The notes under the pieces: model-generated
The model's input: only the letters and a program-made list of their open reading frames with translations
The model's database searches: none
What the model was told of the DNA's origin: nothing
Translations under genes and position numbers: made by a program
Part shown: piece after piece, positions 1 to 64,000 of the stretch
Layout of the letters: every line of letters begins with the position of its first letter
Numbering within the stretch: the first letter of the stretch is position 1
DNA from: Streptomyces lydicus
GTDB lineage: Bacteria > Actinomycetota > Actinomycetes > Streptomycetales > Streptomycetaceae
DNA: 64,000 nucleotides
Direction: 5' to 3'
NCBI RefSeq assembly: GCF_001729485.1
Contig: NZ_CP017157.1
Span: 2,914,001-2,978,000 of the forward strand

Positions 1-1
1 C

Positions 2-1210
2 GCCCTGCGGCCGTCCGGCGCGTACGCCCGGCGCCTGGTGCCGGCCCCGCAGCCGCCCACCGGACCCGCCCCCGGCTGGACCACGCGCGGAACGGCACTG
101 CTCACCGACGTGACGACGCCCGAGGGCCCGCACCTCGCCCGCTGGCTGGCCCGCGCCGGTGCCGAACACCTGGTACTGCTGGTACCGCCCGGCACCGACA
201 CGCCCGACCAACTCACCCGCGAACTGGCGGAGTTGCCGGCCGAGGTCACCGTCGCCCGGTGCGACACCCGCGACCGGGCGGCGCTGGCCGCGCTCCTCGA
301 CGGGCTGACCACCGACGGCCGGCCGGTGCGTACGGTCGTGCACACGGCCGGCACGCCCCGCCCCGCCCCCCTGAGCGGCACCCCGCGCACCGTCCTGGCC
401 GAGGCCCTGACCGCCCGGGCCGCGGCTGCCGAGCACCTGGCCGAACTGCTCGGCCCCGACACCTTGGACGCCTTCGTCGTCTGCTCCTCCGCCGCCGGTA
501 CCTGGGGCGCCGAGGGGCAGGCGGCTGCTGCCGCCGCCGACGCCCACCTCGCAGCCTGGGCCGCCCACCGGCGGGAGTCGGGGCTGCCGGTGACCGTGGT
601 CGCCTGGGGGCCGTGGGCCGGGAACGCCGCCACGGACCGGGCGGCCACGAGCGACGGGCTCACCCCGCTGCACCCGGCCGCGGCCGTCCGTGCGCTGCAT
701 CGGATCCTCGACGCGGGCGGCGGCACCGACCGGCTCGTGGCGGACGTGGACGGGGAACGGTACGTCGCCGGCTGCCCCGCCGGCCGCGTCAGCCCACTGG
801 TCCGCGAACTACCGCCGGTGCGGGCCGCGTCGGCCGCGCAGGCCGCAGCCCACGGCCGGGACGGGGACGTGCCGGGCCGGCCCGGCGGGCCGTGCGGCGG
901 GACACCCGACGAGCTGCGGCAGCGCCTCGCCGGGCTGCCGGCGGACCAGCGGCCGGCCCTGCTGCTGGAGCTGGTCCGGGCCCGCTCCGCCACCGTGCTC
1001 GGCCATGCCGACCCGCGGTCCGTCGGCGCCGACGACGACTTCCTCGACATCGGCTTCGCCTCCATGACCGCCGTCGAACTGCGCAACCAACTGGTCGCGG
1101 ACACCGGAGTGGAGCTGCCGCCGACCCTGATCTACGACTGCCCCACACCGGCAGCCCTCGCCACGTACCTGCTCGAAGAAGTGCACCAACTGAAGGAGCC
1201 CGTTTCATGA
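2..1210 (+). CDS. Type I PKS C-terminus: inactive KR and terminal ACP (partial)
   Basis: The reading frame is open from base 2, so this is the 3' end of a modular PKS gene that begins outside the window. A ketoreductase fold is recognisable (SSAAGTWG at about nt 484-510, then VAWGPW), but the GGxGxxG cofactor loop is lost (TDVTTPEG) and the catalytic Tyr is Ala (codon 527-529 in GQAAAAAADA), so the KR should be dead. An ACP follows, with the phosphopantetheine Ser in DIGFASMT (codon 1061-1063). There is no thioesterase domain, so the chain must be handed to another protein, in keeping with NRPS extension and Dieckmann release. The stop overlaps the next start (ATGA). Probably the last slg PKS. 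Confidence 0.93.
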   Translation, partial: ALRPSGAYARRLVPAPQPPTGPAPGWTTRGTALLTDVTTPEGPHLARWLARAGAEHLVLLVPPGTDTPDQLTRELAELPAEVTVARCDTRDRAALAALLDGLTTDGRPVRTVVHTAGTPRPAPLSGTPRTVLAEALTARAAAAEHLAELLGPDTLDAFVVCSSAAGTWGAEGQAAAAAADAHLAAWAAHRRESGLPVTVVAWGPWAGNAATDRAATSDGLTPLHPAAAVRALHRILDAGGGTDRLVADVDGERYVAGCPAGRVSPLVRELPPVRAASAAQAAAHGRDGDVPGRPGGPCGGTPDELRQRLAGLPADQRPALLLELVRARSATVLGHADPRSVGADDDFLDIGFASMTAVELRNQLVADTGVELPPTLIYDCPTPAALATYLLEEVHQLKEPVS

Positions 1211-1989
1211 CCACCCCCGCGACGGCATCCGCGATCCACCGCGCCAACCCCTGGATCCATCGCTACCACCCGGCTCCGGACGGTGCGCCGACCCTGGTCT
1301 GCTTCCCGCACGCCGGGGGCTCGGCCACCTTCTACCACCCGGTCTCCCGCACGCTGTCCCCGCAGGTGGAGGTGGTGGCCGTGCAGTATCCGGGACGTCA
1401 GGAGCGGTACGGCGAACCGGCGATCGACAACCTCGCGGAACTCGCCGACCGCGCCCACGAGGCGCTCACCCCGCTCGCCGGCCGTCCGCTCGCGCTGTTC
1501 GGCCACAGCATGGGCGCGACCGTCGCCTTCGAAGTGGCCCGGCGGATGGAGCGGGACACCGGCGCGGGGCCCCTCATGCTGTTCCTCTCGGGCCGCCGGG
1601 CGCCCTCCCGACGCCGCAGCGACCGGGTCAGCGACGGCGGTGACGCGGCGCTGCTCCGGGAACTCCGGCTGCTGCGCGGCACCGACCCCGCGATGCTGGA
1701 CGACCCCGAGATCGTCGAGATGATCCTGCCCGCCCTGCGCGCCGACTACCGGGCGATCGAATCCCACCGCTGCCCGCCCGACGCCGCGGTGCGCTGCCCG
1801 GTCACCGTGCTCACCGGTGACGCCGACCCGCACACCACCGTCGAGGAAGCGCGGGCCTGGTCCGACCACACCACCGGCGGCTGCGACATCGAGATCTTCC
1901 CCGGTGGCCACTTCTTCCTCGCGGACCGGTCCGCGGACGTCATCGCCGCCGTCGCCCGGCGCCTGCGGACGCACGCGGCGACGGCATGA
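1207..1989 (+). CDS. Type II (editing) thioesterase
   Basis: An alpha/beta-hydrolase of 260 aa, the usual size for external TEII enzymes that clear misprimed or stalled carrier proteins in PKS/NRPS lines. It has the oxyanion segment CFPHAGGSA, the nucleophile motif GHSMG with Ser101, the Asp region LTGDADPHTT and the catalytic His in FPGGHFFL. The ATG overlaps the PKS stop by 4 bp, so the two are translationally coupled. It is unlikely to be the product-releasing enzyme, because a separate Cys-type cyclase lies at 29.6 kb. Confidence 0.92.
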   Translation: MTTPATASAIHRANPWIHRYHPAPDGAPTLVCFPHAGGSATFYHPVSRTLSPQVEVVAVQYPGRQERYGEPAIDNLAELADRAHEALTPLAGRPLALFGHSMGATVAFEVARRMERDTGAGPLMLFLSGRRAPSRRRSDRVSDGGDAALLRELRLLRGTDPAMLDDPEIVEMILPALRADYRAIESHRCPPDAAVRCPVTVLTGDADPHTTVEEARAWSDHTTGGCDIEIFPGGHFFLADRSADVIAAVARRLRTHAATA

Positions 1990-2030
1990 CGACCGGCGGC
2001 GGCCCCCGTCCGGCACCCGGAAAGGACGTC

Positions 2031-2888
2031 ATGAGCGAGCGCACCGCGCACCGGCCCGCAGCGGCCCCGGACCGCTGGCGGGTCATCTGGCAGGACACCT
2101 TCGACGGCGACGCGGGCGCACCCCCGGACCCGGAGCGCTGGCGGACCGTCACCGGCAGCCCCTTCGGCGCCGGCGTGGAGGAGCACACCGACGACCCCGG
2201 GCACCTGGCGCTCGACGGCGACGGGCACCTGCGCCTGACCGCCACGTACGAGGCCGGTACCGGCCCCGACGGCACCGGGGGCCGGTACCGGGCGGCGTGG
2301 ATCGAGACCCGGCGGGAGGACTTCGTTCCCCGCCCCGGCGGCGCGCTGCGCATCGAGGCCCGGGTCCGCACCGCCCCCGGCAGCGGCCTCGACTGCGCGA
2401 TGTGGGCCTGGGGCACCCAGCTGCGCCACCGTGGTGACGAGGACCCGGTGCAGGCGTGGTACCGGGCCGGAGAGATCGACGTCTTCGAGGTGCTCGGCTC
2501 CGAACCCGACTCCGTCTGGGGCGCCGTGCACTCCCCGGAGTGCCACCAGATCCCCTCCCTCGGCATGGGCGCCCCCACCACCACCGGCGACGGCAGCGCG
2601 CTCAGCGACCGGTTCCACACCTACGCGGTCGTCTGGCGGCGCGACCCCGACTCCCTCACCTGGTCCCTCGACGGCCGCGAGTACCTGCGGCTGACACCCG
2701 AGGACACCACGCCCCAGGGATGGCTGTTCCGCCAGCCCGTCTTCTTCTGCCTGGCCGTCATCATCGGCAGCCCGGGCGGACCGGTGCTGCCGGGCACGCC
2801 GGACCCGTCCGCGTTCCCGTCCGCGCTGCTCGTCGACCACCTGACCATCTCCGAAGAGACCGAACCGACCGAGGGGACACGGGCGTGA
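2031..2888 (+). CDS. GH16-like enzyme, TrdE family (copy 1)
   Basis: Protein of 285 aa with a GH16 (laminarinase-type) fold and the complete catalytic signature EIDVFE (Glu148, Asp150, Glu153). There is no signal peptide, which argues against extracellular glycan hydrolysis. In tirandamycin biosynthesis the GH-family enzyme TrdE forms a double bond of the polyketide, so a tailoring dehydration or cyclisation role is the best inference. I chose ATG 2031 because it follows GGAAAGGA by 4 nt and matches the paralogue's length; an ATG at 1986 overlapping the TEII stop is the alternative. The stop overlaps the next GTG. A paralogue lies at 20772-21626. Confidence 0.85.
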
Positions 2889-4432
2889 ACCAGCCCACCG
2901 CACAGGACCTCCATCCGCTGATCACCGAGCTGGTGCACGACGTCCGCCGGGATCCGACGGGCGCGCTGGGCCCCTCCGTCTACGAGACGGCCCGGCTCAC
3001 CGCGCTGGCACCCTGGCTCCCGGGCCATGCGGAGCGCCTCGCCTTCCTCCTCGACGGGCAGAACCCGGACGGCAGTTGGGGCGGCCCGGACGGCTACGCG
3101 CTGGTCCCCACCCTGAGCGCGATACAGGCCCTGCTGTCGCTCCTCGACCGGGAAGGCCCCGAGGCGCCGCCCGCCCCGCGGGACGCCGTTGCCTCCGCCG
3201 CCACCCGCGGACTGACCGCCGCGGCCGCGATACTCGCCAAGAGCGAGCAGCAGGCCGTACCGTCCACCGTCGTCCACTTCATGATCATTCCGGCCCTGGT
3301 GGAGGACATCAACGCGCGGCTGGCCGCCCCGCCGCCCGGCATCCCCGGGACCGCCCTGCGCCCGCTGCCGCTGCCGCACGGCATGACCGACGCCGTGTTG
3401 CGCCAGCTGCGGACGGATGCCTGGCGCAACCCGCTGGCCGGCCACTACCTGGAGATCGTCGGGCCGGTCGCGGTCAACGCCGCCGAAATGCGGCCCGTCG
3501 ACGGGGCCGTGGGCTGCTCGGCCGCGGCGACCGCGGCCTGGCTCGGCCCCGACGAACCCGCCGACCCGGATCACCCCTCCGTCCGCTTCCTCACCGCCAC
3601 CCAGGCCCGGCTCGGCGGACCGGTCCCCGCCATGACCTCGCTGACGTACTACGAACGGGCCTGGATCCTGGGCAACCTCGCCACCGCGGGCGCCCCCGTC
3701 GACCTGCTCGCGCCGCTGGCGGAGGGACTGCCGCCCGAGGTCGGACGCTCCGGCGCGCCCACCGCACCGGGCTTCGCCTACGAGGCCGAGACCAGCGCCA
3801 TCGTCCTGACGGCGCTCGCCCGGCTGAACGCCCCGGAGGAGCCCCACTACCTGTGGCAGTACGACGCGGGCAGCCACTTCATGTCCACCCTCCCGGAACA
3901 CCAGCCGTCCAACACCACCAACGCCCACGTCCTCGAAGCGCTCGGCGGCTACGCCGACCACCGTCCCGCCGACGCCGCCCGCTACCGCGAAGCGGTCACC
4001 CGGATCGCCCGCTGGCTGGGGGAGCGGCAGCAGCCGGACGGCAGCTGGTCGGACAAGTGGCACGCCTCCCCGCTCTTCGCCACCGCACGCTGCGTCCTCG
4101 CCCTGCACCGGCACGCCGGCGCGCAATCCGCCGCAACGGTGCGGCGGGCCGTCAGTTGGGTGCTGCGCAACCAGCACGACGACGGCTCCTGGGGCCACTG
4201 GGGCGGCACCGCGGAGGAGACCGCGTACGCGGTGCGGATCCTCCTGGACACCCGGGCCGAGGGGGACCAGGAGGTGGTCGCGGCGGCGTTGCGCGGCCGC
4301 GACCACCTCCTGCGGCACGGCCTGGGCGACCGCCATCCGCCCCTGTGGATCGGCAAGGAGCTCTACACCCCCGCCCACATCGTGCGCGCCGCCGTCCTGG
4401 GCGCACTGCTGGCCGCGCAGCGGCTCGACTGA
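2885..4432 (+). CDS. Class II terpene-cyclase-like protein with degenerate DXDD motif
   Basis: 515-aa alpha-barrel protein of the squalene/class II diterpene cyclase (prenyltransferase-squalene oxidase repeat) family. Family landmarks are NPDGSWGG near residue 60, SNTTNAHVLEAL, DGSWSDKWHASP and GTAEETAYAV. At the position of the catalytic DXDD acid motif it reads E300-A-E302-T, so the general acid is Glu at best and the fourth Asp is lost. No prenyl synthase or terpene gene is nearby, and the product contains no terpene, so it probably acts on the polyketide, perhaps by acid-assisted cyclisation to the bicyclic ketal (inference). GTG 2885 overlaps the GH16 stop (GTGA). Confidence 0.8.
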   Translation: MNQPTAQDLHPLITELVHDVRRDPTGALGPSVYETARLTALAPWLPGHAERLAFLLDGQNPDGSWGGPDGYALVPTLSAIQALLSLLDREGPEAPPAPRDAVASAATRGLTAAAAILAKSEQQAVPSTVVHFMIIPALVEDINARLAAPPPGIPGTALRPLPLPHGMTDAVLRQLRTDAWRNPLAGHYLEIVGPVAVNAAEMRPVDGAVGCSAAATAAWLGPDEPADPDHPSVRFLTATQARLGGPVPAMTSLTYYERAWILGNLATAGAPVDLLAPLAEGLPPEVGRSGAPTAPGFAYEAETSAIVLTALARLNAPEEPHYLWQYDAGSHFMSTLPEHQPSNTTNAHVLEALGGYADHRPADAARYREAVTRIARWLGERQQPDGSWSDKWHASPLFATARCVLALHRHAGAQSAATVRRAVSWVLRNQHDDGSWGHWGGTAEETAYAVRILLDTRAEGDQEVVAAALRGRDHLLRHGLGDRHPPLWIGKELYTPAHIVRAAVLGALLAAQRLD

Positions 4433-4442
4433 CCGGCGCCGG

Positions 4443-4484
4443 CGGGCCGGAACGGCGGGTCGTACGGCCCGCCGTTCCGGCCCG
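4443..4484. terminator. Bidirectional terminator hairpin between convergent genes
   Basis: A perfect 17-bp stem (4443-4459 with 4468-4484) around an 8-nt loop, between the stops of the cyclase-like gene (+) and the P450 gene (-). Confidence 0.8.
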
Positions 4485-4486
4485 TC

Positions 4487-5731
4487 TCAGGCGCGGTGCA
4501 GACGGACCGGGAGCGTCCGGAGGCCGCGGATGAGCGTGCTGGACCGCCAGCGCAACTCGCCCGGTGGGACCGCGAGTTCCATCCCGGGGAAGCGCTGGAG
4601 CAGCGCGTCGAAGGCGATCCGGGCCTCCAGCCGGGCCAGCGGCGCGCCCAGGCAGTGGTGGATGCCGTGCCCGAACGCCAGGTGGCCGCCGTCCGCGCGG
4701 GAGACGTCCAGGTCGTGCGGCCGGGGGAACCGCCGCGGGTCGCGGTTGGCGGAGGCCAGCGACAGCAGCACGAAGTCCCCGGCGGGGATGTCCACGTCGC
4801 CGATGCGTACGCCCTGCGTGGCGCAGCGGAACGTGGCGTGCTTCAACGGGCCCTCGATCCGCAGGAATTCCTCGACCGCGGTGGGCAGCAGCGACCGGTC
4901 GGCGAGCAGCTTCTCCCACTGGTCGCGGTCCGCCATCAGATGGAACACCCCGTTGCCCAGGGTGTTGACGGTGGTCTCGTGACCGGCGACCAGCAGCAGG
5001 AACGTCATCGACAGCAGCTCGGTCTCGCTCAGCCGGTCCTCGTCGTCGCGGGCGGCCACCAGCATGGACAGCACGTCGTCGGACGGCGCGTGGCGCTTGC
5101 GCTCGATGAGGTCGCGCAGATAGCCGGTCAGTTCGGCCGAGGCGGTGGCGGCCGCTTCCGAGGTGCCACCGGCGACCAGCGCCCTGGACCAGGCGCTGAA
5201 GACCGCCTCTTCCCCGGCCGGTATCCCCAGCAGCAGGCAGATCACCGCGATCGGCAGCGGAAACGCGAAGCGGTCCAGGAGGTCCACGACGTCCTCGCCG
5301 TCCAGACCGTCCAGCAGGTGGTGGGTGAGGCGCTCGATGGCGGGGCGGAGCCGCTCGACGGCGCGGGTGGTGAACACGCTGTTGACGAGCCGGCGGAGCC
5401 TGGTGTGGTCCGGGGGGTCGCTGTGCAGCATGTGTGTGGCGAGGGAGGCGGAGAAGGCGCCGCGCTTGTCGCTGTCCGGTGCGTTCTGCGCGAAGAGAGG
5501 GTCCGTCCGGCGCAGATCGGTGCTGAGCCGGGGGTCGGCGAGCGCCGCGCGCACCGTGGCGTGGCCGGTCACGACCCACACCGGCAGGCCGCCGCAGACC
5601 GGGAGGTCCGGCGGGAGGACGACCCGGTGTGCCGGGCCGTCGCGGTGCAGTTCGGCGTAGAGGGAATGCGGGTCCTGCATGAAGGCGGCGTCGAGCTGCC
5701 GGAGGCGTGATCGGACCGGGTTCTCTGACAT
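4487..5731 (-). CDS. Cytochrome P450 (slgO-type tailoring oxidase, copy 1)
   Basis: 414-aa bacterial class I P450 with I-helix AGHETT (249-254), ExxR in EEFLR (287-291) and the heme loop FGHGIHHCLG with ligand Cys360. It closely resembles the P450 at 21623-22864 (shared GGLPVWVV, RLSTDL and HMLHSD segments). Streptolydigin biosynthesis uses two P450s, SlgO1 and SlgO2, for polyketide oxidation; I cannot tell which one this is. The start follows GGAGGAAG by 7 nt. It is separated from the upstream exporter by a hairpin. Confidence 0.93.
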   Translation of the reverse strand: MSENPVRSRLRQLDAAFMQDPHSLYAELHRDGPAHRVVLPPDLPVCGGLPVWVVTGHATVRAALADPRLSTDLRRTDPLFAQNAPDSDKRGAFSASLATHMLHSDPPDHTRLRRLVNSVFTTRAVERLRPAIERLTHHLLDGLDGEDVVDLLDRFAFPLPIAVICLLLGIPAGEEAVFSAWSRALVAGGTSEAAATASAELTGYLRDLIERKRHAPSDDVLSMLVAARDDEDRLSETELLSMTFLLLVAGHETTVNTLGNGVFHLMADRDQWEKLLADRSLLPTAVEEFLRIEGPLKHATFRCATQGVRIGDVDIPAGDFVLLSLASANRDPRRFPRPHDLDVSRADGGHLAFGHGIHHCLGAPLARLEARIAFDALLQRFPGMELAVPPGELRWRSSTLIRGLRTLPVRLHRA

Positions 5732-5759
5732 GTGGCACTTCCTCCACGGAAAGGATGTG

Positions 5760-5794
5760 GCCGCCCCACCGGAGCAAAGGAACGGTGGGGCGGC
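5760..5794 (-). terminator. Hairpin between exporter and P450 genes
   Basis: An 11-bp GC-rich stem (5760-5770 with 5784-5794) downstream of the exporter stop and upstream of the P450 RBS. It may be a terminator or attenuator separating the two minus-strand genes. Confidence 0.5.
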
Positions 5795-5852
5795 CGGTGG
5801 CAGCCGCTGGGCCGGGGGAACCCGGCGACTGCTGGCTCGTGGTGTGCTGTGG

Positions 5853-7349
5853 TCAGGTGCCCGGGGCGACTTCCTCCTTGGCGGGCGCGGCCGGGGCCCG
5901 GCCCGGAGCCGGCGTCCGCAGGTCGACCTTGATCAGGGCCGCCGCGACGACCGCGGTGACCAGCAGGATCCCGCCGGCCCACAGGCTCGCCACCGCGTAG
6001 CCGTGCACGGTCGCCTCCGCGGTGGCCGCGGCTCCGGGAGCCCGGGAGGCCAGGGCGGTGGCCGTCACGCTCGTCGCGATCGTGTTGAGCAGCGCCGTCC
6101 CGATCGAGCCGCCGATCTGCTGCGAGGTGCTGACGAACGCCGAGACCACACCGACGTCGGTGGGCGGCACCTTGTTCGTCGCGATGTTGACGCACGGCGT
6201 CATCACCAGGCCCAGTCCGGCGCCGAGCAGGATCTGGGTGGGCAGCAGCGTCGACGCGTACGGGCTCTCCGGGGTCAGCCGGCCGAGGTTGAACAGTCCG
6301 GCCGCGGCCAGCAGCAGCCCCGGCGCCACCAGCAGCCGCACCGGCACCCGCGGCATGAGCCGGGCGGTGACCTGCGTCGTGGTGAGCACCGTCGCCAGGG
6401 TCGCCGGGAGCAGCGCCAGCCCGGCGCGGGCCGGTGAGTAGTGCATGACCACCTGGAGCTGGTAGGTCATGATCAGGAACAGCCCGAACATGCCGACCAT
6501 GGCCAGCGCGATGGTGAGGAAGCCACCGGCGCGGTTGCGCTCGGCCAGCACCCGCAGCGGCAGCAGGGGATCGCGGACCTTGGCCTGCAGCACCACGAAG
6601 GCGGTCAGCAGCACCAGCGCGGCCACCAGCAGGCCGACCACCCGGCCGGATCCCCAGCCCTCGTCCGCGGCCTCGCTGAAGCCGTAGACCAGCGCCACCA
6701 TGCCGCCGCTGGAGAGCACCGCGCCGGGGACGTCGATCCGCACGCCCCGCTGGGCCGGCAGGCCGGGCAGCAGCAGCCAGGCGCCGACGGCGACCAGGAT
6801 GCCGATGGGGACGTTGACGTACAGGCACCAGCGCCAGTTGAGGTACTGGGTGATCACGCCGCCGCAGAGCAGCCCCAGCGCGCCGCCGGCCGCGGCCACC
6901 GAGCTGAAGACGCCGAACGCCTTGGCGCGCTCCCGGGGCTCGGTGAACGTCGTGGTGAGCATCGCGAGGGTCGCGGGGATGAGGAGCGCGGCGAAGAGTC
7001 CCTGGGCGGCGCGGGAGCCGACCAGGACCGCGGCGGTCGGCGCGGCGCCGCCGGCCGCGGAGGCGGCGGTGAATCCGGCGACCGCGATGACGAAGGCCCG
7101 CTTGCGCCCGATGAGGTCACCGATCCGGCCGCCCAGCAGCAGCAGTCCGCCGAAGGCGAGGGTGTAGGCGGTGATCACCCACTGCCGGTCCGCGTCCGAC
7201 ATGCCCGTGGAGCGCTGGGCCCAAGGGAGGGCGATGTTCACGATCGTGGTGTCCAGCATGACCATCAGCTGGGCGATCCCGATCACCGCCAGGCCCCACC
7301 ACCGGAAGCGCGCCTGCCTCGTGGTCGAGGCCGCGGTCGCTTGCGTCAT
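5853..7349 (-). CDS. MFS DHA2-family drug exporter (14 TM)
   Basis: 498-aa membrane protein of the EmrB/QacA drug:H+ antiporter family. It shows TM1 with LDTTIVNIALP (motif D1), the loop GGRIGDLIGRKR (motif A) and many hydrophobic helices to residue ~480. It probably exports the antibiotic. The start is ATG 7349 after GAGGAG, rather than the longer frame. A promoter with TTGACT/TTTACT lies upstream, its -35 covered by a TetR-type half-site shared with the divergent tetR, so it is likely repressed by that regulator and induced by the product. Confidence 0.9.
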   Translation of the reverse strand: MTQATAASTTRQARFRWWGLAVIGIAQLMVMLDTTIVNIALPWAQRSTGMSDADRQWVITAYTLAFGGLLLLGGRIGDLIGRKRAFVIAVAGFTAASAAGGAAPTAAVLVGSRAAQGLFAALLIPATLAMLTTTFTEPRERAKAFGVFSSVAAAGGALGLLCGGVITQYLNWRWCLYVNVPIGILVAVGAWLLLPGLPAQRGVRIDVPGAVLSSGGMVALVYGFSEAADEGWGSGRVVGLLVAALVLLTAFVVLQAKVRDPLLPLRVLAERNRAGGFLTIALAMVGMFGLFLIMTYQLQVVMHYSPARAGLALLPATLATVLTTTQVTARLMPRVPVRLLVAPGLLLAAAGLFNLGRLTPESPYASTLLPTQILLGAGLGLVMTPCVNIATNKVPPTDVGVVSAFVSTSQQIGGSIGTALLNTIATSVTATALASRAPGAAATAEATVHGYAVASLWAGGILLVTAVVAAALIKVDLRTPAPGRAPAAPAKEEVAPGT

Positions 7350-7417
7350 GTCGCTCCTCTTTCGTCTTCCCGCGCTCGTTGACGCAGGCCGGCGCGGCAC
7401 CGGACTGCGGTAGCAGC

Positions 7418-7446
7418 AGTAAAACCCAATTGCTTAACCGAGTCAA
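7418..7446 (-). promoter_or_regulatory. Exporter promoter
   Basis: On the minus strand, -35 TTGACT (7446-7441), a 17-nt spacer, and -10 TTTACT (7423-7418). The -35 lies inside the left operator half-site. Confidence 0.6.
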
Positions 7447-7479
7447 GATGTAAACCTGGTCACCTCCTTGACCCGGTTA
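7435..7479. promoter_or_regulatory. Candidate TetR operator (inverted repeat)
   Basis: TAACCGAGTCAAG (7435-7447) is repeated inverted at 7467-7479 (TAACCGGGTCAAG on the minus strand) with one mismatch. The two arms cover the -35 elements of the divergent exporter and tetR promoters. The same core recurs before the helicase gene at 10438-10449. Confidence 0.6.
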
Positions 7480-7500
7480 GCCTCGTGTTAGGGTGCAGGG
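7468..7500 (+). promoter_or_regulatory. tetR promoter, probably leaderless transcript
   Basis: -35 TTGACC (7468-7473) and -10 TAGGGT (7489-7494), 15 nt apart. The -10 ends six bases before GTG 7501, which would make the mRNA start at or next to the start codon. No Shine-Dalgarno is present. Confidence 0.5.
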
Positions 7501-8163
7501 GTGGAAGAGCGAGACGAGCCGATGGGGCTCAGGGAGCGCAAGAAGCAGCGGACGCGGCAGGCGATCTCCGACGCCGCGATCTCGCTGTTCCTCCAGCACG
7601 GGTTCGACCAGGTCTCGGTCGTGGACGTGGCGGCGACGGCCGAGGTCTCCAAGCCGACGCTGTTCAAGTACTTCCCGACCAAGGAAGACCTGGTGGTGCA
7701 CCGCTTCGCCGACCACGAGACGGTGGCGGGCGACATCGTGCGCGAGCGCCGCTCCGGCGTCTCGCCGCTCGCCGCCCTGCACCAGCACTTCGTCGACGGA
7801 CTGGCCCGCCGCGACCCCATCACGGGACTGAACGACGAGCAGGAGGTCCTCGACTTCCACGGACTGGTCTACTCCACGCCCAGCCTGCTCACCCGCGTGG
7901 TGCAGTACCAGAGCCGCGCCGAGGACGCGCTGGCGCAGGCGCTGGCGGAGGCGTTCGACGCCGGGCCCGCCGACCTCACGCCCCGGCTGCTGGCCGGTCA
8001 GGTCGTCGCCGCCCAGCGCATCCTGGCCGCGGCCAACTGGCAGCGGATCGTCGACGGCGCCACGGCGGACGGCAGTTACCCGCAGGCGGTCGCCGACGCC
8101 GACCATGCCTTCGCGCTGCTGGAGTGGGGGCTCGCCGGCCCCTCGGCCGCCCGCACCGCCTGA
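7501..8163 (+). CDS. TetR-family transcriptional regulator
   Basis: 220-aa repressor-type protein. Its N-terminal TetR HTH spans residues ~14-60 (ISDAAISLFLQHGFDQ, then STKPTLFKYF-like VSKPTLFKYFPTKEDL), followed by a ligand-binding helical domain. It is divergent from the MFS exporter and convergent with the HelD-like helicase; both of those promoters carry the AACCGRGTYAAG motif. It is most simply a product-sensing repressor of the resistance genes. GTG 7501 is taken because of the promoter position; ATG 7522 is the alternative. Confidence 0.92.
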   Translation: MEERDEPMGLRERKKQRTRQAISDAAISLFLQHGFDQVSVVDVAATAEVSKPTLFKYFPTKEDLVVHRFADHETVAGDIVRERRSGVSPLAALHQHFVDGLARRDPITGLNDEQEVLDFHGLVYSTPSLLTRVVQYQSRAEDALAQALAEAFDAGPADLTPRLLAGQVVAAQRILAAANWQRIVDGATADGSYPQAVADADHAFALLEWGLAGPSAARTA

Positions 8164-8193
8164 CGGCCCGCAGCCGCACCGGCGCACCACAAG

Positions 8194-8227
8194 AAGGAGC
8201 ACGCCCCGGATCCGGGGCGTGCTCCTT
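8194..8227. terminator. Bidirectional terminator (tetR / helD-like)
   Basis: A 34-bp perfect palindrome whose arms run AAGGAGCACGCCCCGGA and complement, with A/T tracts at both ends, between the convergent tetR and helicase stops. Confidence 0.85.
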
Positions 8228-8238
8228 TCGCTGTCGCG

Positions 8239-10338
8239 TCAGCCGGCCAGCGGCTCCGGCAGCGGGTCCGCGTGCAGCACGTCGAGGCGGGACACCGCAC
8301 GCGTCACGGCCACGTACAACCGGTGCAGGCCCCGCGGCTCGGCCGCCACGATGGCCGAGGGCTCCACGACGATCACGTGGTCGTACTCCAGGCCCTTGAC
8401 GACCTTCGCCGGCAGGACCGCGAGCCGCGCCGCCGTACCGACGTCCTCGGAGGTGGCGACCTCCAGGCCCGCCGCCCGCAGCGCCTCGGCCGTCCGCTCC
8501 GCCTCGGCGTCCGCGGTGATCACCGCGATGGCCCCCTCCTGCGTCAGCGCCCGGCGCGCGGCGTCGACCGTCGCGGACAGCAGGTCCGGCACCTGGCGGA
8601 CCGTCAACTCGCCGTCCTGACGCAGGGACCGGGCCGGCGGCACGTCCACGTCGAGCGCGCCCAGCAGCCGGTTGGCCAGGGACATCACGGCGGCCGGCAC
8701 CCGGAAGCCGGTGGTGAGTTCGGTGACCGTCCCCTGGGTCTTGCCCAGATGCGCCAGCTGCTCGGCCCAGGAGCGTGCCGCCCACGGCGCGGTGGCCTGG
8801 GCCAGGTCGCCCAGGACGGTGAGCGAACCGAAGCCGCTGCGGCGGGCGATGGCCCGGCACTGCATGGGGGAGAGGTCCTGGGCCTCGTCGACGACCACGT
8901 GGCCGAAGCTGCCGGGCCGCTCGATCAGGCCGGCGACCTCGTCGATCAACAGCAGGTCCTCGGCGGACCACTTGGCGCTCTTGACCGACCGCGGCGGCCT
9001 GTCCCACACCAGCGCCGCCTGCTCGTCGGCGTCCAGCAGCCCGTCCGCCGCCCGGGCCAGCGCCTCGGCATCGCCCAGCAGGCCGGCGACCACCTCCTCC
9101 GCGCGGACCGTGGGCCACACGGCGTCCAGGAAAGCCGCGACCGGGCGGCAACGGCCGATCTTCCGCTGCCAGGTCATGTTCTTGGGACCCGCCCGGCGCT
9201 CGGCCTGCTCCTGCACCAGCGACACCGCCCGCGAACGGACGTGTTCCCGCCCCACCGCGTACGGCGGCGCCTGCTCGCGGACCTCCTCGACGATGCGGCT
9301 CAACTCGTCGCCGTACACCCGCCAGCGGTAGGAGCCGTCGGGGACGGTGATGCCGTCGGGGACCGCGGTGACCCGGCTGTACAGGGCGCGCTCCAGTACG
9401 GCCGCCATTCGGTGGCTCTGCTTGACGGCCGCCGCCAGTTCACCGTCGACGGCCTGGACCGGGTGGTGGGCCACCACGTCCTCCACCGTGCACTGCGCGA
9501 TGTCGATCTCGCCGAGCGCCGGGAGCACCTGGGCGATGTAGCGCAGGAACGTCTGGTTGGGGCCGATGATCAGCAGACCGCTGCGCTGCAGCCGCTGCGG
9601 GTAGGTGTACAGCAGATAGGCCGCACGGTGCAGACCGACCGCGGTCTTCCCGCTGCCCGGTGCCCCCTGGATGCACACCGAGTCGGCCAGTTCACGGCGC
9701 ACCAGGTCGTCCTGCTCCGGCTGAATGGTGGCGGCGATGTCGCGCATCGGGCCGGTGCGCGGGCGCTCGATCTCGGCCGCGACGATCCGGCTCGCCCCGG
9801 CCGGTACGTCCTCCTGCCGGTCGAGGTGCTCGTCCTCCATGCCCGTCAGGTCCTTCGGCTCGCCGCTGCTGAGCGGTGCCCAGCCGAAGCGCCTGCGGAC
9901 CGCGACGCCCTGCGGCTCCAGGGCGCTCGCCTGATAGAAGGTGCGCGAGACCGGCGCCCGCCAGTCGACGACCAGCGGCGGCGCGGCCGGGTGCTCCGAG
10001 ACCCGGCGGCGCCCGATGTAGTAGCGCTGCCGGCGGTGGTCCCCGGTCTCCGGCGCGTCGTCGAAGTCCAGCCGGCCGAAGAAGAGCGGGCTGTCCGGCT
10101 CCTGAGCCATGTCCCGCGCACGGGTGCGCAGGTAACGGCCCAGCGCCTCCGCGCTCGCGCCGTCCCCCGAGACGTCCTGCCCCTCGGTGACCTGCAGGCC
10201 CGCGTCCTCGACCTGCCGGGTCATCGCGTCCCGGCACAGGGCGACGTACCGCCGCTCCTCGGCGAGTTCGTCGTCCAGCCCGGCGGCATCGCCGGCGCGG
10301 GAGTCCGGGGTGTACGCGTCCTGGGCGTATGACGTCAT
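8239..10338 (-). CDS. HelD/HelR-like SF1 helicase, RNA polymerase recycling and resistance factor
   Basis: 699-aa UvrD/Rep-type superfamily 1 ATPase of the HelD family. It has an N-terminal helical segment (about 20-50), the HelD hallmark YYIGRRRV ... VVDWRAPVSRTFYQ (106-136), Walker A GAPGSGKT (225-232), DEAQDLSP, and C-terminal motifs GLEYDHVIVV and YVAVTRAVSRL. HelD proteins bind RNA polymerase rather than unwinding DNA, and HelR of Streptomyces displaces rifamycin from the enzyme. Placed in the cluster of an RNA polymerase inhibitor beside an exporter, it is a strong candidate for self-resistance. ATG 10338 follows GGAAAGG by 9 nt. Confidence 0.9.
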   Translation of the reverse strand: MTSYAQDAYTPDSRAGDAAGLDDELAEERRYVALCRDAMTRQVEDAGLQVTEGQDVSGDGASAEALGRYLRTRARDMAQEPDSPLFFGRLDFDDAPETGDHRRQRYYIGRRRVSEHPAAPPLVVDWRAPVSRTFYQASALEPQGVAVRRRFGWAPLSSGEPKDLTGMEDEHLDRQEDVPAGASRIVAAEIERPRTGPMRDIAATIQPEQDDLVRRELADSVCIQGAPGSGKTAVGLHRAAYLLYTYPQRLQRSGLLIIGPNQTFLRYIAQVLPALGEIDIAQCTVEDVVAHHPVQAVDGELAAAVKQSHRMAAVLERALYSRVTAVPDGITVPDGSYRWRVYGDELSRIVEEVREQAPPYAVGREHVRSRAVSLVQEQAERRAGPKNMTWQRKIGRCRPVAAFLDAVWPTVRAEEVVAGLLGDAEALARAADGLLDADEQAALVWDRPPRSVKSAKWSAEDLLLIDEVAGLIERPGSFGHVVVDEAQDLSPMQCRAIARRSGFGSLTVLGDLAQATAPWAARSWAEQLAHLGKTQGTVTELTTGFRVPAAVMSLANRLLGALDVDVPPARSLRQDGELTVRQVPDLLSATVDAARRALTQEGAIAVITADAEAERTAEALRAAGLEVATSEDVGTAARLAVLPAKVVKGLEYDHVIVVEPSAIVAAEPRGLHRLYVAVTRAVSRLDVLHADPLPEPLAG

Positions 10339-10427
10339 CGATCGCGACCTTTCCGCAGTGACCGCCTTGCTGTGCTGCGTCCGCGCCGTCCGTACGCGGT
10401 ACGGCGCCGGCGGTGGTTGACGCGCAC

Positions 10428-10466
10428 AGCATAACTGAACCGGGTTAAGAGACTTACCGGGTTGCC
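10428..10466 (-). promoter_or_regulatory. helD-like promoter with TetR-type motif
   Basis: -10 TATGCT on the minus strand (10433-10428). AACCGGGTTAAG (10438-10449) lies immediately upstream between -10 and -35 and matches the tetR/exporter half-sites. ACCGGGTT is repeated directly 17 bp on (10439-10446 and 10456-10463). Confidence 0.5.
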
Positions 10467-10590
10467 CCTGTGCGGGGGCGGCGGTCCCGGGGGCGGGCCG
10501 CGCCGTCGCGTCCGCCCCGCGGAGGCGGGCCCGGAGCCGCCCCCTCCGTGTCCCGCGGGCGCCGGCCAACACCCCTGCCCGGCCACGCAG

Positions 10591-10636
10591 ATAGGGGCTG
10601 TAGGGGTTTTGGGGCGCTCTTTCAGCGGGCTAGCCT
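10591..10636 (+). promoter_or_regulatory. slgE1 promoter with TAGGGG direct repeats
   Basis: TAGGGGCTG (10592) and TAGGGGTTT (10601), plus a weaker TGGGGCGCT (10610), are 9-bp direct repeats. They overlap a poor -35 (TTTTGG, 10608-10613) placed 17 nt before -10 TAGCCT (10631-10636). This is the geometry of an activator-dependent promoter. The related CTAGGGGTTA repeats are at 20671-20700. Confidence 0.55.
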
Positions 10637-10685
10637 GCGAAAGCGGCACACAGGTTTTGCGAGTCCGAGTATTCGGGGTGGGTGG

Positions 10686-11147
10686 ATGGGCAAGGCAATG
10701 GAGCGCGCATGCGACGACGCACGGCACAGTGGAGTGGTGATCGTCAGCAGTCTCGCTTCCGACGCCCACACCTGGAACCTCGTCTATCTCCAACTCCTGC
10801 TGGAAGAGCACGGTTTCCAGGTGGTGAATCTCGGTGCCTGCGTACCCGATGAACTGCTCGTCGCCGAATGCCTGGACCGCGCCCCGGCCATGGTGGTCAT
10901 CAGCAGCGTGAACGGGCACGGATATCAGGACGGCCTGCGCGTCGTCGGGCAACTGCGCCGGCGCCCGGCGCTCGCCCGGACCCGGATGGTGATCGGCGGG
11001 AAGCTCGGGATATCCGGCGCGCGGGACGGACTGCGCGCGGACCAGCTGCTGGACGCCGGATTTGACGCGGTGTTCCCCGACGGACCCGATGCCGTACCGG
11101 AATTCGAGCGCTATCTGAGTCATGTCTTCGAACGAGTCGCCTCATGA
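10686..11147 (+). CDS. slgE1: Glutamate mutase small (cobalamin-binding) subunit
   Basis: 153-aa B12-binding protein of the MutS/GlmS family, the first partner of the coenzyme-B12-dependent rearrangement of L-glutamate to (2S,3S)-3-methylaspartate. The DxHxxG loop is present as DAHTWN, so the Asp and the cobalt-ligand His are kept but the Gly is Asn. The SxL and GG elements appear as ISSVNGHG and IGGKLG. It starts at ATG 10686 after a purine-rich RBS, and its stop overlaps slgE2 (ATGA). The literature describes slgE1-slgE2 as the two mutase subunits; the numbering by gene order is my assumption. Confidence 0.88.
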   Translation: MGKAMERACDDARHSGVVIVSSLASDAHTWNLVYLQLLLEEHGFQVVNLGACVPDELLVAECLDRAPAMVVISSVNGHGYQDGLRVVGQLRRRPALARTRMVIGGKLGISGARDGLRADQLLDAGFDAVFPDGPDAVPEFERYLSHVFERVAS

Positions 11148-12493
11148 ACGTCGAATTCCGTCTTCCGTCACACGTGACGGAAGACGGAACGGCCGGTAAT
11201 TCCACCGGCTTCGGTGAGTTCGTGCGCCGCCGGGCCGCAGCCGGCGAACTCGTCGTCCAACCGCGCATGGGATTCAGTGATCCCGCGCGGATGCGGGCCG
11301 GACTGCTGGCCACCCGGCGCGCCGCGGCCACCACCGTGGGCACCCTCACCGTCGACAGCTACACCCGCGTCGGCGACCTGGCGGCGGCCCGCGACGCCCT
11401 GCGCGCGGGCATCGCGCTCAACGGCTACCCCCTCGCGACGCACCCCCGGGAGACCACCGCGCAGGTCCTCGCGGGCATCGCGGCCGACGACTTCCCCGTA
11501 CAGGTCCGGCACGGCTCGGCCGATCCCGGCCACATCTTCACGGCCCTGACCGCCGCCGGGCTCTCGGCGACCGAGGGCGGACCGGTCTCCTACTGCCTGC
11601 CCTACGGCCGTACGCCGCTGGAGAAGTCCGTCGACAGCTGGGCACGGTGCTGTGAGGAGTTCGCCGAACCGCGGCGGCCGGGCGTGCGGCCGCACCTGGA
11701 GACCTTCGGCGGCTGCATGCTCGGGCAGCTGTGCCCGCCCGGCCAGCTGGTGGCGCTCAGCGTCCTGGAGGCGCTGTTCTTCCACCGCCACGGCCTGCGC
11801 AGCATTTCGGTGAGCTACGCCCAGCAGAGTCACCCCGGCCAGGACCGGGAGGCGGTCCGGGCCCTGCGCGTACTGTGCGCGCGGCTGCTGCCCGACGCGG
11901 ACGTGCACATCGTGGTCTATGCCTACATGGGCCTGTTCCCGCAGACCGCGGACGGCGCCCGGGCGCTGCTCGGCGAGGCCACGCGGCTGGCCCGGGCCAC
12001 CGGGGCCGAGCGGCTCATCGTCAAGACCGAGGCGGAGGCCGACCGCATCCCGACGGTCGCCGAGAACGTCGCCGCGCTGGAACACGCGGGCCGCACCGCC
12101 CGCGGCCACCGCGCGGAGGCCCCGGCGGGCGCCGACGACGACTCCCAGGTGCACGCCGAGGCGTACGCCCTCATCGACGCGGTGCTCAACGCCGCCCCGG
12201 ACATCGGCCGGGCCCTGGTGCAGGCGTTCAAGCGCGGACTGCTGGACATCCCCTACTGCCTCCACCCCGACAACGCCGGCCGCAGCCGGAGCTATCTGGA
12301 CCACGACGGCCGGCTGCGCTGGGCCGACGTCGGTTCGCTCCCGCTGGCCCCGCTGGTCGGGGCCGGCCGCAGCCGGCCGGTCACCTCCGGCGAGCTGATG
12401 AGCGCCCTGTCCTATGTGCGCCGCACCTTCGACGGCGACCCGTACGGCGAGCTGCGCGGGCACCCGCGCGGAAAGGCGGTCGAAGACCGATGA
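11144..12493 (+). CDS. slgE2: Glutamate mutase large (catalytic) subunit
   Basis: 449-aa TIM-barrel protein of the MutE/GlmE family, pairing with the preceding small subunit to make 3-methylaspartate, the amino acid that becomes the tetramate ring and its side chain. Family segments include FVRRRAAAGELVVQPRMGF near the N-terminus, the glutamate/cofactor region ETFGGCMLGQLCPPGQLVA, and VYAYMGLFP. It is slightly shorter than clostridial GlmE. Coupled to both neighbours by ATGA overlaps, so the precursor and sugar-nucleotide genes form one operon. Confidence 0.92.
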   Translation: MNVEFRLPSHVTEDGTAGNSTGFGEFVRRRAAAGELVVQPRMGFSDPARMRAGLLATRRAAATTVGTLTVDSYTRVGDLAAARDALRAGIALNGYPLATHPRETTAQVLAGIAADDFPVQVRHGSADPGHIFTALTAAGLSATEGGPVSYCLPYGRTPLEKSVDSWARCCEEFAEPRRPGVRPHLETFGGCMLGQLCPPGQLVALSVLEALFFHRHGLRSISVSYAQQSHPGQDREAVRALRVLCARLLPDADVHIVVYAYMGLFPQTADGARALLGEATRLARATGAERLIVKTEAEADRIPTVAENVAALEHAGRTARGHRAEAPAGADDDSQVHAEAYALIDAVLNAAPDIGRALVQAFKRGLLDIPYCLHPDNAGRSRSYLDHDGRLRWADVGSLPLAPLVGAGRSRPVTSGELMSALSYVRRTFDGDPYGELRGHPRGKAVEDR

Positions 12494-13557
12494 GAGCACT
12501 CGTGCTGGCCGGCGGGACCGGGACCAGACTGCGTCCGCTCACCCACACCTCGGCCAAGCAGATGGTGCCGGTGGCCAACAAGCCCGTGCTGTTCTACGGC
12601 CTGGAGTCGATCGCCCGCGCCGGGATCATCGACGTCGGCATCGTCGTCGGCGACACCGCGGCGGAGATCCGCGCGGCGGTCGGGGACGGATCGAGGTTCG
12701 GCCTGAAGGTCACCTACATCCCGCAGCACGCCCCGCTCGGCCTGGCCCACGCGGTCCTGGTCGCCCGGGACTTCCTGGGGGAGGAGGACTTCCTCATGTA
12801 CCTCGGCGACAACTTCATCTGCGGCGGGATCACCGGACTCGTTGAGGACTTCCAGGTCAAACGGCCCGACGCGCACATCCTGCTGACCCGGGTGGCCGAC
12901 CCCGGCGCCTTCGGCGTCGCCGAGCTCGGCCCGGACGGGCGGGTCGTGGGGCTGGAGGAGAAGCCGGAGCGGCCCCGCAGCGACCTCGCCATGGTCGGCG
13001 TGTACCTGTTCACCCCGGCCGTCCACGAAGCGGTGCGGAACATCCAGCCCTCCCGGCGGGGCGAGCTGGAGATCACCCACGCCCTGCAACGGCTGATCGA
13101 CACCGGGCGGCGGGTGGACTCCACCCTCATCGAGGACTACTGGAAGGACACCGGTAGCGTGGTGGACATGCTGGAGGTCAACCGCACCGTCCTGGAGAGC
13201 GCCGAACCCCGGCTGGACGGGCTGGTCGACGAGCACAGCGAGATCATCGGCCGGGTCGTGGTCGAGGCCGGGTCGCAGATCCGCGGCTCGCGCATCGTCG
13301 GCCCCGTCGTGATCGGCGCGGACAGCCGGATCACCGGCTCCTACGTCGGCCCGTTCACCTCCATCGGCGAGCGCTGCCGGCTCGACGACTGCGAGGTCGA
13401 GTACTCCGTCGTCCTGCCAGAGACCCGCATCACCGGGGTGCGCCGCATCGCCGCCTCGCTGATCGGACGCAACGTGGAGGTCAGCCCGGCCTCGCACGGC
13501 CCCCGCACCCACCGCCTCGTCCTCGGCGACCACAGCACCGTGCAGATCGCGTCATGA
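12490..13557 (+). CDS. dTDP-glucose synthase (glucose-1-phosphate thymidylyltransferase, RmlA-long)
   Basis: 355 aa, the long RmlA/StrD form with a left-handed beta-helix C-terminus (GRVVVEAGSQIRGSRIVGPV). It has the nucleotide-binding LAGGTGTRLRPLT, the P-loop-distal KQMVPVANKP, and EEKPERPRSD. It catalyses dTTP + glucose-1-phosphate to dTDP-glucose, the first step of the L-rhodinose pathway. ATG 12490 overlaps the slgE2 stop by 4 bp, and its stop overlaps rmlB. Confidence 0.95.
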   Translation: MRALVLAGGTGTRLRPLTHTSAKQMVPVANKPVLFYGLESIARAGIIDVGIVVGDTAAEIRAAVGDGSRFGLKVTYIPQHAPLGLAHAVLVARDFLGEEDFLMYLGDNFICGGITGLVEDFQVKRPDAHILLTRVADPGAFGVAELGPDGRVVGLEEKPERPRSDLAMVGVYLFTPAVHEAVRNIQPSRRGELEITHALQRLIDTGRRVDSTLIEDYWKDTGSVVDMLEVNRTVLESAEPRLDGLVDEHSEIIGRVVVEAGSQIRGSRIVGPVVIGADSRITGSYVGPFTSIGERCRLDDCEVEYSVVLPETRITGVRRIAASLIGRNVEVSPASHGPRTHRLVLGDHSTVQIAS

Positions 13558-14540
13558 ACATCCTGGTCACGGGAGGCGCCGGATTCATCGGCTCGCACTA
13601 CGTCCGGACGCTCCTGGGCACCCCCGGTGCCGCGGACTGCGGCCGGCTGACCGTGCTGGACAAGCTCACCTACGCCGGCAACACCGCCAACCTCGCCACC
13701 GTGTGGGACGACCCGCGGTTCACCTTCGTCCACGGCGACGTGTGTGACGCGGGGCTGGTCGACAAGCTCGTCGCCGACCACGACACCGTGGTGCACTTCG
13801 CCGCGGAGTCACACGTCGACCGCTCCATCACCGGCGCGTCCGACTTCATCATGGCCAACGTCGTCGGCACCCAGACCCTGCTGGACGCGGCGCTGCACCA
13901 CCAGGACTCCTTCGGCACCTTCGTCCTCATCTCGACCGACGAGGTCTACGGCTCCATCGACGCCGGCTCCTGGACCGAGAGCCACCCCGTCGCCCCCAAC
14001 TCCCCGTACGCCGCCGCCAAGGCGTCCAGCGACCTGATCACCCTGGCCTACGGACGCACCCACGGCCTCGACGTACGCGTCACGCGGTGCTCCAACAACT
14101 TCGGCCACCACCACTTCCCCGAGAAGCTCATCCCGCTGTTCGTCACCAACCTCCTGGACGGCAAGCAGGTCCCGCTGTACGGCGACGGCCTGCACATCCG
14201 CGACTGGCTGCACATCGACGACCATGTGCGGGGCATCGAGCTGGTGCGCACCAAGGGCCGCCCCGGCGAGGTCTACAACATCGGCGGCGGCACGGAGCTG
14301 TCCAACATGGCCCTGACCGGGCGCCTGCTGGAGGCGTGCGACGCCGACTGGGACCGGGTCGACCACGTCGCGGACCGCAAGGGCCACGACCGGCGCTACT
14401 CGGTGGACTGGACGAAGATCCGCACCGAGCTGGGGTACGCGCCGCGCCGCGACTTCGACTCCGCCCTGGCCGAGACCATCGACTGGTACCGCACGCACCG
14501 CGAGTGGTGGGAGCCGCTCAAGCACCGCGCGGGACTGTGA
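13554..14540 (+). CDS. dTDP-glucose 4,6-dehydratase (RmlB)
   Basis: 328-aa extended SDR. It has GGAGFIGSHYV for NAD+, STDEVYG, the catalytic YAAAK in SPYAAAKASSDL, and RCSNNFGHHHFPEKLIP. It makes dTDP-4-keto-6-deoxyglucose, the branch point to L-rhodinose. It is the last gene of the slgE1-slgE2-rmlA-rmlB operon, followed by a terminator. Confidence 0.96.
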   Translation: MNILVTGGAGFIGSHYVRTLLGTPGAADCGRLTVLDKLTYAGNTANLATVWDDPRFTFVHGDVCDAGLVDKLVADHDTVVHFAAESHVDRSITGASDFIMANVVGTQTLLDAALHHQDSFGTFVLISTDEVYGSIDAGSWTESHPVAPNSPYAAAKASSDLITLAYGRTHGLDVRVTRCSNNFGHHHFPEKLIPLFVTNLLDGKQVPLYGDGLHIRDWLHIDDHVRGIELVRTKGRPGEVYNIGGGTELSNMALTGRLLEACDADWDRVDHVADRKGHDRRYSVDWTKIRTELGYAPRRDFDSALAETIDWYRTHREWWEPLKHRAGL

Positions 14541-14608
14541 GCCGGGCGGCGCGGCCAGGACGGCGACCACCCGCGCCGTTCCGGGGGCCGCGCCGCCCAC
14601 CGACACCG

Positions 14609-14641
14609 AAGGAGCCGGCCCGCCGCGCGGGCCGGCTCCTT
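14609..14641. terminator. Bidirectional terminator (rmlB / slgN1)
   Basis: A 14-bp perfect stem (AAGGAGCCGGCCCG and complement) with a 5-nt loop and A/T ends, between convergent rmlB and slgN1. Confidence 0.85.
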
Positions 14642-14672
14642 CGCCGTACACCACCGGTGGTTCCGCCGCGGC

Positions 14673-16373
14673 TCAGCCCACGCCGGTCAGCGCCCGCCGG
14701 TCCAGCTTCCCGTTCGGCGTCCGCGGCAGCACGTCCACCGGCACGAACTCCACCGGCACCATGTACGCGGGCAGCGCCTCGGCCACATGCCGGCGCAGCT
14801 CCGCCGCGCCCGGAGGCGCGTCCGCCCGCTCGGCCACCACGTACGCGACCAGCTGCTTGTCGCCGAGCCGCGACTCCTGGGCCAGCACCGCCGCCTGCCG
14901 CACCGCGGGGTGGCCGACCAGTCGTGCCTCCACCTCGCCCGGCTCGACCCTGAAGCCGCGGATCTTGACCTGGTCGTCGGCGCGCCCCACGTACTCCAGC
15001 ACCCCGTCCGCCCGCCGCCGGGCCAGGTCGCCGGTGCGGTACATCCGCTCCCCGCCCGGACCGGCGAAGGGATCGGCGACGAACCGCTCAGCGGTCAGCG
15101 CCGGCCGGCTGACATAGCCGTGGGCCAGCCCGGCGCCCGCCACGTACAGCTCGCCCAGCGCCCCGTTCACCGCGGGTTTGAGCTCGTCGTCCAGGACGTA
15201 GGCCCGCTTGCCGGCGAGGGGCAGGCCGATCGGCAGGGCGGTGCCCGACAGGTCCTCGGCGACGACCGCGTGGTGGGTGGTGAAGCCCATGCTCTCGGCC
15301 GGGCCGTAGCCGTTGCCGAGCCGCAGCGCCGGGTGGTCCCGGCGGGCCTTGGCGATGTGCGGGACGGACGCCGGCTCGCCGCCGGTGATCGCGTAGCGGA
15401 CCCCCTCGAACGCCTCCGGCACCTCGTCCACCAGGAAGTTGAACAGGCTCGCCGAGAGCTGAAGCATGGTCACCCCGTGCCGCGCCACCAGCTCGCCGAT
15501 CTCCAGCGGGTCCGGGTTCTGGCCGGACTGCAGCACACAGCGCGCGCCGAACAGCAGGGCACCGAACAGCTCCAGGCCGAAGGCGTCCCAGGACACCGGG
15601 GAGCACTGCAGGAAGACCTCGTCGGGGCCGAACCCCGCGTAGTCCTGCCCGAGATACGTGCCGGTCAGGGCGCGGTGCGGGGACATCACGCCCTTGGGCC
15701 GGCCGGTGGAGCCGGAGGTGAACATCACGCAGGCGACGTCCTCCGGGCCGACCCCGGTGGCGAGGTTCCCGGCGGGGGCGTCGGACGTGGCCTCGTCCTC
15801 GACGTACAGGGTCGTCGCGGCCGTCAGCCGGCCGCCCAGCGGCCGCGAGGTGACGAGCAGTGGCGCGCCGGTCTCCTCCAGGGACAGGGCCAGCCGCTCC
15901 ACCGGGAACTGCGGGTCGAGCATGGTGTAGCCGCCGCCCGCCTTGAGCACCGCCAGCAGCGCCACCACCATGTCGAAGCCGCGCTCCAGATGGACGCCGA
16001 CCAGCGTGCCCGGTGCGACGCCGAGACCGGCCAGCCGGTGCGCGAGACGGTTGGCCCGCTCGTTGAGCGCGCCGTAGGTCAGCTCCTCGGCCTCGTGGAC
16101 CAGGGCGACGGCGTCGGGGCCCCGCGCGGCCTGCGCCTCGAACAGCTCGTGCACGCACGCCCCGGCGGGCGCCCGCTGCCCGGCGGGCCCGGTGGGCCGC
16201 AGGTCGCTCCAGTGGCGCTCGATGTGCGCCAGGCAGCCCTCCCGGGTGTCGGTGCCGTGGGTCAACGACCAGCCGGCGGGTACCGCGATGCCGGCGGGCC
16301 ACAGGCTGTGGCGGCCCAGGGAGTCCGTGAGGACCACATGGCCGCCGTCGTACTCCTCGAACGGATTGCTCAC
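14673..16373 (-). CDS. slgN1: MbtH-adenylation fusion, 3-methylaspartate-activating enzyme
   Basis: 566 aa in two parts. Residues ~1-65 are an MbtH-like domain (HSLWP, GWSLTHG, HWSDLRP). From ~75 there is a full NRPS adenylation domain with [11 protein letters not shown] (A3), NGYGPAE (A5), YRTGDL (A7), [15 protein letters not shown] (A8) and NGKLDR (A10). SWDAF carries the Asp that binds the amino group. There is no carrier domain, so it loads one in trans, presumably slgN2. A fused MbtH-A protein from streptolydigin biosynthesis, SlgN1, is described as 3-methylaspartate-adenylating. The start is GTG 16373, overlapping the slgE3 stop (GTGA); the longer open frame upstream is slgE3 sequence in another frame. 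Confidence 0.95.
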
Positions 16374-17692
16374 GAGGGCTCCCTCGTCGTCGGGTCCGGC
16401 CGCCGCTCGGCGGCCGGCTGCGGCCACAGGTCCTCCGGGGCCAGTTCGGCCACCGCGTACTTGCCCAAGGCACTGACCAGGAGCCGCAGTTCGAGCTCCA
16501 GGCAGGCGGTCAGCCGGATCAGCCCGCGGTCCGGGTCCTCGTCCGCGGCCAGCAGCGCCGCCCGGCCCAGACCGGCCGCGCGGGCACCCAGGGCCAGGCT
16601 CCTGGCCACCCGGCCGCCCTCCCACATCCGCCCGCTGACCAGCAGCGGGTGCGCCCCCGGACCGATCCGGCGCAGGCACTCGCCCAGGGGCAGCCCGACT
16701 CCGTCGAGGAAGGCGTGCGGTGCCCAGCCGGTGCCGCCCTCGGCGCCGTCGACGGTCACCGCGTCGGCACCGGCCTGCCATGCCACCGCCGCGGCCCGGT
16801 CCACGTCCCGGCCCGGGAAGAGCTTCACCCATACCCGGACCCGCGGATAGTTGCTGCGCATGAAGCGGATCTGCTGGCGCAGGATCTCCTCGGTGACGGT
16901 CCCCGGTGCGCTGCAGCGCAGCACGTCGCCCTTCTCGCCGAGGGTGTCCCGCACCCGGTAGCGGTCGGCCAGCCGGTCCGCTTCGGCCGCGTCCACCAGC
17001 GTCATCCCGCCCAGGCCCGGTTTGGCGCCCTGGCCGACCTTGAGCTCGAAGGCCAGCCGCCCGGAGGCCAGCAGCGGCTGGACGTGCGGGTCGCTGTGCA
17101 GCAGGTTCCACACCTCGGCGTCGGCGTCCTCGGTGCTCTGCTGCACGGCGACGCCACCGGCGCCGTCGGGCAGTTCGTCGGCGTACGCGCGGATGCGGCG
17201 CAGCAGGCCGGAGGCGGCGCCGGCGCCGTCGGACGCGGTGCCGGGCCGTCCGTAGCCGCTGACGGGCAGCACGTTCTCCCCGATGACCAGGGGCAGGCCG
17301 AGGCGTCCCGCCTGCCGGCCGACGGCGGTGCCGAGGCCGTCGCCGGCGGCGCGGGTCGAGCCGAACGCCGAGACGTACAGCGGCAGTGGGGCGTGGAAGC
17401 CGCCGATGTCGGTGGTCAGGTCGACATCGGAGTGCTGGGGCTCGCGGCCGAGTTCGATGAGCTTTTCCAGCCGCCGCGGCATGAACACCGGCGGCACCAG
17501 ACGCCCGGTCTCCAGCAGGTCACCGGGCGCGCCGTACGGGGCGCCCGCTTCGGGTGCGCCGGGGGTCGCGCCGAGCAGCGCGTGTCCGTAGCCGGACAGC
17601 GGCGGGAAGGCCGCGGCGGTGCCCGAGCGGGCCCGCTCACGCACCGCCGCCTCGGGGAACCCCGGGGCCGACAGGCCGCCGGCGCCGGTCAC
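16370..17692 (-). CDS. slgE3: FMN-dependent glutamate synthase-like protein
   Basis: 440 aa corresponding to the FMN/synthase (GltB2) domain of glutamate synthases. It has the barrel segments [41 protein letters not shown] and a C-terminal helical tail. The published SlgE3 is called a ferredoxin-dependent glutamate synthase feeding the mutase. No class II glutaminase domain is present and I see no clustered Cys for an Fe-S centre, so the ammonia donor and electron path are unclear. GTG 17692 overlaps the slgZ stop, and the stop overlaps slgN1 (GTGA both times). Confidence 0.88.
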
Positions 17693-18669
17693 AACGACAC
17701 CACGCCGGGGATCTTCGGGAACGCGGTGGCCTCCCAGACCGCGTCCAGGCCGCACACGTAGCGGGTCAGCCGCTCGATGCCGATGCCGAACCCGGCACTG
17801 GCCGGAATGCCTTCCCGGGCCACCTCCAGGAAGTGCTGGTACTTGCCGGGGTTCTCGCCGGTCTCCCGCATCCGGGTGACGATCCGCGCGTGGTCGAACT
17901 CCCGCTCCGCGCCGCTGATCAGCTCGCCGAATCCCTCGGCCGCCAGCAGGTCGAAGTTCCGCAGGGTGCCGGGCACTTCGGGGTCCTCGCGGTCGTAGAA
18001 ACCGCGCGAGCCCTTCGGGTAGCCGGTGACGAAGAACGGGCGGGTGGCCTTGCGGGACAGCATCGCCTCGCCCTCCCAGTCGATCTCCGCGTCCGGGTTC
18101 TGCTCGTGTCCGAGGACGGCCAGATCGGCGACCGCCGTGGCGTGGCTGAGGCGGTCGAAGGGCCGGGCGAGCAGGTCGGTGAAGGCGTCCGGGTCCCGGC
18201 CGAGCACGTCGAGGTCCTCGGGCAGCTGCTCGGTGACCGTCCGCACCGCGGCACGGACGAGGTCCTCGGCGACGCCCATCGCGTCCTGCGCGCCGGCGCC
18301 CGCGATCTCCACGTCGAACTGGTGGAACTCGGCGAGGTGCCGCTGGGTCGAGCAGGTCTCCGGGGGCTCCAGGCGGACGTTGGGCGCCACGCAGAAGATC
18401 TTGTCGAAGGTCAGCAGCGCCGCCTGCTTGTACATGATGGCGCTGGTCATCAGCTTGTAGCGGTGCCCGTAGTAGTCGACGTCGACCTGCTTGGCGCCGC
18501 GTCCGCCCGGGTCGGTGGCCGGGCCGATGACGGGCGGCAGCAGCTCGACGAAGCCGAGCGCGCGCAGATGGTCGCGGGCCGCGGAGACGATCTGCTGCTG
18601 GATGCGCAGAACGGCGCGGGTGCGGGGGCTGTCGAGGTGCTTCCGGGGTGAGGGCGGCAGCTGGCTCAT
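17689..18669 (-). CDS. slgZ: Asparaginyl-tRNA synthetase-like amide-forming enzyme
   Basis: 326-aa class II synthetase catalytic core of the Asp/AsnRS family. Motif 2 lies around RLEPPETCSTQRHLAEFHQF and motif 3 is GFGIGIERLTRYVCGL. A genuine AsnRS has an N-terminal OB-fold anticodon domain and about 430-460 residues; here the core begins almost at residue 1, so it is not a translation enzyme. It resembles the archaeal asparagine synthetase derived from AspRS. The literature implicates SlgZ with a methyltransferase in tailoring the 3-methylaspartate side chain (amide, then N-methylamide). RBS GGAG before ATG 18669. Confidence 0.93.
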   Translation of the reverse strand: MSQLPPSPRKHLDSPRTRAVLRIQQQIVSAARDHLRALGFVELLPPVIGPATDPGGRGAKQVDVDYYGHRYKLMTSAIMYKQAALLTFDKIFCVAPNVRLEPPETCSTQRHLAEFHQFDVEIAGAGAQDAMGVAEDLVRAAVRTVTEQLPEDLDVLGRDPDAFTDLLARPFDRLSHATAVADLAVLGHEQNPDAEIDWEGEAMLSRKATRPFFVTGYPKGSRGFYDREDPEVPGTLRNFDLLAAEGFGELISGAEREFDHARIVTRMRETGENPGKYQHFLEVAREGIPASAGFGIGIERLTRYVCGLDAVWEATAFPKIPGVVSL

Positions 18670-18752
18670 GTGCCTTTACTCCGTGGGGTGCTGACGGGGC
18701 CGGGGGCCCGCGCGTGGTGCGGCCGGTGAGGTTCGGGGCGGGGCGGGGGCGT

Positions 18753-19274
18753 TCAGGGGCGGAGGGCGAACTCCGCCCGGAACCCGAAGAATCCGCTGGG
18801 CGCGTCCTGGACCTGGCTGAAGCGGACATCGCCGCGGGCGCCGCGGTACTTGCCGGACCCGCCGGTGACCACGCCCTCGAAGGAGTAGTCGGCGGCGGCG
18901 CCGGGACGGGCCTTCTTCGCGCCGGTGACGGTGTCGAAGGGCAGCAGCTGGCTCACGCTGAGCTGGCCGCCGGGGAGCTTCCACATGCTGGTGCACTGGG
19001 CCGCCCACATGTGGCCCTCGAAGTGGGCCTTGACGATGGCGCACTGGCCGCCGGTCTCACCGATCTTCTTCCGGGCCGTGTCGGTGATGTCGGCGTAGCT
19101 GGTGAACGAGGTGCCCACCTTCGCGTCCGCCGGTATCGCGATGTCGGTGATCTGCTCCTCCACCACCAGGGAGGGTCTCGGGGCGGCGGAGCCACCGGGG
19201 TCGGCCACCGCCACGCCGACGGTTGCGGCAAGGGCCAGGGCGGCGGCACCGAGGCCGAGGACGACTCGTTTCAT
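18753..19274 (-). CDS. Secreted allene-oxide-cyclase-barrel-like protein
   Basis: 173 aa with a clear signal peptide (KR then a hydrophobic stretch to AVA, cleavage near residue 24) and a ~145-residue beta-barrel domain of the allene oxide cyclase/dirigent type. The typical segment GGSGKYRGARGDVRF lies near the C-terminus. It sits between slgG and slgZ on the same strand, with a good GGAGGAAT RBS. AOC-type barrels serve as cyclases in several polyketide pathways, but the export signal is unusual for a tailoring enzyme. The function is unknown; ketal shaping, product binding or an unrelated secreted role are all possible. Confidence 0.8.
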   Translation of the reverse strand: MKRVVLGLGAAALALAATVGVAVADPGGSAAPRPSLVVEEQITDIAIPADAKVGTSFTSYADITDTARKKIGETGGQCAIVKAHFEGHMWAAQCTSMWKLPGGQLSVSQLLPFDTVTGAKKARPGAAADYSFEGVVTGGSGKYRGARGDVRFSQVQDAPSGFFGFRAEFALRP

Positions 19275-19387
19275 GATTCCTCCGGGACGTTGTGCGCGGC
19301 GTACCGGGGCACGCCGCGCGGTGCTGGGGACGGGCACAGCAGCGGGAACGGGCGGGCGGTCGGGAGTGCTCGGGGTGGTCCGGGCCG

Positions 19388-20563
19388 TCAGGACAGGAGG
19401 CGTACGAGGGAGGGCACGGTGTCCGCCGGTGCGGGCATGGCCTCGATCTCCGTCCGCACCTCCTCGGCGGCGGCGCGGTAGGCCGCGTCCTCCAGCAGCG
19501 CCGAGAGGTGATCGGTGGTGAAGGCGTCCAGCTCGACGCCGACGCCGACCCCGCGGCTGGCCACCGCCTTGGTGTTGAGCAGCTGTTCGTTGCCGTGCGG
19601 CACGATCAGCTGCGGTACGCCGCGGGCCAGCGCGGTGAAGGTCGTCCCGTCGCCGCCGTGGTGCACCACGGCGGCACAGGTCGGCAGGAGTTCGTGCAGC
19701 GGGATCCAGCCGGTGGGGCGGACGTTGGCGGGGAGGTCGCCCAGCGCCGACAGGTCGCTGTCGCCGACTGCCAGCACGATCTCCGCGCCGGTACGGGCCG
19801 CTTCGTGCACCACCCGCTTGAGGTGGCCCACGCCGTCCACGCCGGGGACCACCGTGCCCAGCGTGAGGCACACCCGGGGGCGTCCGGCCGGCCGGGTCAC
19901 CCAGTCCGGGAGGAGCCCGCCGCCGTTGTGCGGCAGATAGCGCATCGGCCGGGTGGTGGGCTCCGGCGCGACGACGCTGGGCGGCGCCATGCCGATGGCG
20001 ACGGCGGGCGGTTCGACGGCGGGTACGCCGTGATGCGCGGCCAGCCAGCGGGTGAACTGCGGGTGGAAGAAGCGGTCGACGCCCTGGAGATGAATCTCCA
20101 GCTGCACCCGGGGAATTCCGAGCCGGGTGGCCACCAGAGGGGCTCCGATATGTGACGGCTCATGGATGATGACGTCCGGGCGCCAGCGCCGGGCGATTTC
20201 CAGGTCGCCGTCCAGGGTGAGTTCGGCAAAACCCGCGAACGTTTCGGCGATGCGTGCCGCGTCCCGCGCGTCGATAATCTTGGCGGGGTCGAACATCCCC
20301 GAAAGATGGGCGATGCGCTCGCTTTCCCCTTCGGTTTCCCCGGGCGTCCCGGACCGAGTTCCGGGGCGGTTCACAAGGACCGCTTCCACGTCCGCTTCCG
20401 GGGCCGTATCGGCCATCGAGAGCCCCGATTCGGCGACCACTCGCGTCCGTTCACCGGTTCCGGTGTACAGAATCTCGTGCCCGGCCGACCGTAATGCCCA
20501 GGCCAACGGAATGGATGGCGAGATATGGCTGAAGCCGGACAGGAACATGAACAGCGCCCGCAT
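19388..20563 (-). CDS. slgG: Glycosyltransferase (L-rhodinosyl transfer)
   Basis: 391-aa GT1/MGT-type glycosyltransferase with a GT-B fold. It has an N-terminal acceptor domain (FSHISPSIPLAWAL) and the C-terminal donor motif VVHHGGDGTTFTALARGVPQ followed by HGNEQ. It is the only glycosyltransferase in the window and lies among the deoxysugar genes, so it should attach dTDP-L-rhodinose to the tetramic acid nitrogen, as assigned to SlgG. It is the first gene of the minus-strand operon slgG-AOC-slgZ-slgE3-slgN1, divergent from the second GH16 gene. Confidence 0.93.
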   Translation of the reverse strand: MRALFMFLSGFSHISPSIPLAWALRSAGHEILYTGTGERTRVVAESGLSMADTAPEADVEAVLVNRPGTRSGTPGETEGESERIAHLSGMFDPAKIIDARDAARIAETFAGFAELTLDGDLEIARRWRPDVIIHEPSHIGAPLVATRLGIPRVQLEIHLQGVDRFFHPQFTRWLAAHHGVPAVEPPAVAIGMAPPSVVAPEPTTRPMRYLPHNGGGLLPDWVTRPAGRPRVCLTLGTVVPGVDGVGHLKRVVHEAARTGAEIVLAVGDSDLSALGDLPANVRPTGWIPLHELLPTCAAVVHHGGDGTTFTALARGVPQLIVPHGNEQLLNTKAVASRGVGVGVELDAFTTDHLSALLEDAAYRAAAEEVRTEIEAMPAPADTVPSLVRLLS

Positions 20564-20670
20564 TACGCCCCCGAATAAAGGTTGTCACTCGTGCCGGTGC
20601 CGCTAAGCGGCCGCGCACAATGCTGCCCCGATGTGTCGCCGACACTAGCAGCGATGTCAATACCCGGAAT

Positions 20671-20726
20671 CTAGGGGTTAGTCAGGGGGGCTAGGGGTTA
20701 CGTCCATTGGGCGCCCGGCATACCGT
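20671..20726 (+). promoter_or_regulatory. Divergent promoter with CTAGGGGTTA repeats
   Basis: CTAGGGGTTA occurs twice exactly 20 bp apart (20671-20680 and 20691-20700), with AGGGGGG between. The proximal copy abuts a weak -35 (TTACGT, 20698-20703) 17 nt before -10 TACCGT (20721-20726). Its distance to -10 (29 nt) nearly equals that in the slgE1 promoter (30 nt). It is probably an activator site serving slgG and the long plus-strand operon. Confidence 0.6.
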
Positions 20727-20771
20727 GAGTCCGGTGAATGCACGTAGGTACGCTATCGCTGCGAGAGGCCG

Positions 20772-21626
20772 ATGACGACAGCCGATCCCAAAGATCGCAC
20801 CTTTTCCGCGACGCAGTGGCGCGTCCTGTTGCACGACGACTTCACGGGCCCGGCCGGCTCCCCGCCGGACGCCGGCCGCTGGCTGACGCGCACCGGCCGC
20901 CCCTTCGGCGCCGGGGTCGAGACGCACGCCGACGACAGCGCGCACGTGGCGCTCGACGGCGCCGGCCGGCTGACGATGACCGCCACCCGCGACGCGGCGG
21001 GCGGCTTCACGGCCGCCTGGCTCGAAAGCCGCCGGGAGGACCTGCTGCCGCCCAGCGGCGGAGCCCTGCGCATCCAGGCGCGGGTCCGCACCGCCCCGGG
21101 GCCCGGCCTGGACTGCGCCCTGTGGGCCTGGGGCAACCCGATGCGGCACCCGGAGCCCGGAGAGGCCGAACTGGACCGCTGGTTCCGGGCGGGCGAGATG
21201 GACGTGTTCGAGGTGCTCGGCTCCCAACCCGACCGGGTCCACGGCTCGTTGCACTCCCCGGCCTGCGACCAGCTGCCCTCCTGCGGCATCGGCGGCCACG
21301 GCGCGACCGTCGACGGCGCCCCGCTGAGCGACGGCTTCCACACCTACTCCATGGTCTGGACCCGCGACCCGGACACCGTCACCTGGCACATCGACGCCCG
21401 CCCCTACCTCAAGCTGACCCCCGAGGACACCACCCCGGAGGGCTGGCTCTTCAACCAGCCGGCACACCTGTGCCTGGCCATCATCATCGGCAGCCCGGGC
21501 GGCCCGGTGCCGCCGGGCACCCCGGACCCCGCCGCGTTCCCCGCCGGCATGCTCATCGACGAGATCACCGTCGCGGTGCGCGGCCCCAAGGACGCCACCG
21601 ACGCGGCCGGGGAGGCAGCGCGATGA
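20772..21626 (+). CDS. GH16-like enzyme, TrdE family (copy 2)
   Basis: 284-aa paralogue of the protein at 2031-2888, with the same layout, EMDVFE active-site motif (Glu142, Asp144, Glu147) and no signal peptide. It is the first gene of the 12-kb plus-strand operon and overlaps the following P450 (ATGA). Two copies may catalyse two different dehydration or cyclisation steps, or one may have taken over the double-bond formation known for TrdE in tirandamycin. It lies 37-40 bp after a CTAGGGG-type promoter. Confidence 0.85.
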   Translation: MTTADPKDRTFSATQWRVLLHDDFTGPAGSPPDAGRWLTRTGRPFGAGVETHADDSAHVALDGAGRLTMTATRDAAGGFTAAWLESRREDLLPPSGGALRIQARVRTAPGPGLDCALWAWGNPMRHPEPGEAELDRWFRAGEMDVFEVLGSQPDRVHGSLHSPACDQLPSCGIGGHGATVDGAPLSDGFHTYSMVWTRDPDTVTWHIDARPYLKLTPEDTTPEGWLFNQPAHLCLAIIIGSPGGPVPPGTPDPAAFPAGMLIDEITVAVRGPKDATDAAGEAAR

Positions 21627-22864
21627 CCGAGCGGACACCGGTCGCGGACGCCTTCGGCGACGCCGACTTCATGCAGGACCCGCACGCGGTCTACCGGCGG
21701 CTGCGCGAGCAGGGCCCGGTGCACCGCACCACGCTCCCCAAGGGCGTACCGCTCTTCGGCGGGCTGCCGGTGTGGGTGGTCAGCACGTATTCCGCGGTGC
21801 GCGCCGCGCTGACCGACCCCCGGCTGAGCACCGACCTCAAGCACACCAGCGCGCTGTTCGCCCGGCACGGCACCGACACCGCCGGCGGCGCGTTCGGCGC
21901 GGCACTCGCCCGGCACATGCTCCACTCCGACCAGCCGGACCACACCCGGCTGCGCAAACTGGTCAACAAGGCGTTCACGCCGGGCGCCGTGGACCGGCTG
22001 CGGCCGCGCATCGAGGACATCACCAGCGGCCTGCTGGACGCCATGAAGGGGCGCGAACAGGTCGACCTGCTGGAGGAGTTCGCCTTCCCGCTGCCGGTCA
22101 CCGTCATCTGTGAACTGCTCGGCGTCCCCGAGGCCGACCGGGCCGACTTCACGCGCTGGTCCCAGCGCCTGGTCTCCGGCCCCTCCGCCGAGGAGGTCGC
22201 CGCGGCCCAGGCGTCGATGGTCGGCTACCTGACCGAGCTGACCGCGGCCAAGCGCGCCGACCCGCAGGACGACATCCTCAGCGCCCTGGTCCAGGCCAGC
22301 GACGAGGGCGACCGCCTGGCCGACAGCGAACTGGTCCCGATGGCGTTCCTGCTGCTGGTCGGCGGGCACGAGACGACCACCAACCTGATCGGCAACGGCA
22401 CCCTCCACCTGCTGCGCGACCGCGCCAAGCTGCGTGCCCTGCTCGACGATCCGGCCCTGCTGCCCGGCGCGGTCGAGGAGTTCCTGCGCTTCGAGGGGCC
22501 CATCAAGCACGCCACGTTCCGGTACACCACCGACGAGGTCGAGCTGGGCGGCGTCCGCATCCCCGCCGGGGAACTGGTCCTGGTCTCCCTGGTGTCGGCC
22601 AACCGCGACGGCGAGCGCTTCACCGACCCCGACCGGCTCGACCTGACCCGCGCCCCCGGCGGCCACCTGGCCTTCGGCCACGGCATCCACTACTGCGTCG
22701 GCGCGCCCCTGGCCCGCCTCGAGGCGCAGATCGCCTTCCGCCAACTCCTGGAACGCCACCCGGACATGACGCTCGCGGCCGAGCCGACCGAGCTGTACTG
22801 GCGGGCCAGCACCCTGATGAGGGGCCTGCACTCGCTGCCCGTCCGCCTCGGGGGCGCCGGATGA
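21623..22864 (+). CDS. Cytochrome P450 (slgO-type tailoring oxidase, copy 2)
   Basis: 413-aa P450 with GGHETT (247-252), EEFLR, and the heme loop FGHGIHYCVG with Cys358. It is strongly similar along its length to the P450 at 4487-5731. It should carry out one of the two polyketide oxidations (epoxide or ketal-forming hydroxylation) attributed to SlgO1/SlgO2. ATG 21623 overlaps the GH16 stop, and the stop overlaps the 2,3-dehydratase. Confidence 0.93.
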   Translation: MTERTPVADAFGDADFMQDPHAVYRRLREQGPVHRTTLPKGVPLFGGLPVWVVSTYSAVRAALTDPRLSTDLKHTSALFARHGTDTAGGAFGAALARHMLHSDQPDHTRLRKLVNKAFTPGAVDRLRPRIEDITSGLLDAMKGREQVDLLEEFAFPLPVTVICELLGVPEADRADFTRWSQRLVSGPSAEEVAAAQASMVGYLTELTAAKRADPQDDILSALVQASDEGDRLADSELVPMAFLLLVGGHETTTNLIGNGTLHLLRDRAKLRALLDDPALLPGAVEEFLRFEGPIKHATFRYTTDEVELGGVRIPAGELVLVSLVSANRDGERFTDPDRLDLTRAPGGHLAFGHGIHYCVGAPLARLEAQIAFRQLLERHPDMTLAAEPTELYWRASTLMRGLHSLPVRLGGAG

Positions 22865-24213
22865 CCACCACCGCCGTACCGCCGCGGGCGCCCGCTTTCC
22901 AGGAATGGTTCGAGGCCCGCAAGAGCGCCCACGAGCACCGGGTACGGCCGCTGGCGCTGGACCGGCTCGACGGGTGGCGGTTCCACGAGGACACCGGGAA
23001 CCTCGTCCACCGCAGCGGTCGGTTCTTCACGGTCGAGGGGCTTAGGACCTACGTCGGCGAGGAGAGCCGGGCGCGCTGGAGCCGGCCGGTCATCGTGCAG
23101 CCGGAAACCGGCATCCTCGGCATCCTCGTCAAGCGGTTCGGATCCGTGCCGCACTGCCTGATGCAGGCGAAGATGGAGCCGGGCAACATCAACACGCTGC
23201 AGCTCTCGCCGACCGTCCAGGCCACCCGCAGTAACTACACCCGCGTCCACCAGGGCAATCGCGTCCCCTACCTGGAGCACTTCACCGCGCCCCGCCGCGG
23301 CCGGGTCCTGCTGGACGTCCTGCAGTCCGAACAGGGCGCGTGGTTCCTCGGGAAGCGCAACCGCAACATGATCGTCGAGGTGCAGCCGGACGAGGACGTG
23401 CCCGTCCTGGACGACTTCCGGTGGGTCGAACTGGCCGAACTCCGGTCCCTGCTGCACACCGACAACCTCGTCAACATGGACTCCCGCACCGTCCTGTCCG
23501 GCATGCCGCCGACCCCACCGGCGGCCGGCGCGGCCGGGACCGACGGTTTCTTCCGGCCCGCGCCGGACGGCCGCGCCCGGCACGACACCGCGTATCTGCG
23601 CAGCTGGTTCACCGAGGCCCGGACCGCGAACCCCTTGGTGCAGCGCCGGGTTCCGCTGGCGGACCTGGCCGACTGGGAGTACCGCGACGGGCGCCTCGCA
23701 CACCGGCAGGGCGGCCCGTTCACCGTCATCGGTGTCGACGTCGAGGCCGGCGGCCGTGAGGTGCCGCACTGGACCCAGCCCATGGTGGCCCCCACGGGCC
23801 GTGGACTGGCCGCCTTCCTCGTCCGTCGGCTCGACGGTGTGCCGCACGTGCTGGTCAAGGCCCATACCGAGCCCGGCACCTTCGACACGGTGGAGATCGG
23901 CCCGACCGTGCAGTGCGCACTCGGCCGGGACGACCGGGACGGCGCCGCCGAACGATCCCCGTACCTGGACCGGATCCGCACCGCCCCGCCGTCCGCCGTG
24001 CGCTTCGACGCCGTGCACTCCGAGGAGGGCGGGCGCTTCCACCACGCCGAGACCCGCTATGTGATCGCCGAGGCCGGCCCGGACGCGGAGCACGACGTGC
24101 CGGACACCCACGTGTGGATGACGGTGGAACAGCTCACCGGCTTCGTCCGCTGCGGCGGCCACGTCAATGTCGAAGCCCGCAGCCTGCTGGCGTGCCTGCA
24201 CACCCTGGGATGA
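22861..24213 (+). CDS. dTDP-4-keto-6-deoxyhexose 2,3-dehydratase
   Basis: 450-aa protein of the TylX3/Gra-type 2,3-dehydratase family, made of two homologous halves. Each has the pattern FFTVEG/FTVIGV, then RWSRPVIVQPETGILG-type and CLMQAKMEPGNINTLQLSPTVQ or LVKAHTEPGTFDTVEIGPTVQ segments. It removes the C-2 hydroxyl from dTDP-4-keto-6-deoxyglucose to give the 3,4-diketo sugar that the next gene reduces. Coupled on both sides by ATGA overlaps. Confidence 0.94.
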   Translation: MTTTAVPPRAPAFQEWFEARKSAHEHRVRPLALDRLDGWRFHEDTGNLVHRSGRFFTVEGLRTYVGEESRARWSRPVIVQPETGILGILVKRFGSVPHCLMQAKMEPGNINTLQLSPTVQATRSNYTRVHQGNRVPYLEHFTAPRRGRVLLDVLQSEQGAWFLGKRNRNMIVEVQPDEDVPVLDDFRWVELAELRSLLHTDNLVNMDSRTVLSGMPPTPPAAGAAGTDGFFRPAPDGRARHDTAYLRSWFTEARTANPLVQRRVPLADLADWEYRDGRLAHRQGGPFTVIGVDVEAGGREVPHWTQPMVAPTGRGLAAFLVRRLDGVPHVLVKAHTEPGTFDTVEIGPTVQCALGRDDRDGAAERSPYLDRIRTAPPSAVRFDAVHSEEGGRFHHAETRYVIAEAGPDAEHDVPDTHVWMTVEQLTGFVRCGGHVNVEARSLLACLHTLG

Positions 24214-25226
24214 GCACCGTGGCCGATCCGCAGCACCGTGAACCCCCGCTCCGCTTCGGCGTCCTGGGCTGTGCCGACATCGCCCGGCGCCGGGTGCTGC
24301 CGGCCCTGCTCCGGACCCCCGGGGCCCGGCTCGCCGCCGTCGCCAGCCGCGACCCCGGCCGGGCCCGGCAGGTCGCCGACACGTTCGGTTGCGCCCCGGT
24401 GGCCGGGTACCAGGCCCTGCTGGAACGCGACGACATCGACGCCGTGTACCTGCCACTGCCGCCGGCCCTGCACCCGGAGTGGATCCGGCGCGCCCTCACG
24501 GCCGGGAAGCACGTCCTCGCCGAGAAGCCGCTCACCACGAGCAGCGCCGAGACCGCCGAACTGACCGCGCTGGCCACCGCCTCGCAACGGGTCCTGGCAG
24601 AGAACGTGATGTTCGTGCACCACCCGCGGCACGAACGGGTACGCCGGCTCGTCGCCGACGGCGCCGTCGGGGTGCCGCAGACGTTCACCGCCGCCTTCAC
24701 CGTCCCCCGGCGGCCGCCGGGCGACATCCGGCTCTCCGCGGAGCTGGGCGGTGGCGCGCTGCTGGACATCGGCGGCTATCCGCTGCGCGCCGCCCAGTTC
24801 TTCCTCGGCCCGGATCTGCGGGTCGCCGGCGCGGCCCTGCGCACCGGCGAGGGGGCCGAGGTCGACTGCGGGGGCGGCGCGTTGCTGGTGTCCGGTGACG
24901 GGGCGACGGCCCAGCTCACCTTCGGCCTCGACCACGCCTATGTGAGCCGTTACGAGATCCTGGGCAGCACCGGCCGGATCACCGTCGACCGCGCCTTCAC
25001 CCCGCCCGCCGACCACGTCGGGGAGATCCGGCTGGACCGCGCCGACGGCACCGAGGTCCTCCCCACCCCCGCCGCCGACCAGTGCGTCAACACCCTCGCC
25101 GCCTTCGTCCGCGCCGTCCGCACCGGTGAACCGGCCGCCGGGCACGGGACGCTGCGGCGCCAGGCGGAGCTGATCGAGGAGATCCGCCGCGCCGCCGGGA
25201 CGACGGACCGGGAGCCGGGCCGGTGA
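24210..25226 (+). CDS. dTDP-sugar 3-ketoreductase (Gfo/Idh/MocA family)
   Basis: 338 aa with the N-terminal Rossmann motif GVLGCADIARRRVLPAL, the conserved AEKPLTTSSAET (catalytic Lys in EKP) and the family C-terminal domain. It reduces the C-3 keto group formed by the 2,3-dehydratase, which completes C-2 deoxygenation. The start overlaps the 2,3-dehydratase stop (ATGA), and the end overlaps the GTG of the next gene. Confidence 0.93.
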   Translation: MSTVADPQHREPPLRFGVLGCADIARRRVLPALLRTPGARLAAVASRDPGRARQVADTFGCAPVAGYQALLERDDIDAVYLPLPPALHPEWIRRALTAGKHVLAEKPLTTSSAETAELTALATASQRVLAENVMFVHHPRHERVRRLVADGAVGVPQTFTAAFTVPRRPPGDIRLSAELGGGALLDIGGYPLRAAQFFLGPDLRVAGAALRTGEGAEVDCGGGALLVSGDGATAQLTFGLDHAYVSRYEILGSTGRITVDRAFTPPADHVGEIRLDRADGTEVLPTPAADQCVNTLAAFVRAVRTGEPAAGHGTLRRQAELIEEIRRAAGTTDREPGR

Positions 25227-26248
25227 CCGCCCACGAGCACCGGAGCGGCCCCGGCACGGCCCGCCACGTCCTGGTCCTGGGCGGCAGCGGCTTCGTCGGC
25301 CGGCACCTCACCACCGCCTTCCACCGCGCGGGCTGGCAGGTCACCGCGGTCTCCCGCGCGGGGGAGACCGGGCAGCCGGGCGGCGGCCCGGAACCGGCGG
25401 CGCCGCGCCGGCTGGCGCTGGACGTGCCGGGCACGGACCCCGGCACGCTGGCCGACGTCCTGGCCCGGGCCGCCCCGCACGTCGTCGTCAACGCCGCGGG
25501 CGCGGTGTGGGCCGCGTCCGAGGAGGAGATGGCCCGCGGCAACGTGCTGCTCGTCGACCGCCTGCTGACCGTCCTGCCCCGGCTGCCCCGGCCACCGCGG
25601 CTGCTCCAGCTGGGCACCGTCCACGAGTACGGGCCGCCCCTGGACGACGGCCCGGTCACCGAGGCGGCGGCACTGCGGCCGGTCTCCGGCTACGGACGGA
25701 CCAAGGCACGGGCGAGCGAGGCCGTGCTCGGCGCGGCGCGGGACGGCGCGCTGGAGGCGACGGTGCTGCGGGTCTCCAACGCCGTGGGCGCCGGACTGCC
25801 CCGGGCCAGCCTGCTGGGCGGCGTGGCCGCGGAGCTGGCCGCGGTACCGGAGCACGGCGCCCCGGCCGTCCTGCGGCTCGGCCCGCTGACCGCCCGCCGC
25901 GACTTCGTCGACGCCACGGACGTGGCCGAGGCCGTGGTCGCGGCCGCCGCCGCGCCGGCCGCCGTACCCGTCGTGAACATCGGCCGGGGCACCTCGGTCG
26001 CCGCCGGGGACCTGGTCCGGCGGCTGCTGGCGGTCAGCGGCCGGCCCGCCGAGCTCGTCGAACAGCAGCAGCCGGCGGCCGTCCCGGCAGCACCGGGCGG
26101 CACCGCCTACGCACAGCGGCTCGACATCACCCTCGCCCGCCGGGCACTGGGCTGGCGACCGAGCAGAGAACTGGACGACTCCCTGCGGTGTCTGTGGCTC
26201 GCGGCCGGCGACCCGCCGTACGCGTCCGGCCGGGGCGCGAGGAAATGA
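25223..26248 (+). CDS. dTDP-sugar 4-ketoreductase (extended SDR)
   Basis: 341 aa with LGGSGFVGRHLTTAFHRAGW for NAD(P)H and the active-site YGRTK in VSGYGRTKARAS. It is expected to reduce the C-4 ketone as the final step to dTDP-L-rhodinose, setting the C-4 stereochemistry. Together with the 3-dehydratase and epimerase this fixes the sugar as a 2,3,6-trideoxy-L-hexose. GTG start overlapping the upstream stop. Confidence 0.9.
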   Translation: MTAHEHRSGPGTARHVLVLGGSGFVGRHLTTAFHRAGWQVTAVSRAGETGQPGGGPEPAAPRRLALDVPGTDPGTLADVLARAAPHVVVNAAGAVWAASEEEMARGNVLLVDRLLTVLPRLPRPPRLLQLGTVHEYGPPLDDGPVTEAAALRPVSGYGRTKARASEAVLGAARDGALEATVLRVSNAVGAGLPRASLLGGVAAELAAVPEHGAPAVLRLGPLTARRDFVDATDVAEAVVAAAAAPAAVPVVNIGRGTSVAAGDLVRRLLAVSGRPAELVEQQQPAAVPAAPGGTAYAQRLDITLARRALGWRPSRELDDSLRCLWLAAGDPPYASGRGARK

Positions 26249-26258
26249 GGAAGAGGCG

Positions 26259-27563
26259 ATGACCGACAGCAAGGCGCGGATCCTGGAGCAGGTGCGCGGC
26301 TACCACCAGGAGCACGAAAGCCGGGGATTCACCCCGGGGGTCACCCCCATCTGGCCGTCCGGCGCCGTACTCGACGAGGACGACCGGGTCGCGCTGGTCG
26401 AGGCGGCGCTGGACATGCGGATCGCGGCCGGGGTCAGCTCCCGCAGGTTCGAGCGGGAGCTGGCCAAGGCCCTCGGTCTGCGCAAGGCGCATCTGACCAA
26501 CTCCGGTTCGTCGGCGAACCTGCTGGCCCTGTCGGCGCTGACCTCACCGCAGCTGGAGGACCGCCGACTGCGGCCCGGCGACGAGGTGATCACCGTGGCG
26601 GCCGGCTTCCCGACCACGGTCAACCCCATCCTGCAGAACGGCATGGTCCCGGTCTTCGTCGACGTCGAGCTGGGGACGTACAACACCACCCCGGAGCGGA
26701 TCGCCGAGGCGATCGGGCCCCGCACCCGCGCGATCATGGTCGCGCACGCCCTGGGCAACCCGTTCGCCGCGGCCGAGGTCGCCGAACTCGCCGAGGCGCA
26801 CGACCTGTTCCTCGTCGAGGACAACTGCGACGCCCTGGGCTCGACCTACCGAGGGCAGCTCACCGGGACCTTCGGGGACCTGGCGACCGTCAGCTTCTAT
26901 CCCGCGCACCACATCACCACCGGCGAGGGCGGCAGCGTGCTCACGTCGAACCTCGCGCTCGCCCGGATCGTCGAGCAACTGCGGGACTGGGGCCGGGACT
27001 GCTGGTGCGAACCGGGCGAGGACAACACCTGCTTCAAGCGGTTCGACTACCAGATGGGCACGCTGCCGCACGGCTACGACCACAAGTACATCTTCTCCCA
27101 CGTCGGGTACAACCTGAAGTCCACCGACCTCCAGGCCGCCCTGGGGCTGAGCCAGCTCGCCAAGCTCCCCGCGTTCGGCGAGGCCCGCCGCCGCAACTGG
27201 CAGCGTCTGCGGGAGGGGCTGGAGGGCGTGCCCGGACTGCTGCTGCCGCGGGCCACCGAGGGCAGCGACCCCAGCTGGTTCGGCTTCGCCCTCACCGTGC
27301 TGCCCGACGCCTCGTTCAAGGTCAAGGAGCTGACCGACTTCCTGGAGTCCCGCAAGATCGGCACCCGCCGCTTCTTCAGCGGCAACCTCACCCGCCACCC
27401 CGCCTACCTCGACCGGCCGCACCGGGTGGTCGGCGACCTCGTCAACTCCGACACGGTGACCGGGAGCACCTTCTGGATCGGCGTCTTCCCGGGCCTGACC
27501 GAGGAGATGACGGACTACGTCAGCGCCTCGATCCGGGAGTTCGTATGCGGTACCGCGAACTGA
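26259..27563 (+). CDS. dTDP-4-keto-6-deoxyhexose 3-dehydratase (PLP, ColD/SpnQ type)
   Basis: 434-aa DegT/DnrJ/EryC1-fold enzyme in which the usual PLP-binding Lys is His, in SFYPAHHITTGEGG. That is the signature of the 3-deoxygenating dehydratases (ColD, SpnQ), not of aminotransferases. It uses PMP with an external reductase to remove the C-3 hydroxyl. So the sugar loses oxygen at C-2 and C-3, as in rhodinose. RBS GGAAGAGG precedes ATG 26259. No dedicated ferredoxin reductase is seen here. Confidence 0.95.
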   Translation: MTDSKARILEQVRGYHQEHESRGFTPGVTPIWPSGAVLDEDDRVALVEAALDMRIAAGVSSRRFERELAKALGLRKAHLTNSGSSANLLALSALTSPQLEDRRLRPGDEVITVAAGFPTTVNPILQNGMVPVFVDVELGTYNTTPERIAEAIGPRTRAIMVAHALGNPFAAAEVAELAEAHDLFLVEDNCDALGSTYRGQLTGTFGDLATVSFYPAHHITTGEGGSVLTSNLALARIVEQLRDWGRDCWCEPGEDNTCFKRFDYQMGTLPHGYDHKYIFSHVGYNLKSTDLQAALGLSQLAKLPAFGEARRRNWQRLREGLEGVPGLLLPRATEGSDPSWFGFALTVLPDASFKVKELTDFLESRKIGTRRFFSGNLTRHPAYLDRPHRVVGDLVNSDTVTGSTFWIGVFPGLTEEMTDYVSASIREFVCGTAN

Positions 27564-28180
27564 GCATCGAGGGCAGCCTGCTGCTGTCCCCCGACAAGAT
27601 CACCGACTCCCGCGGCTGCTTCTACGAGGCGTACCGGCCCGGTGAACTCGCCGACCACGCGGGCCACCCCTTCACCGTCGCCCAGACCAACTTCTCCGTC
27701 TCGGCGCGCGGTGTGCTGCGCGGCATCCACGGCACGCGCACCCCACCCGGCCAGGCCAAGGTCGTCACCTGTCACCGGGGTGCCGTACTGGACGTGATCG
27801 TCGACATCCGCCTGGGGTCGCCCACCTTCGGCCGGCACCAGAGCCAGGTGCTGCGTGCCGAGTCCGGCGCGGCCGTGTACCTCGCCGAGGGCCTGGGGCA
27901 CGCCTTCCTCGCCCTCACCGACGACACCTGCGTGGGCTACCTGTGCTCCACCCCGTTCGTACCGGGCACCCAGCTCGACCTCGACCCCTTCGACCCGGAC
28001 CTCGCCATCGACTGGGGACCGGCGAAGGACCTGCACGTCTCGGAGAAGGACCGGCGGGCGCCCGGGCTCGCCGAGGCGGCACGGTCCGGGCTGCTGCCCG
28101 GCTACGACGACTGCCTCGCGCTCTACGAGCGGCTCCGCCGGGCCGCGGACCCGGCCGCGCCGGCGGCGGCCCCCTCGTGA
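27545..28180 (+). CDS. dTDP-sugar 3,5- or 5-epimerase (RmlC family)
   Basis: 211-aa cupin of the RmlC family with DSRGCFYEAYR, QTNFSVSARGVLRGIHG (catalytic His in RGIHG), CHRGAVLDVIVDIRLGSPTFG and YLAEGLGHAF. It inverts C-5, converting the D- to the L-series, consistent with L-rhodinose. Its start lies inside the end of the 3-dehydratase gene (19-bp overlap). Confidence 0.94.
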   Translation: MRYRELSIEGSLLLSPDKITDSRGCFYEAYRPGELADHAGHPFTVAQTNFSVSARGVLRGIHGTRTPPGQAKVVTCHRGAVLDVIVDIRLGSPTFGRHQSQVLRAESGAAVYLAEGLGHAFLALTDDTCVGYLCSTPFVPGTQLDLDPFDPDLAIDWGPAKDLHVSEKDRRAPGLAEAARSGLLPGYDDCLALYERLRRAADPAAPAAAPS

Positions 28181-28274
28181 CGCACCGCCTTTCCCCGCCC
28201 GCACACCCCAGCCCTCCGCGCGCCGCACGCGCGCGGGAGGCCGACGCAACCGAACCCGGAGGGTCGTAACAGCC

Positions 28275-29567
28275 GTGTCCGAGCAGCGCGTACCGACGCA
28301 CCAGCCCCCGAGCGCCCCCGAACCGGCGCGCGGGGACCACGAGGGCCAGACCCTCAACTCCTTCTACGGTGCCTTCCCCTACCCCTGGTCGCCGCACCAG
28401 CTGACCACGCTGGACGACCCGGCCTTCTACACCCGCTTCCTGTGCCAGGACGTGGGTGACGACACGGGTGGCCGGGTACCCGTCGACGCCGACATCTGGG
28501 TCGCCGGCTGCGGCACGAACCAGGCGCTGATCACCGCCCTGCGTTTCCCGGGCGCCCGCGTCCTGGGCACCGACGCCTCGGAGAACTCCCTCGCCCTGTG
28601 CGAGGCCAACGCCCGCAGCCTCGGCGTCACCAACCTGACGCTGCGTCACGAGGGCTTGACGAAGGCTCCGTACCGCGAGCAGTTCGACTACGTCCTGTGC
28701 ACCGGCGTCATCCACCACAACCCGAACCCGTCGGTCTGCCTGCGGTCGCTGGCCGCCGCGCTGCGCCCGGACGCCGTGCTGGAGCTGATGGTCTACAACA
28801 CCTACCACCGCCAGGAGATGATCGCCTTCCAGAAGGCGCTCACCCTGATGGGCATCGACCGGGTGGGGGAGTTGCCCGAGCGGCTCGCGCTCGCCCGCGG
28901 GCTGGGGGAGTCGGTACCCGCGGACGGGCTGCTCGGCCGCAAGATGGAGATGTTCGAGTACACCGACGAGGCGGCCTGGGCCGACAGCTGGATGAGCCCC
29001 CTCGAACACAGCTACTCCGTCGAGGAGCTGGCGGCGATGGCCGACGGCTGCGGCCTCGCCCTGGAGACGCCCACCGTCAACGCCTTCGACCAGGTCAGCG
29101 ACAGCAACCAGTGGGACGTCCCGGTGCCGGACGGCGAGCTGCGTGCCCGCTATGACGCGCTGCCGGACCCGACGCGCTGGCAGCTGGTCAACCTGCTGCT
29201 GATGGACCGCTCGCCGATGCTGTGGTTCTACCTGGGCCGGGCCGGCCGGCCGCGCGCCACCGAGGCCGAGCGCGACCGCGCGTTCCTGGACACCGTGCAC
29301 CGCCCCAGCGCCGCCCAGCAGCGCCGCTGGACCCGGCGGCCGGACGGCGGCTACCAGGAGGCGGAGACCACCACGGCCTTTCCCGCGGCCAAGCCGCCGG
29401 CCGCCGTCCGCCCGCTGTACGAAGCCGTCGACGGCGAGCGCACGATCCGGCAGCTCCTCGCGGACCTGGGCAGCGCGCCCACCCCGGCCGAAGTCCGCCG
29501 CGCCCGGCTGCAACTGACGACCAGTCAGTACCCCTTCCTGGTCGCCGACCGGACGCCCGCCCGGTGA
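28275..29567 (+). CDS. slgM: SAM-dependent methyltransferase (probably amide N-methylation)
   Basis: 430 aa. Class I SAM fold with motif I IWVAGCGTNQALITAL, followed by GTDASENSLALCEANA and the post-motif DYVLCTGVIHHNPNPS. A C-terminal extension of about 120 residues (VRPLYEAVDGERTIRQLLADLG) resembles a small winged-helix or binding domain. It is the only methyltransferase gene in the window, so it fits SlgM, which works with SlgZ on the 3-methylaspartate side chain. GTG 28275 follows GGAGGG at rather long spacing (about 12 nt). Confidence 0.82.
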   Translation: MSEQRVPTHQPPSAPEPARGDHEGQTLNSFYGAFPYPWSPHQLTTLDDPAFYTRFLCQDVGDDTGGRVPVDADIWVAGCGTNQALITALRFPGARVLGTDASENSLALCEANARSLGVTNLTLRHEGLTKAPYREQFDYVLCTGVIHHNPNPSVCLRSLAAALRPDAVLELMVYNTYHRQEMIAFQKALTLMGIDRVGELPERLALARGLGESVPADGLLGRKMEMFEYTDEAAWADSWMSPLEHSYSVEELAAMADGCGLALETPTVNAFDQVSDSNQWDVPVPDGELRARYDALPDPTRWQLVNLLLMDRSPMLWFYLGRAGRPRATEAERDRAFLDTVHRPSAAQQRRWTRRPDGGYQEAETTTAFPAAKPPAAVRPLYEAVDGERTIRQLLADLGSAPTPAEVRRARLQLTTSQYPFLVADRTPAR

Positions 29568-29618
29568 CGCCCGGGATGTCCCGCGGCACGCCGAAGAACT
29601 CCCACAGATGAGGCCCTC

Positions 29619-30461
29619 GTGAACACATCCCTGAACGCGTCGGACGCACCCCGGGCGGCCGCCTCCGCCACCCCGGACGGCTGGAAGGTCCTCCATGACG
29701 GCGGCCCCGGCGAGCTGGTGCTGGCCGTCGACTACGCCTCCACCGGCCGGCGCGAGTCCAGCTTCTTCGACATCGTCCCCAACCTGCCCGCGGACCGGAC
29801 GGTCTGGGAGACCACCCAGCCCCCGCTCGGGCAGGAGACCGAGATGGGCGGAGCCGCGTACGTGGCCCGCTGGATGCGCGCGGTCACGGAGTCCGGCCGG
29901 CACGTCCGGGCCGTCATGGGCTACTGCGTGGGCAGCGTCTTCGCGGCCGCGCTGGCCGAGGAGATCGGCCGCATCCAGTCCGAGCCGCCCGTGGTGCTGA
30001 TGTTCGACCCCTCCGTGCCGGTCTCGGTCAACCTCCGGCACGACTTCTGCAATGTCATCGACCACTACGCGACCATCCTCACCGAGGACGAGGTCCGCCA
30101 CTGCAAGGCCGAGGCGCACCGGCTGTTCGCCGAGGACGACGACTTCGACCGGCTGGGCGCGCGGTACTCCCGGATGTTCGAGGAGGTCGTGGAGACCGCC
30201 TTCATCCGCAGCGAACTGGACGTCGAGCTGGGCCGCGAACTGTCGGACACCTTCGTCTCCTTCGTCCGCTACCTGGTCGCCGCCCGGCAGGTGGACCCCA
30301 GCCGCGTCTGGGCCCGGGGCACCGCCGTCAGCTCACGGGACTCGACCCCGGCCGCCGACCTCGCCGGCCACGAGATCCAGTTCCACATCGACCACCTCGA
30401 CATCCTCCGCGACCCCGGCGTGGGCCGGGCGGTGACCGAGCTGCTGACCGCACCCCGCTGA
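29619..30461 (+). CDS. slgL: Dieckmann cyclase with Cys nucleophile (tetramate release)
   Basis: 280-aa alpha/beta-hydrolase. The nucleophile elbow is GYCVG with Cys103 instead of Ser; an Asp follows in VVLMFDPS (130) and a His in QFHIDHLDIL (256 or 259). This Cys-Asp-His arrangement defines the NcmC/TrdC/SlgL family that forms tetramic acid or pyridone rings by Dieckmann condensation of a beta-ketoacyl-aminoacyl thioester. It sits just before slgN2, whose carrier-bound substrate it should release. GTG start with a weak GAGG RBS. Confidence 0.92.
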   Translation: MNTSLNASDAPRAAASATPDGWKVLHDGGPGELVLAVDYASTGRRESSFFDIVPNLPADRTVWETTQPPLGQETEMGGAAYVARWMRAVTESGRHVRAVMGYCVGSVFAAALAEEIGRIQSEPPVVLMFDPSVPVSVNLRHDFCNVIDHYATILTEDEVRHCKAEAHRLFAEDDDFDRLGARYSRMFEEVVETAFIRSELDVELGRELSDTFVSFVRYLVAARQVDPSRVWARGTAVSSRDSTPAADLAGHEIQFHIDHLDILRDPGVGRAVTELLTAPR

Positions 30462-30515
30462 CCCATCCCGCACCTCAACCGCACGTCACACACTGCAAGG
30501 AAGGGACCAACCGCG

Positions 30516-32648
30516 ATGTCACTCTCGACGGGGGCCACAGCGCGCACCGCCTCGCCCAAGGAACGGTCGCTGTGGATGCTCGACCGGCTCGTACCCGGTG
30601 CGGGCGCCAACAACGTCCCGGCGGCCCTGCGGATCGGCGGCCGGCTGGACCGCCCGGCCCTGCGGACGGCCCTGACCGCGGTGGTACGCCGCCACGACGC
30701 CCTGCGCACCGTCTTCCACGCCGCCGACGACACCCTCACCGCCTCGGTGCTCGCCCCCGGTGAGGCGGACCTGGACGTCCAGGAGATCGCGCCCTCGGCG
30801 GACGGGCCGCAGGCCGCCCTGACCTCCTTCGCCGCCCCGCCGTTCGCCCTCGACGGCCGCCCGCTGATCCGTGCGGGCGTCCTCGCCGACGGCGACGACG
30901 ACGTGCTCTGCTTCGTCGTGCACCACCTGGTCTTCGACACCGTCTCCGCGGGCGTCTTCACCCGCTCCCTGGCCCGGGCGTACGCACGGGTGCTGCGCGG
31001 CGAGCAGCCCTACCCGCCCGACGAGGGCACCGGACCGGTCCCGGTGCTGGACGAACCCGCCCCCCGGTCGCGGAGCACCGACTTCTGGCGCGACCACCTG
31101 GCCGGCTTCGACCCCGGCGCGCTGGAGACGGACTGCGGCACCGGCCACAACCCCGACCGCCCCACGCTGGCCGGCGGCAGGCTGGACCACACCCTCTCGC
31201 CCGGGGCGACCGCGGCGGTGCGCAAGCTGGCCAAGGAACTGCGCGCCCCCGAGGCCGTGGTGCTGCTCGCCGCCTACTACCTGCTGCTAGCCGCGCACGG
31301 CGCCGGCCCCGACCTGGTCGTCGGCACGCCCGTCAACGTGCGCGGCGACGGCGCGGCGGACGCCATCGGCTACCACGTCAACACCCTGCCGCTGCGGACG
31401 GCGGTGGACCCCGGCGAACCGTTCCGCGCGCTCGTCACCCGTACCCGGAACGTCTTCTTCGGCGCCCTGTCCCATGCGGATGCCCCGGTCGACGGCCTGC
31501 TCGGGGAGGTCGCCCGGCCCGGCGCGTCCTGGCGCGGCTCGCTCTTCCGCCATGTGTTCAACTACGTCCCCGCCCCGGGCGACGCCGGCCTGACCTTCGG
31601 CGACGCCCCGGCCCGCACGGAGCCCGCCGAGACCGGGTACTGCAAGTTCGACCTGGAGCTGAACGTTCTCGCGACGCCGGACACCCTCTCCCTGCGCGCG
31701 GTCCACGGCACCGAGGCGCTCGCCGAGGCGGACGCCCGGGCACTGGTGCGGCGCTACGACGCACTGCTGTCCGGCCTCGGCGAGGCGGCGGACCGGACCG
31801 TCGCGGAGATCGAGGTGGGCACCGACGCCGACCGCGCCGCGCTGCGGACCGGGTACGAGGAGACGGTCCGCGCCGGGGGAGCGGCCGGGTTCGTGGCCGC
31901 CCCGGACGGCCGGGAGGCGCTGCCCGGCGTGCGCGGTGAACTGTGCCTCGTGGCCACCTCCCGCCCCGCTGCCGACGACGGGTACGACGGCGAACACCCG
32001 CTGCACGGGCCGTACCGCCGTACCGGCGAACTGGCCCGCCGCGGCCACGACGGCACGCTGGAGGTCCTCGGCCGGGCGGACCGTCGGGTCACCGTCCACG
32101 GCGTACCGGTGCAACTCGATCGCCTGGAGGCCCTGTTGGCCTCCGAGGACGGCGTGCGCGCGGCGGCCGCGGTGCTGCGGAAGGGCGACGACACCGGCAC
32201 CGGCGGACTGGTCGCCTTCCTCGCGGCCCCCGACGACCCGCAGCTCCTGGACCGGCTGCGCAAGCGCGTCGGCGCCGAACTTCCGGCCGCCGCCGAACCG
32301 GGAGCCTTCGTGGTCCTGGACGCGCTGCCCACGGCCGCCGACGGGCGGCCGGACCTCGCGGAGCTGGAGCGCCGGGCCGCCGCCGACGGGGCCACCGGCG
32401 CCGGTGCTTCCGACGACTCCGACGGGCAGCTGCTGGCGGACCTGATCGAGCTGTGGCAGGACATCCTGGAACGCGACGACGTGGGCCCGCAGGCCAACTT
32501 CTTCGAGCTGGGCGGCCATTCGCTGCTCGCCGCGAAGGTGGCACAGCGCAGCGGCAAGCTGGCCGGCGTACGGGTCAGGCTCGCCGACGTCTTCGCCAAC
32601 CCCACCCCGGTCACCCTGGCCGAGCACCTGCGCGCGGCCCGCGCCTGA
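30516..32648 (+). CDS. slgN2: NRPS protein: condensation, adenylation remnant, carrier
   Basis: 710 aa. The condensation domain (residues ~12-435) has an intact HHLVFDT (136-142). From about 450 only the C-terminal subdomain of an adenylation domain survives (YRRTGELARR like A7, GRADRRVTVHG like A8; A1-A6 are absent and the A10 Lys is lost). A carrier domain follows with FELGGHSLLA, Ser669. The protein cannot activate an amino acid, so slgN1 must charge it. It joins the PKS beta-ketoacyl chain to 3-methylaspartate before SlgL cyclisation. No release domain is present. Good RBS AAGGAAGGG. Confidence 0.93.
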   Translation: MSLSTGATARTASPKERSLWMLDRLVPGAGANNVPAALRIGGRLDRPALRTALTAVVRRHDALRTVFHAADDTLTASVLAPGEADLDVQEIAPSADGPQAALTSFAAPPFALDGRPLIRAGVLADGDDDVLCFVVHHLVFDTVSAGVFTRSLARAYARVLRGEQPYPPDEGTGPVPVLDEPAPRSRSTDFWRDHLAGFDPGALETDCGTGHNPDRPTLAGGRLDHTLSPGATAAVRKLAKELRAPEAVVLLAAYYLLLAAHGAGPDLVVGTPVNVRGDGAADAIGYHVNTLPLRTAVDPGEPFRALVTRTRNVFFGALSHADAPVDGLLGEVARPGASWRGSLFRHVFNYVPAPGDAGLTFGDAPARTEPAETGYCKFDLELNVLATPDTLSLRAVHGTEALAEADARALVRRYDALLSGLGEAADRTVAEIEVGTDADRAALRTGYEETVRAGGAAGFVAAPDGREALPGVRGELCLVATSRPAADDGYDGEHPLHGPYRRTGELARRGHDGTLEVLGRADRRVTVHGVPVQLDRLEALLASEDGVRAAAAVLRKGDDTGTGGLVAFLAAPDDPQLLDRLRKRVGAELPAAAEPGAFVVLDALPTAADGRPDLAELERRAAADGATGAGASDDSDGQLLADLIELWQDILERDDVGPQANFFELGGHSLLAAKVAQRSGKLAGVRVRLADVFANPTPVTLAEHLRAARA

Positions 32649-32654
32649 ACGGCG

Positions 32655-32690
32655 ACGGGGCGGCGTACCCCCGCGGGTACGCCGCCCCGT
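32655..32690. terminator. Bidirectional terminator (slgN2 / LAL regulator)
   Basis: A 16-bp perfect stem (32655-32670 with 32675-32690) and a CCGC loop between the convergent slgN2 and regulator stops. Confidence 0.85.
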
Positions 32691-32705
32691 CCGGCGCCGG
32701 AGGCG

Positions 32706-35540
32706 TCAGCCCACGGGCCGCTCGGCCCCCACGCGCCGGCTGTCCACCACCAGGTCCAGGTCCGAGGGGATCTCCGTACGGTGCCGCACATTGAGCTTGC
32801 GGTACACCCGCGTCAGGTGCTGTTCCACCGTGCTGACCGTGATGTGCAGCTTGCGGCTGATCTCGCGGTTGGTGTAGCCGAGCGTGGCGAGGGTGGCCAC
32901 CCTCCGCTCGGCACTGCTCAGCGAGGCGATGTCGGCGGGGCCGGCCTGGACACGCAGCGGTCGGTCCACCTCCTCCGCGCCGGGGCTCGGTTTGAGCCGG
33001 CGCAGCAGCGGCTCGGCCTGGCAGTGCCGGGCGGCGTTCCACGCCTGCCGGGACACCATCCGCGCCCGCCCCGCGGCACCGAGCGCCCGATGCGCGTCAC
33101 CGAGATCGGCCAGTGCCCGGGCCAGTTCGTACGGATTGTGCGCCGACTGGAGTTCCTCCACCGCCTCCGTCAACAGCGCCGGGCGCCGCTGGAGTTCGAC
33201 GGTCGCGGCGCGCAGGCGCAGCGTGGTGCCCCGGAGGCGCGGGCTGTTCGCGCGGGGGCGGGCCAGCTGCTCGTCGAGGAGTTCGCGGGCTCGCGCCCGG
33301 TCCCCGAGCTGGATCAGGACCTCCGCCGCCGCGGACCGCCACGGTACGAGCGTGGGGACGTCCACGCCCCAGGCCGTCATCAGCTCGCCGCACGCCAGGA
33401 AGTCGCCCAGGGCGGCCTGCAGACGGTTGTTGGCCAAGTGGTGCTGTCCGCGCGCGTGCAGGTGGTACAGGCCGTACAGCGAGTCGAAGGCGGTCTCCGG
33501 CAGGGAGCCGGTCAGCTGGTCCGCCGCCTCCGTGTCCTTGCCCATCGCGGTGCAGGCGAGCGCGACGGCACCGGAGGCCAGGAACCCGAACGGTCCCCAG
33601 ATCCGCCGCGGGATCAGCCGCAGCGCGGTGCGGGCATGCTCCTCGGCCGCCGACAGCTCTCCCTGCCGCAGCGCGATCTGCGCCTGCAGCGCGGCGAACA
33701 CCGCCTGCCAGGTGGGGGCCCGGCGCGCGACCGCCTGTGCCTGCAGACTCCGGCACCAGACCGCCGCCTTGTCCAGGCGGTCGGAGTGGAACAGCGCCAG
33801 GATCGCGAACGCCAGCATCTCGAAGGTGTGGTCGCCGAGCGCGGCGTTCTGCAGGATGTGCTCGGCGTCCGCCACCACGTCCTTGCCGTCCTCGTCCCGG
33901 AGCGCGGTGGACAGCAGCGTCGCCGCCAGGAGCTCCGGATTGAGGGCGATGGTGGCCGGGGTACTGCCGTCGGGCGCCGGCTCCGCCGGGTACGCGGGGA
34001 AATCCTCCAGCAGGGACGGGAAGGTGCAGCCCAGCCACATCCGGGTGAGCTGCCGCTCGGTGGCGAGCTGCCGGTCCTCCCCGGCTCCGGACGGGCCCGG
34101 CGCCCGCAGCGCCTCGACGGCCTGTCGTTCCTCGACCGACCACAGCAGATGGCGCCGGATCACGGCCAGTACACCGGCGGAGCGCAGGCGCGGGTCCCGC
34201 GCCGGGGCCAGCAGGGACCGCAGGTGGCGGGTGGCGGCGGGGAGGTTCACCCGCAGTTCGGCGCGGGCCAGGTCCGCGATGACGGCGACGTGCTGGCGGT
34301 GGTCCAGGGCCGCCCGGTGGGCGAGTTCCAGACACCGGATGGCCGTTGCCGCGTCGTCACCGGCCAGCGCCTGCTCGGCCGCCTCCCGCAGGACGGGGAC
34401 CGCCGAGGGGTCGGGCGCACCGCCGGCGCCGATCAGCTGCCGGGCGATGTCCAGCGCCGGGCTCCCGGTGTCGTGCAGCAGCCGTGCGCAGCGCCGGTGC
34501 AGCAGGGCCCGTTCCGCGGCCGGCATGCCGTCCAGGATCGCGGACCGCATCGCGGGGTGCCGGAAGCGCCCGGCGACGAGCAGCCCGGCCGCCTCCAGGA
34601 TGCGTACGGCACGTTCGGCGCACAGCGTGTCGATGTCCAGTGCGCGGCACAGCACGTCGAAGGACCAGGCGTCGTCCAGCACGGCCAGCGCCCTGGCGAC
34701 CCGGCCCGTCTTGGCGTCCCCGCGCCGCAGGCAGGTCAGCACCGCCTGGCGGAACATCTCGTCGACCACCGGCTCGGCGGGCACCGGGGCCCGGCCCGTA
34801 CGGCCGGCCCGGGCGGACCCGGTGGCATCGGCGAGGACCGTCGCCAGCAGCGGATTGCCGCCGGAGACCGCGAACACCGCCGGAGCGAGCCGCCGGGCGG
34901 CGTCGTCGTCGAAGCGACGGCCGAGCAGTCCGGCGACCTCGGGCTCGGTCAGCGGCCGCAGCCCCAGGTGTCCGACGTGCGGCTCACGGGACATGTCGGT
35001 GTACGGCGTCAGGTCGGGCTCGGCCTCCAGCTGCTTGCTCAGCACCACCATGATGCGGGCCGAGCGCAGCCGTCGGGTCAGATGGGACAGACAGCGCATG
35101 GATGCTGCGTCCGCCTGGTGGACGTCGTCCACCGTGATGACCAGGGGGGTCTCCGCCGCGAGGGTGAGGAGTACCTCGCACAATCCCTGGTGGATGCGTG
35201 CGGACCTGCCCTCCGAGGCGTCCGGACCGCCGACCGCCGCCGGCTCGACGCCTTCCCCCAGGAGTTGTTCGGCCCGCCTGGTCGCCGGCTCGTCCAGCGG
35301 CGCGCTCCGCAGCAGCTGGCTCATCACGCCCAGCGGGAGCAACTGCTCCGAGGAGCAGGCCGTGGCGCTGAGCCATCGGGCACCGGACTGCAGGGCCTGC
35401 TCGGCCGCCGCGTGCAGCATCCCGGTCTTTCCCAGAGCGGCGGAGCCGGTGACGATGATGACGCCACCTCTGCCGCATTGGACGTCCGCGAACATCCGTC
35501 GCAGGACAGCCAGTTCCTCTTTCCGACCGACTAACGTCAT
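32706..35540 (-). CDS. LAL-type LuxR pathway activator with TTA codon
   Basis: 944 aa, the usual size of large ATP-binding LuxR regulators. Walker A is GSAALGKT near residue 35, and Walker B-like LVITVDDVHQAD follows. The central part is helical and TPR-like. The C-terminal LuxR HTH is LSSAERRVATLATLGYTNREISRKLHITVSTVEQHL. It is probably the pathway-specific activator (one of slgR1/slgR2). Codon 3 is TTA (35534-35532), which makes translation dependent on the bldA leucyl-tRNA. ATG 35540 follows GGGGGAAG; the longer open frame upstream has no support. Confidence 0.93.
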   Translation of the reverse strand: MTLVGRKEELAVLRRMFADVQCGRGGVIIVTGSAALGKTGMLHAAAEQALQSGARWLSATACSSEQLLPLGVMSQLLRSAPLDEPATRRAEQLLGEGVEPAAVGGPDASEGRSARIHQGLCEVLLTLAAETPLVITVDDVHQADAASMRCLSHLTRRLRSARIMVVLSKQLEAEPDLTPYTDMSREPHVGHLGLRPLTEPEVAGLLGRRFDDDAARRLAPAVFAVSGGNPLLATVLADATGSARAGRTGRAPVPAEPVVDEMFRQAVLTCLRRGDAKTGRVARALAVLDDAWSFDVLCRALDIDTLCAERAVRILEAAGLLVAGRFRHPAMRSAILDGMPAAERALLHRRCARLLHDTGSPALDIARQLIGAGGAPDPSAVPVLREAAEQALAGDDAATAIRCLELAHRAALDHRQHVAVIADLARAELRVNLPAATRHLRSLLAPARDPRLRSAGVLAVIRRHLLWSVEERQAVEALRAPGPSGAGEDRQLATERQLTRMWLGCTFPSLLEDFPAYPAEPAPDGSTPATIALNPELLAATLLSTALRDEDGKDVVADAEHILQNAALGDHTFEMLAFAILALFHSDRLDKAAVWCRSLQAQAVARRAPTWQAVFAALQAQIALRQGELSAAEEHARTALRLIPRRIWGPFGFLASGAVALACTAMGKDTEAADQLTGSLPETAFDSLYGLYHLHARGQHHLANNRLQAALGDFLACGELMTAWGVDVPTLVPWRSAAAEVLIQLGDRARARELLDEQLARPRANSPRLRGTTLRLRAATVELQRRPALLTEAVEELQSAHNPYELARALADLGDAHRALGAAGRARMVSRQAWNAARHCQAEPLLRRLKPSPGAEEVDRPLRVQAGPADIASLSSAERRVATLATLGYTNREISRKLHITVSTVEQHLTRVYRKLNVRHRTEIPSDLDLVVDSRRVGAERPVG

Positions 35541-35774
35541 CGCGCTTCCCCCGACATAGTGCTTCCTGGTCAGGAGAACCTCGAGATGGCGCGAGGAGCC
35601 ACGCACACCTGGTCGACGAGCATTCCCCCGAACAGCTCGGAATGATCCAAACGATATCGAGCGCATGTCCGCGGGCGGGCGACTTGTGACATAGATAACA
35701 AGGGCGTATGGGGGCATTACGCACGCCCCCGCGCGCCGCTGCTGCACTTCGCCGTCGGGTTTGGTATGGGGCCC

Positions 35775-36161
35775 TCAGGGCCGGTAGCGCAGCGGATGAT
35801 CCGCCGGGACCTCGGTCAGCACGATCCGGTGCCCGTCCGGGTCGGCGATCCACATCTCGATCAGCCCCCACGGCTCCTGGACGGGCGGCCGCAGCACCTC
35901 GACCCCGTGCGCCAGCAGCTCCTCGTGCGCGGCCGCCGCGTCCGCCACCTGGAGCCACAGCTGGAGGGTGTCGGTGGCGGGCTGCGCGGCGCGGCCGGAG
36001 ACCTCCAGGAAGCCGCCGCCGAGGAAGTACACCGTGCCGCGCTCGGGCCCGGTGCCGAACTCCCGGTAGATCTCCAGACCCAGCGCCTCGCCGTAGAACG
36101 CCCGCGAGCGCTCGGGATCGGACGGCCGCAACAGCACCCGGCTGCTCAGTACGTGCACCAT
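35775..36161 (-). CDS. VOC/glyoxalase-family protein
   Basis: 128-aa vicinal-oxygen-chelate fold protein. It starts MVHVLSSRVLLRPSDPERSRAFYGEALGL-like (SRAFYGEALGLEIYREFG) and ends WGLIEMWIADPDGHRIVLTEV, the C-terminal beta-strand metal or ligand motif. Substrate unknown; members include glyoxalases and resistance proteins. It is transcribed toward the LAL regulator but separated from it by 234 bp, and probably lies outside the antibiotic cluster. Confidence 0.85.
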   Translation of the reverse strand: MVHVLSSRVLLRPSDPERSRAFYGEALGLEIYREFGTGPERGTVYFLGGGFLEVSGRAAQPATDTLQLWLQVADAAAAHEELLAHGVEVLRPPVQEPWGLIEMWIADPDGHRIVLTEVPADHPLRYRP

Positions 36162-36317
36162 GCCGGCGACCCTACGCCGCCGCCCCCGCCCGGCCGGGGA
36201 AAAGACCCGGCCGTACGGCCCTGACATCGCCCACGGCTCTCTTGTTAGCCTCCCTTTCAGCCATTCGACCGCCATGTGCCGGCCATATCCGGCCGGGCCC
36301 GAGAGGACCGCGCCACC

Positions 36318-36851
36318 ATGCCGACCAGCGAGCTGACCTTCCGTACCGCCCTCGCCACCGACGTCCCCGAGCTGGTCACGCTCATCGAGTCGGCCTACCG
36401 CGGGGACGCCAGCCGGGCGGGCTGGACGACGGAGGCGGACCTCCTGGAGGGACAGCGCACCGACCCGGCCGGGGTGGCCGCCGTGGTAAACGCCGACGGC
36501 GGCCGGCTGCTGATCGCCGAGCGGGACGGCGAGCTGATCGCCTGCTGCCAGCTCGAACACCGCGGCGACCACGCGTACTTCGGGATGTTCGCGGTCCGCC
36601 CGGAACTCCAGGGCGGCGGCCTCGGCAAGATCATCATCGCCGAGGCCGAGCGCACCGCCGTGGAGACCTGGGGCGCCCGCGAGATGCGGATGACCGTCAT
36701 CCGGCAGCGCGCGGAACTGATCGCCTGGTACGAGCGCCGCGGCTACCGGCGCACCGGGCAGTTCACCCCGTTCCCGTACGGCGACGAGCGGTTCGGGATC
36801 CCGCAGGTCGCCGACCTGGAGTTCGAACTGCTGGTCAAGCCGCTGGGCTAG
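36318..36851 (+). CDS. GNAT-family N-acetyltransferase
   Basis: 177-aa acetyltransferase with acetyl-CoA motif A MFAVRPELQGGGLGKIII and motif B IAWYERRGYRRTGQF. The acceptor is unknown. ATG 36318 follows GAGAGGACC at long spacing. Confidence 0.88.
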   Translation: MPTSELTFRTALATDVPELVTLIESAYRGDASRAGWTTEADLLEGQRTDPAGVAAVVNADGGRLLIAERDGELIACCQLEHRGDHAYFGMFAVRPELQGGGLGKIIIAEAERTAVETWGAREMRMTVIRQRAELIAWYERRGYRRTGQFTPFPYGDERFGIPQVADLEFELLVKPLG

Positions 36852-36865
36852 CGGAACCGGCGCCC

Positions 36866-37669
36866 CTACAGCCGCCCCGCCCGGATGATCCGCTGCAGGA
36901 ACTGCCGGGTGCGCTCCTGCCGCGGGTCGCCGAAGACCTGCTCGGGCGCGCCGCGCTCCAGCACCACCCCGCCGTCCAGGAAGCACACCTGGTCCGCGAC
37001 CTCCCGCGCGAAGGCCATCTCATGGGTGGCGAGGACCATCGTCATGCCCTCCTCCTTGAGGTCGCGGACCACCCCGAGCACCTCGCCGACCAGTTCGGGG
37101 TCGAGCGCCGCGGTGATCTCGTCGAGGAGCAGCAGCCGGGGACGCCCGGCCAGCGCCCGGACGATCGCGACCCGCTGCTGCTGGCCGCCACTGAGCCGGT
37201 CCGGGTACTCCCCGGAACGCCCGCCCAGCCCCAGCCGCTCCAGCAGTTCATGGGCGCGGGCCTCGGCCTCCGCGCGCGGCACTCCGTGCACCCGGCGCGG
37301 TGCCAGCGTGATGTTGTCCAGCACGGTCATGTGCGGGAAGAGGTTGTACGCCTGGAAGACCACCCCGATCCGGCGGCGCACCGCGTCCGCGTCCGCCCGC
37401 GGATCGGTGATCTCCTCGCCGTCCAGGAAGATCGCCCCGTCGTCGATCTCCTCCAGCAGATTGGCGCACCGCAGCAGCGTGGACTTGCCCGACCCCGAGG
37501 CGCCGATCAGCGCCGTCACGGTGTGCGGGGCGACCTCCAGATCCACGTCGCGCAGCACCACCGTGCCCCGCCCGTACGTCTTGCGCACCGACTCCAGCCG
37601 CAGCACCGGCCCGTCGCCCGGACCCGCTGCCGCCCCCTCGGCCGCCGGTGCGTCCTCCGTCGTGCTCAT
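36866..37669 (-). CDS. Polar amino-acid ABC importer, ATP-binding subunit
   Basis: 267-aa ATPase of the GlnQ/HisP class: Walker A GASGSGKST, signature LSGGQQQR, Walker B LLLLDEITAALD, H-loop LATHEMAFARE. It is the last gene of a three-gene minus-strand operon with the permease and lipoprotein below. ATG overlaps the permease stop (ATGA). It is an importer, so probably unrelated to antibiotic export. Confidence 0.95.
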   Translation of the reverse strand: MSTTEDAPAAEGAAAGPGDGPVLRLESVRKTYGRGTVVLRDVDLEVAPHTVTALIGASGSGKSTLLRCANLLEEIDDGAIFLDGEEITDPRADADAVRRRIGVVFQAYNLFPHMTVLDNITLAPRRVHGVPRAEAEARAHELLERLGLGGRSGEYPDRLSGGQQQRVAIVRALAGRPRLLLLDEITAALDPELVGEVLGVVRDLKEEGMTMVLATHEMAFAREVADQVCFLDGGVVLERGAPEQVFGDPRQERTRQFLQRIIRAGRL

Positions 37670-38553
37670 ACGATGCCTCCCTGGGCCCGCCTGCGGTCCA
37701 TCCGGGACGTGATCCAGTCCGTGAAGCGCGTCATCGGGATGGTCAGCGCGACGAAGACCAGCCCGGCCACGACGTACGGCGTGAAGTTGAAGTCCCGGCC
37801 GGCGATGATCTGCGCCGCGTACACGGCGTCCACCGCACCCGCGATGGAGACCAGCCCGGTGTCCTTCTGCAGGGACACCAGGTCGTTCAGCAGCGGCGGC
37901 ACCACCCGGCGCACCGCCTGCGGCAGCACGACGTGGCGCAGCGCCTGCCCGCTGGAGAGCCCCAGCGACCGGGCCGCGGCCCGCTGCGAGGGATGCACCG
38001 ACTCGATGCCGGCCCGGAAGACCTCGGCGACGTACGCCGAATACGTCAGCACCAGCGCGGAGCCGCCCAGCACCACCGGGTCGGTGGTCACGCCCTGGAG
38101 CCGCAGCGCCGGCACCCCGAAGACCACCATCAGCAGGCAGATGATCAGTGGCAGCCCGCGGAAGAAGTCGGTGTACGCGGTGGCCAGCGCCCGCAGCGGG
38201 AAGAACACCGGCCCGCGCAGCGTCCGCGCCACCGCGAGCAGCAGCCCGAGCACGAGCACCGCGGCCCCGCAGGCCACCAGCAGTTGCAGATTCAGCAGCA
38301 GCCCGTCCAGCACCTTGGGCAGCGACTTGCGGGCGTACTCGGCGCTGAAGAAGGTCTCGCGGGTGCGCGGCCAGCCGGGGGAGCCCGTGATCACCAGGAA
38401 GAGGACCACGGCGGTGACCAGCGTGCTCAGCGCCGCGACCGCGGTCGCCCGCCGGGCCCTGGACCGCTTGAACCGCTCCCGCTCGATCCGCCGCTGCGAG
38501 GGCACGTATCCGTCGTCCGCAGGCCCGGGCAACGCCTGCTTCACGTACGTCAC
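37666..38553 (-). CDS. Polar amino-acid ABC importer, permease
   Basis: 295-aa HisM/GlnP-type permease with about five TM helices. A cytoplasmic N-terminus (RRIERERFKRSRARR) is followed by TM1 from ~45 and the EAA-loop SQRAAARSLGLSSGQALRHVVLPQ that contacts the ATPase. GTG 38553 overlaps the lipoprotein gene stop by 4 bp; the longer open frame upstream is an artefact of that gene. Confidence 0.92.
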   Translation of the reverse strand: MTYVKQALPGPADDGYVPSQRRIERERFKRSRARRATAVAALSTLVTAVVLFLVITGSPGWPRTRETFFSAEYARKSLPKVLDGLLLNLQLLVACGAAVLVLGLLLAVARTLRGPVFFPLRALATAYTDFFRGLPLIICLLMVVFGVPALRLQGVTTDPVVLGGSALVLTYSAYVAEVFRAGIESVHPSQRAAARSLGLSSGQALRHVVLPQAVRRVVPPLLNDLVSLQKDTGLVSIAGAVDAVYAAQIIAGRDFNFTPYVVAGLVFVALTIPMTRFTDWITSRMDRRRAQGGIV

Positions 38554-39431
38554 TTGAGCACCGGGGCGTCGACGGTGTCGGTCAGCCACTTCTTCTCCAG
38601 CGCGCCCAGCGTGCCGTCCTTGCGCAGCGCGTCGACCGCGGCCGACACACACCCGGTGATCCGGCTCTCCCGGTCCAGGACCAGCCCGAACTGCTCCCTG
38701 CCCTTCCCGTCGGTGGCGAACTGGCCGACCACCTCGGCGTCCTTCACCTCGGCGGACGTGATGTAGAAGGCCGTGGGCAGGTCGGTGACGATCGCGTCGA
38801 CCTGGCCGTTGCGCAGGGCGGACTTGGCGAGATCGTTCTTCTGGAAGGCCGCCACGGGCCGGGTCGGCCGGAGGGTGTCGGTGGCGACGTCCAGACTGGT
38901 GCTGCCGACCTGCGCGCCGAGCTTGAGGTCCTTGAGGTCGGCCAGGGACGTGGCGCGCGCGGCCCTGGAGCCCTTCAGGGCGATGACGGCCTGGCGTACG
39001 TCGTAATAACCGGAGGAGAAGGCGACGGCGCGCTTGCGCTCGGGACTGATGGAGATCTGGTTGATGTCGAAGTCGAACTTCTTCTCACCCGGCGCGAAGG
39101 CGTTGTTGAACGGCACGGTCTGCCACTCGACCGCTTCCTTGCCGTAGCCCAGCCGCTTGGCGACGGCGTAGGCCACCGCCGACTCGAAGCCCTTGCCGTT
39201 GGCCGGGTCGTCGTCGGTGAACCACGGTGCGTACGCGGGCTTGTCGGTGCCGACGGTCAGCTTGCCGGGCGCCACGGTGGCCAGTTTGCCGCGGTCGCAG
39301 CTCCGGGGGCCCTGCCCGGCGGCCCGCGGGCCACCGGGGGATTCGTCCTGCGGGGCGCAGCCGACGGCCGCGGTGAGCAGCACCGCGGCGGTGCAAGCGG
39401 CAAGGCGGAGAGGGCGGTTGACGAGGCGCAT
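38550..39431 (-). CDS. Polar amino-acid ABC importer, substrate-binding lipoprotein
   Basis: 293 aa with lipoprotein signal (LLTAAVGC, lipidated Cys near residue 25) and a SBP family 3 fold (FNNAFAPGEKKFDFDINQISISPERKRAVAFSSGYYDV). ATG 39431 is chosen because it gives a normal-length signal peptide; a longer start at 39491 would place 20 extra residues before it. First gene of the importer operon. Confidence 0.92.
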   Translation of the reverse strand: MRLVNRPLRLAACTAAVLLTAAVGCAPQDESPGGPRAAGQGPRSCDRGKLATVAPGKLTVGTDKPAYAPWFTDDDPANGKGFESAVAYAVAKRLGYGKEAVEWQTVPFNNAFAPGEKKFDFDINQISISPERKRAVAFSSGYYDVRQAVIALKGSRAARATSLADLKDLKLGAQVGSTSLDVATDTLRPTRPVAAFQKNDLAKSALRNGQVDAIVTDLPTAFYITSAEVKDAEVVGQFATDGKGREQFGLVLDRESRITGCVSAAVDALRKDGTLGALEKKWLTDTVDAPVLK

Positions 39432-39546
39432 GGCGGGAGAGTGGCAGCGGGCACGGCCCCCTGTCGAGATCATTACGGGAAACGTCCGCATGCTGGAAGC
39501 CCGTTGCGCGCGTGTGAACGGGGTATTTCCCCCGCCGGGCGCGCCG

Positions 39547-40230
39547 TTACGCGGTGAAGCGCACCGCCCGCCGGATCTCCGGGAGGTCGGTCACCACGCC
39601 GTCCAGCCCCAGGCCGCGCGCCAGTCGCAGCTGATCGTGGGTGTTGACCGTCCAGGCGACGACCTTCAGATGGGCGGCGTGCGCCCGCTCGACCAGTTCC
39701 AGGGTGAGCCGCCGGATGTTCAGCGAAAGCATCGTCGCGCCGACGGCCTGGGCCCGGTCCACCACATCGGCGCCGTAACGGCTTGCCACGAGCGCGGTGC
39801 GCACCCCCGGCAGCAGGGTGCGGATCGCGGCCAGTGCCTCGTCGTGGAAGGAGATCACGTCGACCCGGCCGACCAGGTCGCGCGCCCGCATCACCTCGGC
39901 CAGTGCCTGCGCGGCCGCCACGTCCTTGATCTCGGCCTGCAGCGGCGCCTTGACCGCCTCCACCACCTGCTCGAAGACGGGGATCCGCTCGCCCTCCCCG
40001 GCGTCCAGTTCCCGCAGCTCGGCCAGGGTGCGCTCGGCGATCGGACCGGTGCCGTCGGTGGTCCGGTCCACGTCCGCGTCGTGCATGACCACGAGCGCGC
40101 CGTCCTTGCTCAGGTGCAGATCCAGCTCGATGACGTCGAGCCCCTCGTGCTGGGCGCGTACGAAGGAGCGCAGGGTGTTCTCGGGCTCCACGCCCATGAT
40201 CCCGCGGTGTCCGATGGTCAGAAAGGACAA
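39547..40230 (-). CDS. Glycerophosphodiester phosphodiesterase
   Basis: 227-aa TIM-barrel GDPD with GHRGIMGVEPENTLRSF, the metal pair ELDLH and VVMHDADVDRTT, and the C-terminal WTVNTHDQ. It hydrolyses glycerophosphodiesters to glycerol-3-phosphate and an alcohol. The start is TTG 40230 with GAGG six bases upstream. No signal peptide, so it acts in the cytoplasm. Confidence 0.93.
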   Translation of the reverse strand: MSFLTIGHRGIMGVEPENTLRSFVRAQHEGLDVIELDLHLSKDGALVVMHDADVDRTTDGTGPIAERTLAELRELDAGEGERIPVFEQVVEAVKAPLQAEIKDVAAAQALAEVMRARDLVGRVDVISFHDEALAAIRTLLPGVRTALVASRYGADVVDRAQAVGATMLSLNIRRLTLELVERAHAAHLKVVAWTVNTHDQLRLARGLGLDGVVTDLPEIRRAVRFTA

Positions 40231-40738
40231 GGCTGCCTCGCTTCTGTCGGCTCGGTACTGCTGTCGGCTCTTCGTCAGTGTCGACCGTCGACCGTCGACA
40301 ACGGCGGAACGAAATGGCGCTCAGCCTAACGGGCCCACGAGGCGATGAACCGGTTGCGGAGTCGACCGCGGTGTGTCCAGTACGCGTACCCGCCATATCC
40401 GGGTCCCAGACACTCACCCGTGCGTGGGCGCGTCCGCGCCGTGCTGACACCAACCGCGCGGAAGGGGCATTCCGGGCGCCCCGGAGTAGTCGTGTGGCAT
40501 ATGCCATACGGCTGTCGCGGGGGTGCCGTACGCCCTGTGCCGGCAGCCCCGTCCGCCGGAGGAAGCGCGGAATCTCTTGGCATTGCTGGCAGGAAGTGTG
40601 GCCGTAGTCGCCACGGACAGGAAAAAGTGACGTGTCCGGCCGGTGTCGACAGGATAATTTTCGGTAACCCCACTTGAGTCGGCGAACCCCGGCTGGTTAC
40701 CGTGTGCTGACAGCACGATCTACCGCCGGAGGGCAGTC
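40231..40738. other. 508-bp gene-free region
   Basis: Lies between divergent GDPD and DUF6421 genes. It holds a TCGACCG triple repeat near 40280-40300 and the DUF6421 promoter; I see no coding potential or RNA gene in the rest. Confidence 0.6.
40674..40703 (+). promoter_or_regulatory. Promoter of the DUF6421 operon
   Basis: -35 TTGAGT (40674-40679), an 18-nt spacer, -10 TACCGT (40698-40703), about 36 nt before the ATG with GGAGGG RBS. Confidence 0.55.
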
Positions 40739-42136
40739 ATGACGGAAATTCTTTCGCCTGTGGGTGTCCAGGGAGGCACTCCCACCGCAGAGCGTGTGGT
40801 CGAGCACCCTGCATGGCCCGCGCTCAAGGACGCCGTCGAGGCCATCCGGCCGTGGCAGTCCAAGGACGGTTCGATCGACCTGACCGCGGAGGGCGCGCCG
40901 TCCGCCGGCGCGGTCCGCGCCGAGGTCGAGCGCGTCATAGCGGCCGTCGAGGAGCTCGCACCGCTCCTCCCGCACAACGCCGCCTACCACCGCGCGCTCG
41001 TCACCGACCTGCGCCGCTGGGCCGACGAGGGCTTCGGCGTGCCGGACTTCCTGGACTCGCTGCTCGCGTTCCAGCCCGCCCGGCAGCGCGCCGACGGCCT
41101 TCCGCATCTCGTGCTGTTCCCCATGTACACGCAGAACGGCAACTTGGACCGCAACTTCGAGGCCGTCGTGCTGCGCATGGTCTGGCCGGACTGGCTCGCC
41201 GACCTGGAGCGCACCCGCTACGACAACCCCCTCTTCTGCGGGATCGCCTTCGAGGACTTCACGGCCGGCTACGACACCAACTCCGCCGTGCTCTTCCCGG
41301 AGACCATCGCGGTGCGCGAGGCCCCCGAGCGCTTCACCTGGGGCGGCATCTTCTGCGACCGCGAGGCCGCCCGCTTCCGCCGGGTCAGCGAGGCCGCCGT
41401 CGAGACGCTCGGCATCGAACTCCCCGAGGACCTCCGGGAGATGCTGACCGACCAGGACCGCTGCCAGGAGGCGTTCGTCCTGTGGGACATGGTCCACGAC
41501 CGCACCCACAGCCACGGCGACCTGCCCTTCGACCCCTTCATGATCAAGCAGCGCCAGCCGTTCTGGATGTACGGCCTGGAGGAGCTGCGCTGCGACCTCA
41601 CCGCCTTCAAGGAGGCCGTGAAGCTGGAGACCGAGGGGTACGCCCAGGCCCGGGACGTGCAGTTCGCGGTGATCTTCGACCGGATGTTCCGCTTCCCCGT
41701 CACCGGCGACCGGGTCCGCAACTACGACGGCCTCGGCGGCCAGCTGCTCTTCGCCTACCTGCACAAGCACGACGTCGTACGCTGGACGGACAACACACTG
41801 CACATCGACTGGGAGCGGGCGCCCAAGGTCACCAACCAGCTGTGCGGTGAGATCGAAAAGCTCTACCGCGACGGCATCGACCGGCCCAAGCTGGTCCACT
41901 GGTTCGCCGCGTACGACCTCGTCTCGACCTACCTCGCGCCGCACCCGGGTTCGGTCTGGGCCAAGGGTCCCGACGCCCTCGACCTGGACCTGCCGCCGCG
42001 CAAGCTCGTGGACGACGTGCTCCCCGACGAGTTCCCGCTGAGCATGTTCTACGAGGCGCTCGCCAAGAAGCTGCGCGGTGTGATCGCCTCCACCAAGGGC
42101 ATCACTGCTCACAGCAACGAACTGGCGGCGGCGTGA
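40739..42136 (+). CDS. DUF6421 family protein of unknown function
   Basis: 465-aa soluble protein conserved in actinomycetes, no signal peptide or TM. A His/Asp-rich segment MVHDRTHSHGDLPFDPFMIKQ near residue 255 looks like a metal or active site. The enzyme activity is unknown. It is the first of three coupled genes with an SDR and a threonine-aldolase-type enzyme, suggesting a small metabolic pathway. The stop overlaps the next GTG (GTGA). Confidence 0.85.
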   Translation: MTEILSPVGVQGGTPTAERVVEHPAWPALKDAVEAIRPWQSKDGSIDLTAEGAPSAGAVRAEVERVIAAVEELAPLLPHNAAYHRALVTDLRRWADEGFGVPDFLDSLLAFQPARQRADGLPHLVLFPMYTQNGNLDRNFEAVVLRMVWPDWLADLERTRYDNPLFCGIAFEDFTAGYDTNSAVLFPETIAVREAPERFTWGGIFCDREAARFRRVSEAAVETLGIELPEDLREMLTDQDRCQEAFVLWDMVHDRTHSHGDLPFDPFMIKQRQPFWMYGLEELRCDLTAFKEAVKLETEGYAQARDVQFAVIFDRMFRFPVTGDRVRNYDGLGGQLLFAYLHKHDVVRWTDNTLHIDWERAPKVTNQLCGEIEKLYRDGIDRPKLVHWFAAYDLVSTYLAPHPGSVWAKGPDALDLDLPPRKLVDDVLPDEFPLSMFYEALAKKLRGVIASTKGITAHSNELAAA

Positions 42137-42957
42137 ACAACGACCGGAACACCCGGCCACAGGCCGTCCAGGCGCAGGACGAGGAGGCGACGGAGATGGT
42201 TACTTCGACGGGCGGCCAGGGGCCGCTGGAGGGCGCGGTCATCGCGGTGGCCGGCGCGGCCGGGCCGGCGGGGCGTGCCACGCTGATGCGGCTGGCCGAG
42301 GCAGGCGCGGTGGTCGTCGGCTCGGACTCCAACCCCGAGCGGCTCGCGGAGGCCGTGGACGCGGCCCGCTACGCCCATGGCGGGGCCACGGTCATAGGGG
42401 AGACCGTCGACCTCCTCGACCTGGACCAGACCCGCGAGTGGGCGGCCCGTACGGAGAAGGAATTCGGCCGGATCGACGGCCTGGTGCACCTCGTCGGCGG
42501 CTGGCGCGGCTCGTCGACCTTCGCGGAGACCGACCTGGCGGACTGGGACCTCCTGCACAAGCTGCTGATCCGCACCGTCCAGCACACCTCCCTCGCCTTC
42601 CAGGACGCCCTGGAGCGCAGCGGCAACGGCCGCTACCTGCTCACCAGCGCGGCCGGCGCCTCCAAGCCCACCGGCGGCAACGCCGCCTACGCCGCGGCGA
42701 AGGCCGCCGCCGAGGCGTGGACGCTCGCCATGGCCGACGGCTTCCGCAAGTCGGGGGGCGAGCAGGGGCCGCGTGCCGCGGCTGCGATCCTGGTCGTCAA
42801 GGCGCTCGTCAACGACCAGATGCGTGCCGAGCGACCGAACGCAAAGTTCGCGGGCTTCACGGACGTCAAGGAGCTGGCCGAGGCCATCGCCGGCGTCTGG
42901 GACCGGCCCGCCCAGGAAGTGAATGGACAGCGTCTGTGGCTGACCCCCGAGCCGTGA
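42133..42957 (+). CDS. Short-chain dehydrogenase/reductase
   Basis: 274-aa SDR with the cofactor loop AGAAGPAGRATL, LVHLVGGW, and the catalytic Ser and Tyr-Lys in SAAGASKPTGGNAAYAAAK. GTG 42133 overlaps the DUF6421 stop; an internal ATG at 42196 is an alternative giving a 253-aa protein. The substrate is unknown; the constant partners suggest it works with the DUF6421 protein. Confidence 0.88.
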   Translation: MNNDRNTRPQAVQAQDEEATEMVTSTGGQGPLEGAVIAVAGAAGPAGRATLMRLAEAGAVVVGSDSNPERLAEAVDAARYAHGGATVIGETVDLLDLDQTREWAARTEKEFGRIDGLVHLVGGWRGSSTFAETDLADWDLLHKLLIRTVQHTSLAFQDALERSGNGRYLLTSAAGASKPTGGNAAYAAAKAAAEAWTLAMADGFRKSGGEQGPRAAAAILVVKALVNDQMRAERPNAKFAGFTDVKELAEAIAGVWDRPAQEVNGQRLWLTPEP

Positions 42958-44021
42958 GCGGAGCGACGACCGACGCACGGCAGCACCACGATCCCGGGAC
43001 CCGCGGCTTCGCCAGCGACAACTACGCCGGCGCCCACCCGGAGGTCCTGGCCGCGCTCGCCCTCGCCAACGGCGGCCACCAGGTCGCCTACGGCGAGGAC
43101 GACTACACCGCGCACCTCCAGCGCGTCTTCCGCAGCCACTTCGGGCAGCGCGCCGAGGCGTTCCCGGTCTTCAACGGCACGGGCGCCAACGTCGTCGCCC
43201 TGCAGGCCGTGACGGACCGCTGGGGAGCGGTGATCGCCGCCGAAACCGCACACATCAACGTCGATGAGTGCGGTGCGCCCGAGCGGGTCGGCGGTCTCAA
43301 GCTGCTGACCGTACCGACCGAGGACGGCAAGCTCACCCCCGAGCTGATCGACCGCCAGGCGTGGGGCTGGGACGACGAGCACCGCGCCATGCCGCAGGTC
43401 GTCTCGATCACCCAGAGCACCGAGCTGGGCACGGTCTACACGCCCGACGAGGTCCGGGCGATCTGCGACCACGCGCATGAGCGCGGCATGGTGGTCCACC
43501 TGGACGGCTCGCGGATAGCCAACGCCGCGGCGACCCTCGACGTCCCGATGCGGGCCTTCACCAACGCCGTGGGCGTCGACATCCTCTCCTACGGCGGCAC
43601 GAAGAACGGCGCGGTCTTCGGCGAGGCCGTGGTCGTGCTCAACCCCGACCGGGTGCGCGCGATGAAGCACCTGCGGAAGCTGTCCATGCAGCTCGCCTCC
43701 AAGATGCGCTTCGTCTCCGTCCAGTTGGAGGCGCTGCTCGCCAAGGACCTGTGGCTGCGCAACGCCCGCCACGCCAACACCATGGCCCAGCGGCTGGCGG
43801 CCGGCGTACGGCAGATCGACGGGGTCCAGATCCTCTACCCCGTCCAGTCCAACGCGGTCTTCGCCCGCCTCCCGCACGACGTGAGCGAACGCCTCCAGAA
43901 GCGCTACCGCTTCTACTTCTGGGACGAGCAGGCCGGCGACGTCCGCTGGATGTGCGCGTTCGACACCCGCGAGGAGGACGTCGACGGCTTCCTCGCGGCG
44001 CTTCGCGAGGAGCTGCGCTGA
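42954..44021 (+). CDS. Low-specificity threonine aldolase-family PLP enzyme
   Basis: 355 aa, fold type I PLP enzyme. It has FASDNYAGAHPEVLAAL, VFNGTGANVVALQ, and the PLP Lys in SYGGTKNGAVFGEA. It cleaves beta-hydroxy-alpha-amino acids such as L-threonine to glycine plus an aldehyde. GTG 42954 overlaps the SDR stop (GTGA), with GTG 42936 an alternative. Followed directly by a 350-bp inverted repeat. Confidence 0.9.
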   Translation: MSGATTDARQHHDPGTRGFASDNYAGAHPEVLAALALANGGHQVAYGEDDYTAHLQRVFRSHFGQRAEAFPVFNGTGANVVALQAVTDRWGAVIAAETAHINVDECGAPERVGGLKLLTVPTEDGKLTPELIDRQAWGWDDEHRAMPQVVSITQSTELGTVYTPDEVRAICDHAHERGMVVHLDGSRIANAAATLDVPMRAFTNAVGVDILSYGGTKNGAVFGEAVVVLNPDRVRAMKHLRKLSMQLASKMRFVSVQLEALLAKDLWLRNARHANTMAQRLAAGVRQIDGVQILYPVQSNAVFARLPHDVSERLQKRYRFYFWDEQAGDVRWMCAFDTREEDVDGFLAALREELR

Positions 44022-44496
44022 GCGCTGCGCTTGGCGGGCCCCGTACGTTGTTTTCCGTCCCGCCGTGGTGGTTTCTCTCCGTGGCGCCTGCGGCGGGCCG
44101 GGTTGTTGTCGGGTGCGGTGCCGGCCCTCCGGACTTCGTCCTGCGGTCCGTCCCCTCCCGTGGGAGGGAATGGTGAAGGCCGGTGGGGGCGAGCGTCAGT
44201 AACAACGCTCGCCCCCACCGGCCTTTACTTCTCCCACTACGGGAGGGGCCGCGCCGCAGGACGAAGTCCGGAGGAGCGGCACCGCACCCGACCACCCACG
44301 CCCGCCGCAGACGCCACGGCGAGAAACCACCACGGCGGGACGGACAACAACGTGGGAAGCCCGCCAAACGCAGTGGACCGGTGTAGTGGAGTGGACTGGA
44401 GGGTGCTGTTTGCTGAACCATGGGCGGCCGTGCTCCAATGCCTGCGAGACGCAGTCTCGAACGGCCCCTGCCCACCGCACTCTGAGGAACGGCCCG
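44022..44496. other. 475-bp gene-free region with long palindrome
   Basis: Almost filled by the inverted repeat at 44025-44373. The remaining ~120 bp leads into the B3/4 gene with RBS GAGGAAC. Confidence 0.7.
44025..44373. repeat. Long imperfect inverted repeat (~350 bp)
   Basis: The left arm (44025-44196) and right arm (44205-44373) are complementary over most of their length. The outer ends are TTGGCGGGC (44031) and GCCCGCCAA (44359). The middle parts include GTGGTGGTTTCTC and GAGAAACCACCAC. The inner stem ACGCTCGCCCCCACCGGCCTT pairs around a CAGTAACA loop. It could be a strong transcription end, a miniature mobile element or an RNA-processing signal. Confidence 0.85.
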
Positions 44497-45222
44497 ATGT
44501 CCAGCCCCCGGCGCGTCTCCGGCGCGACCCTGTCCCTGTCCGTCTCCGACGAGGTCAGTGCCCTGGCACCGGGCTTCGGCTACCTCGCCGTCACGGCGCA
44601 CGGGCTCACCAACGGGCCCAGCGACGAAGCCGGGTCGGCGCTCCTGGACGACGCCGCCCGCCGTCTCGCCCGGCGCCTGGACGGGCGCGCCCCGCAGGAC
44701 GATCCGCACATCGCGGCCTGGCGCGCCGCCTACACCGCTTTCGGCAGCAAGCCCTCGCGCACCCGTAACTCCGCCGAGGCGCTCGCCAAGCGTGCCCTCG
44801 CGGACGGCGGGCTGCCGCGCATCAACCGCCTCGTCGACCTCTACAACGCCGTCAGCGTCGCCCATCTGCTCCCGGTGGGCGGCGAGGACCTGGACCGCAT
44901 CCAGGGCGGGATGCGGCTCGTACGGGCCACCGGTGTGGAGCCGTTCGCCACCGCGGCCGGCGGCGAGGAGGTCATCGAGCACCCGGACGCGGGCGAGGTG
45001 GTGTGGTGCGACGACGAGGGCGTCACCTGCCGTCGCTGGAACTGGCGCCAGGGCACCCGCACCCGCCTGACCGAGGACTCGGTCAACGCCCTCTTCCTGC
45101 TGGAGCGGATGGCCCCGATGCCCCTGGACGACCTGACGGCCGCGGGCACCGAATTGGCCGAGGCGCTGCAGAAAGCCTGTCCCGGCGCCCGTATCGAGAT
45201 CGGTGACGTCCGGGCCCGGTGA
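44497..45222 (+). CDS. B3/4 (PheRS beta-like) domain protein
   Basis: 241-aa stand-alone tRNA-binding B3/B4 domain protein, related to the editing-site domain of the PheRS beta chain. It has AWRAAYTAFGSKPSRTRNSAEAL, LPRINRLVDLYNAVS and HLLPVGGEDLDRI. Such proteins may act in trans on mischarged tRNA or on amino acids; the role is unproven. ATG 44497 follows GAGGAAC. Confidence 0.88.
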   Translation: MSSPRRVSGATLSLSVSDEVSALAPGFGYLAVTAHGLTNGPSDEAGSALLDDAARRLARRLDGRAPQDDPHIAAWRAAYTAFGSKPSRTRNSAEALAKRALADGGLPRINRLVDLYNAVSVAHLLPVGGEDLDRIQGGMRLVRATGVEPFATAAGGEEVIEHPDAGEVVWCDDEGVTCRRWNWRQGTRTRLTEDSVNALFLLERMAPMPLDDLTAAGTELAEALQKACPGARIEIGDVRAR

Positions 45223-45234
45223 CCCCGGGCTCCG

Positions 45235-45951
45235 TTACGCGGTGCTCCCCGGCGCCGCCGGTGCCGTACCGCCCAGGTGCGCCGGGATCCACCAGGTGTC
45301 CTCCGCGTCGCGGGGACGCACCGGGTAGGCGCGCTGTGCGGCCTCCAGCAGGTCCTGCACCCGGGAGCGGAGCCGGTCGGTGATCTTCTCGGCGTGCTCG
45401 GCCGGGTCGGCCTCCACCGGCTCGCCCACCCGGATCGTTATCGGGAGGTGGTGCCGGCCCAGGTCGCGCTTGTGGCCCTTGGTCCACAGTCGCTGGGTGC
45501 CCCACAGGGCCAGCGGGATCAGCGGTACGCCCGCCTCCTGGGCCAGCCGGGCGGCACCCGACTTGAAGTTCTTCAGGGTGAAGGACTCGGAGATCGTCGC
45601 CTCCGGGAAGACCCCGATGATCTCGCCCGAACGCAGCGCGGTCAGTGCGTGCTTGTAGGCGTGCATCCCCTGCGCGCGGTCCACCGGGATGTGCTTCATC
45701 GCGCGCATCAGCGGCCCCGACACCTTGTGCCGGAACACCGACTCCTTCGCCATGAAGCGCACCAGGCGCTTGGCCGGCCGCGCGGCCAGGCCCGCGAAGA
45801 CGAAGTCGAGATAGCCGATGTGATTGCTCACCAGCACCGCCCCGCCGCGGCGCGGGATGTGATCCGCCCCGGCGATGTCGAACTTGAGATCGAGCGCCTT
45901 GAAGAGCGTGCGCGCGGCGCCGATCACCGGCGGATAGACGAGCTCTGCCAT
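45235..45951 (-). CDS. 1-acyl-glycerol-3-phosphate acyltransferase (PlsC family)
   Basis: 238-aa lysophospholipid acyltransferase-type protein: catalytic NHIGYLDF (HX4D) near residue 43, substrate motif FPEATIS, and PLIPLALWGTQRLW. It transfers acyl groups to lysophosphatidate in membrane lipid synthesis. Convergent with the B3/4 gene (12-bp gap). Confidence 0.92.
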   Translation of the reverse strand: MAELVYPPVIGAARTLFKALDLKFDIAGADHIPRRGGAVLVSNHIGYLDFVFAGLAARPAKRLVRFMAKESVFRHKVSGPLMRAMKHIPVDRAQGMHAYKHALTALRSGEIIGVFPEATISESFTLKNFKSGAARLAQEAGVPLIPLALWGTQRLWTKGHKRDLGRHHLPITIRVGEPVEADPAEHAEKITDRLRSRVQDLLEAAQRAYPVRPRDAEDTWWIPAHLGGTAPAAPGSTA

Positions 45952-46109
45952 TGTCCGGAGGACCCCTTTTCCGTGCCTGGGGAGGGTTCTCCCGGCGGAA
46001 AGCTACGCCGCCGTAACCGCGGCTTTCGGGAGATCGTGCCCGATCCCGGCCGTGGCGGCCAGCGCATGGGACGTCACGGACGCGAGATTCTTGTCACGTG
46101 GCGACCGGC

Positions 46110-46526
46110 TCAGCCGACCGCTCGGCGCAGCAGAAGGTACATCTCGCACCCCAGGCAGTACCCGAAAGCGGCATTGAGGAAGGCCGCAGCGAGCGCGCAG
46201 CCGGTGGCCGCGAGTCCCAGCCAGGCCGGCCCCACGAGGTAGCCGGCCAACCCCACCACGGCGAAGAACAGCCCGACGCTCTGGGCGAAGCGTGGCGGCG
46301 CGGGGTCCTCGAACTCGGTCGGTGCGGACAGTCGCGGCCGCACCGCCACCCTGAACAGCCGCGCATAGGGCGAGTGCTGGACACCGGCCACCGCACCGAC
46401 CGCGAACACCAGTGTCTGGAGGGCCAGCAGCGGCGCGCTCCCGCTGATCAGCACGGCCGCCAGCACCACAGCGGTCAGAGCGGCCCCGAACCTCGGACCC
46501 CGTACGTCGATCCTCTCGGCAGTCAT
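46110..46526 (-). CDS. DUF4395 membrane protein
   Basis: 138 aa with about four TM helices and the conserved Cys pair in FGYCLGCEMYLLLRR near the C-terminus. DUF4395 proteins are regularly found beside a thioredoxin, as here (divergent, 46603). The Cys pair suggests a membrane redox relay; unproven. Confidence 0.87.
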   Translation of the reverse strand: MTAERIDVRGPRFGAALTAVVLAAVLISGSAPLLALQTLVFAVGAVAGVQHSPYARLFRVAVRPRLSAPTEFEDPAPPRFAQSVGLFFAVVGLAGYLVGPAWLGLAATGCALAAAFLNAAFGYCLGCEMYLLLRRAVG

Positions 46527-46602
46527 GCCTCTCACCCTCCCGCAGAACCGGCCGCCCGGGGGCCCGGGAATCTTTGCGGTCTCGTGAACGCTGCACCCGG
46601 AG

Positions 46603-47031
46603 ATGACCGGACTCATGGTGTGCATCGCGGTGCTCGCGGCGGCGAGCGCATTCGGCGTGTGGCACCGACGCCGCAACGGGAGGATCACGGTGCACAAGAG
46701 GGACGAGCACGGCGACGCGCCACGACTGGGCGCCGCCGAGATCGGCGCGGAACTGGGGGAGCGGGCCACCCTGCTGCAGTTCTCCAGCGCCTTCTGCCAG
46801 CCCTGCCGCGCCACCCGCCGCACCCTCGTCGAGGTCGCCGGAATGATCGACGGCGTGGCCCATGTCGAGATCGACGCGGAGGCCCACCTCGACCTCGTAC
46901 GGGAACTCAACGTGCTGCGCACGCCCACCGTCCTCGTGCTCGACGCGGCCGGCCGGATCGTGCGTCGCGCCGCGGGCCAGCCCCGTAAGGCGGATGTGAT
47001 CGCGGCACTGGGCACGGCGGTCCGTGATTGA
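46603..47031 (+). CDS. Membrane-anchored thioredoxin-like protein
   Basis: 142 aa: an N-terminal TM anchor (LMVCIAVLAAASAFGVW) and a thioredoxin fold with active site FCQPCRATRR and cis-Pro TPTVLVLD. It probably reduces periplasmic or membrane disulfides, perhaps with the divergent DUF4395 protein. Confidence 0.9.
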   Translation: MTGLMVCIAVLAAASAFGVWHRRRNGRITVHKRDEHGDAPRLGAAEIGAELGERATLLQFSSAFCQPCRATRRTLVEVAGMIDGVAHVEIDAEAHLDLVRELNVLRTPTVLVLDAAGRIVRRAAGQPRKADVIAALGTAVRD

Positions 47032-47089
47032 TCTCCCAGATGGCGGGCGGCCCTTGACGCTGTGGTGCCCGCATCGTCACTCTGACGTG

Positions 47090-47170
47090 ATGCGGCCAGG
47101 ACCCCTTCTCTACGGACGCGCCCACGTCGACCTTCTGCGGACCGCCAGCGCGCGCTGTCCGGGCATGTGA
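47090..47170 (+). CDS. Small Cys-containing leader peptide
   Basis: 26-codon ORF, too short for routine calling, encoding MRPGPLLYGRAHVDLLRT and ending with ASARCPGM. The HVDLLRxASAxC pattern is that of the Streptomyces putative leader peptides placed before sulfur and cysteine metabolism genes. Its stop is 86 nt before the flavin reductase start. A TTGACG element (47054-47059) lies upstream. It may control the next gene by Cys-codon attenuation. Confidence 0.65.
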   Translation: MRPGPLLYGRAHVDLLRTASARCPGM

Positions 47171-47256
47171 GCAGCGACGACACCACCGCCGCCGGCAGCT
47201 ACCGGGCCGCCCGCGGCTCCGCCTCGGCCCGTACACCACAGGAGAAGGACAACTCC

Positions 47257-47763
47257 ATGACGGCCTCGCCCGATCTCGGCACGCCCCGCACCGCCGCACC
47301 GGACCTCCTGCGCTCCGTCTTCCGCCAGCACGCCGCCGGCGTCGCGGTGATCACCGCGCAGGGTGCCGCCCCCGTCGGCTTCACCGCCACCTCCCTCACC
47401 TCCGTCGCCGCCGATCCCCCGCTGCTGTCGTTCGGCATCGGCACCGGCGCCTCCAGCTGGCCGGCCGTCTCCGAGGCCGCGCACGTCGGCGTCCACATAC
47501 TGGGCGAGCACCAGGAGGAGCTGGCCGCCACCTTCGCCCGCAGCGGCGCCGACCGCTTCGGCCCCGCCACCTCCTGGCGCACCGGCCCGGAGGGCGTGCC
47601 CCTCCTGGACGGCGTACTGGCCTGGATGGTGTGCCGGGTGGTTGCCCGGGTGCCGGCCGGCGACCACCGGATCGTGCTCGCCGAGCCGGTCGTCGGCGAC
47701 CCCGCGGGGCCCGGCCGCCCGCTCCTCTACCACCAGGGTCGCTTCAACGCGCTGCGGAACTGA
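47257..47763 (+). CDS. Flavin reductase-like (DIM6/NTAB) protein
   Basis: 168-aa FMN-binding split-barrel reductase: VITAQGAAPVGFTATSLTSVAADPPLLSFG, HVGVHILGEHQEELA, GRPLLYHQGRFNAL. It supplies reduced flavin to a monooxygenase. ATG 47257 follows GGAGAAGGA; an upstream ATG at 47167 (inside the leader) lacks a good RBS. The preceding leader peptide suggests a link to sulfur metabolism such as sulfonate or methionine-derived sulfur use. Confidence 0.87.
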   Translation: MTASPDLGTPRTAAPDLLRSVFRQHAAGVAVITAQGAAPVGFTATSLTSVAADPPLLSFGIGTGASSWPAVSEAAHVGVHILGEHQEELAATFARSGADRFGPATSWRTGPEGVPLLDGVLAWMVCRVVARVPAGDHRIVLAEPVVGDPAGPGRPLLYHQGRFNALRN

Positions 47764-47976
47764 GAGGTTCCGGCTCGGCGCTCCGTTCCTCCGTTCAGGG
47801 CCGTTGGCAAGGTCACATTTCGACGGCCTTGATTCGGGGCACGAGACTGTATGTACTGGCGAGTAATATGGCGGTCGGCGTGGGGGATCCACATCCGACC
47901 GGGAGCCGCCCCAACAGGCGCCTATGCTGCCAATACAAGGCAGTTCTGAAGAGACGAAGCAGGTAGGAGAGCCGGC

Positions 47977-48762
47977 GTGAGCTTGAGGATCGTTGTCTGT
48001 GTGAAGTACGTGCCCGACGCCACCGGCGACCGGCACTTCGCCGAGGACCTGACCGTCGACCGTGACGACGTGGACGGCCTCCTCTCGGAGCTCGACGAGT
48101 ACGCCGTCGAGCAGGCGCTGCAGATCAAGGAAGCCGCCGACGACGCGGAGATCACGGTTCTGACCGTCGGTCCCGAGGACGCCAACGACGCGCTGCGGAA
48201 GGCCCTGTCCATGGGCGCCGACAAGGCCGTCCACGTCGAGGACGACGACCTGCACGGCACCGACGCGCTCGGCACCTCGCTCGTGCTCGCCAAGGCGATC
48301 GAGAAGACCGGCTACGACCTCGTCGTCTGCGGCATGGCCTCCACCGACGGCACCATGGGCGTGCTCCCGGCGCTGCTGGCCGAGCGGCTGAACGTCCCTC
48401 AGGTCACCCAGCTCTCCGAGGTTTCCGTGGCCGACGGCAAGGTCACCGGCCGCCGGGACGGCGACACCGCCAGCGAGCAGCTGGAGGCCGCGCTGCCGGC
48501 CGTCGTGTCCGTCACCGACCAGTCGGGCGAGGCGCGCTACCCGTCCTTCAAGGGCATCATGGCCGCCAAGAAGAAGCCGGTGGAGTCCCTGGACCTGGAC
48601 GACCTGGGCATCGACGCGGACGAGGTCGGCCTGGAAGGCGCCTGGACCAAGGTCGAGGACGCGGCCGAGCGTCCGGCCCGTACGGCCGGCACGATCGTCA
48701 AGGACGAGGGCGAGGGCGGCAAGCAGCTCGCCGAGTTCCTCGCGGGCCAGAAGTTCATCTAG
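47977..48762 (+). CDS. etfB: Electron transfer flavoprotein beta subunit
   Basis: 261 aa with CVKYVPDATGDRHF, the AMP/FAD region VVCGMASTDGTMGVLPALLAE and the C-terminal KAAKKKPVE-type recognition loop (MAAKKKPVESLDLDDLG). It passes electrons from acyl-CoA dehydrogenases to ETF-quinone oxidoreductase. GTG start with RBS AGGAGAG. In operon with etfA (50-bp gap). Confidence 0.96.
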   Translation: MSLRIVVCVKYVPDATGDRHFAEDLTVDRDDVDGLLSELDEYAVEQALQIKEAADDAEITVLTVGPEDANDALRKALSMGADKAVHVEDDDLHGTDALGTSLVLAKAIEKTGYDLVVCGMASTDGTMGVLPALLAERLNVPQVTQLSEVSVADGKVTGRRDGDTASEQLEAALPAVVSVTDQSGEARYPSFKGIMAAKKKPVESLDLDDLGIDADEVGLEGAWTKVEDAAERPARTAGTIVKDEGEGGKQLAEFLAGQKFI

Positions 48763-48812
48763 GCCCGTCCTTACCTCAACCGCCCTCATTCTTCCCGCAG
48801 GAGAGCAATCCC

Positions 48813-49775
<963 letters not shown>

Positions 49776-49815
49776 ACCCGTCCGGATAGCGCCGGAGCAC
49801 CTGCGGCGCGCACGC

Positions 49816-49850
49816 CGAGGCCCCGTACGCAGCGCGCGTACGGGGCCTCG
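49816..49850 (+). terminator. Terminator of etfBA
   Basis: A 15-bp perfect stem (49816-49830 with 49836-49850) and 5-nt loop, 40 bp after the etfA stop. Confidence 0.75.
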
Positions 49851-49889
49851 CGTCGTGGGCGGGTGGCCGGCTTCAGGTGCGCGTCGGCC

Positions 49890-50120
49890 TCAGGTCTGCG
49901 GGAGCCGGTCCTTGCCCGGCTCGCCGACCGGGACCGGCTGGAGCACCGCGACATCCAGCGGAGCGGCCAGCGCCTCGGCGATCTCCGCGCCGATCGCCTC
50001 CAGCGCCGGCCCCGCCGAGTGCGCGTCGAGGCTCGCCCGGTCGGACCAGTTCTCGATGACGGTGACCCGGTCCTCGCCCTCGTGCACGGCGTAGAGCAGA
50101 CAGCCATCTTTCAGGGCCTC
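49890..50120 (-). pseudogene. Truncated antibiotic-biosynthesis-monooxygenase (ABM) family remnant
   Basis: The frame ALKDGCLLYAVHEGEDRV, then ENWSDRASLDAHSAG, matches the C-terminal two thirds of a dimeric ABM-fold protein (usually 95-105 aa). The N-terminal strand (ATG, first ~35 residues) is missing. Upstream, the frame runs into unrelated sequence next to the DinB gene. Only a 65-aa GTG-initiated piece from 50087 could be translated, without an RBS. Probably a decayed gene. Confidence 0.55.
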
Positions 50121-50164
50121 AGAAGCCCAAGGGGGTGTTTCCGGGCCGGGCCCGAAGGCCCGCG

Positions 50165-50683
50165 CTAGGCGCCCGTGACTCCGTCGATCCGCTCGCGCAG
50201 CAGGTCCGCGTGGCCGTTGTGGCGCGCGTACTCCTCGATCATGTGGACGTAGATCCAGCGCAGGCTGAGGGTGCGCCCCCGGGAGGCCGGGAAGGTCTCG
50301 TCCAGTCCGCGGTCGGCCACCGCCTTGTCGCAGGCGGCGATCTCGGCACGCAGGGCCGCCAGATCGGCCTCGGCGGCGGCCGGGTCCAGGTCGTCGAAAT
50401 CGGCGTCCTCATTCTCCGCGGTGATGTGGACGTCGGGGATCTCCTCGCCGAGGAAACGCCGGCGGAACCAGCTGCGTTCCACCTCGGTCATGTGGCGCAC
50501 CAGACCGAGCAGCGTGAGGGTGGACGGCGGGGTGCTCGCCCGGGCCAGCTGATCGCCGTCGAGCCCGGTGCACTTGGCGAGCAGGGTGTCGCGGTGGAAG
50601 TCGAGCCAGCCCTGCAGCATCTCCCGTTCGCCGGCCGTGGTCGGGAGTTCTCTGCGCTGTATGGAGGGTGCGATCCAAGTCAT
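50165..50683 (-). CDS. DinB-family (DUF664) protein
   Basis: 172-aa four-helix DinB/YfiT-like protein with the metal-site His residues in LVRHMTEVERSWF and MIEEYARHNGHADLLRERIDG. Members include bacillithiol/mycothiol-dependent transferases; the substrate is unknown. Confidence 0.9.
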   Translation of the reverse strand: MTWIAPSIQRRELPTTAGEREMLQGWLDFHRDTLLAKCTGLDGDQLARASTPPSTLTLLGLVRHMTEVERSWFRRRFLGEEIPDVHITAENEDADFDDLDPAAAEADLAALRAEIAACDKAVADRGLDETFPASRGRTLSLRWIYVHMIEEYARHNGHADLLRERIDGVTGA

Positions 50684-50775
50684 GACGGCGAGTCTGACGT
50701 CCTCCAGGGGCGGGCGCCACGGGTTTTGGGGCCCCGGGCCGGGCCCGTGACCTGCGCCGCCTCGGGCGAGGGGGT

Positions 50776-50838
50776 GTTGACCTCGTCAACCGACCCGGTT
50801 AACTTCGCTCTACGGATTGTTGATTCCATTAAGCGGAA
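50776..50838 (+). promoter_or_regulatory. Operator-like repeats before the DUF6986 gene
   Basis: GTTGACCTCGTCAAC (50776-50790) is a perfect 6-bp inverted repeat. TTCC-N7-GGAA (50824-50838) is a second dyad resembling IclR-type (AllR) sites of allantoin/glyoxylate genes. AACCGGGTC is found inverted at 50792-50800. Probably control sites for 50885-52195. Confidence 0.4.
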
Positions 50839-50884
50839 AACGCCCGCGCGTCAGCGTCGGGCGTAGTCACCGGGAGGGTATCGA

Positions 50885-52195
50885 ATGGGGCAGCACGAGA
50901 CCGTGGCGACGAGCCTCGCGGACACCGTACGCGAGGGCATCGGAGCCGCCCTTGCCGAGGTGGACGCGGACCTGGCCCGGCGCTACCCCGGCGACCCCGG
51001 CACCCGCCAGCCGGTGCACACGGTCTACGTCCCCGGCGACGTCTTCGCCGCCGACACCCTGCGTTCCTGGGGCGACCAGGCACTCGCCGCCCTCGACGAG
51101 CACGCCCCCGACGCCGCCGCGCTCGCCGCCGTACTGGACATCCCCGACGCGCTCGCCGCCGACGTCCACGACCGCGTACGCGCCAAGCTGACCCGTGAGC
51201 CCATCGAGGACCTGCGGATCGACTTCGAGGACGGCTACGGCCCGCGCCCGGACGTCGAGGAGGACGCTGCCGCGGCCCGCGCCGCCGCCCTGGTCGCCGC
51301 CGCGTACGGTGGGGGCACCTCCCGGCCGGAGGCTGGGGGAGGCACCGCGGCCCCCTACATGGGCATCCGGATGAAGTGCATGGAGGCCGCCGTCCGTGAC
51401 CGCGGCATCCGCACCCTCGACATCTTCCTGACCGGTCTCATGGAGGCCGGCGGCCTGCCCGACGGCCTGGTCCTCACGCTCCCGAAGGTGACCTACGCCG
51501 AGCAGGTCACCGCCATGGTGCGGCTGCTGGAGGCGTTCGAGAAGGCGCGTGGCCTGGAGAGCGGCCGGATCGGCTTCGAGATCCAGATCGAGACCACCCA
51601 GTCGATCCTGGGCGCCGACGGCCGGGCCACCGTGGCCCGCATGATCGAGGCCGCCGAGGGCCGGGCCACCTCGCTGCACTACGGCACCTTCGACTACAGC
51701 GCCTCCTGTGGCGTCAGCGCGGCGCACCAGTCCCTCGACCACCCGGCGGCCGACCACGCCAAGGCCGTCATGCAGGTGGCCGCGGCGGGCACCGGCGTCC
51801 GCCTCTCGGACGGCTCGACCAATGTCCTCCCGGTCGGCCCCACCAAGCAGGTGCACGACGCCTGGCGGCTGCACCACGGCCTCGTCCGCCGCTCCCTGGC
51901 CCGTGCCTACTACCAGGGCTGGGACATGCACCCGGCGCACCTGCCCACCCGTTACGCGGCGGTCTACGCCTTCTACCGCGAGGGACTCGAACAGGCGGCG
52001 GCCCGGCTCACCGCGTACGTGGCCAAGGCGGGCGGCGACGTCATGGACGAGCCCGCCACCGCCAAGGCCCTCAGCGGCTACCTCCTGCGCGGCCTGGACT
52101 GCGGCGCCGTGGACACCACCGAGGTCGCCCACCTCACCGGCCTGACCCGCACCGACCTCGACGCCTTGGCGGGCCGCCCGACGAAGACGGGGTGA
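50885..52195 (+). CDS. DUF6986 aldolase (HpcH/HpaI, CitE-like)
   Basis: 436-aa member of the HpcH/HpaI aldolase/CitE superfamily. It has the metal-binding DLRIDFEDGYGPRPD, FEIQIETTQSI and LHYGTFDYSASCGVSAAHQSLDHPAAD. It probably cleaves or forms a malyl-type C-C bond, possibly in glyoxylate or purine-nitrogen catabolism (inference). GGGAGG RBS before ATG 50885. Residues around 141-152 (GGGTSRPEAGGG) are encoded by an inserted dispersed palindromic element. Confidence 0.85.
   Translation: MGQHETVATSLADTVREGIGAALAEVDADLARRYPGDPGTRQPVHTVYVPGDVFAADTLRSWGDQALAALDEHAPDAAALAAVLDIPDALAADVHDRVRAKLTREPIEDLRIDFEDGYGPRPDVEEDAAAARAAALVAAAYGGGTSRPEAGGGTAAPYMGIRMKCMEAAVRDRGIRTLDIFLTGLMEAGGLPDGLVLTLPKVTYAEQVTAMVRLLEAFEKARGLESGRIGFEIQIETTQSILGADGRATVARMIEAAEGRATSLHYGTFDYSASCGVSAAHQSLDHPAADHAKAVMQVAAAGTGVRLSDGSTNVLPVGPTKQVHDAWRLHHGLVRRSLARAYYQGWDMHPAHLPTRYAAVYAFYREGLEQAAARLTAYVAKAGGDVMDEPATAKALSGYLLRGLDCGAVDTTEVAHLTGLTRTDLDALAGRPTKTG
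51308..51342 (+). repeat. Dispersed palindromic element inside CDS (copy A)
   Basis: Begins GGTGGGGGCACC and ends CTGGGGGAGG, with CGGCCG at its centre; in frame within the DUF6986 gene. Same ends as the element at 55961-56000. Confidence 0.6.
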
Positions 52196-53073
52196 GCGGG
52201 GGGCACAGCCGTGGGCGGCGCCGGGGCGGGGCCGGGGCGGGGCCGGTCGACGCCGGGGCCGGGCCGGTCGGTGCCGGTGCCGGGGCTGGTCGATGCCGAG
52301 GCCGGGGCCGGGGCCGGGCGGGGTTGGGGTCGGGGTCGGTGGACGTCGATGCCGGGGCCGGGGCCCGGCCCCATGCCTGAAGCCTCTCCTGCCTGAAGTC
52401 TTCCCTGCCTGACGCCTTCCCCAACTGAAGCCTTCCCTGCCTGAAGCCTTCCTTGGCGCCGAACTCACCCCCCACCCCCGAACCCACCCCCGCCCCCTCC
52501 CCCGAAGGGGGAGGAGGGGGAGGGGGCGGGGGAGAGCCGCGCGCGTTCGGAAGCCCGCTCCACGCGGGCGCGCGGAAGGTTCATGGCAGGCGGAAGGCTC
52601 ACGGCGGGCGCGGAAGCTGCGTCGCGCGTGCGCGTAACGGCGGGCCGCGCGCTCGGGAAGTCTCGCGCCCAGGCTCGCCCCGCCGGGCACGCCGCCGCGG
52701 CACGCCCGCCGGGCAGGCCCCCGGGCATGCCCCGCCGCGGCCGGGAGCGGTCGGCGTACGCGGTCGTCGTACGTCGTCGCCGCACGCGGTCCCGCGGCCG
52801 AACCCGGTGCCGCCGGCCGCACGGGGTCCCGCCGGCCGTGCGCTCCCGCGGCGTTGTCAGTGGCTCGTGCGAGCATGGCCGTGGGTTGAATCGGGACCAC
52901 GGCGGGGGGCGCTGATGAGGTCAGGGTGTGGCAGTCCGGCAAGGGTGTTGACGGTGCGTCAGCGGCTGGCGCGGGCTGTGTGGTGCCGTACGGCGGCGCG
53001 TACGGTCATCCGCCGTATCGCGCGCATCATGCGGAGGGCGCGGGTCGTCGGGGTCCGGATCGGTCCGGTCCGC
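52196..53073. other. 878-bp gene-free, repeat-rich region
   Basis: Contains GGCCGG(GGC/TCG) minisatellite-like sequence (52210-52370), a 5 x 16-bp tandem repeat (52374-52453), and a C-run/G-run hairpin-forming stretch (about 52466-52535). After that comes GC-rich sequence with no ORF I would support on either strand. Confidence 0.7.
52374..52453 (+). repeat. Five tandem copies of a 16-bp unit
   Basis: Unit TGCCTGAAGCCTTCCC starts at 52374, 52390, 52406, 52422 and 52438, with one to three changes per copy. Confidence 0.9.
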
Positions 53074-54114
53074 TCAGTCCTCGGCGGGCGGGATCTCGCC
53101 CGAGCCGCGGGCGATCAGGCGGGTCGGAATCTCCCTGCGGTGCGGCGGGTCGACGATGCCGTCGAGGCGCCGGAAGAGCAGTCCGGCGGCGGTGCGGCCC
53201 ATGCGCGCGGGGTCCTGGGCGACGACGGTGATCGCCGGCCGGACGAGATCGGCCAGTTCGAAGTCGTCGAAGCCGACGAGCGCGACCGGGCGCGGGCGTT
53301 CACCGAGGACACGTACGGCGGTGACGGTGACGCGGTTGTTGCCCGCGAAGAGCGCCGTGACGGGCTGCGGCGCGTCCAGCATCGCGGTCGCGGCGGCGCG
53401 CACCCGGTCGGGATCGGTGGAGCCCAGCGAGACCCACGCGTCGTCAACGGGCAGCCCCGCGGCGGCCATTGCGGTGCGATAGCCGCGCAGCCGCTCCCGC
53501 GCGGTGTGGATCCGCGGCTGGTCGCCGATGAAGCCGATCCGCCGGTGGCCGTGCGCGATGAGGTGGGCCACCGCGTCCTGGGCGCCGCCGAAGTTGTCGG
53601 AGAGCACGACGTCCGCGTCGATGCGGCCCGCCGGGCGGTCCACGAACACCGTCGCTATCCCGGCCGTGATCTCCGGTTCCAGATACCGGTGGTCGTCGCC
53701 GGCCGGGATGATGACCAGGCCGTCCACCCTCCGCGCGCACAGCGCGAGCACCAACTCCTGTTCGCGGGCCGGGTCCTCGGCGCTGGAGCCGTTGATCAGC
53801 AGCGCGCCGTGGTCGCGGGCCACCTCTTCGACGGCGCGGTTGAGCGGACCGTAGAAAGGGTCGGCGAGGTCTTCCAGTACGAGGCCGATGCTGGCCGTAC
53901 GGCCCTTGCGCAGGATGCGGGCGGAGTCGTTGCGGCGGAAGCCGAGGGCGGTGATGGCCTCCTGCACCCGGCGTTCGGTGTCGGGGGTGACGCCCGGCTC
54001 GCCGTTGACCACGCGGGAGACCGTCTTGAGGCCGACTCCGGCGCGCGCCGCCACGTCCTTCATCGTGGGGCGGGTGCCATAGCGGCGGGACGTGCCTCGG
54101 GCGGTGTCGGTCAC
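53074..54114 (-). CDS. LacI-family transcriptional regulator
   Basis: 346 aa. N-terminal LacI HTH TMKDVAARAGVGLKTVSRVVNG (17-38) with hinge RKGRTASIGLVLEDLADPF, then a periplasmic-binding-type sugar domain (HGHRRIGFIGD, LVGFDDFELADLV). It probably represses the divergent ROK gene and itself through the GACAACGTTGTC site. GTG start at 54114. Confidence 0.94.
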   Translation of the reverse strand: MTDTARGTSRRYGTRPTMKDVAARAGVGLKTVSRVVNGEPGVTPDTERRVQEAITALGFRRNDSARILRKGRTASIGLVLEDLADPFYGPLNRAVEEVARDHGALLINGSSAEDPAREQELVLALCARRVDGLVIIPAGDDHRYLEPEITAGIATVFVDRPAGRIDADVVLSDNFGGAQDAVAHLIAHGHRRIGFIGDQPRIHTARERLRGYRTAMAAAGLPVDDAWVSLGSTDPDRVRAAATAMLDAPQPVTALFAGNNRVTVTAVRVLGERPRPVALVGFDDFELADLVRPAITVVAQDPARMGRTAAGLLFRRLDGIVDPPHRREIPTRLIARGSGEIPPAED

Positions 54115-54168
54115 GGGTGCGGCCCTGTTTCTGTCGGCGTCCAGGTGTGGCGTCGAGCATAGCCTCTA

Positions 54169-54180
54169 GACAACGTTGTC
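54169..54180. promoter_or_regulatory. LacI-type operator
   Basis: Perfect 12-bp palindrome GACAACGTTGTC with central CG, typical of LacI/GalR operators, between the divergent lacI-like and ROK genes. Confidence 0.7.
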
Positions 54181-54254
54181 AATCGGGGGAAGACTGGCGT
54201 TCTCACGCCGGGCCGGCACCCCGGCCCCCGGGCCCACCAGGAGATTCCACACCG

Positions 54255-55211
54255 ATGCAGACGGACCTCAGCGCAGCTTTGGACATCGGCGGCACCAAGA
54301 TCGCCGGCGCTCTGGTGGACGCACACGGCAGACTGCTCGTCCGGGCCGCCCGGCCCACGCCCGCCGATCAGGACGGGGCGACGGTGATGCGCGCGGTGGC
54401 CGAGGTGGTCCGGGAGCTCGCCGCGGGGCCGGACTGGGCGCGGGTGGCGGCGGTCGGAATCGGCAGCGCGGGCCCGGTGGACGCGCAGGCCGGCACGGTC
54501 AGCCCGGTGAACATCCCCGGCTGGCGCGCCTTTCCGCTCGTCGCCGGGGTGCGGGCGCTCGTCGGCGACCGCCCGGTCGTGCTGGTCGGCGACGGGGTGG
54601 CGATGACCGCGGCCGAGCACTGGCAGGGGGCCGCGCGCGGCCACGCCAATGCGCTGTGCATGGTGGTCTCCACGGGCGTGGGCGGAGGGCTCGTCCTCAA
54701 CGGGCGACTGCATCCCGGCCCCACGGGTAACGCCGGGCACATCGGTCACATCAGCGTCGACCTCGACGGTGACCCCTGCCCGTGCGGGGCCCGCGGCTGC
54801 GTGGAGCGGATCGCCAGCGGCCCCAACATCGCGCGCCGGGCGCTGGCCAACGGCTGGCTTCCGGGCCCCGACGGGGACGTCAGCGCCGCCGCCGTCGCCG
54901 CCTCCGCGCGTGCCGGGGACCCGGTCGCCGTTCGCTCCTTCGAGCGGGCCGCCCAGGCGCTGGCCGCCGGCATCGCCGCCACCGCGACGCTCGTCGAGAT
55001 CGATATCGCGGTGATCGGTGGGGGAGTTGCGGGTGCGGGAGAGGTGCTCTTCGCCCCGTTGCGTGCGGCTCTGCGGGACTATGCCACGCTCTCGTTCACC
55101 GCGGGGCTGACGGTCGTACCGGCCCGGATGGGGACGGACGCCGGTGTGGTGGGCGCCGCCGCGGCCGCCGCGCAACAGTCCCGTCTCGATGCCTTCGTGC
55201 CCGCACCCTGA
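54255..55211 (+). CDS. ROK-family sugar kinase
   Basis: 318-aa ROK protein without an HTH, so a kinase rather than a repressor. Phosphate-1 motif LDIGGTKIAGALVD, GTGVGGGLVLNG-type loop (STGVGGGL), and zinc motif CPCGARGCVE. It likely phosphorylates glucose, N-acetylmannosamine or a similar hexose. Divergent from the LacI regulator. AGGAG lies rather far (13 nt) from ATG 54255. Confidence 0.92.
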   Translation: MQTDLSAALDIGGTKIAGALVDAHGRLLVRAARPTPADQDGATVMRAVAEVVRELAAGPDWARVAAVGIGSAGPVDAQAGTVSPVNIPGWRAFPLVAGVRALVGDRPVVLVGDGVAMTAAEHWQGAARGHANALCMVVSTGVGGGLVLNGRLHPGPTGNAGHIGHISVDLDGDPCPCGARGCVERIASGPNIARRALANGWLPGPDGDVSAAAVAASARAGDPVAVRSFERAAQALAAGIAATATLVEIDIAVIGGGVAGAGEVLFAPLRAALRDYATLSFTAGLTVVPARMGTDAGVVGAAAAAAQQSRLDAFVPAP

Positions 55212-55341
55212 CGCCCCCACGAGCCCCCGCGCGCCCCTTAGTCTGTTGCCGACCGGGCCGTACGCCTGAGGTGCGACGGCGTACAGGTGCGGCAGGCGCA
55301 GGTGCACAGGCAGCGTACGGGTATCGGGGGGTTCGGCGACG

Positions 55342-57609
55342 GTGACACCGGGGGAGCGTGAGCAGGGCGGGGCGGACGAGGCCCGGGGCGCGCACAGTGC
55401 CGACGGTACGGGCGGTGGGGGCGGCCCCGATGCCGCGGGTGGTGCGCCGGGTTCCGGTGCCGCGGGCGGCGGTCCGGCCGACGCCGCCGCGAGCGAGCCC
55501 CGGCGGGGGCAGGACGCCGATCTGACCGGGCGGGTGCTCGGTGGCCGGTACCGCGTGACCGGGCGGATCGGGCGCGGCGGCATGGGCGTGGTCTGCCGTG
55601 CGGTCGACGAGGTGCTGGGCCGGGAGGTCGCGGTCAAGGTGCTGCGCGCCTACACCGATGCCTCCGCACCGGAACTCGCCGACCTGCGCACCCGTATGCA
55701 GCGCGAGGCGCGGGCCGCGGCCCGTATCCGGCACTCCGGCGTGGTCACCGTCCACGACGTCATCGACGAGGACGGCCGGCCGGTCATCGTGATGGAGCTG
55801 GTGGACGGAGCGTCGCTGGACGACGCGATCGAGCAGCGTGGTTCCCTCGATCCCCGGGAGACCGCGCGGATCGGCGCCCAGGTCATGGACGCGCTGGACG
55901 CCGCCCATCGGGCGGGTGTCCTGCACCGGGACGTGAAGCCGGGCAATGTGCTGCTGGAAGGGTGGGGGCACCAACCGGGACCTTCCGGCCCTGGGGGAGG
56001 CCGGGTGGTGCTCACGGACTTCGGCATCGCCAGCATCGAGGCCCCCGGCGACGGCGCGACCACCAACCTCACCCGCAGCGGTGAACTGGTCGGCTCGCTC
56101 GACTACTTGCCGCCGGAGCGGGCGCAGGGTCAGGACCCCACCCCCGCCTGCGACATCTGGTCGCTGGGCATGACGCTCTACGCGGCGGTCGAGGGCGGCG
56201 GCGCGCCGTTCCGCCGTACGTCGGTCTGGTCGACGCTCACCGCGATCGTCACCGAGGCGCTACCGGAGCCGCGGCGGGCCGGGCCGCTCACTCCCGTGCT
56301 GTACGCCCTGATGGCCAAGAACCCCGCCGACCGGCCGTCCGCGGCGCAGGCCCGTGGTCTGCTCCAGGCGGTCGCCGAGGGTCGCGAGCCCGTCCTGCCG
56401 CCCCCGCCCGGCGCGCCGCATCCGGCCACGGCGACGGATGTCCGGCCGATCCCGCCGCCGTCGCCGGGGGGACCGTCGCCGCTGGGGCCCGGCCCGCAGT
56501 CCGGTGCCGACGCCGGCGCGCCCCCGGCCGGTTGGCTCGGGGGCGGCCCGGGAGGCCAGGGCGGCGGACCGGAACCGCAGGGCGGCGGCCAGGGGCAGCC
56601 CCCGGCGGTCTCCCCGTCCGGCGGGCCGGTCCCGCACCCCGGCGCCGCCACGCAGCCCTCGGTTCCCGCTCCGCATCCCTCGGCGCCGGCCCCCGCTTCC
56701 CAGCAGCCGGCGGGCTTCTCGTACCCGGCTCCGGGGCCCGCGTACGACCCGCCCGGTGTGGTGGCCGGTCCGCCCGTCGGCGCGACCGGTGCGCACCCGC
56801 TCCCCGGCGGCGGCTCCGCCGGGCGGGACACCGAGCGGCTGCCCGCCCGTGGGCGGCGCCGGGGCGCGCTCGCCGCGGCGGCGGCGCTGGCCGTGCTCGC
56901 CGCCGGCGGCGGGGTGACCTACGCGCTGGTCGGCGGGGGACCGGGCAGGACCGTCGCGGACGGCGGCAGCCGGTCGGCGGCGCCCGCGGGGACGCCCGGC
57001 GGGCCGGGTGCGCCGAGCGCCGACGGTGGCAAGGACGAGGGCAAGGGCCACGGCGAGGAACGGAAGGCGAACGGGGGCGGTGCGGGCCAGTCCGGGGGCG
57101 CGGACGCCGGGAAGGACGCCGGACCGTCCGCCCCGGGCGGCCCGTCGGACGGCGGGACCGCCAAGGACCCCAAGTCCGCTGACACCGGCGGGAGTTCGGG
57201 CGGGCAGGGCGACGGCGGGCAGAGTGGTACGGGCGGCGGCAGCGGCTCGGGCGGATCACACGGCACCTCCGGCGGGTCCGGGGGCGGCGCGACGGGCGGC
57301 AGCGGCGGTGGTCCGACGCCGGCCCCCTCGTCGTGCGTGTCCATCGGCGGCAGCAGGACCAACTGCGACGTCTGGCGCACCGCGAACTCTTACACCGCGT
57401 CCTTCCAGCAGGTCGGACATCTGAACATGGGCACCAACTACTTCTACTGCCAGGCGAATCTGGGCCGTCGCGAGACGTACGGGAAGTGGACGAACGTGTG
57501 GTGGGCCAAGACCGATGACGACAGCGGCAACGCGGGCGTCTATGTCAGCGTGGTCTACCTGAAGGGCGGAGCGAACGACCAGCCGGTCCCGGGGCTGCCC
57601 ACCTGCTGA
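55342..57609 (+). CDS. Receptor-type Ser/Thr protein kinase
   Basis: 755 aa, GTG start. A low-complexity N-terminus (1-57) precedes a Hanks kinase domain ~65-330 (GRGGMGVV, AVKVL, HRDVKPGN, DFG in LTDFGIAS). Then come a Pro/Gly-rich cytoplasmic linker, one TM (ALAAAAALAVLAAGGGVTYALV, ~515-535), a Gly/Ser-rich extracellular spacer and a C-terminal ~95-aa domain with four Cys (SSCVSIGG ... TNCDVW ... FYCQANL ... LPTC). The last domain is a possible sensor, unlike PASTA repeats. A dispersed palindromic element adds ~13 residues between HRDVKPGN and DFG. Confidence 0.93.
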   Translation: MTPGEREQGGADEARGAHSADGTGGGGGPDAAGGAPGSGAAGGGPADAAASEPRRGQDADLTGRVLGGRYRVTGRIGRGGMGVVCRAVDEVLGREVAVKVLRAYTDASAPELADLRTRMQREARAAARIRHSGVVTVHDVIDEDGRPVIVMELVDGASLDDAIEQRGSLDPRETARIGAQVMDALDAAHRAGVLHRDVKPGNVLLEGWGHQPGPSGPGGGRVVLTDFGIASIEAPGDGATTNLTRSGELVGSLDYLPPERAQGQDPTPACDIWSLGMTLYAAVEGGGAPFRRTSVWSTLTAIVTEALPEPRRAGPLTPVLYALMAKNPADRPSAAQARGLLQAVAEGREPVLPPPPGAPHPATATDVRPIPPPSPGGPSPLGPGPQSGADAGAPPAGWLGGGPGGQGGGPEPQGGGQGQPPAVSPSGGPVPHPGAATQPSVPAPHPSAPAPASQQPAGFSYPAPGPAYDPPGVVAGPPVGATGAHPLPGGGSAGRDTERLPARGRRRGALAAAAALAVLAAGGGVTYALVGGGPGRTVADGGSRSAAPAGTPGGPGAPSADGGKDEGKGHGEERKANGGGAGQSGGADAGKDAGPSAPGGPSDGGTAKDPKSADTGGSSGGQGDGGQSGTGGGSGSGGSHGTSGGSGGGATGGSGGGPTPAPSSCVSIGGSRTNCDVWRTANSYTASFQQVGHLNMGTNYFYCQANLGRRETYGKWTNVWWAKTDDDSGNAGVYVSVVYLKGGANDQPVPGLPTC
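55961..56000 (+). repeat. Dispersed palindromic element inside CDS (copy B)
   Basis: Starts GGTGGGGGCACC and ends CTGGGGGAGG around a CGGGACCTTCCGG core; in frame in the kinase gene, adding GWGHQPGPSGPGGG. Relative of 51308-51342. Confidence 0.6.
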
Positions 57610-57742
57610 GCCGGTGCGGCCGCGGCCCCGGGTGGCGGCGCCGGACGCGGCCGGCCTGGCGCAGCGCGGTGCCGGACGGACCCGGGAGCCATCGCCCCGC
57701 GGGTCCGCCCGGCGTAACGGCTGGTCGCCGTCAACTCCCCTC

Positions 57743-59812
57743 TCAGCAGCTGAACTTGGCGTCGCCCCAGTCGGCGTGGTCGTAGTCGATCCCGTCCCCG
57801 CCGTCGGTCACGACGAGGCGGACGGTCTCGGCTCCGGCGACCGGGACGCTGAGGGCCGTCGGGGCGTCCGTACCGGTGAGCGTGCCCGTCGAGGTGACGA
57901 GCCGGCCGTCCGCCCACACCTCGAAGCGGACCGAACCCCGGTCGCCGGCCTCGTCGTCGATCCCGACCCGGGCACTGAAGGCGGAGCAGCGCCCGCCGGT
58001 GTAGAAGCCGACCTCGCTGGGCGCGTGCACGCCGAGGCCCCTGGTGAAGGCGGTGCCTCCGATGCTCATCGGCCGGCCGTCACCGGCACCGCTCTCCCCG
58101 ACGCTGGTGTTCCGCTCGACCGGGCCCCAGCCGTTGGCGGCGGTCAGCCAGGGCAGGTCGGCGGCGTACGTGGTCCCGGCCGGCGGGGGCACCACGACGT
58201 GCGCCGTCCCGGGCAGGGTGGCGGTGGCCCGCGCACCGTTCGGGGCGCGGTAGGCGGCGGTGAGCGGCAGGTCGTAGGCGCCGGGCGCAATGCCGGCCGG
58301 TGCGGTGATCCGCCAGCTGGTGGTGAGCGTCCGGCCGCCGGCCAGGGCGCGGGCGGTGGCGGGCGTGGTGGCCTTGCTCTGCCAGCCCTGCGGGGCCTTG
58401 AGCGTCACGGTGAGGTTCCTGGCCGGGGTGCCGCCGAGGTTGCGTACGGTGGAGCGGACGGCGGCCGGGGTGCCGGCCTCGACGAGCGGGGCGCGGTCGG
58501 TGCCGGTCTCGACGGCCGGCGGGTAATCCGTCCAGCGCTTGTCGGCGGTGACGCGGAAGACGGTGGTGCCGTGGGCGGGCACGGTCGCCGAGATGGTGCC
58601 GGTGGTGTGGGTGTCGCGGTGCTGCCACAGGTCCCGCAGACGGTAGCCGGCGGCCTGCGGAAGGCCCGCGGCCGCGGCGGTGGTGGCGATCCGCTGCGGC
58701 TGGCCGGTCTCGTTGAACAGCGCCACCGCGCGGCCGCCGTCGGCCAGTTGCTTGACCAGCGTCCAGCGGCCGGCGTCGGACCTCAGCACGGTGGCCTGCT
58801 TGCCCAGGGCGTCCTGGTCGAGTGCGATGACGTCCTTGTTGGACAGGATCTCGAAGGTCTCCGGGGTCGCCTTGCGCAGGTCGGAGCCGATCAGCAGCGG
58901 GGCGGACATCATCGCCCAGAGGGAGAAGTGGCTGCGGTATTCGGTGTCCGTCATGCCGCCGTTGCCGACCTCCAGCATGTCGGGGTCGTTCCAGTGCCCG
59001 GGGCCGGCGTACGGCGCCAGCGGCAGGTTCTGCTTGGCGATGTCGAGCATGCTCGACCAGGAGTCACTGATGTCGCCGGTGGTGCGCCACAGATGTCCTA
59101 CGTCCGACGCCCACTCCCAGGGCTTGTTCTCGCCCCATTCGCAGATGCTGTAGACGATGGGCCGGCCGGTGGCCTTCAGCGCGTCCCGCATGGTGCGGTA
59201 CCGCTGCTTGGCGTCCACGCCCTGGTTATTGCAGTTGTCGTACTTGAGGTAGTCCACACCCCAGTCGGCGAACTGCTGGGCGTCGGACCGCTCGTGTCCG
59301 AGGCCGCCGGGGAACCCGGCCGAGTTGCAGGTCTTGGTGCCGGCGCTGGTGTAGATCCCGAACTTCAGGCCCTTGGCGTGGACGTAGTCGGCGACGGCTT
59401 TGATGCCGTGCGGGAAGCGCTGAGGGTCCGGGACGAGCTTGCCGTTCCCGTCCCGGGTGGGCAGCGCCCAGCAGTCGTCGAGATTGACGTACTGGTAGCC
59501 GGCGTCCTTGAGGCCCTTGGCGAGGAACAGGTCGGCGATGCCTTTGACCATCTCCTCGTTGAACTCGGCCCGGCAGTGGGTGGAGTTCCAGTTGTTGAAA
59601 CCCATCGGGGGCGTCTTCGCGAGCCCGTCGGGGAGTCGGGGCGCGGTGGCGGTACGGCTGTTGTGCGCGGTGTCGGTGGTACCCGGGGTGTGGGGCACGT
59701 CGGCCGCGGCGGGCAGGGCGGTCGCCCCTGCCGTACACAGCAGTGCCGCGGACAGCGCTCCGACGATTCTTCGGTGGCCTCGCCGGTGGGTGGTGCTGAT
59801 GTGCACGCGCAT
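57743..59812 (-). CDS. Secreted GH27 alpha-galactosidase with NPCBM domain
   Basis: 689 aa. A signal peptide (RRGHRR then a hydrophobic core to AAA) is followed by a GH27 (beta/alpha)8 barrel: TPPMGFNNWN, nucleophile Asp in YLKYDNCN, acid/base region WNDPDMLEVG. Then a beta-sandwich, an NEW3-like domain (~425-520) and a C-terminal NPCBM carbohydrate-binding domain (~545-689). It releases alpha-galactose from polymers outside the cell. Divergent from a sugar ABC importer that probably takes up the products. Confidence 0.95.
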   Translation of the reverse strand: MRVHISTTHRRGHRRIVGALSAALLCTAGATALPAAADVPHTPGTTDTAHNSRTATAPRLPDGLAKTPPMGFNNWNSTHCRAEFNEEMVKGIADLFLAKGLKDAGYQYVNLDDCWALPTRDGNGKLVPDPQRFPHGIKAVADYVHAKGLKFGIYTSAGTKTCNSAGFPGGLGHERSDAQQFADWGVDYLKYDNCNNQGVDAKQRYRTMRDALKATGRPIVYSICEWGENKPWEWASDVGHLWRTTGDISDSWSSMLDIAKQNLPLAPYAGPGHWNDPDMLEVGNGGMTDTEYRSHFSLWAMMSAPLLIGSDLRKATPETFEILSNKDVIALDQDALGKQATVLRSDAGRWTLVKQLADGGRAVALFNETGQPQRIATTAAAAGLPQAAGYRLRDLWQHRDTHTTGTISATVPAHGTTVFRVTADKRWTDYPPAVETGTDRAPLVEAGTPAAVRSTVRNLGGTPARNLTVTLKAPQGWQSKATTPATARALAGGRTLTTSWRITAPAGIAPGAYDLPLTAAYRAPNGARATATLPGTAHVVVPPPAGTTYAADLPWLTAANGWGPVERNTSVGESGAGDGRPMSIGGTAFTRGLGVHAPSEVGFYTGGRCSAFSARVGIDDEAGDRGSVRFEVWADGRLVTSTGTLTGTDAPTALSVPVAGAETVRLVVTDGGDGIDYDHADWGDAKFSC

Positions 59813-59945
59813 GGTTCGCGTCCTCCAACTTCGGGAGAGGTGGGGTGAGGGCGTGTACCTGTCACTGGCGAGTGTTTACGGTAGGGCTTGTTGGAGTCTG
59901 TTGGAAGAGGAGCGGTAACGGTTCAGCCTGCGCCTGCCAAAACCC

Positions 59946-59974
59946 TTGACGCGACCTGCCGTTCGGAGTGAGAT
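59946..59974 (+). promoter_or_regulatory. Promoter of the sugar ABC operon
   Basis: -35 TTGACG (59946-59951), a 17-nt spacer, -10 TGAGAT (59969-59974), about 50 nt before the ATG; RBS GAGGAGGGG. Confidence 0.5.
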
Positions 59975-60023
59975 CCCACCACTCGCGTTCGGTTCTGTTT
60001 GGTTCCACCCCTGAGGAGGGGCC

Positions 60024-61337
60024 ATGGTCCAGTCAACGTTCAATGGCTCGGCGGCGAACAGGGAAGCGGCAGGACGTCGGATGTCCCGCCGCTCGCTGCT
60101 GAGGGGTGCGGCGCTCGGCGCGGGAGCCGTCGCCCTCCCGTCCCTGCTCACCGCCTGCGGCAGCGGCCCCAGTGGCGTCACGATGGGTTCCAACGCCTCG
60201 GACGCGGTGCCGAAGAAGGCGTTCGCGGCGGCATTCAAGGCGTACGAGAAGAAGTCCAAGAAGACGGTCCGGGTCAACACCGTCCATCACGAGACCTTCC
60301 AGGAGAACATCAACCGCTATCTCCAGGGCGCCCCGGACGACGTCTTCATGTGGTTCGCCGGAAACCGCATGCAGTACTTCGCACAGAAGGGGTTGCTTTC
60401 CGACATCAGCGACCTCTGGCGGAACTTCCACGGCTTCACCGACGCCCTGAAGAAGCAGTCCACCGGCCGGGACGGCAAGCAGTACCTGGTGCCCTACTAC
60501 TACTATCCGTGGGCCGTCTTCCACCGGAAGAGCGTGTTCCAGGAGAAGGGGTACGAGGCCCCCAGGACCTTCGACGAGTACCGGGCACTCGCCAAGCAGA
60601 TGCAGAAGGACGGGCTGGTGCCGTTCGCCTTCGGCGACAAGGACGGCTGGCCGGCCATGGGCACCTTCGACTACCTCGACATGCGCGCCAACGGCTACGA
60701 CTTCCACATCGCGCTGATGAGCGGGCAGAAAGCCTGGAACAGCCCCCAGGTCAAGCAGGTGTTCGACCTGTGGCGCGGGCTGCTGCCGTACCACCAGAAA
60801 GGCGCCAACGGGCGGACCTGGCAGGAGGCGGCGCAGACCCTCGCGCAGAAGAAGGCCGGGATGACCGTGCTCGGACTGCCGCACCCCGGCCAGCAGTTCA
60901 GCGTCGCCGACCGCGCCGATCTGGACTTCTTCCCGTTCCCGGAAATCGACCCGGCGCACGGGCGGGACGCGGTCGAGGCGCCCATCGACGGCTTCCTGAT
61001 GTCGAAGAAGGCCAAGGACAAGGAAGGCGCGAAAGACCTGCTGAAGTTCCTCGCCACCCCGCAGGCGGAGGACATCTACCTCGCGTCCGACCCCAACAAC
61101 ATCGCGGTCAACAGCGGCGCCGACACCGCCGCCTACACCCCGCTGCAGAAGAAAGCGGTGCAACTCGTCGCCGGGGCCAAACAGATATCGCAGTTCATGG
61201 ACCGCGACACCCGGCCCGATTTCGCCTCGACCGTGATGATCCAGGCGATCCAGCAGTTCCTCAACAAGCCGGACGACATCGACGGGCTGGTCAACGACAT
61301 CGAACGCCAGAAGAAGCAGATCTTCGCCGCCGAGTGA
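60024..61337 (+). CDS. Sugar ABC importer, substrate-binding lipoprotein (Tat-type)
   Basis: 437 aa. Twin-arginine signal SRRSLLRGAALGAGAVALP and lipobox LLTACG near residue 45, then an extracellular solute-binding family 1 fold (VPYYYYPWAVFHRKSVFQEKGYE, GTFDYLDMRANGYDF). First gene of a three-gene CUT1-type importer without its own ATPase, presumably sharing MsiK. Context suggests galactosides. Confidence 0.94.
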   Translation: MVQSTFNGSAANREAAGRRMSRRSLLRGAALGAGAVALPSLLTACGSGPSGVTMGSNASDAVPKKAFAAAFKAYEKKSKKTVRVNTVHHETFQENINRYLQGAPDDVFMWFAGNRMQYFAQKGLLSDISDLWRNFHGFTDALKKQSTGRDGKQYLVPYYYYPWAVFHRKSVFQEKGYEAPRTFDEYRALAKQMQKDGLVPFAFGDKDGWPAMGTFDYLDMRANGYDFHIALMSGQKAWNSPQVKQVFDLWRGLLPYHQKGANGRTWQEAAQTLAQKKAGMTVLGLPHPGQQFSVADRADLDFFPFPEIDPAHGRDAVEAPIDGFLMSKKAKDKEGAKDLLKFLATPQAEDIYLASDPNNIAVNSGADTAAYTPLQKKAVQLVAGAKQISQFMDRDTRPDFASTVMIQAIQQFLNKPDDIDGLVNDIERQKKQIFAAE

Positions 61338-61349
61338 GCGCCACACCAC

Positions 61350-62321
61350 ATGACCGGCACACCTGTGCACCGCCGGACCACTGCCGTGACTGACGGGGAG
61401 CGAACCGCCGTGCCGAAATCCCCCGCACGGCGCGCCGGACGGCCGGGAGCGCGGCGGTACACCCGCCGCGACCTCGTCCTCCTCGGCGTGCTGCTGGGCA
61501 TACCGATCCTGCTCGACCTCGCCCTGATCTGGGGCCCGACGCTGGCCTCGGTCGGCCTGTCCTTCACCACCTGGGACGGTGTCGGCGACATCCGGTGGGC
61601 CGGCCTGAAGAATTACGACGAGCTCTTCACCAGCTATCCGCAATTCTGGCCGGCGGTCCGCCACAACCTGCTGTGGCTGGCCTTCCTCGGATTGCTCGCC
61701 GCGCCCTTCGGCCTGCTGCTCGCCGTCCTCATCGACCGCGGCGTCCGCTTCAGCCGCTTCTACCAGTCGACGCTCTACATGCCCGTGGTGCTCTCGCTCG
61801 CGGTGGTCGGCTTCATCGCCCAGCTGCTCCTCTCCCGGGACCAGGGCGCGCTGAACGCCGTACTCGGCGGAAAGAATCCCACCGACTGGCTGGGCGACCC
61901 CGGAATCAACATCTGGATGGTGTTGCTCGCCGCCTGCTGGCGGCACACCGGTTACGTCATGATTCTCTATCTCGCCGGCCTGAAATCCGTCGATCCCAGC
62001 CTCAAAGAGGCCGCCGCCATCGACGGAGCGAGCGAACGGCAGGCATTCTTCCGAGTGGTGCTGCCCACCCTGCGCCCGGTGAACGTCATCGTTGGCGTCA
62101 TCACCGTCATCGAATCGCTGCGCGCCTTCGACATCGTCTACGCCATAAACAAGGGCCGCAACGGACTGGAACTGCTGTCCGTGCTGGTGACCGACAACAT
62201 CATCGGGGAGGCCGGGCGGATCGGATTCGGCTCGGCGATCGCGGTGATCCTGCTGCTGGTCTCGCTGGGATTCATCGTGACCTATCTCGTCCAGGAACTG
62301 CGAGGGGAACAGCAGCGATGA
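61350..62321 (+). CDS. Sugar ABC importer, permease 1 (MalF type)
   Basis: 323-aa inner-membrane permease with six TM helices and the EAA loop EAAAIDGASERQAFFRVVLPTLRPV. ATG 61350 lies 12 nt after the lipoprotein stop. The stop overlaps the next ATG. Confidence 0.94.
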   Translation: MTGTPVHRRTTAVTDGERTAVPKSPARRAGRPGARRYTRRDLVLLGVLLGIPILLDLALIWGPTLASVGLSFTTWDGVGDIRWAGLKNYDELFTSYPQFWPAVRHNLLWLAFLGLLAAPFGLLLAVLIDRGVRFSRFYQSTLYMPVVLSLAVVGFIAQLLLSRDQGALNAVLGGKNPTDWLGDPGINIWMVLLAACWRHTGYVMILYLAGLKSVDPSLKEAAAIDGASERQAFFRVVLPTLRPVNVIVGVITVIESLRAFDIVYAINKGRNGLELLSVLVTDNIIGEAGRIGFGSAIAVILLLVSLGFIVTYLVQELRGEQQR

Positions 62322-63205
62322 CCGCACCCGCCGCCCTGAGCACCCGGCCGGCCCGCCGCCGCGGACGGTTCGGCGTCCACCTCTTTCTCACCGCCGTCTC
62401 GCTGGCCTTTCTCGCCCCGCTGCTGCTCGCCGTCTACGCCTCGCTCCGCCCCTACGAAGAGACCGCCGCCCACGGCTACTTCTCCCTCCCGCGTCACCTC
62501 TCCTTCGACTACTACAAGCAAGCCTTTGTCGACTCCGGCATGAGCAAGTACTTCCTGAATTCGCTCGTCATCGCCGTCCCCGGCGTTCTGCTCACCCTCT
62601 TCCTGGCCTCCTTCGTGGCCTTCGCGGTCTCCCGACTCCGGATCCGCGGCGGAATCGTCCTGCTGATGGTCTTCACCGCCGGAAACCTGCTGCCCCAGCA
62701 GGTGATCGTCACCCCGCTCTACGTTCTCTTCAACAAGATCCCGCTGCCGTACTGGATGTCCGACTCCCTGAGCATGTACGACTCCCTCTGGGCCGTCACT
62801 GCCGTCCAGGTCGCCTTCCAACTCGGCTTCTGTGTCTTCGTCCTGGCCAACTTCATGCGTACGCTGCCCCGCGAAATCCTGGAGGCCGCGATCGTCGACG
62901 GGGCCGGCGTATGGGCGCAGTACTGGCGCGTCACCCTGCCCCTCTGCCGGCCGGCCCTCGCCGCCCTCGGCACCCTGCAATTCACCTGGATGTACAACGA
63001 TTTCCTCTGGGGGCTGGTGTTCCTCTCCGAAGGAGACAAACTCCCGGTCACCTCGGCGCTGAACAATCTGCGCGGGCAATTCTTCACCGACTACAACCTG
63101 CTCGCCGCCGGATCCGTCCTCGTCGCACTGCCCACGATCCTGGTCTTTCTGCTCCTGCAACGGCATTTCATCGCCGGACTGACTCTCGGGGCGAGCAAGG
63201 GGTGA
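62318..63205 (+). CDS. Sugar ABC importer, permease 2 (MalG type)
   Basis: 295 aa with six TM helices and EAA loop EAAIVDGAGVWAQYWRVTLPLCRPA. The ATG overlaps the permease 1 stop (ATGA). Completes the importer with 60024 and 61350. Confidence 0.94.
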   Translation: MTAPAALSTRPARRRGRFGVHLFLTAVSLAFLAPLLLAVYASLRPYEETAAHGYFSLPRHLSFDYYKQAFVDSGMSKYFLNSLVIAVPGVLLTLFLASFVAFAVSRLRIRGGIVLLMVFTAGNLLPQQVIVTPLYVLFNKIPLPYWMSDSLSMYDSLWAVTAVQVAFQLGFCVFVLANFMRTLPREILEAAIVDGAGVWAQYWRVTLPLCRPALAALGTLQFTWMYNDFLWGLVFLSEGDKLPVTSALNNLRGQFFTDYNLLAAGSVLVALPTILVFLLLQRHFIAGLTLGASKG

Positions 63206-63548
63206 CGGAGCGTGCCGCAAAGCACCCCCGGCCCGGCACGATGAGCCGCCGTCATATGCGGATTCCGCCGTGCCGACGCGAGGACCGGCACCCGGTATGC
63301 GGGTGAGGGTTTCGGTGCGGGAGGGGCGGGGGAGCGCTTGTTTGCCGGGGACGTCGCGGCGGGGGAACGAGACCGGCCTCCCCTCGCGAGGCATGTCACG
63401 AACGGTGGGTCCAAGGGCGCGAAACCGCCCTGGCCGGACCGGTCGTCGAATGCGCAACTTCCCGGTGTGCGCGCGGCCCCTGGTCCCGAGCGTTTCCGTG
63501 GCAGGGTGTTGCGGGCAACTCACCTGGGTCTAGGGAAGAGGGGAAACC
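63206..63548. other. 343-bp gene-free region
   Basis: Begins with a weak 7-bp stem (CGTGCCG 63211 / CGGCACG 63234) that may end the sugar operon; no gene seen in the remainder. Confidence 0.5.
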
Positions 63549-64000
63549 GTGATCGTCTGGCTGAACGGCACGTTCGGTGCGGGCAAGACCACTGCGGCTC
63601 AAGAATTGCTCGACCTGCTTCCCGGAAGCGTGCTTTACGACCCCGAACTCCTCGGCAGCGGACTGCGGTTGATGCTGCCGGCGAAGCGGTTCGAGGAGGT
63701 CGACGACTACCAGGACCTGCCTTCCTGGCGGCGGATGGTCGTGGACACCGCAGCGGCACTGCTCACCGAAGTGCCCGGCCCGCTGATCACCCCGATGACG
63801 TTGCTGCGCCAGGAGTACCGCGACGAGATCTTCGGCTCCCTGGCCGCCCGCCGCATACCGGTGCGCCATGTCCTGCTGCATGCGGAGGAAACGATCCTTC
63901 GGCAGCGTATAGCCCAGCGGGAGCAGTCCCCCGGCGACGCCGCGGCCCACGCCTCGGTCCGCCGCTGGAGCCTCGCCCACCTTGAGCCGTACGCCGACGC
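63549..64000 (+). CDS. TmrB-like P-loop ATPase (partial at right edge)
   Basis: 151 codons visible, open at the window end. MIVWLNGTFGAGKTTAAQEL carries a Walker A (GTFGAGKT), and TPMTLLRQEYRDEIFG plus RQRIAQREQSPGD follow, as in TmrB-like nucleotide-binding proteins (tunicamycin-resistance relatives) and other small-molecule kinases. GTG 63549 follows AAGAGGGG. Function not settled. Confidence 0.8.
   Translation, partial: MIVWLNGTFGAGKTTAAQELLDLLPGSVLYDPELLGSGLRLMLPAKRFEEVDDYQDLPSWRRMVVDTAAALLTEVPGPLITPMTLLRQEYRDEIFGSLAARRIPVRHVLLHAEETILRQRIAQREQSPGDAAAHASVRRWSLAHLEPYAD

Follow-up and report, generated by a model that had tools for sequence, protein, structure and literature searches.

HelD proteins are described as factors that generally recycle stalled RNA polymerase (PMC10719064), and the systems closest to the one studied here belong to this family. 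The HelD of Mycobacterium smegmatis (MsHelD) is reported to reach the active site with a primary-channel loop (residues 448-503) that carries the tip 482-DDED-485 (PMC7749160). HelR of S. venezuelae and M. abscessus, a Class II protein, is an SF1-like ATPase with two RecA domains, a DWRAP motif and a drug-linked role at the polymerase; it has the loop, is induced via a rifamycin-associated element and targets rifamycins. Release of rifampicin and resistance to it are reported to depend on residues of the loop tip, and Class III is defined in the same report by a DWRX[A/S]P region one residue longer and by the lack of a primary-channel loop (PMC10719064). The HelD of Bacillus subtilis (Class I) is loop-less as well and has a long arm that reaches the active site; it is described to protect against rifampicin via its N-terminal domain (PMC12802891). 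In the literature surveyed, protection by HelD or HelR was described for rifamycins only, and no paper was found that gives a HelD such a role in the streptolydigin or tirandamycin pathways, the sources being mostly titles and abstracts, with subscription journals thinly covered. Streptolydigin is reported to act on paused complexes and to block trigger-loop folding; the drug is strengthened by Gre factors that occupy the secondary channel, and in models these lock it in place (PMC10274647).

We analysed a window of 64,000 nucleotides from the genome of Streptomyces lydicus (8,201,357 bp, single contig). A preliminary description of this DNA had placed a 699-aa HelD-family protein within the streptolydigin gene set. 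This is confirmed by the neighbours, which are slg-type genes, and the HelD gene lies on the minus strand. The gene order around it is P450 (-), MFS (-), TetR (+), HelD (-), mutase S (+). Also present in the window are the terminal part of a PKS, deoxysugar genes, a glycosyltransferase, an A-domain NRPS and a LuxR-type gene, the latter named from a reading of its translation. The main genes are the following.

2885..4432, plus strand: SlgF-like cyclase-repeat protein, marker of this antibiotic family (similarity)
4487..5731, minus strand: cytochrome P450 (profile match)
5853..7400, minus strand: MFS exporter of the DHA2/EmrB type; its true start may lie near 7349
7501..8163, plus strand: TetR regulator, convergent with HelD (profile match; kept in related loci)
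8239..10338, minus strand: HelD-family ATPase without the primary-channel loop, 699 aa, ATG start (translation, profile matches, alignment)
10470..12493, plus strand: S and E subunits of methylaspartate mutase, transcribed divergently from HelD; the first start is uncertain
17689..18669, minus strand: asparagine-synthetase-like protein (SlgZ-like)
29619..30461, plus strand: SlgL-like protein, probable Dieckmann cyclase, with no match in Pfam or NCBIfam
30516..32648, plus strand: NRPS condensation-carrier (C-T) protein

The name SlgL was taken from the position in the cluster and from the published account of nocamycin (PMC5466765). Our main reading, to which we assign a probability of about 0.7 on the basis of sequence comparison, is that the window HelD would be dedicated to protecting RNA polymerase from the bicyclic-ketal tetramates streptolydigin and tirandamycin, controlled by the TetR regulator and working without the loop used by HelR.

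Positions 8239-10338 form a single stop-free reading frame that starts with ATG and is translated into 699 aa, and the GC content by codon position in the open frame 8239-10572 (0.77/0.52/0.93) is that of a real gene. HelD is 98% identical between the window and G309, the second streptolydigin-type genome, with a dN/dS of 0.106, pointing to purifying selection on the protein. Searched against the NCBIfam models for HelD and HelR, the protein obtained strong scores, yet all of them are far under the curated cut-offs: 322 bits for NF041258 (cut-off 1100), 288 for NF041465 (1051), 264 for NF041254 (750) and 176 for NF041464 (419). Pfam matched nothing but helicase fragments. The nearest solved chain is that of MsHelD (6yxu_H, 1.3e-73). 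The protein carries an N-terminal arm with DWRxP (DWRAP at residue 125), Walker A, a split RecA domain with DEAQ (residue 484) and a CO insertion; Walker A, DEAQD and DWRAP are retained in all 102 rows of the alignment of its clade. By sequence it is thus a member of the HelD family, for which binding to RNA polymerase is predicted. Within the gene we located three sites.

8911..8937, minus strand: site of the missing primary-channel loop, residues 468-476 (alignment)
9643..9666, minus strand: Walker A, GAPGSGKT, residues 225-232 (sequence motif)
10138..10182, minus strand: tip of the N-terminal arm for the secondary channel as predicted from the alignment to MsHelD, GQDVSGDGASAEALG, residues 53-67

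The alignment with MsHelD (6yxu, 6yys) extends over the N-terminal arm, the split 1A domain, the CO region and the 2A domain. In contrast to MsHelD, the window protein has about 50 residues fewer at the primary-channel loop and remains under the cut-off of NF041465. The region concerned corresponds to about 459-510 of MsHelD, with the acidic tip at 482-485. The same residues are missing in the clade members shown and in a paralogue that occurs throughout the genus, and the loop is kept in MsHelD, in the HelR references and in two of S. lydicus' own copies (at 4163440 and 4439617), where it is acidic. Without this loop the HelR route is closed to the window HelD. Since the genus-wide paralogue lacks it too, its absence is not an adaptation to drugs of the streptolydigin type.

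The term "HelR-type" used in the preliminary description therefore has to be dropped: the rifamycin-expelling loop is missing, both HelR models (NF041254 and NF041258) stay below their cut-offs and no rifamycin-associated element was seen near the gene among the window sites with up to 5 mismatches to the consensus, the best of which has 4. The protein has in common with HelR the ATPase build of the SF1 kind with two RecA domains, the DWRAP motif and, presumably, a drug-linked role. Unlike HelR, it combines the missing loop with a TetR-type operator and a place in tetramate clusters. It lacks the primary-channel loop with an acidic tip that marks Class II, and its DWRAP motif is not extended by one residue as in Class III. 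With Class I it shares the lack of the loop, but its arm shows no long extension in the alignment, roughly equals that of MsHelD in length and has a different conserved tip. Of 102 clade rows, 83 carry this arm-tip motif (GQDVSGDGASAEALG), against none of 13 genus-wide paralogues.

The genome of S. lydicus contains four further HelD-like loci, one at 49% identity and three more distant. A copy 48-53% identical to the window HelD was found in 49 of 50 genomes, a set chosen for holding an SlgL-like gene; it is partial in G195 and G116, and the exception, G131, is a split assembly of about 1260 contigs. This genus-wide paralogue (in S. lydicus the copy at 7434640) is similar in its overall build and likewise loop-less. 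It differs in forming a separate clade and in lacking the arm-tip motif, and no relative of the TetR was present in its 5-kb locus in S. lydicus. Copies of at least 60% identity were restricted to 18 of the same 50 genomes, and in a draw of 295 Streptomyces genomes a close HelD (1e-220) occurred in 125, in seven of them at 71% or more.

In a tree of 62 rows, which includes a distant out-group row with a long branch flagged by the tree program, nine genus-wide copies form one separate clade with a support of 100/100. Another clade (99/95) unites two streptolydigin HelDs, six of the tirandamycin type and six others, among them a few HelD-TetR pairs, and is adjoined by a clade rich in Kitasatospora sequences. 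The preliminary description had named grouping with a chromosomal HelD carried by all Streptomyces as an outcome that would speak against its idea; the window protein groups apart from these copies. A housekeeping copy is rejected by this tree and by the separate paralogue elsewhere in the S. lydicus genome. The earlier view of a dedicated copy beside an exporter and a TetR regulator is upheld, as the three genes are linked, apparently co-regulated, and recur with a second tetramate that inhibits RNA polymerase.

This second case is provided by clusters of the tirandamycin type. Scanning genome contigs for HelD relatives, we examined the best 80 of 528 loci. The HelD gene is also found in TIRANDAMYCIN clusters, with 74% identity in the tirandamycin-type loci. 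Four loci (L013, L014, L015, L022) share the order SlgL-like, NRPS, SlgF-like, HelD (74%), LuxR-like, P450, MFS, TetR; L015 and L022 also have a GH-like gene ahead of SlgF, and L014, L015 and L022 an oxidase gene behind TetR. In L012 the left part of the cluster is present as far as HelD, beside SlgF, where the contig ends, and in G274 HelD is located between SlgF and LuxR. L014 belongs to S. composti SBST2-5, reported as a source of tirandamycin B with one cluster 86% homologous to tam (PMC10038987), and tirandamycins A and B have been described from S. tirandamycinicus (PMC6424883). If G274 is S. tirandamycinicus, as we take it to be, two HelDs of this clade are probably carried by strains reported to make tirandamycin. 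The tirandamycin-type HelD is probably the published TamG/TrdG, because the alphabetical gene names fit a gene between F and H; this tam/trd gene has an equivalent position and 74% identity to the window HelD, whereas the gene order and the placement of P450, MFS and TetR are unlike those in slg.

For a marker-based view we searched SlgF in 394 Streptomycetaceae and in 392 Streptomyces genomes, two overlapping draws, the second with matches at 1e-120. SlgF of at least 69% identity occurs in five genomes (G000, G309, G274, G992, which is the genome of L012, and G965, that of L015), the next best match in the family draw having 46%. HelD is found within 10 kb of SlgF in all five, the S. lydicus genome included, which is the constancy expected of a self-resistance gene. 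This SlgF type is present in 3 of 392 Streptomyces genomes, compared with a close HelD in 125 of 295, and an SlgF-like gene was seen in five of the best 80 of 528 HelD loci (L012, L013, L014, L015, L022); most TetR-HelD pairs must therefore exist without such a cluster. The SlgL-like protein was rejected as a marker since it is too broad: the gene occurs in 51 of 394 genomes, with HelD close by on a shared contig in G000, G309 and G274 only. Most SlgL-like genes seem to belong to other products, and split assemblies may hide cases. SlgF-like proteins of 37-50% identity were also set aside, as they apparently represent another cluster type. HelD (1e-60) was found in 18 of 20 such genomes and in none within 10 kb of SlgF, the nearest at about 58 kb. 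Of these 20 genomes, the class search alone gave 17, both searches gave G144, and the family search gave G306 and G268; it had 13 other matches, which lie outside this set, and some cases may be hidden by split assemblies.

The link between HelD, exporter and regulator is also suggested by the promoter regions. A palindrome, TTRACCNRGTYAA, lies upstream of HelD and also in the intergenic region of MFS and TetR or of HelD and TetR. In the window we found the following sites.

7434..7446, no strand: candidate TetR-type operator TTAACCGAGTCAA between MFS and TetR, 22.4 bits, best in the window
7468..7480, no strand: candidate TetR-type operator TTGACCCGGTTAG between MFS and TetR, 17.1 bits, third-best
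10433-10428, minus strand: TATGCT beside the operator of the HelD promoter (sequence)
10436..10448, no strand: candidate TetR-type operator TGAACCGGGTTAA in the HelD promoter, 20.4 bits, second-best

The scores come from a 13-bp matrix built from 13 sites, one per region and all from non-slg loci; a fourteenth region, that of the TetR in L019, yielded no site and was left out. The top three matches in the whole 64-kb window are the two between MFS and TetR and the one in the HelD promoter. As a control, the best of 20 Markov sequences reached 15.6 bits in a one-strand scan. A fourth match at 50777 (15.1 bits) was set aside as being at the level of random sequence. Because the seed of the pattern was picked with the slg promoters already known, the test was only partly blind. 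Across the whole genome there are 21 occurrences of the exact pattern TTRACCNRGTYNA against 11 for the reversed control, which is weak alone; the only two of its genome sites that start with TTAACC are both in the streptolydigin cluster. An operator is located upstream of HelD in all 16 loci listed, from the slg, tirandamycin-type, stand-alone and Kitasatospora-type groups, and TATGCT stands next to it in 14 of them (not in L017 and L021). The upstream operator recurs in four further loci. At seven HelD promoters inspected in the wider clade another palindrome or none was seen. A TetR of 49-72% identity accompanies 72 of the best 80 of 528 HelD loci, at no more than 250 bases from HelD in 68 of them and about 6 kb away in L013, L014, L015 and L022; in eight of these 80 loci no TetR was found. 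HelD thus appears to share its on/off switch with the exporter, and judging from the linkage and these sites it very probably belongs to a resistance regulon that the streptolydigin and tirandamycin clusters have in common.

Three genomes (G271, G873, G385) contain a tirandamycin-type cluster that has decayed to pieces within the 20 kb examined. In G873 the NRPS is down to 106 of 1029 aa, the GH-like protein to 65 of 277, SlgF to 188 of 504, LuxR to 72 of 941 and the oxidase to 200 of 510. In G271 the MFS exporter survives with 94 of 498 aa, the next gene with 97 of 229 and SlgF as a 108-aa piece at 44%; in G385 the exporter is left with 54 of 498 aa and the next gene with 50 of 229. Within these 20 kb the cluster genes apart from HelD and TetR are either fragmentary or were not found. 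HelD and TetR are full length and stop-free in all three genomes, with the operator ahead of HelD, and the dN/dS of the HelD in G271 is 0.117 compared with L022 and 0.149 with L015. In a tree of 25 rows the three relics do not come together as one group (0% of 200 bootstrap trees), and branches with good support require at least two changes, which according to the program may be gains or losses. That HelD and its regulator are kept while even the exporter is lost suggests the behaviour expected of a resistance gene. HelD-TetR pairs with no cluster pieces of at least 50% identity in the surrounding stretch were seen in six further members, L016, L018, L019, L020, L281 and L317 (L318 repeats the contig of L018). 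Unrelated NRPS-like genes occur near the pair in L020.

From these data we infer a course of events in which the TetR repressor would probably be released by the antibiotic or an intermediate, and would control its own gene, the exporter and HelD through the common operators. The N-terminal arm of HelD would then probably enter the secondary channel and the CO domain would open the clamp, so that drug-paused complexes might be taken apart and the drug pocket formed by bridge helix, trigger loop and beta subunit deformed and emptied. The loop-less HelD of B. subtilis, with its reported protection via the N-terminal domain, offers a precedent for a route of this kind (PMC12802891). We favour clamp opening and disassembly of paused complexes over a displacement of the drug by the arm, because Gre factors, which also occupy the secondary channel, strengthen streptolydigin. 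Put more broadly, a loop-less group of HelD proteins under a drug-sensing TetR might free the polymerase from tetramates that occupy the site of bridge helix and trigger loop, be standard in both clusters and persist as an environmental resistance cassette after their loss, which would make it a second actinobacterial route independent of the HelR loop. For this wider view the odds fall slightly short of even, and we put it forward tentatively.

The target itself has to be considered as a source of resistance. RpoB open-frame positions 485-486, which we take to be the streptolydigin-resistance site (open-frame numbers may not equal the published numbering), read Leu-Asp in S. lydicus and G309 and Phe-Glu in 11 of 14 genomes. 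Changes that confer streptolydigin resistance in E. coli lie in the corresponding RpoB loop. The residues of this site reportedly confer resistance in the producer, and a producer study is said, by its title, to link the beta subunit to the streptolydigin resistance of S. lydicus. Self-resistance of S. lydicus could accordingly consist of the altered RpoB together with export, with HelD as a general recycling factor during production, which would suit the recycling of stalled polymerase described for HelD proteins in general (PMC10719064). With Leu-Asp in its RpoB, S. lydicus may indeed need HelD only as an auxiliary. However, G303 has Leu-Asp too, although it contains neither an SlgF match nor a HelD of the window clade, so these residues are not tied to the cluster. 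Moreover, all five tirandamycin-cluster genomes inspected (G274, S. composti, S. violaceorubidus, NBRC 110035 and S. actuosus; L013 was left out) have Phe-Glu, which means no target change at this site there, and still keep HelD. The visible candidates for protection in these genomes are export and HelD. Together with the retention of HelD in the three relics and the operator sites it has in common with the exporter, which suggest a drug-linked role, this makes an explanation by RpoB and export unlikely.

Still further from the data is a HelD that acts exactly as HelR and pushes the drug out of its pocket with a loop. The family is shared and the HelR models match much of the length, but the alignment shows no primary-channel loop, while two paralogues in the same genome keep an acidic one, and tip residues are reported as required for rifampicin resistance (PMC10719064); we reject the HelR mechanism as it had been proposed and give it hardly any credit. 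HelD could also be a regulator or helper of cluster transcription, for example in polymerase cycling on the long PKS operons, as it is divergent from biosynthetic genes and has its operator in the shared promoter region. Such a role is highly improbable given that HelD and TetR are intact after the biosynthetic genes were lost in three genomes and that HelD occurs alone with TetR elsewhere. The abundance of the pair (a close HelD in 125 of 295 genomes, and TetR in 72 of the best 80 of 528 loci) would be compatible with a common Streptomyces TetR-HelD pair that came to lie by chance at the edge of an ancestral cluster. A chance neighbour of this kind is barely plausible, since slg and tirandamycin-type gene orders differ and HelD lies inside both, and since it is the part retained on cluster decay and the exporter region has the matching type of operator. 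Protection of the polymerase by a dedicated, TetR-controlled HelD remains our preferred explanation.

If this is true, polymerase motors would be open to specialisation against individual drugs, with a dedicated loop-less HelD for another inhibitor site, and the survival of tirandamycin producers with an ordinary RpoB would in part be explained. Producers, decayed clusters and stand-alone pairs form a natural test set for this question, and HelD genes in clusters might become a guide to new RNA-polymerase inhibitors. The nocamycin cluster contains a 664-aa "helicase", Orf2, ahead of the named ncm genes, as given in Table 3 of its description (PMC5466765). In another Saccharothrix the proteins closest to Orf1 and Orf2 are listed under consecutive accessions, so that Orf2 may be just a chromosomal neighbour of that cluster.

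Both streptolydigin HelD copies, those of S. lydicus and G309, carry altered residues at seven positions which are conserved in at least 95% of the other aligned clade members. In S. lydicus, these changes and two further loci discussed here are located as follows:

window 8239-10338, minus strand: streptolydigin HelD, with the residue changes at positions 79, 223, 536, 594, 603, 661 and 677
G000:C1:483572-485392 (L217): RpoB Leu-Asp site
G000:C1:7434640-7436667 (L094): own copy of the genus-wide loop-less HelD paralogue

The RpoB Leu-Asp pair is also present in G303 (L216), a genome in which the search for the cluster marker SlgF gave no match, and the substitution may therefore be older than the cluster or outlast it. 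For the loop-less paralogue no role is known to us; it may represent a distinct housekeeping class, which is not separated by the three-class scheme.

A possible third cluster type with HelD is found in S. lacrimifluminis (L024), where a TetR-HelD pair (HelD 67% identity, belonging to the wider clade) is followed by SlgL-like, NRPS and P450 (61%) genes, up to the end of the 12.1 kb contig, which interrupts the row.

Beyond the cluster limits, two operator-like sites, which score 15.1 and 10.3 bits, lie at window 50777-50802, with a mycothiol-S-transferase-like gene on one side and a DUF6986 gene on the other. These scores are at chance level.

Other arrangements were also observed. In Nonomuraea gerenzanensis (L011), HelD (56%) and TetR are divergent, not tandem. 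A Cellulosimicrobium cellulans plasmid (L249) encodes a HelD of 43% identity (7947-9971) adjoining a MerR regulator gene, with genes for an MFS transporter and for peptide chain release factor 3 nearby.
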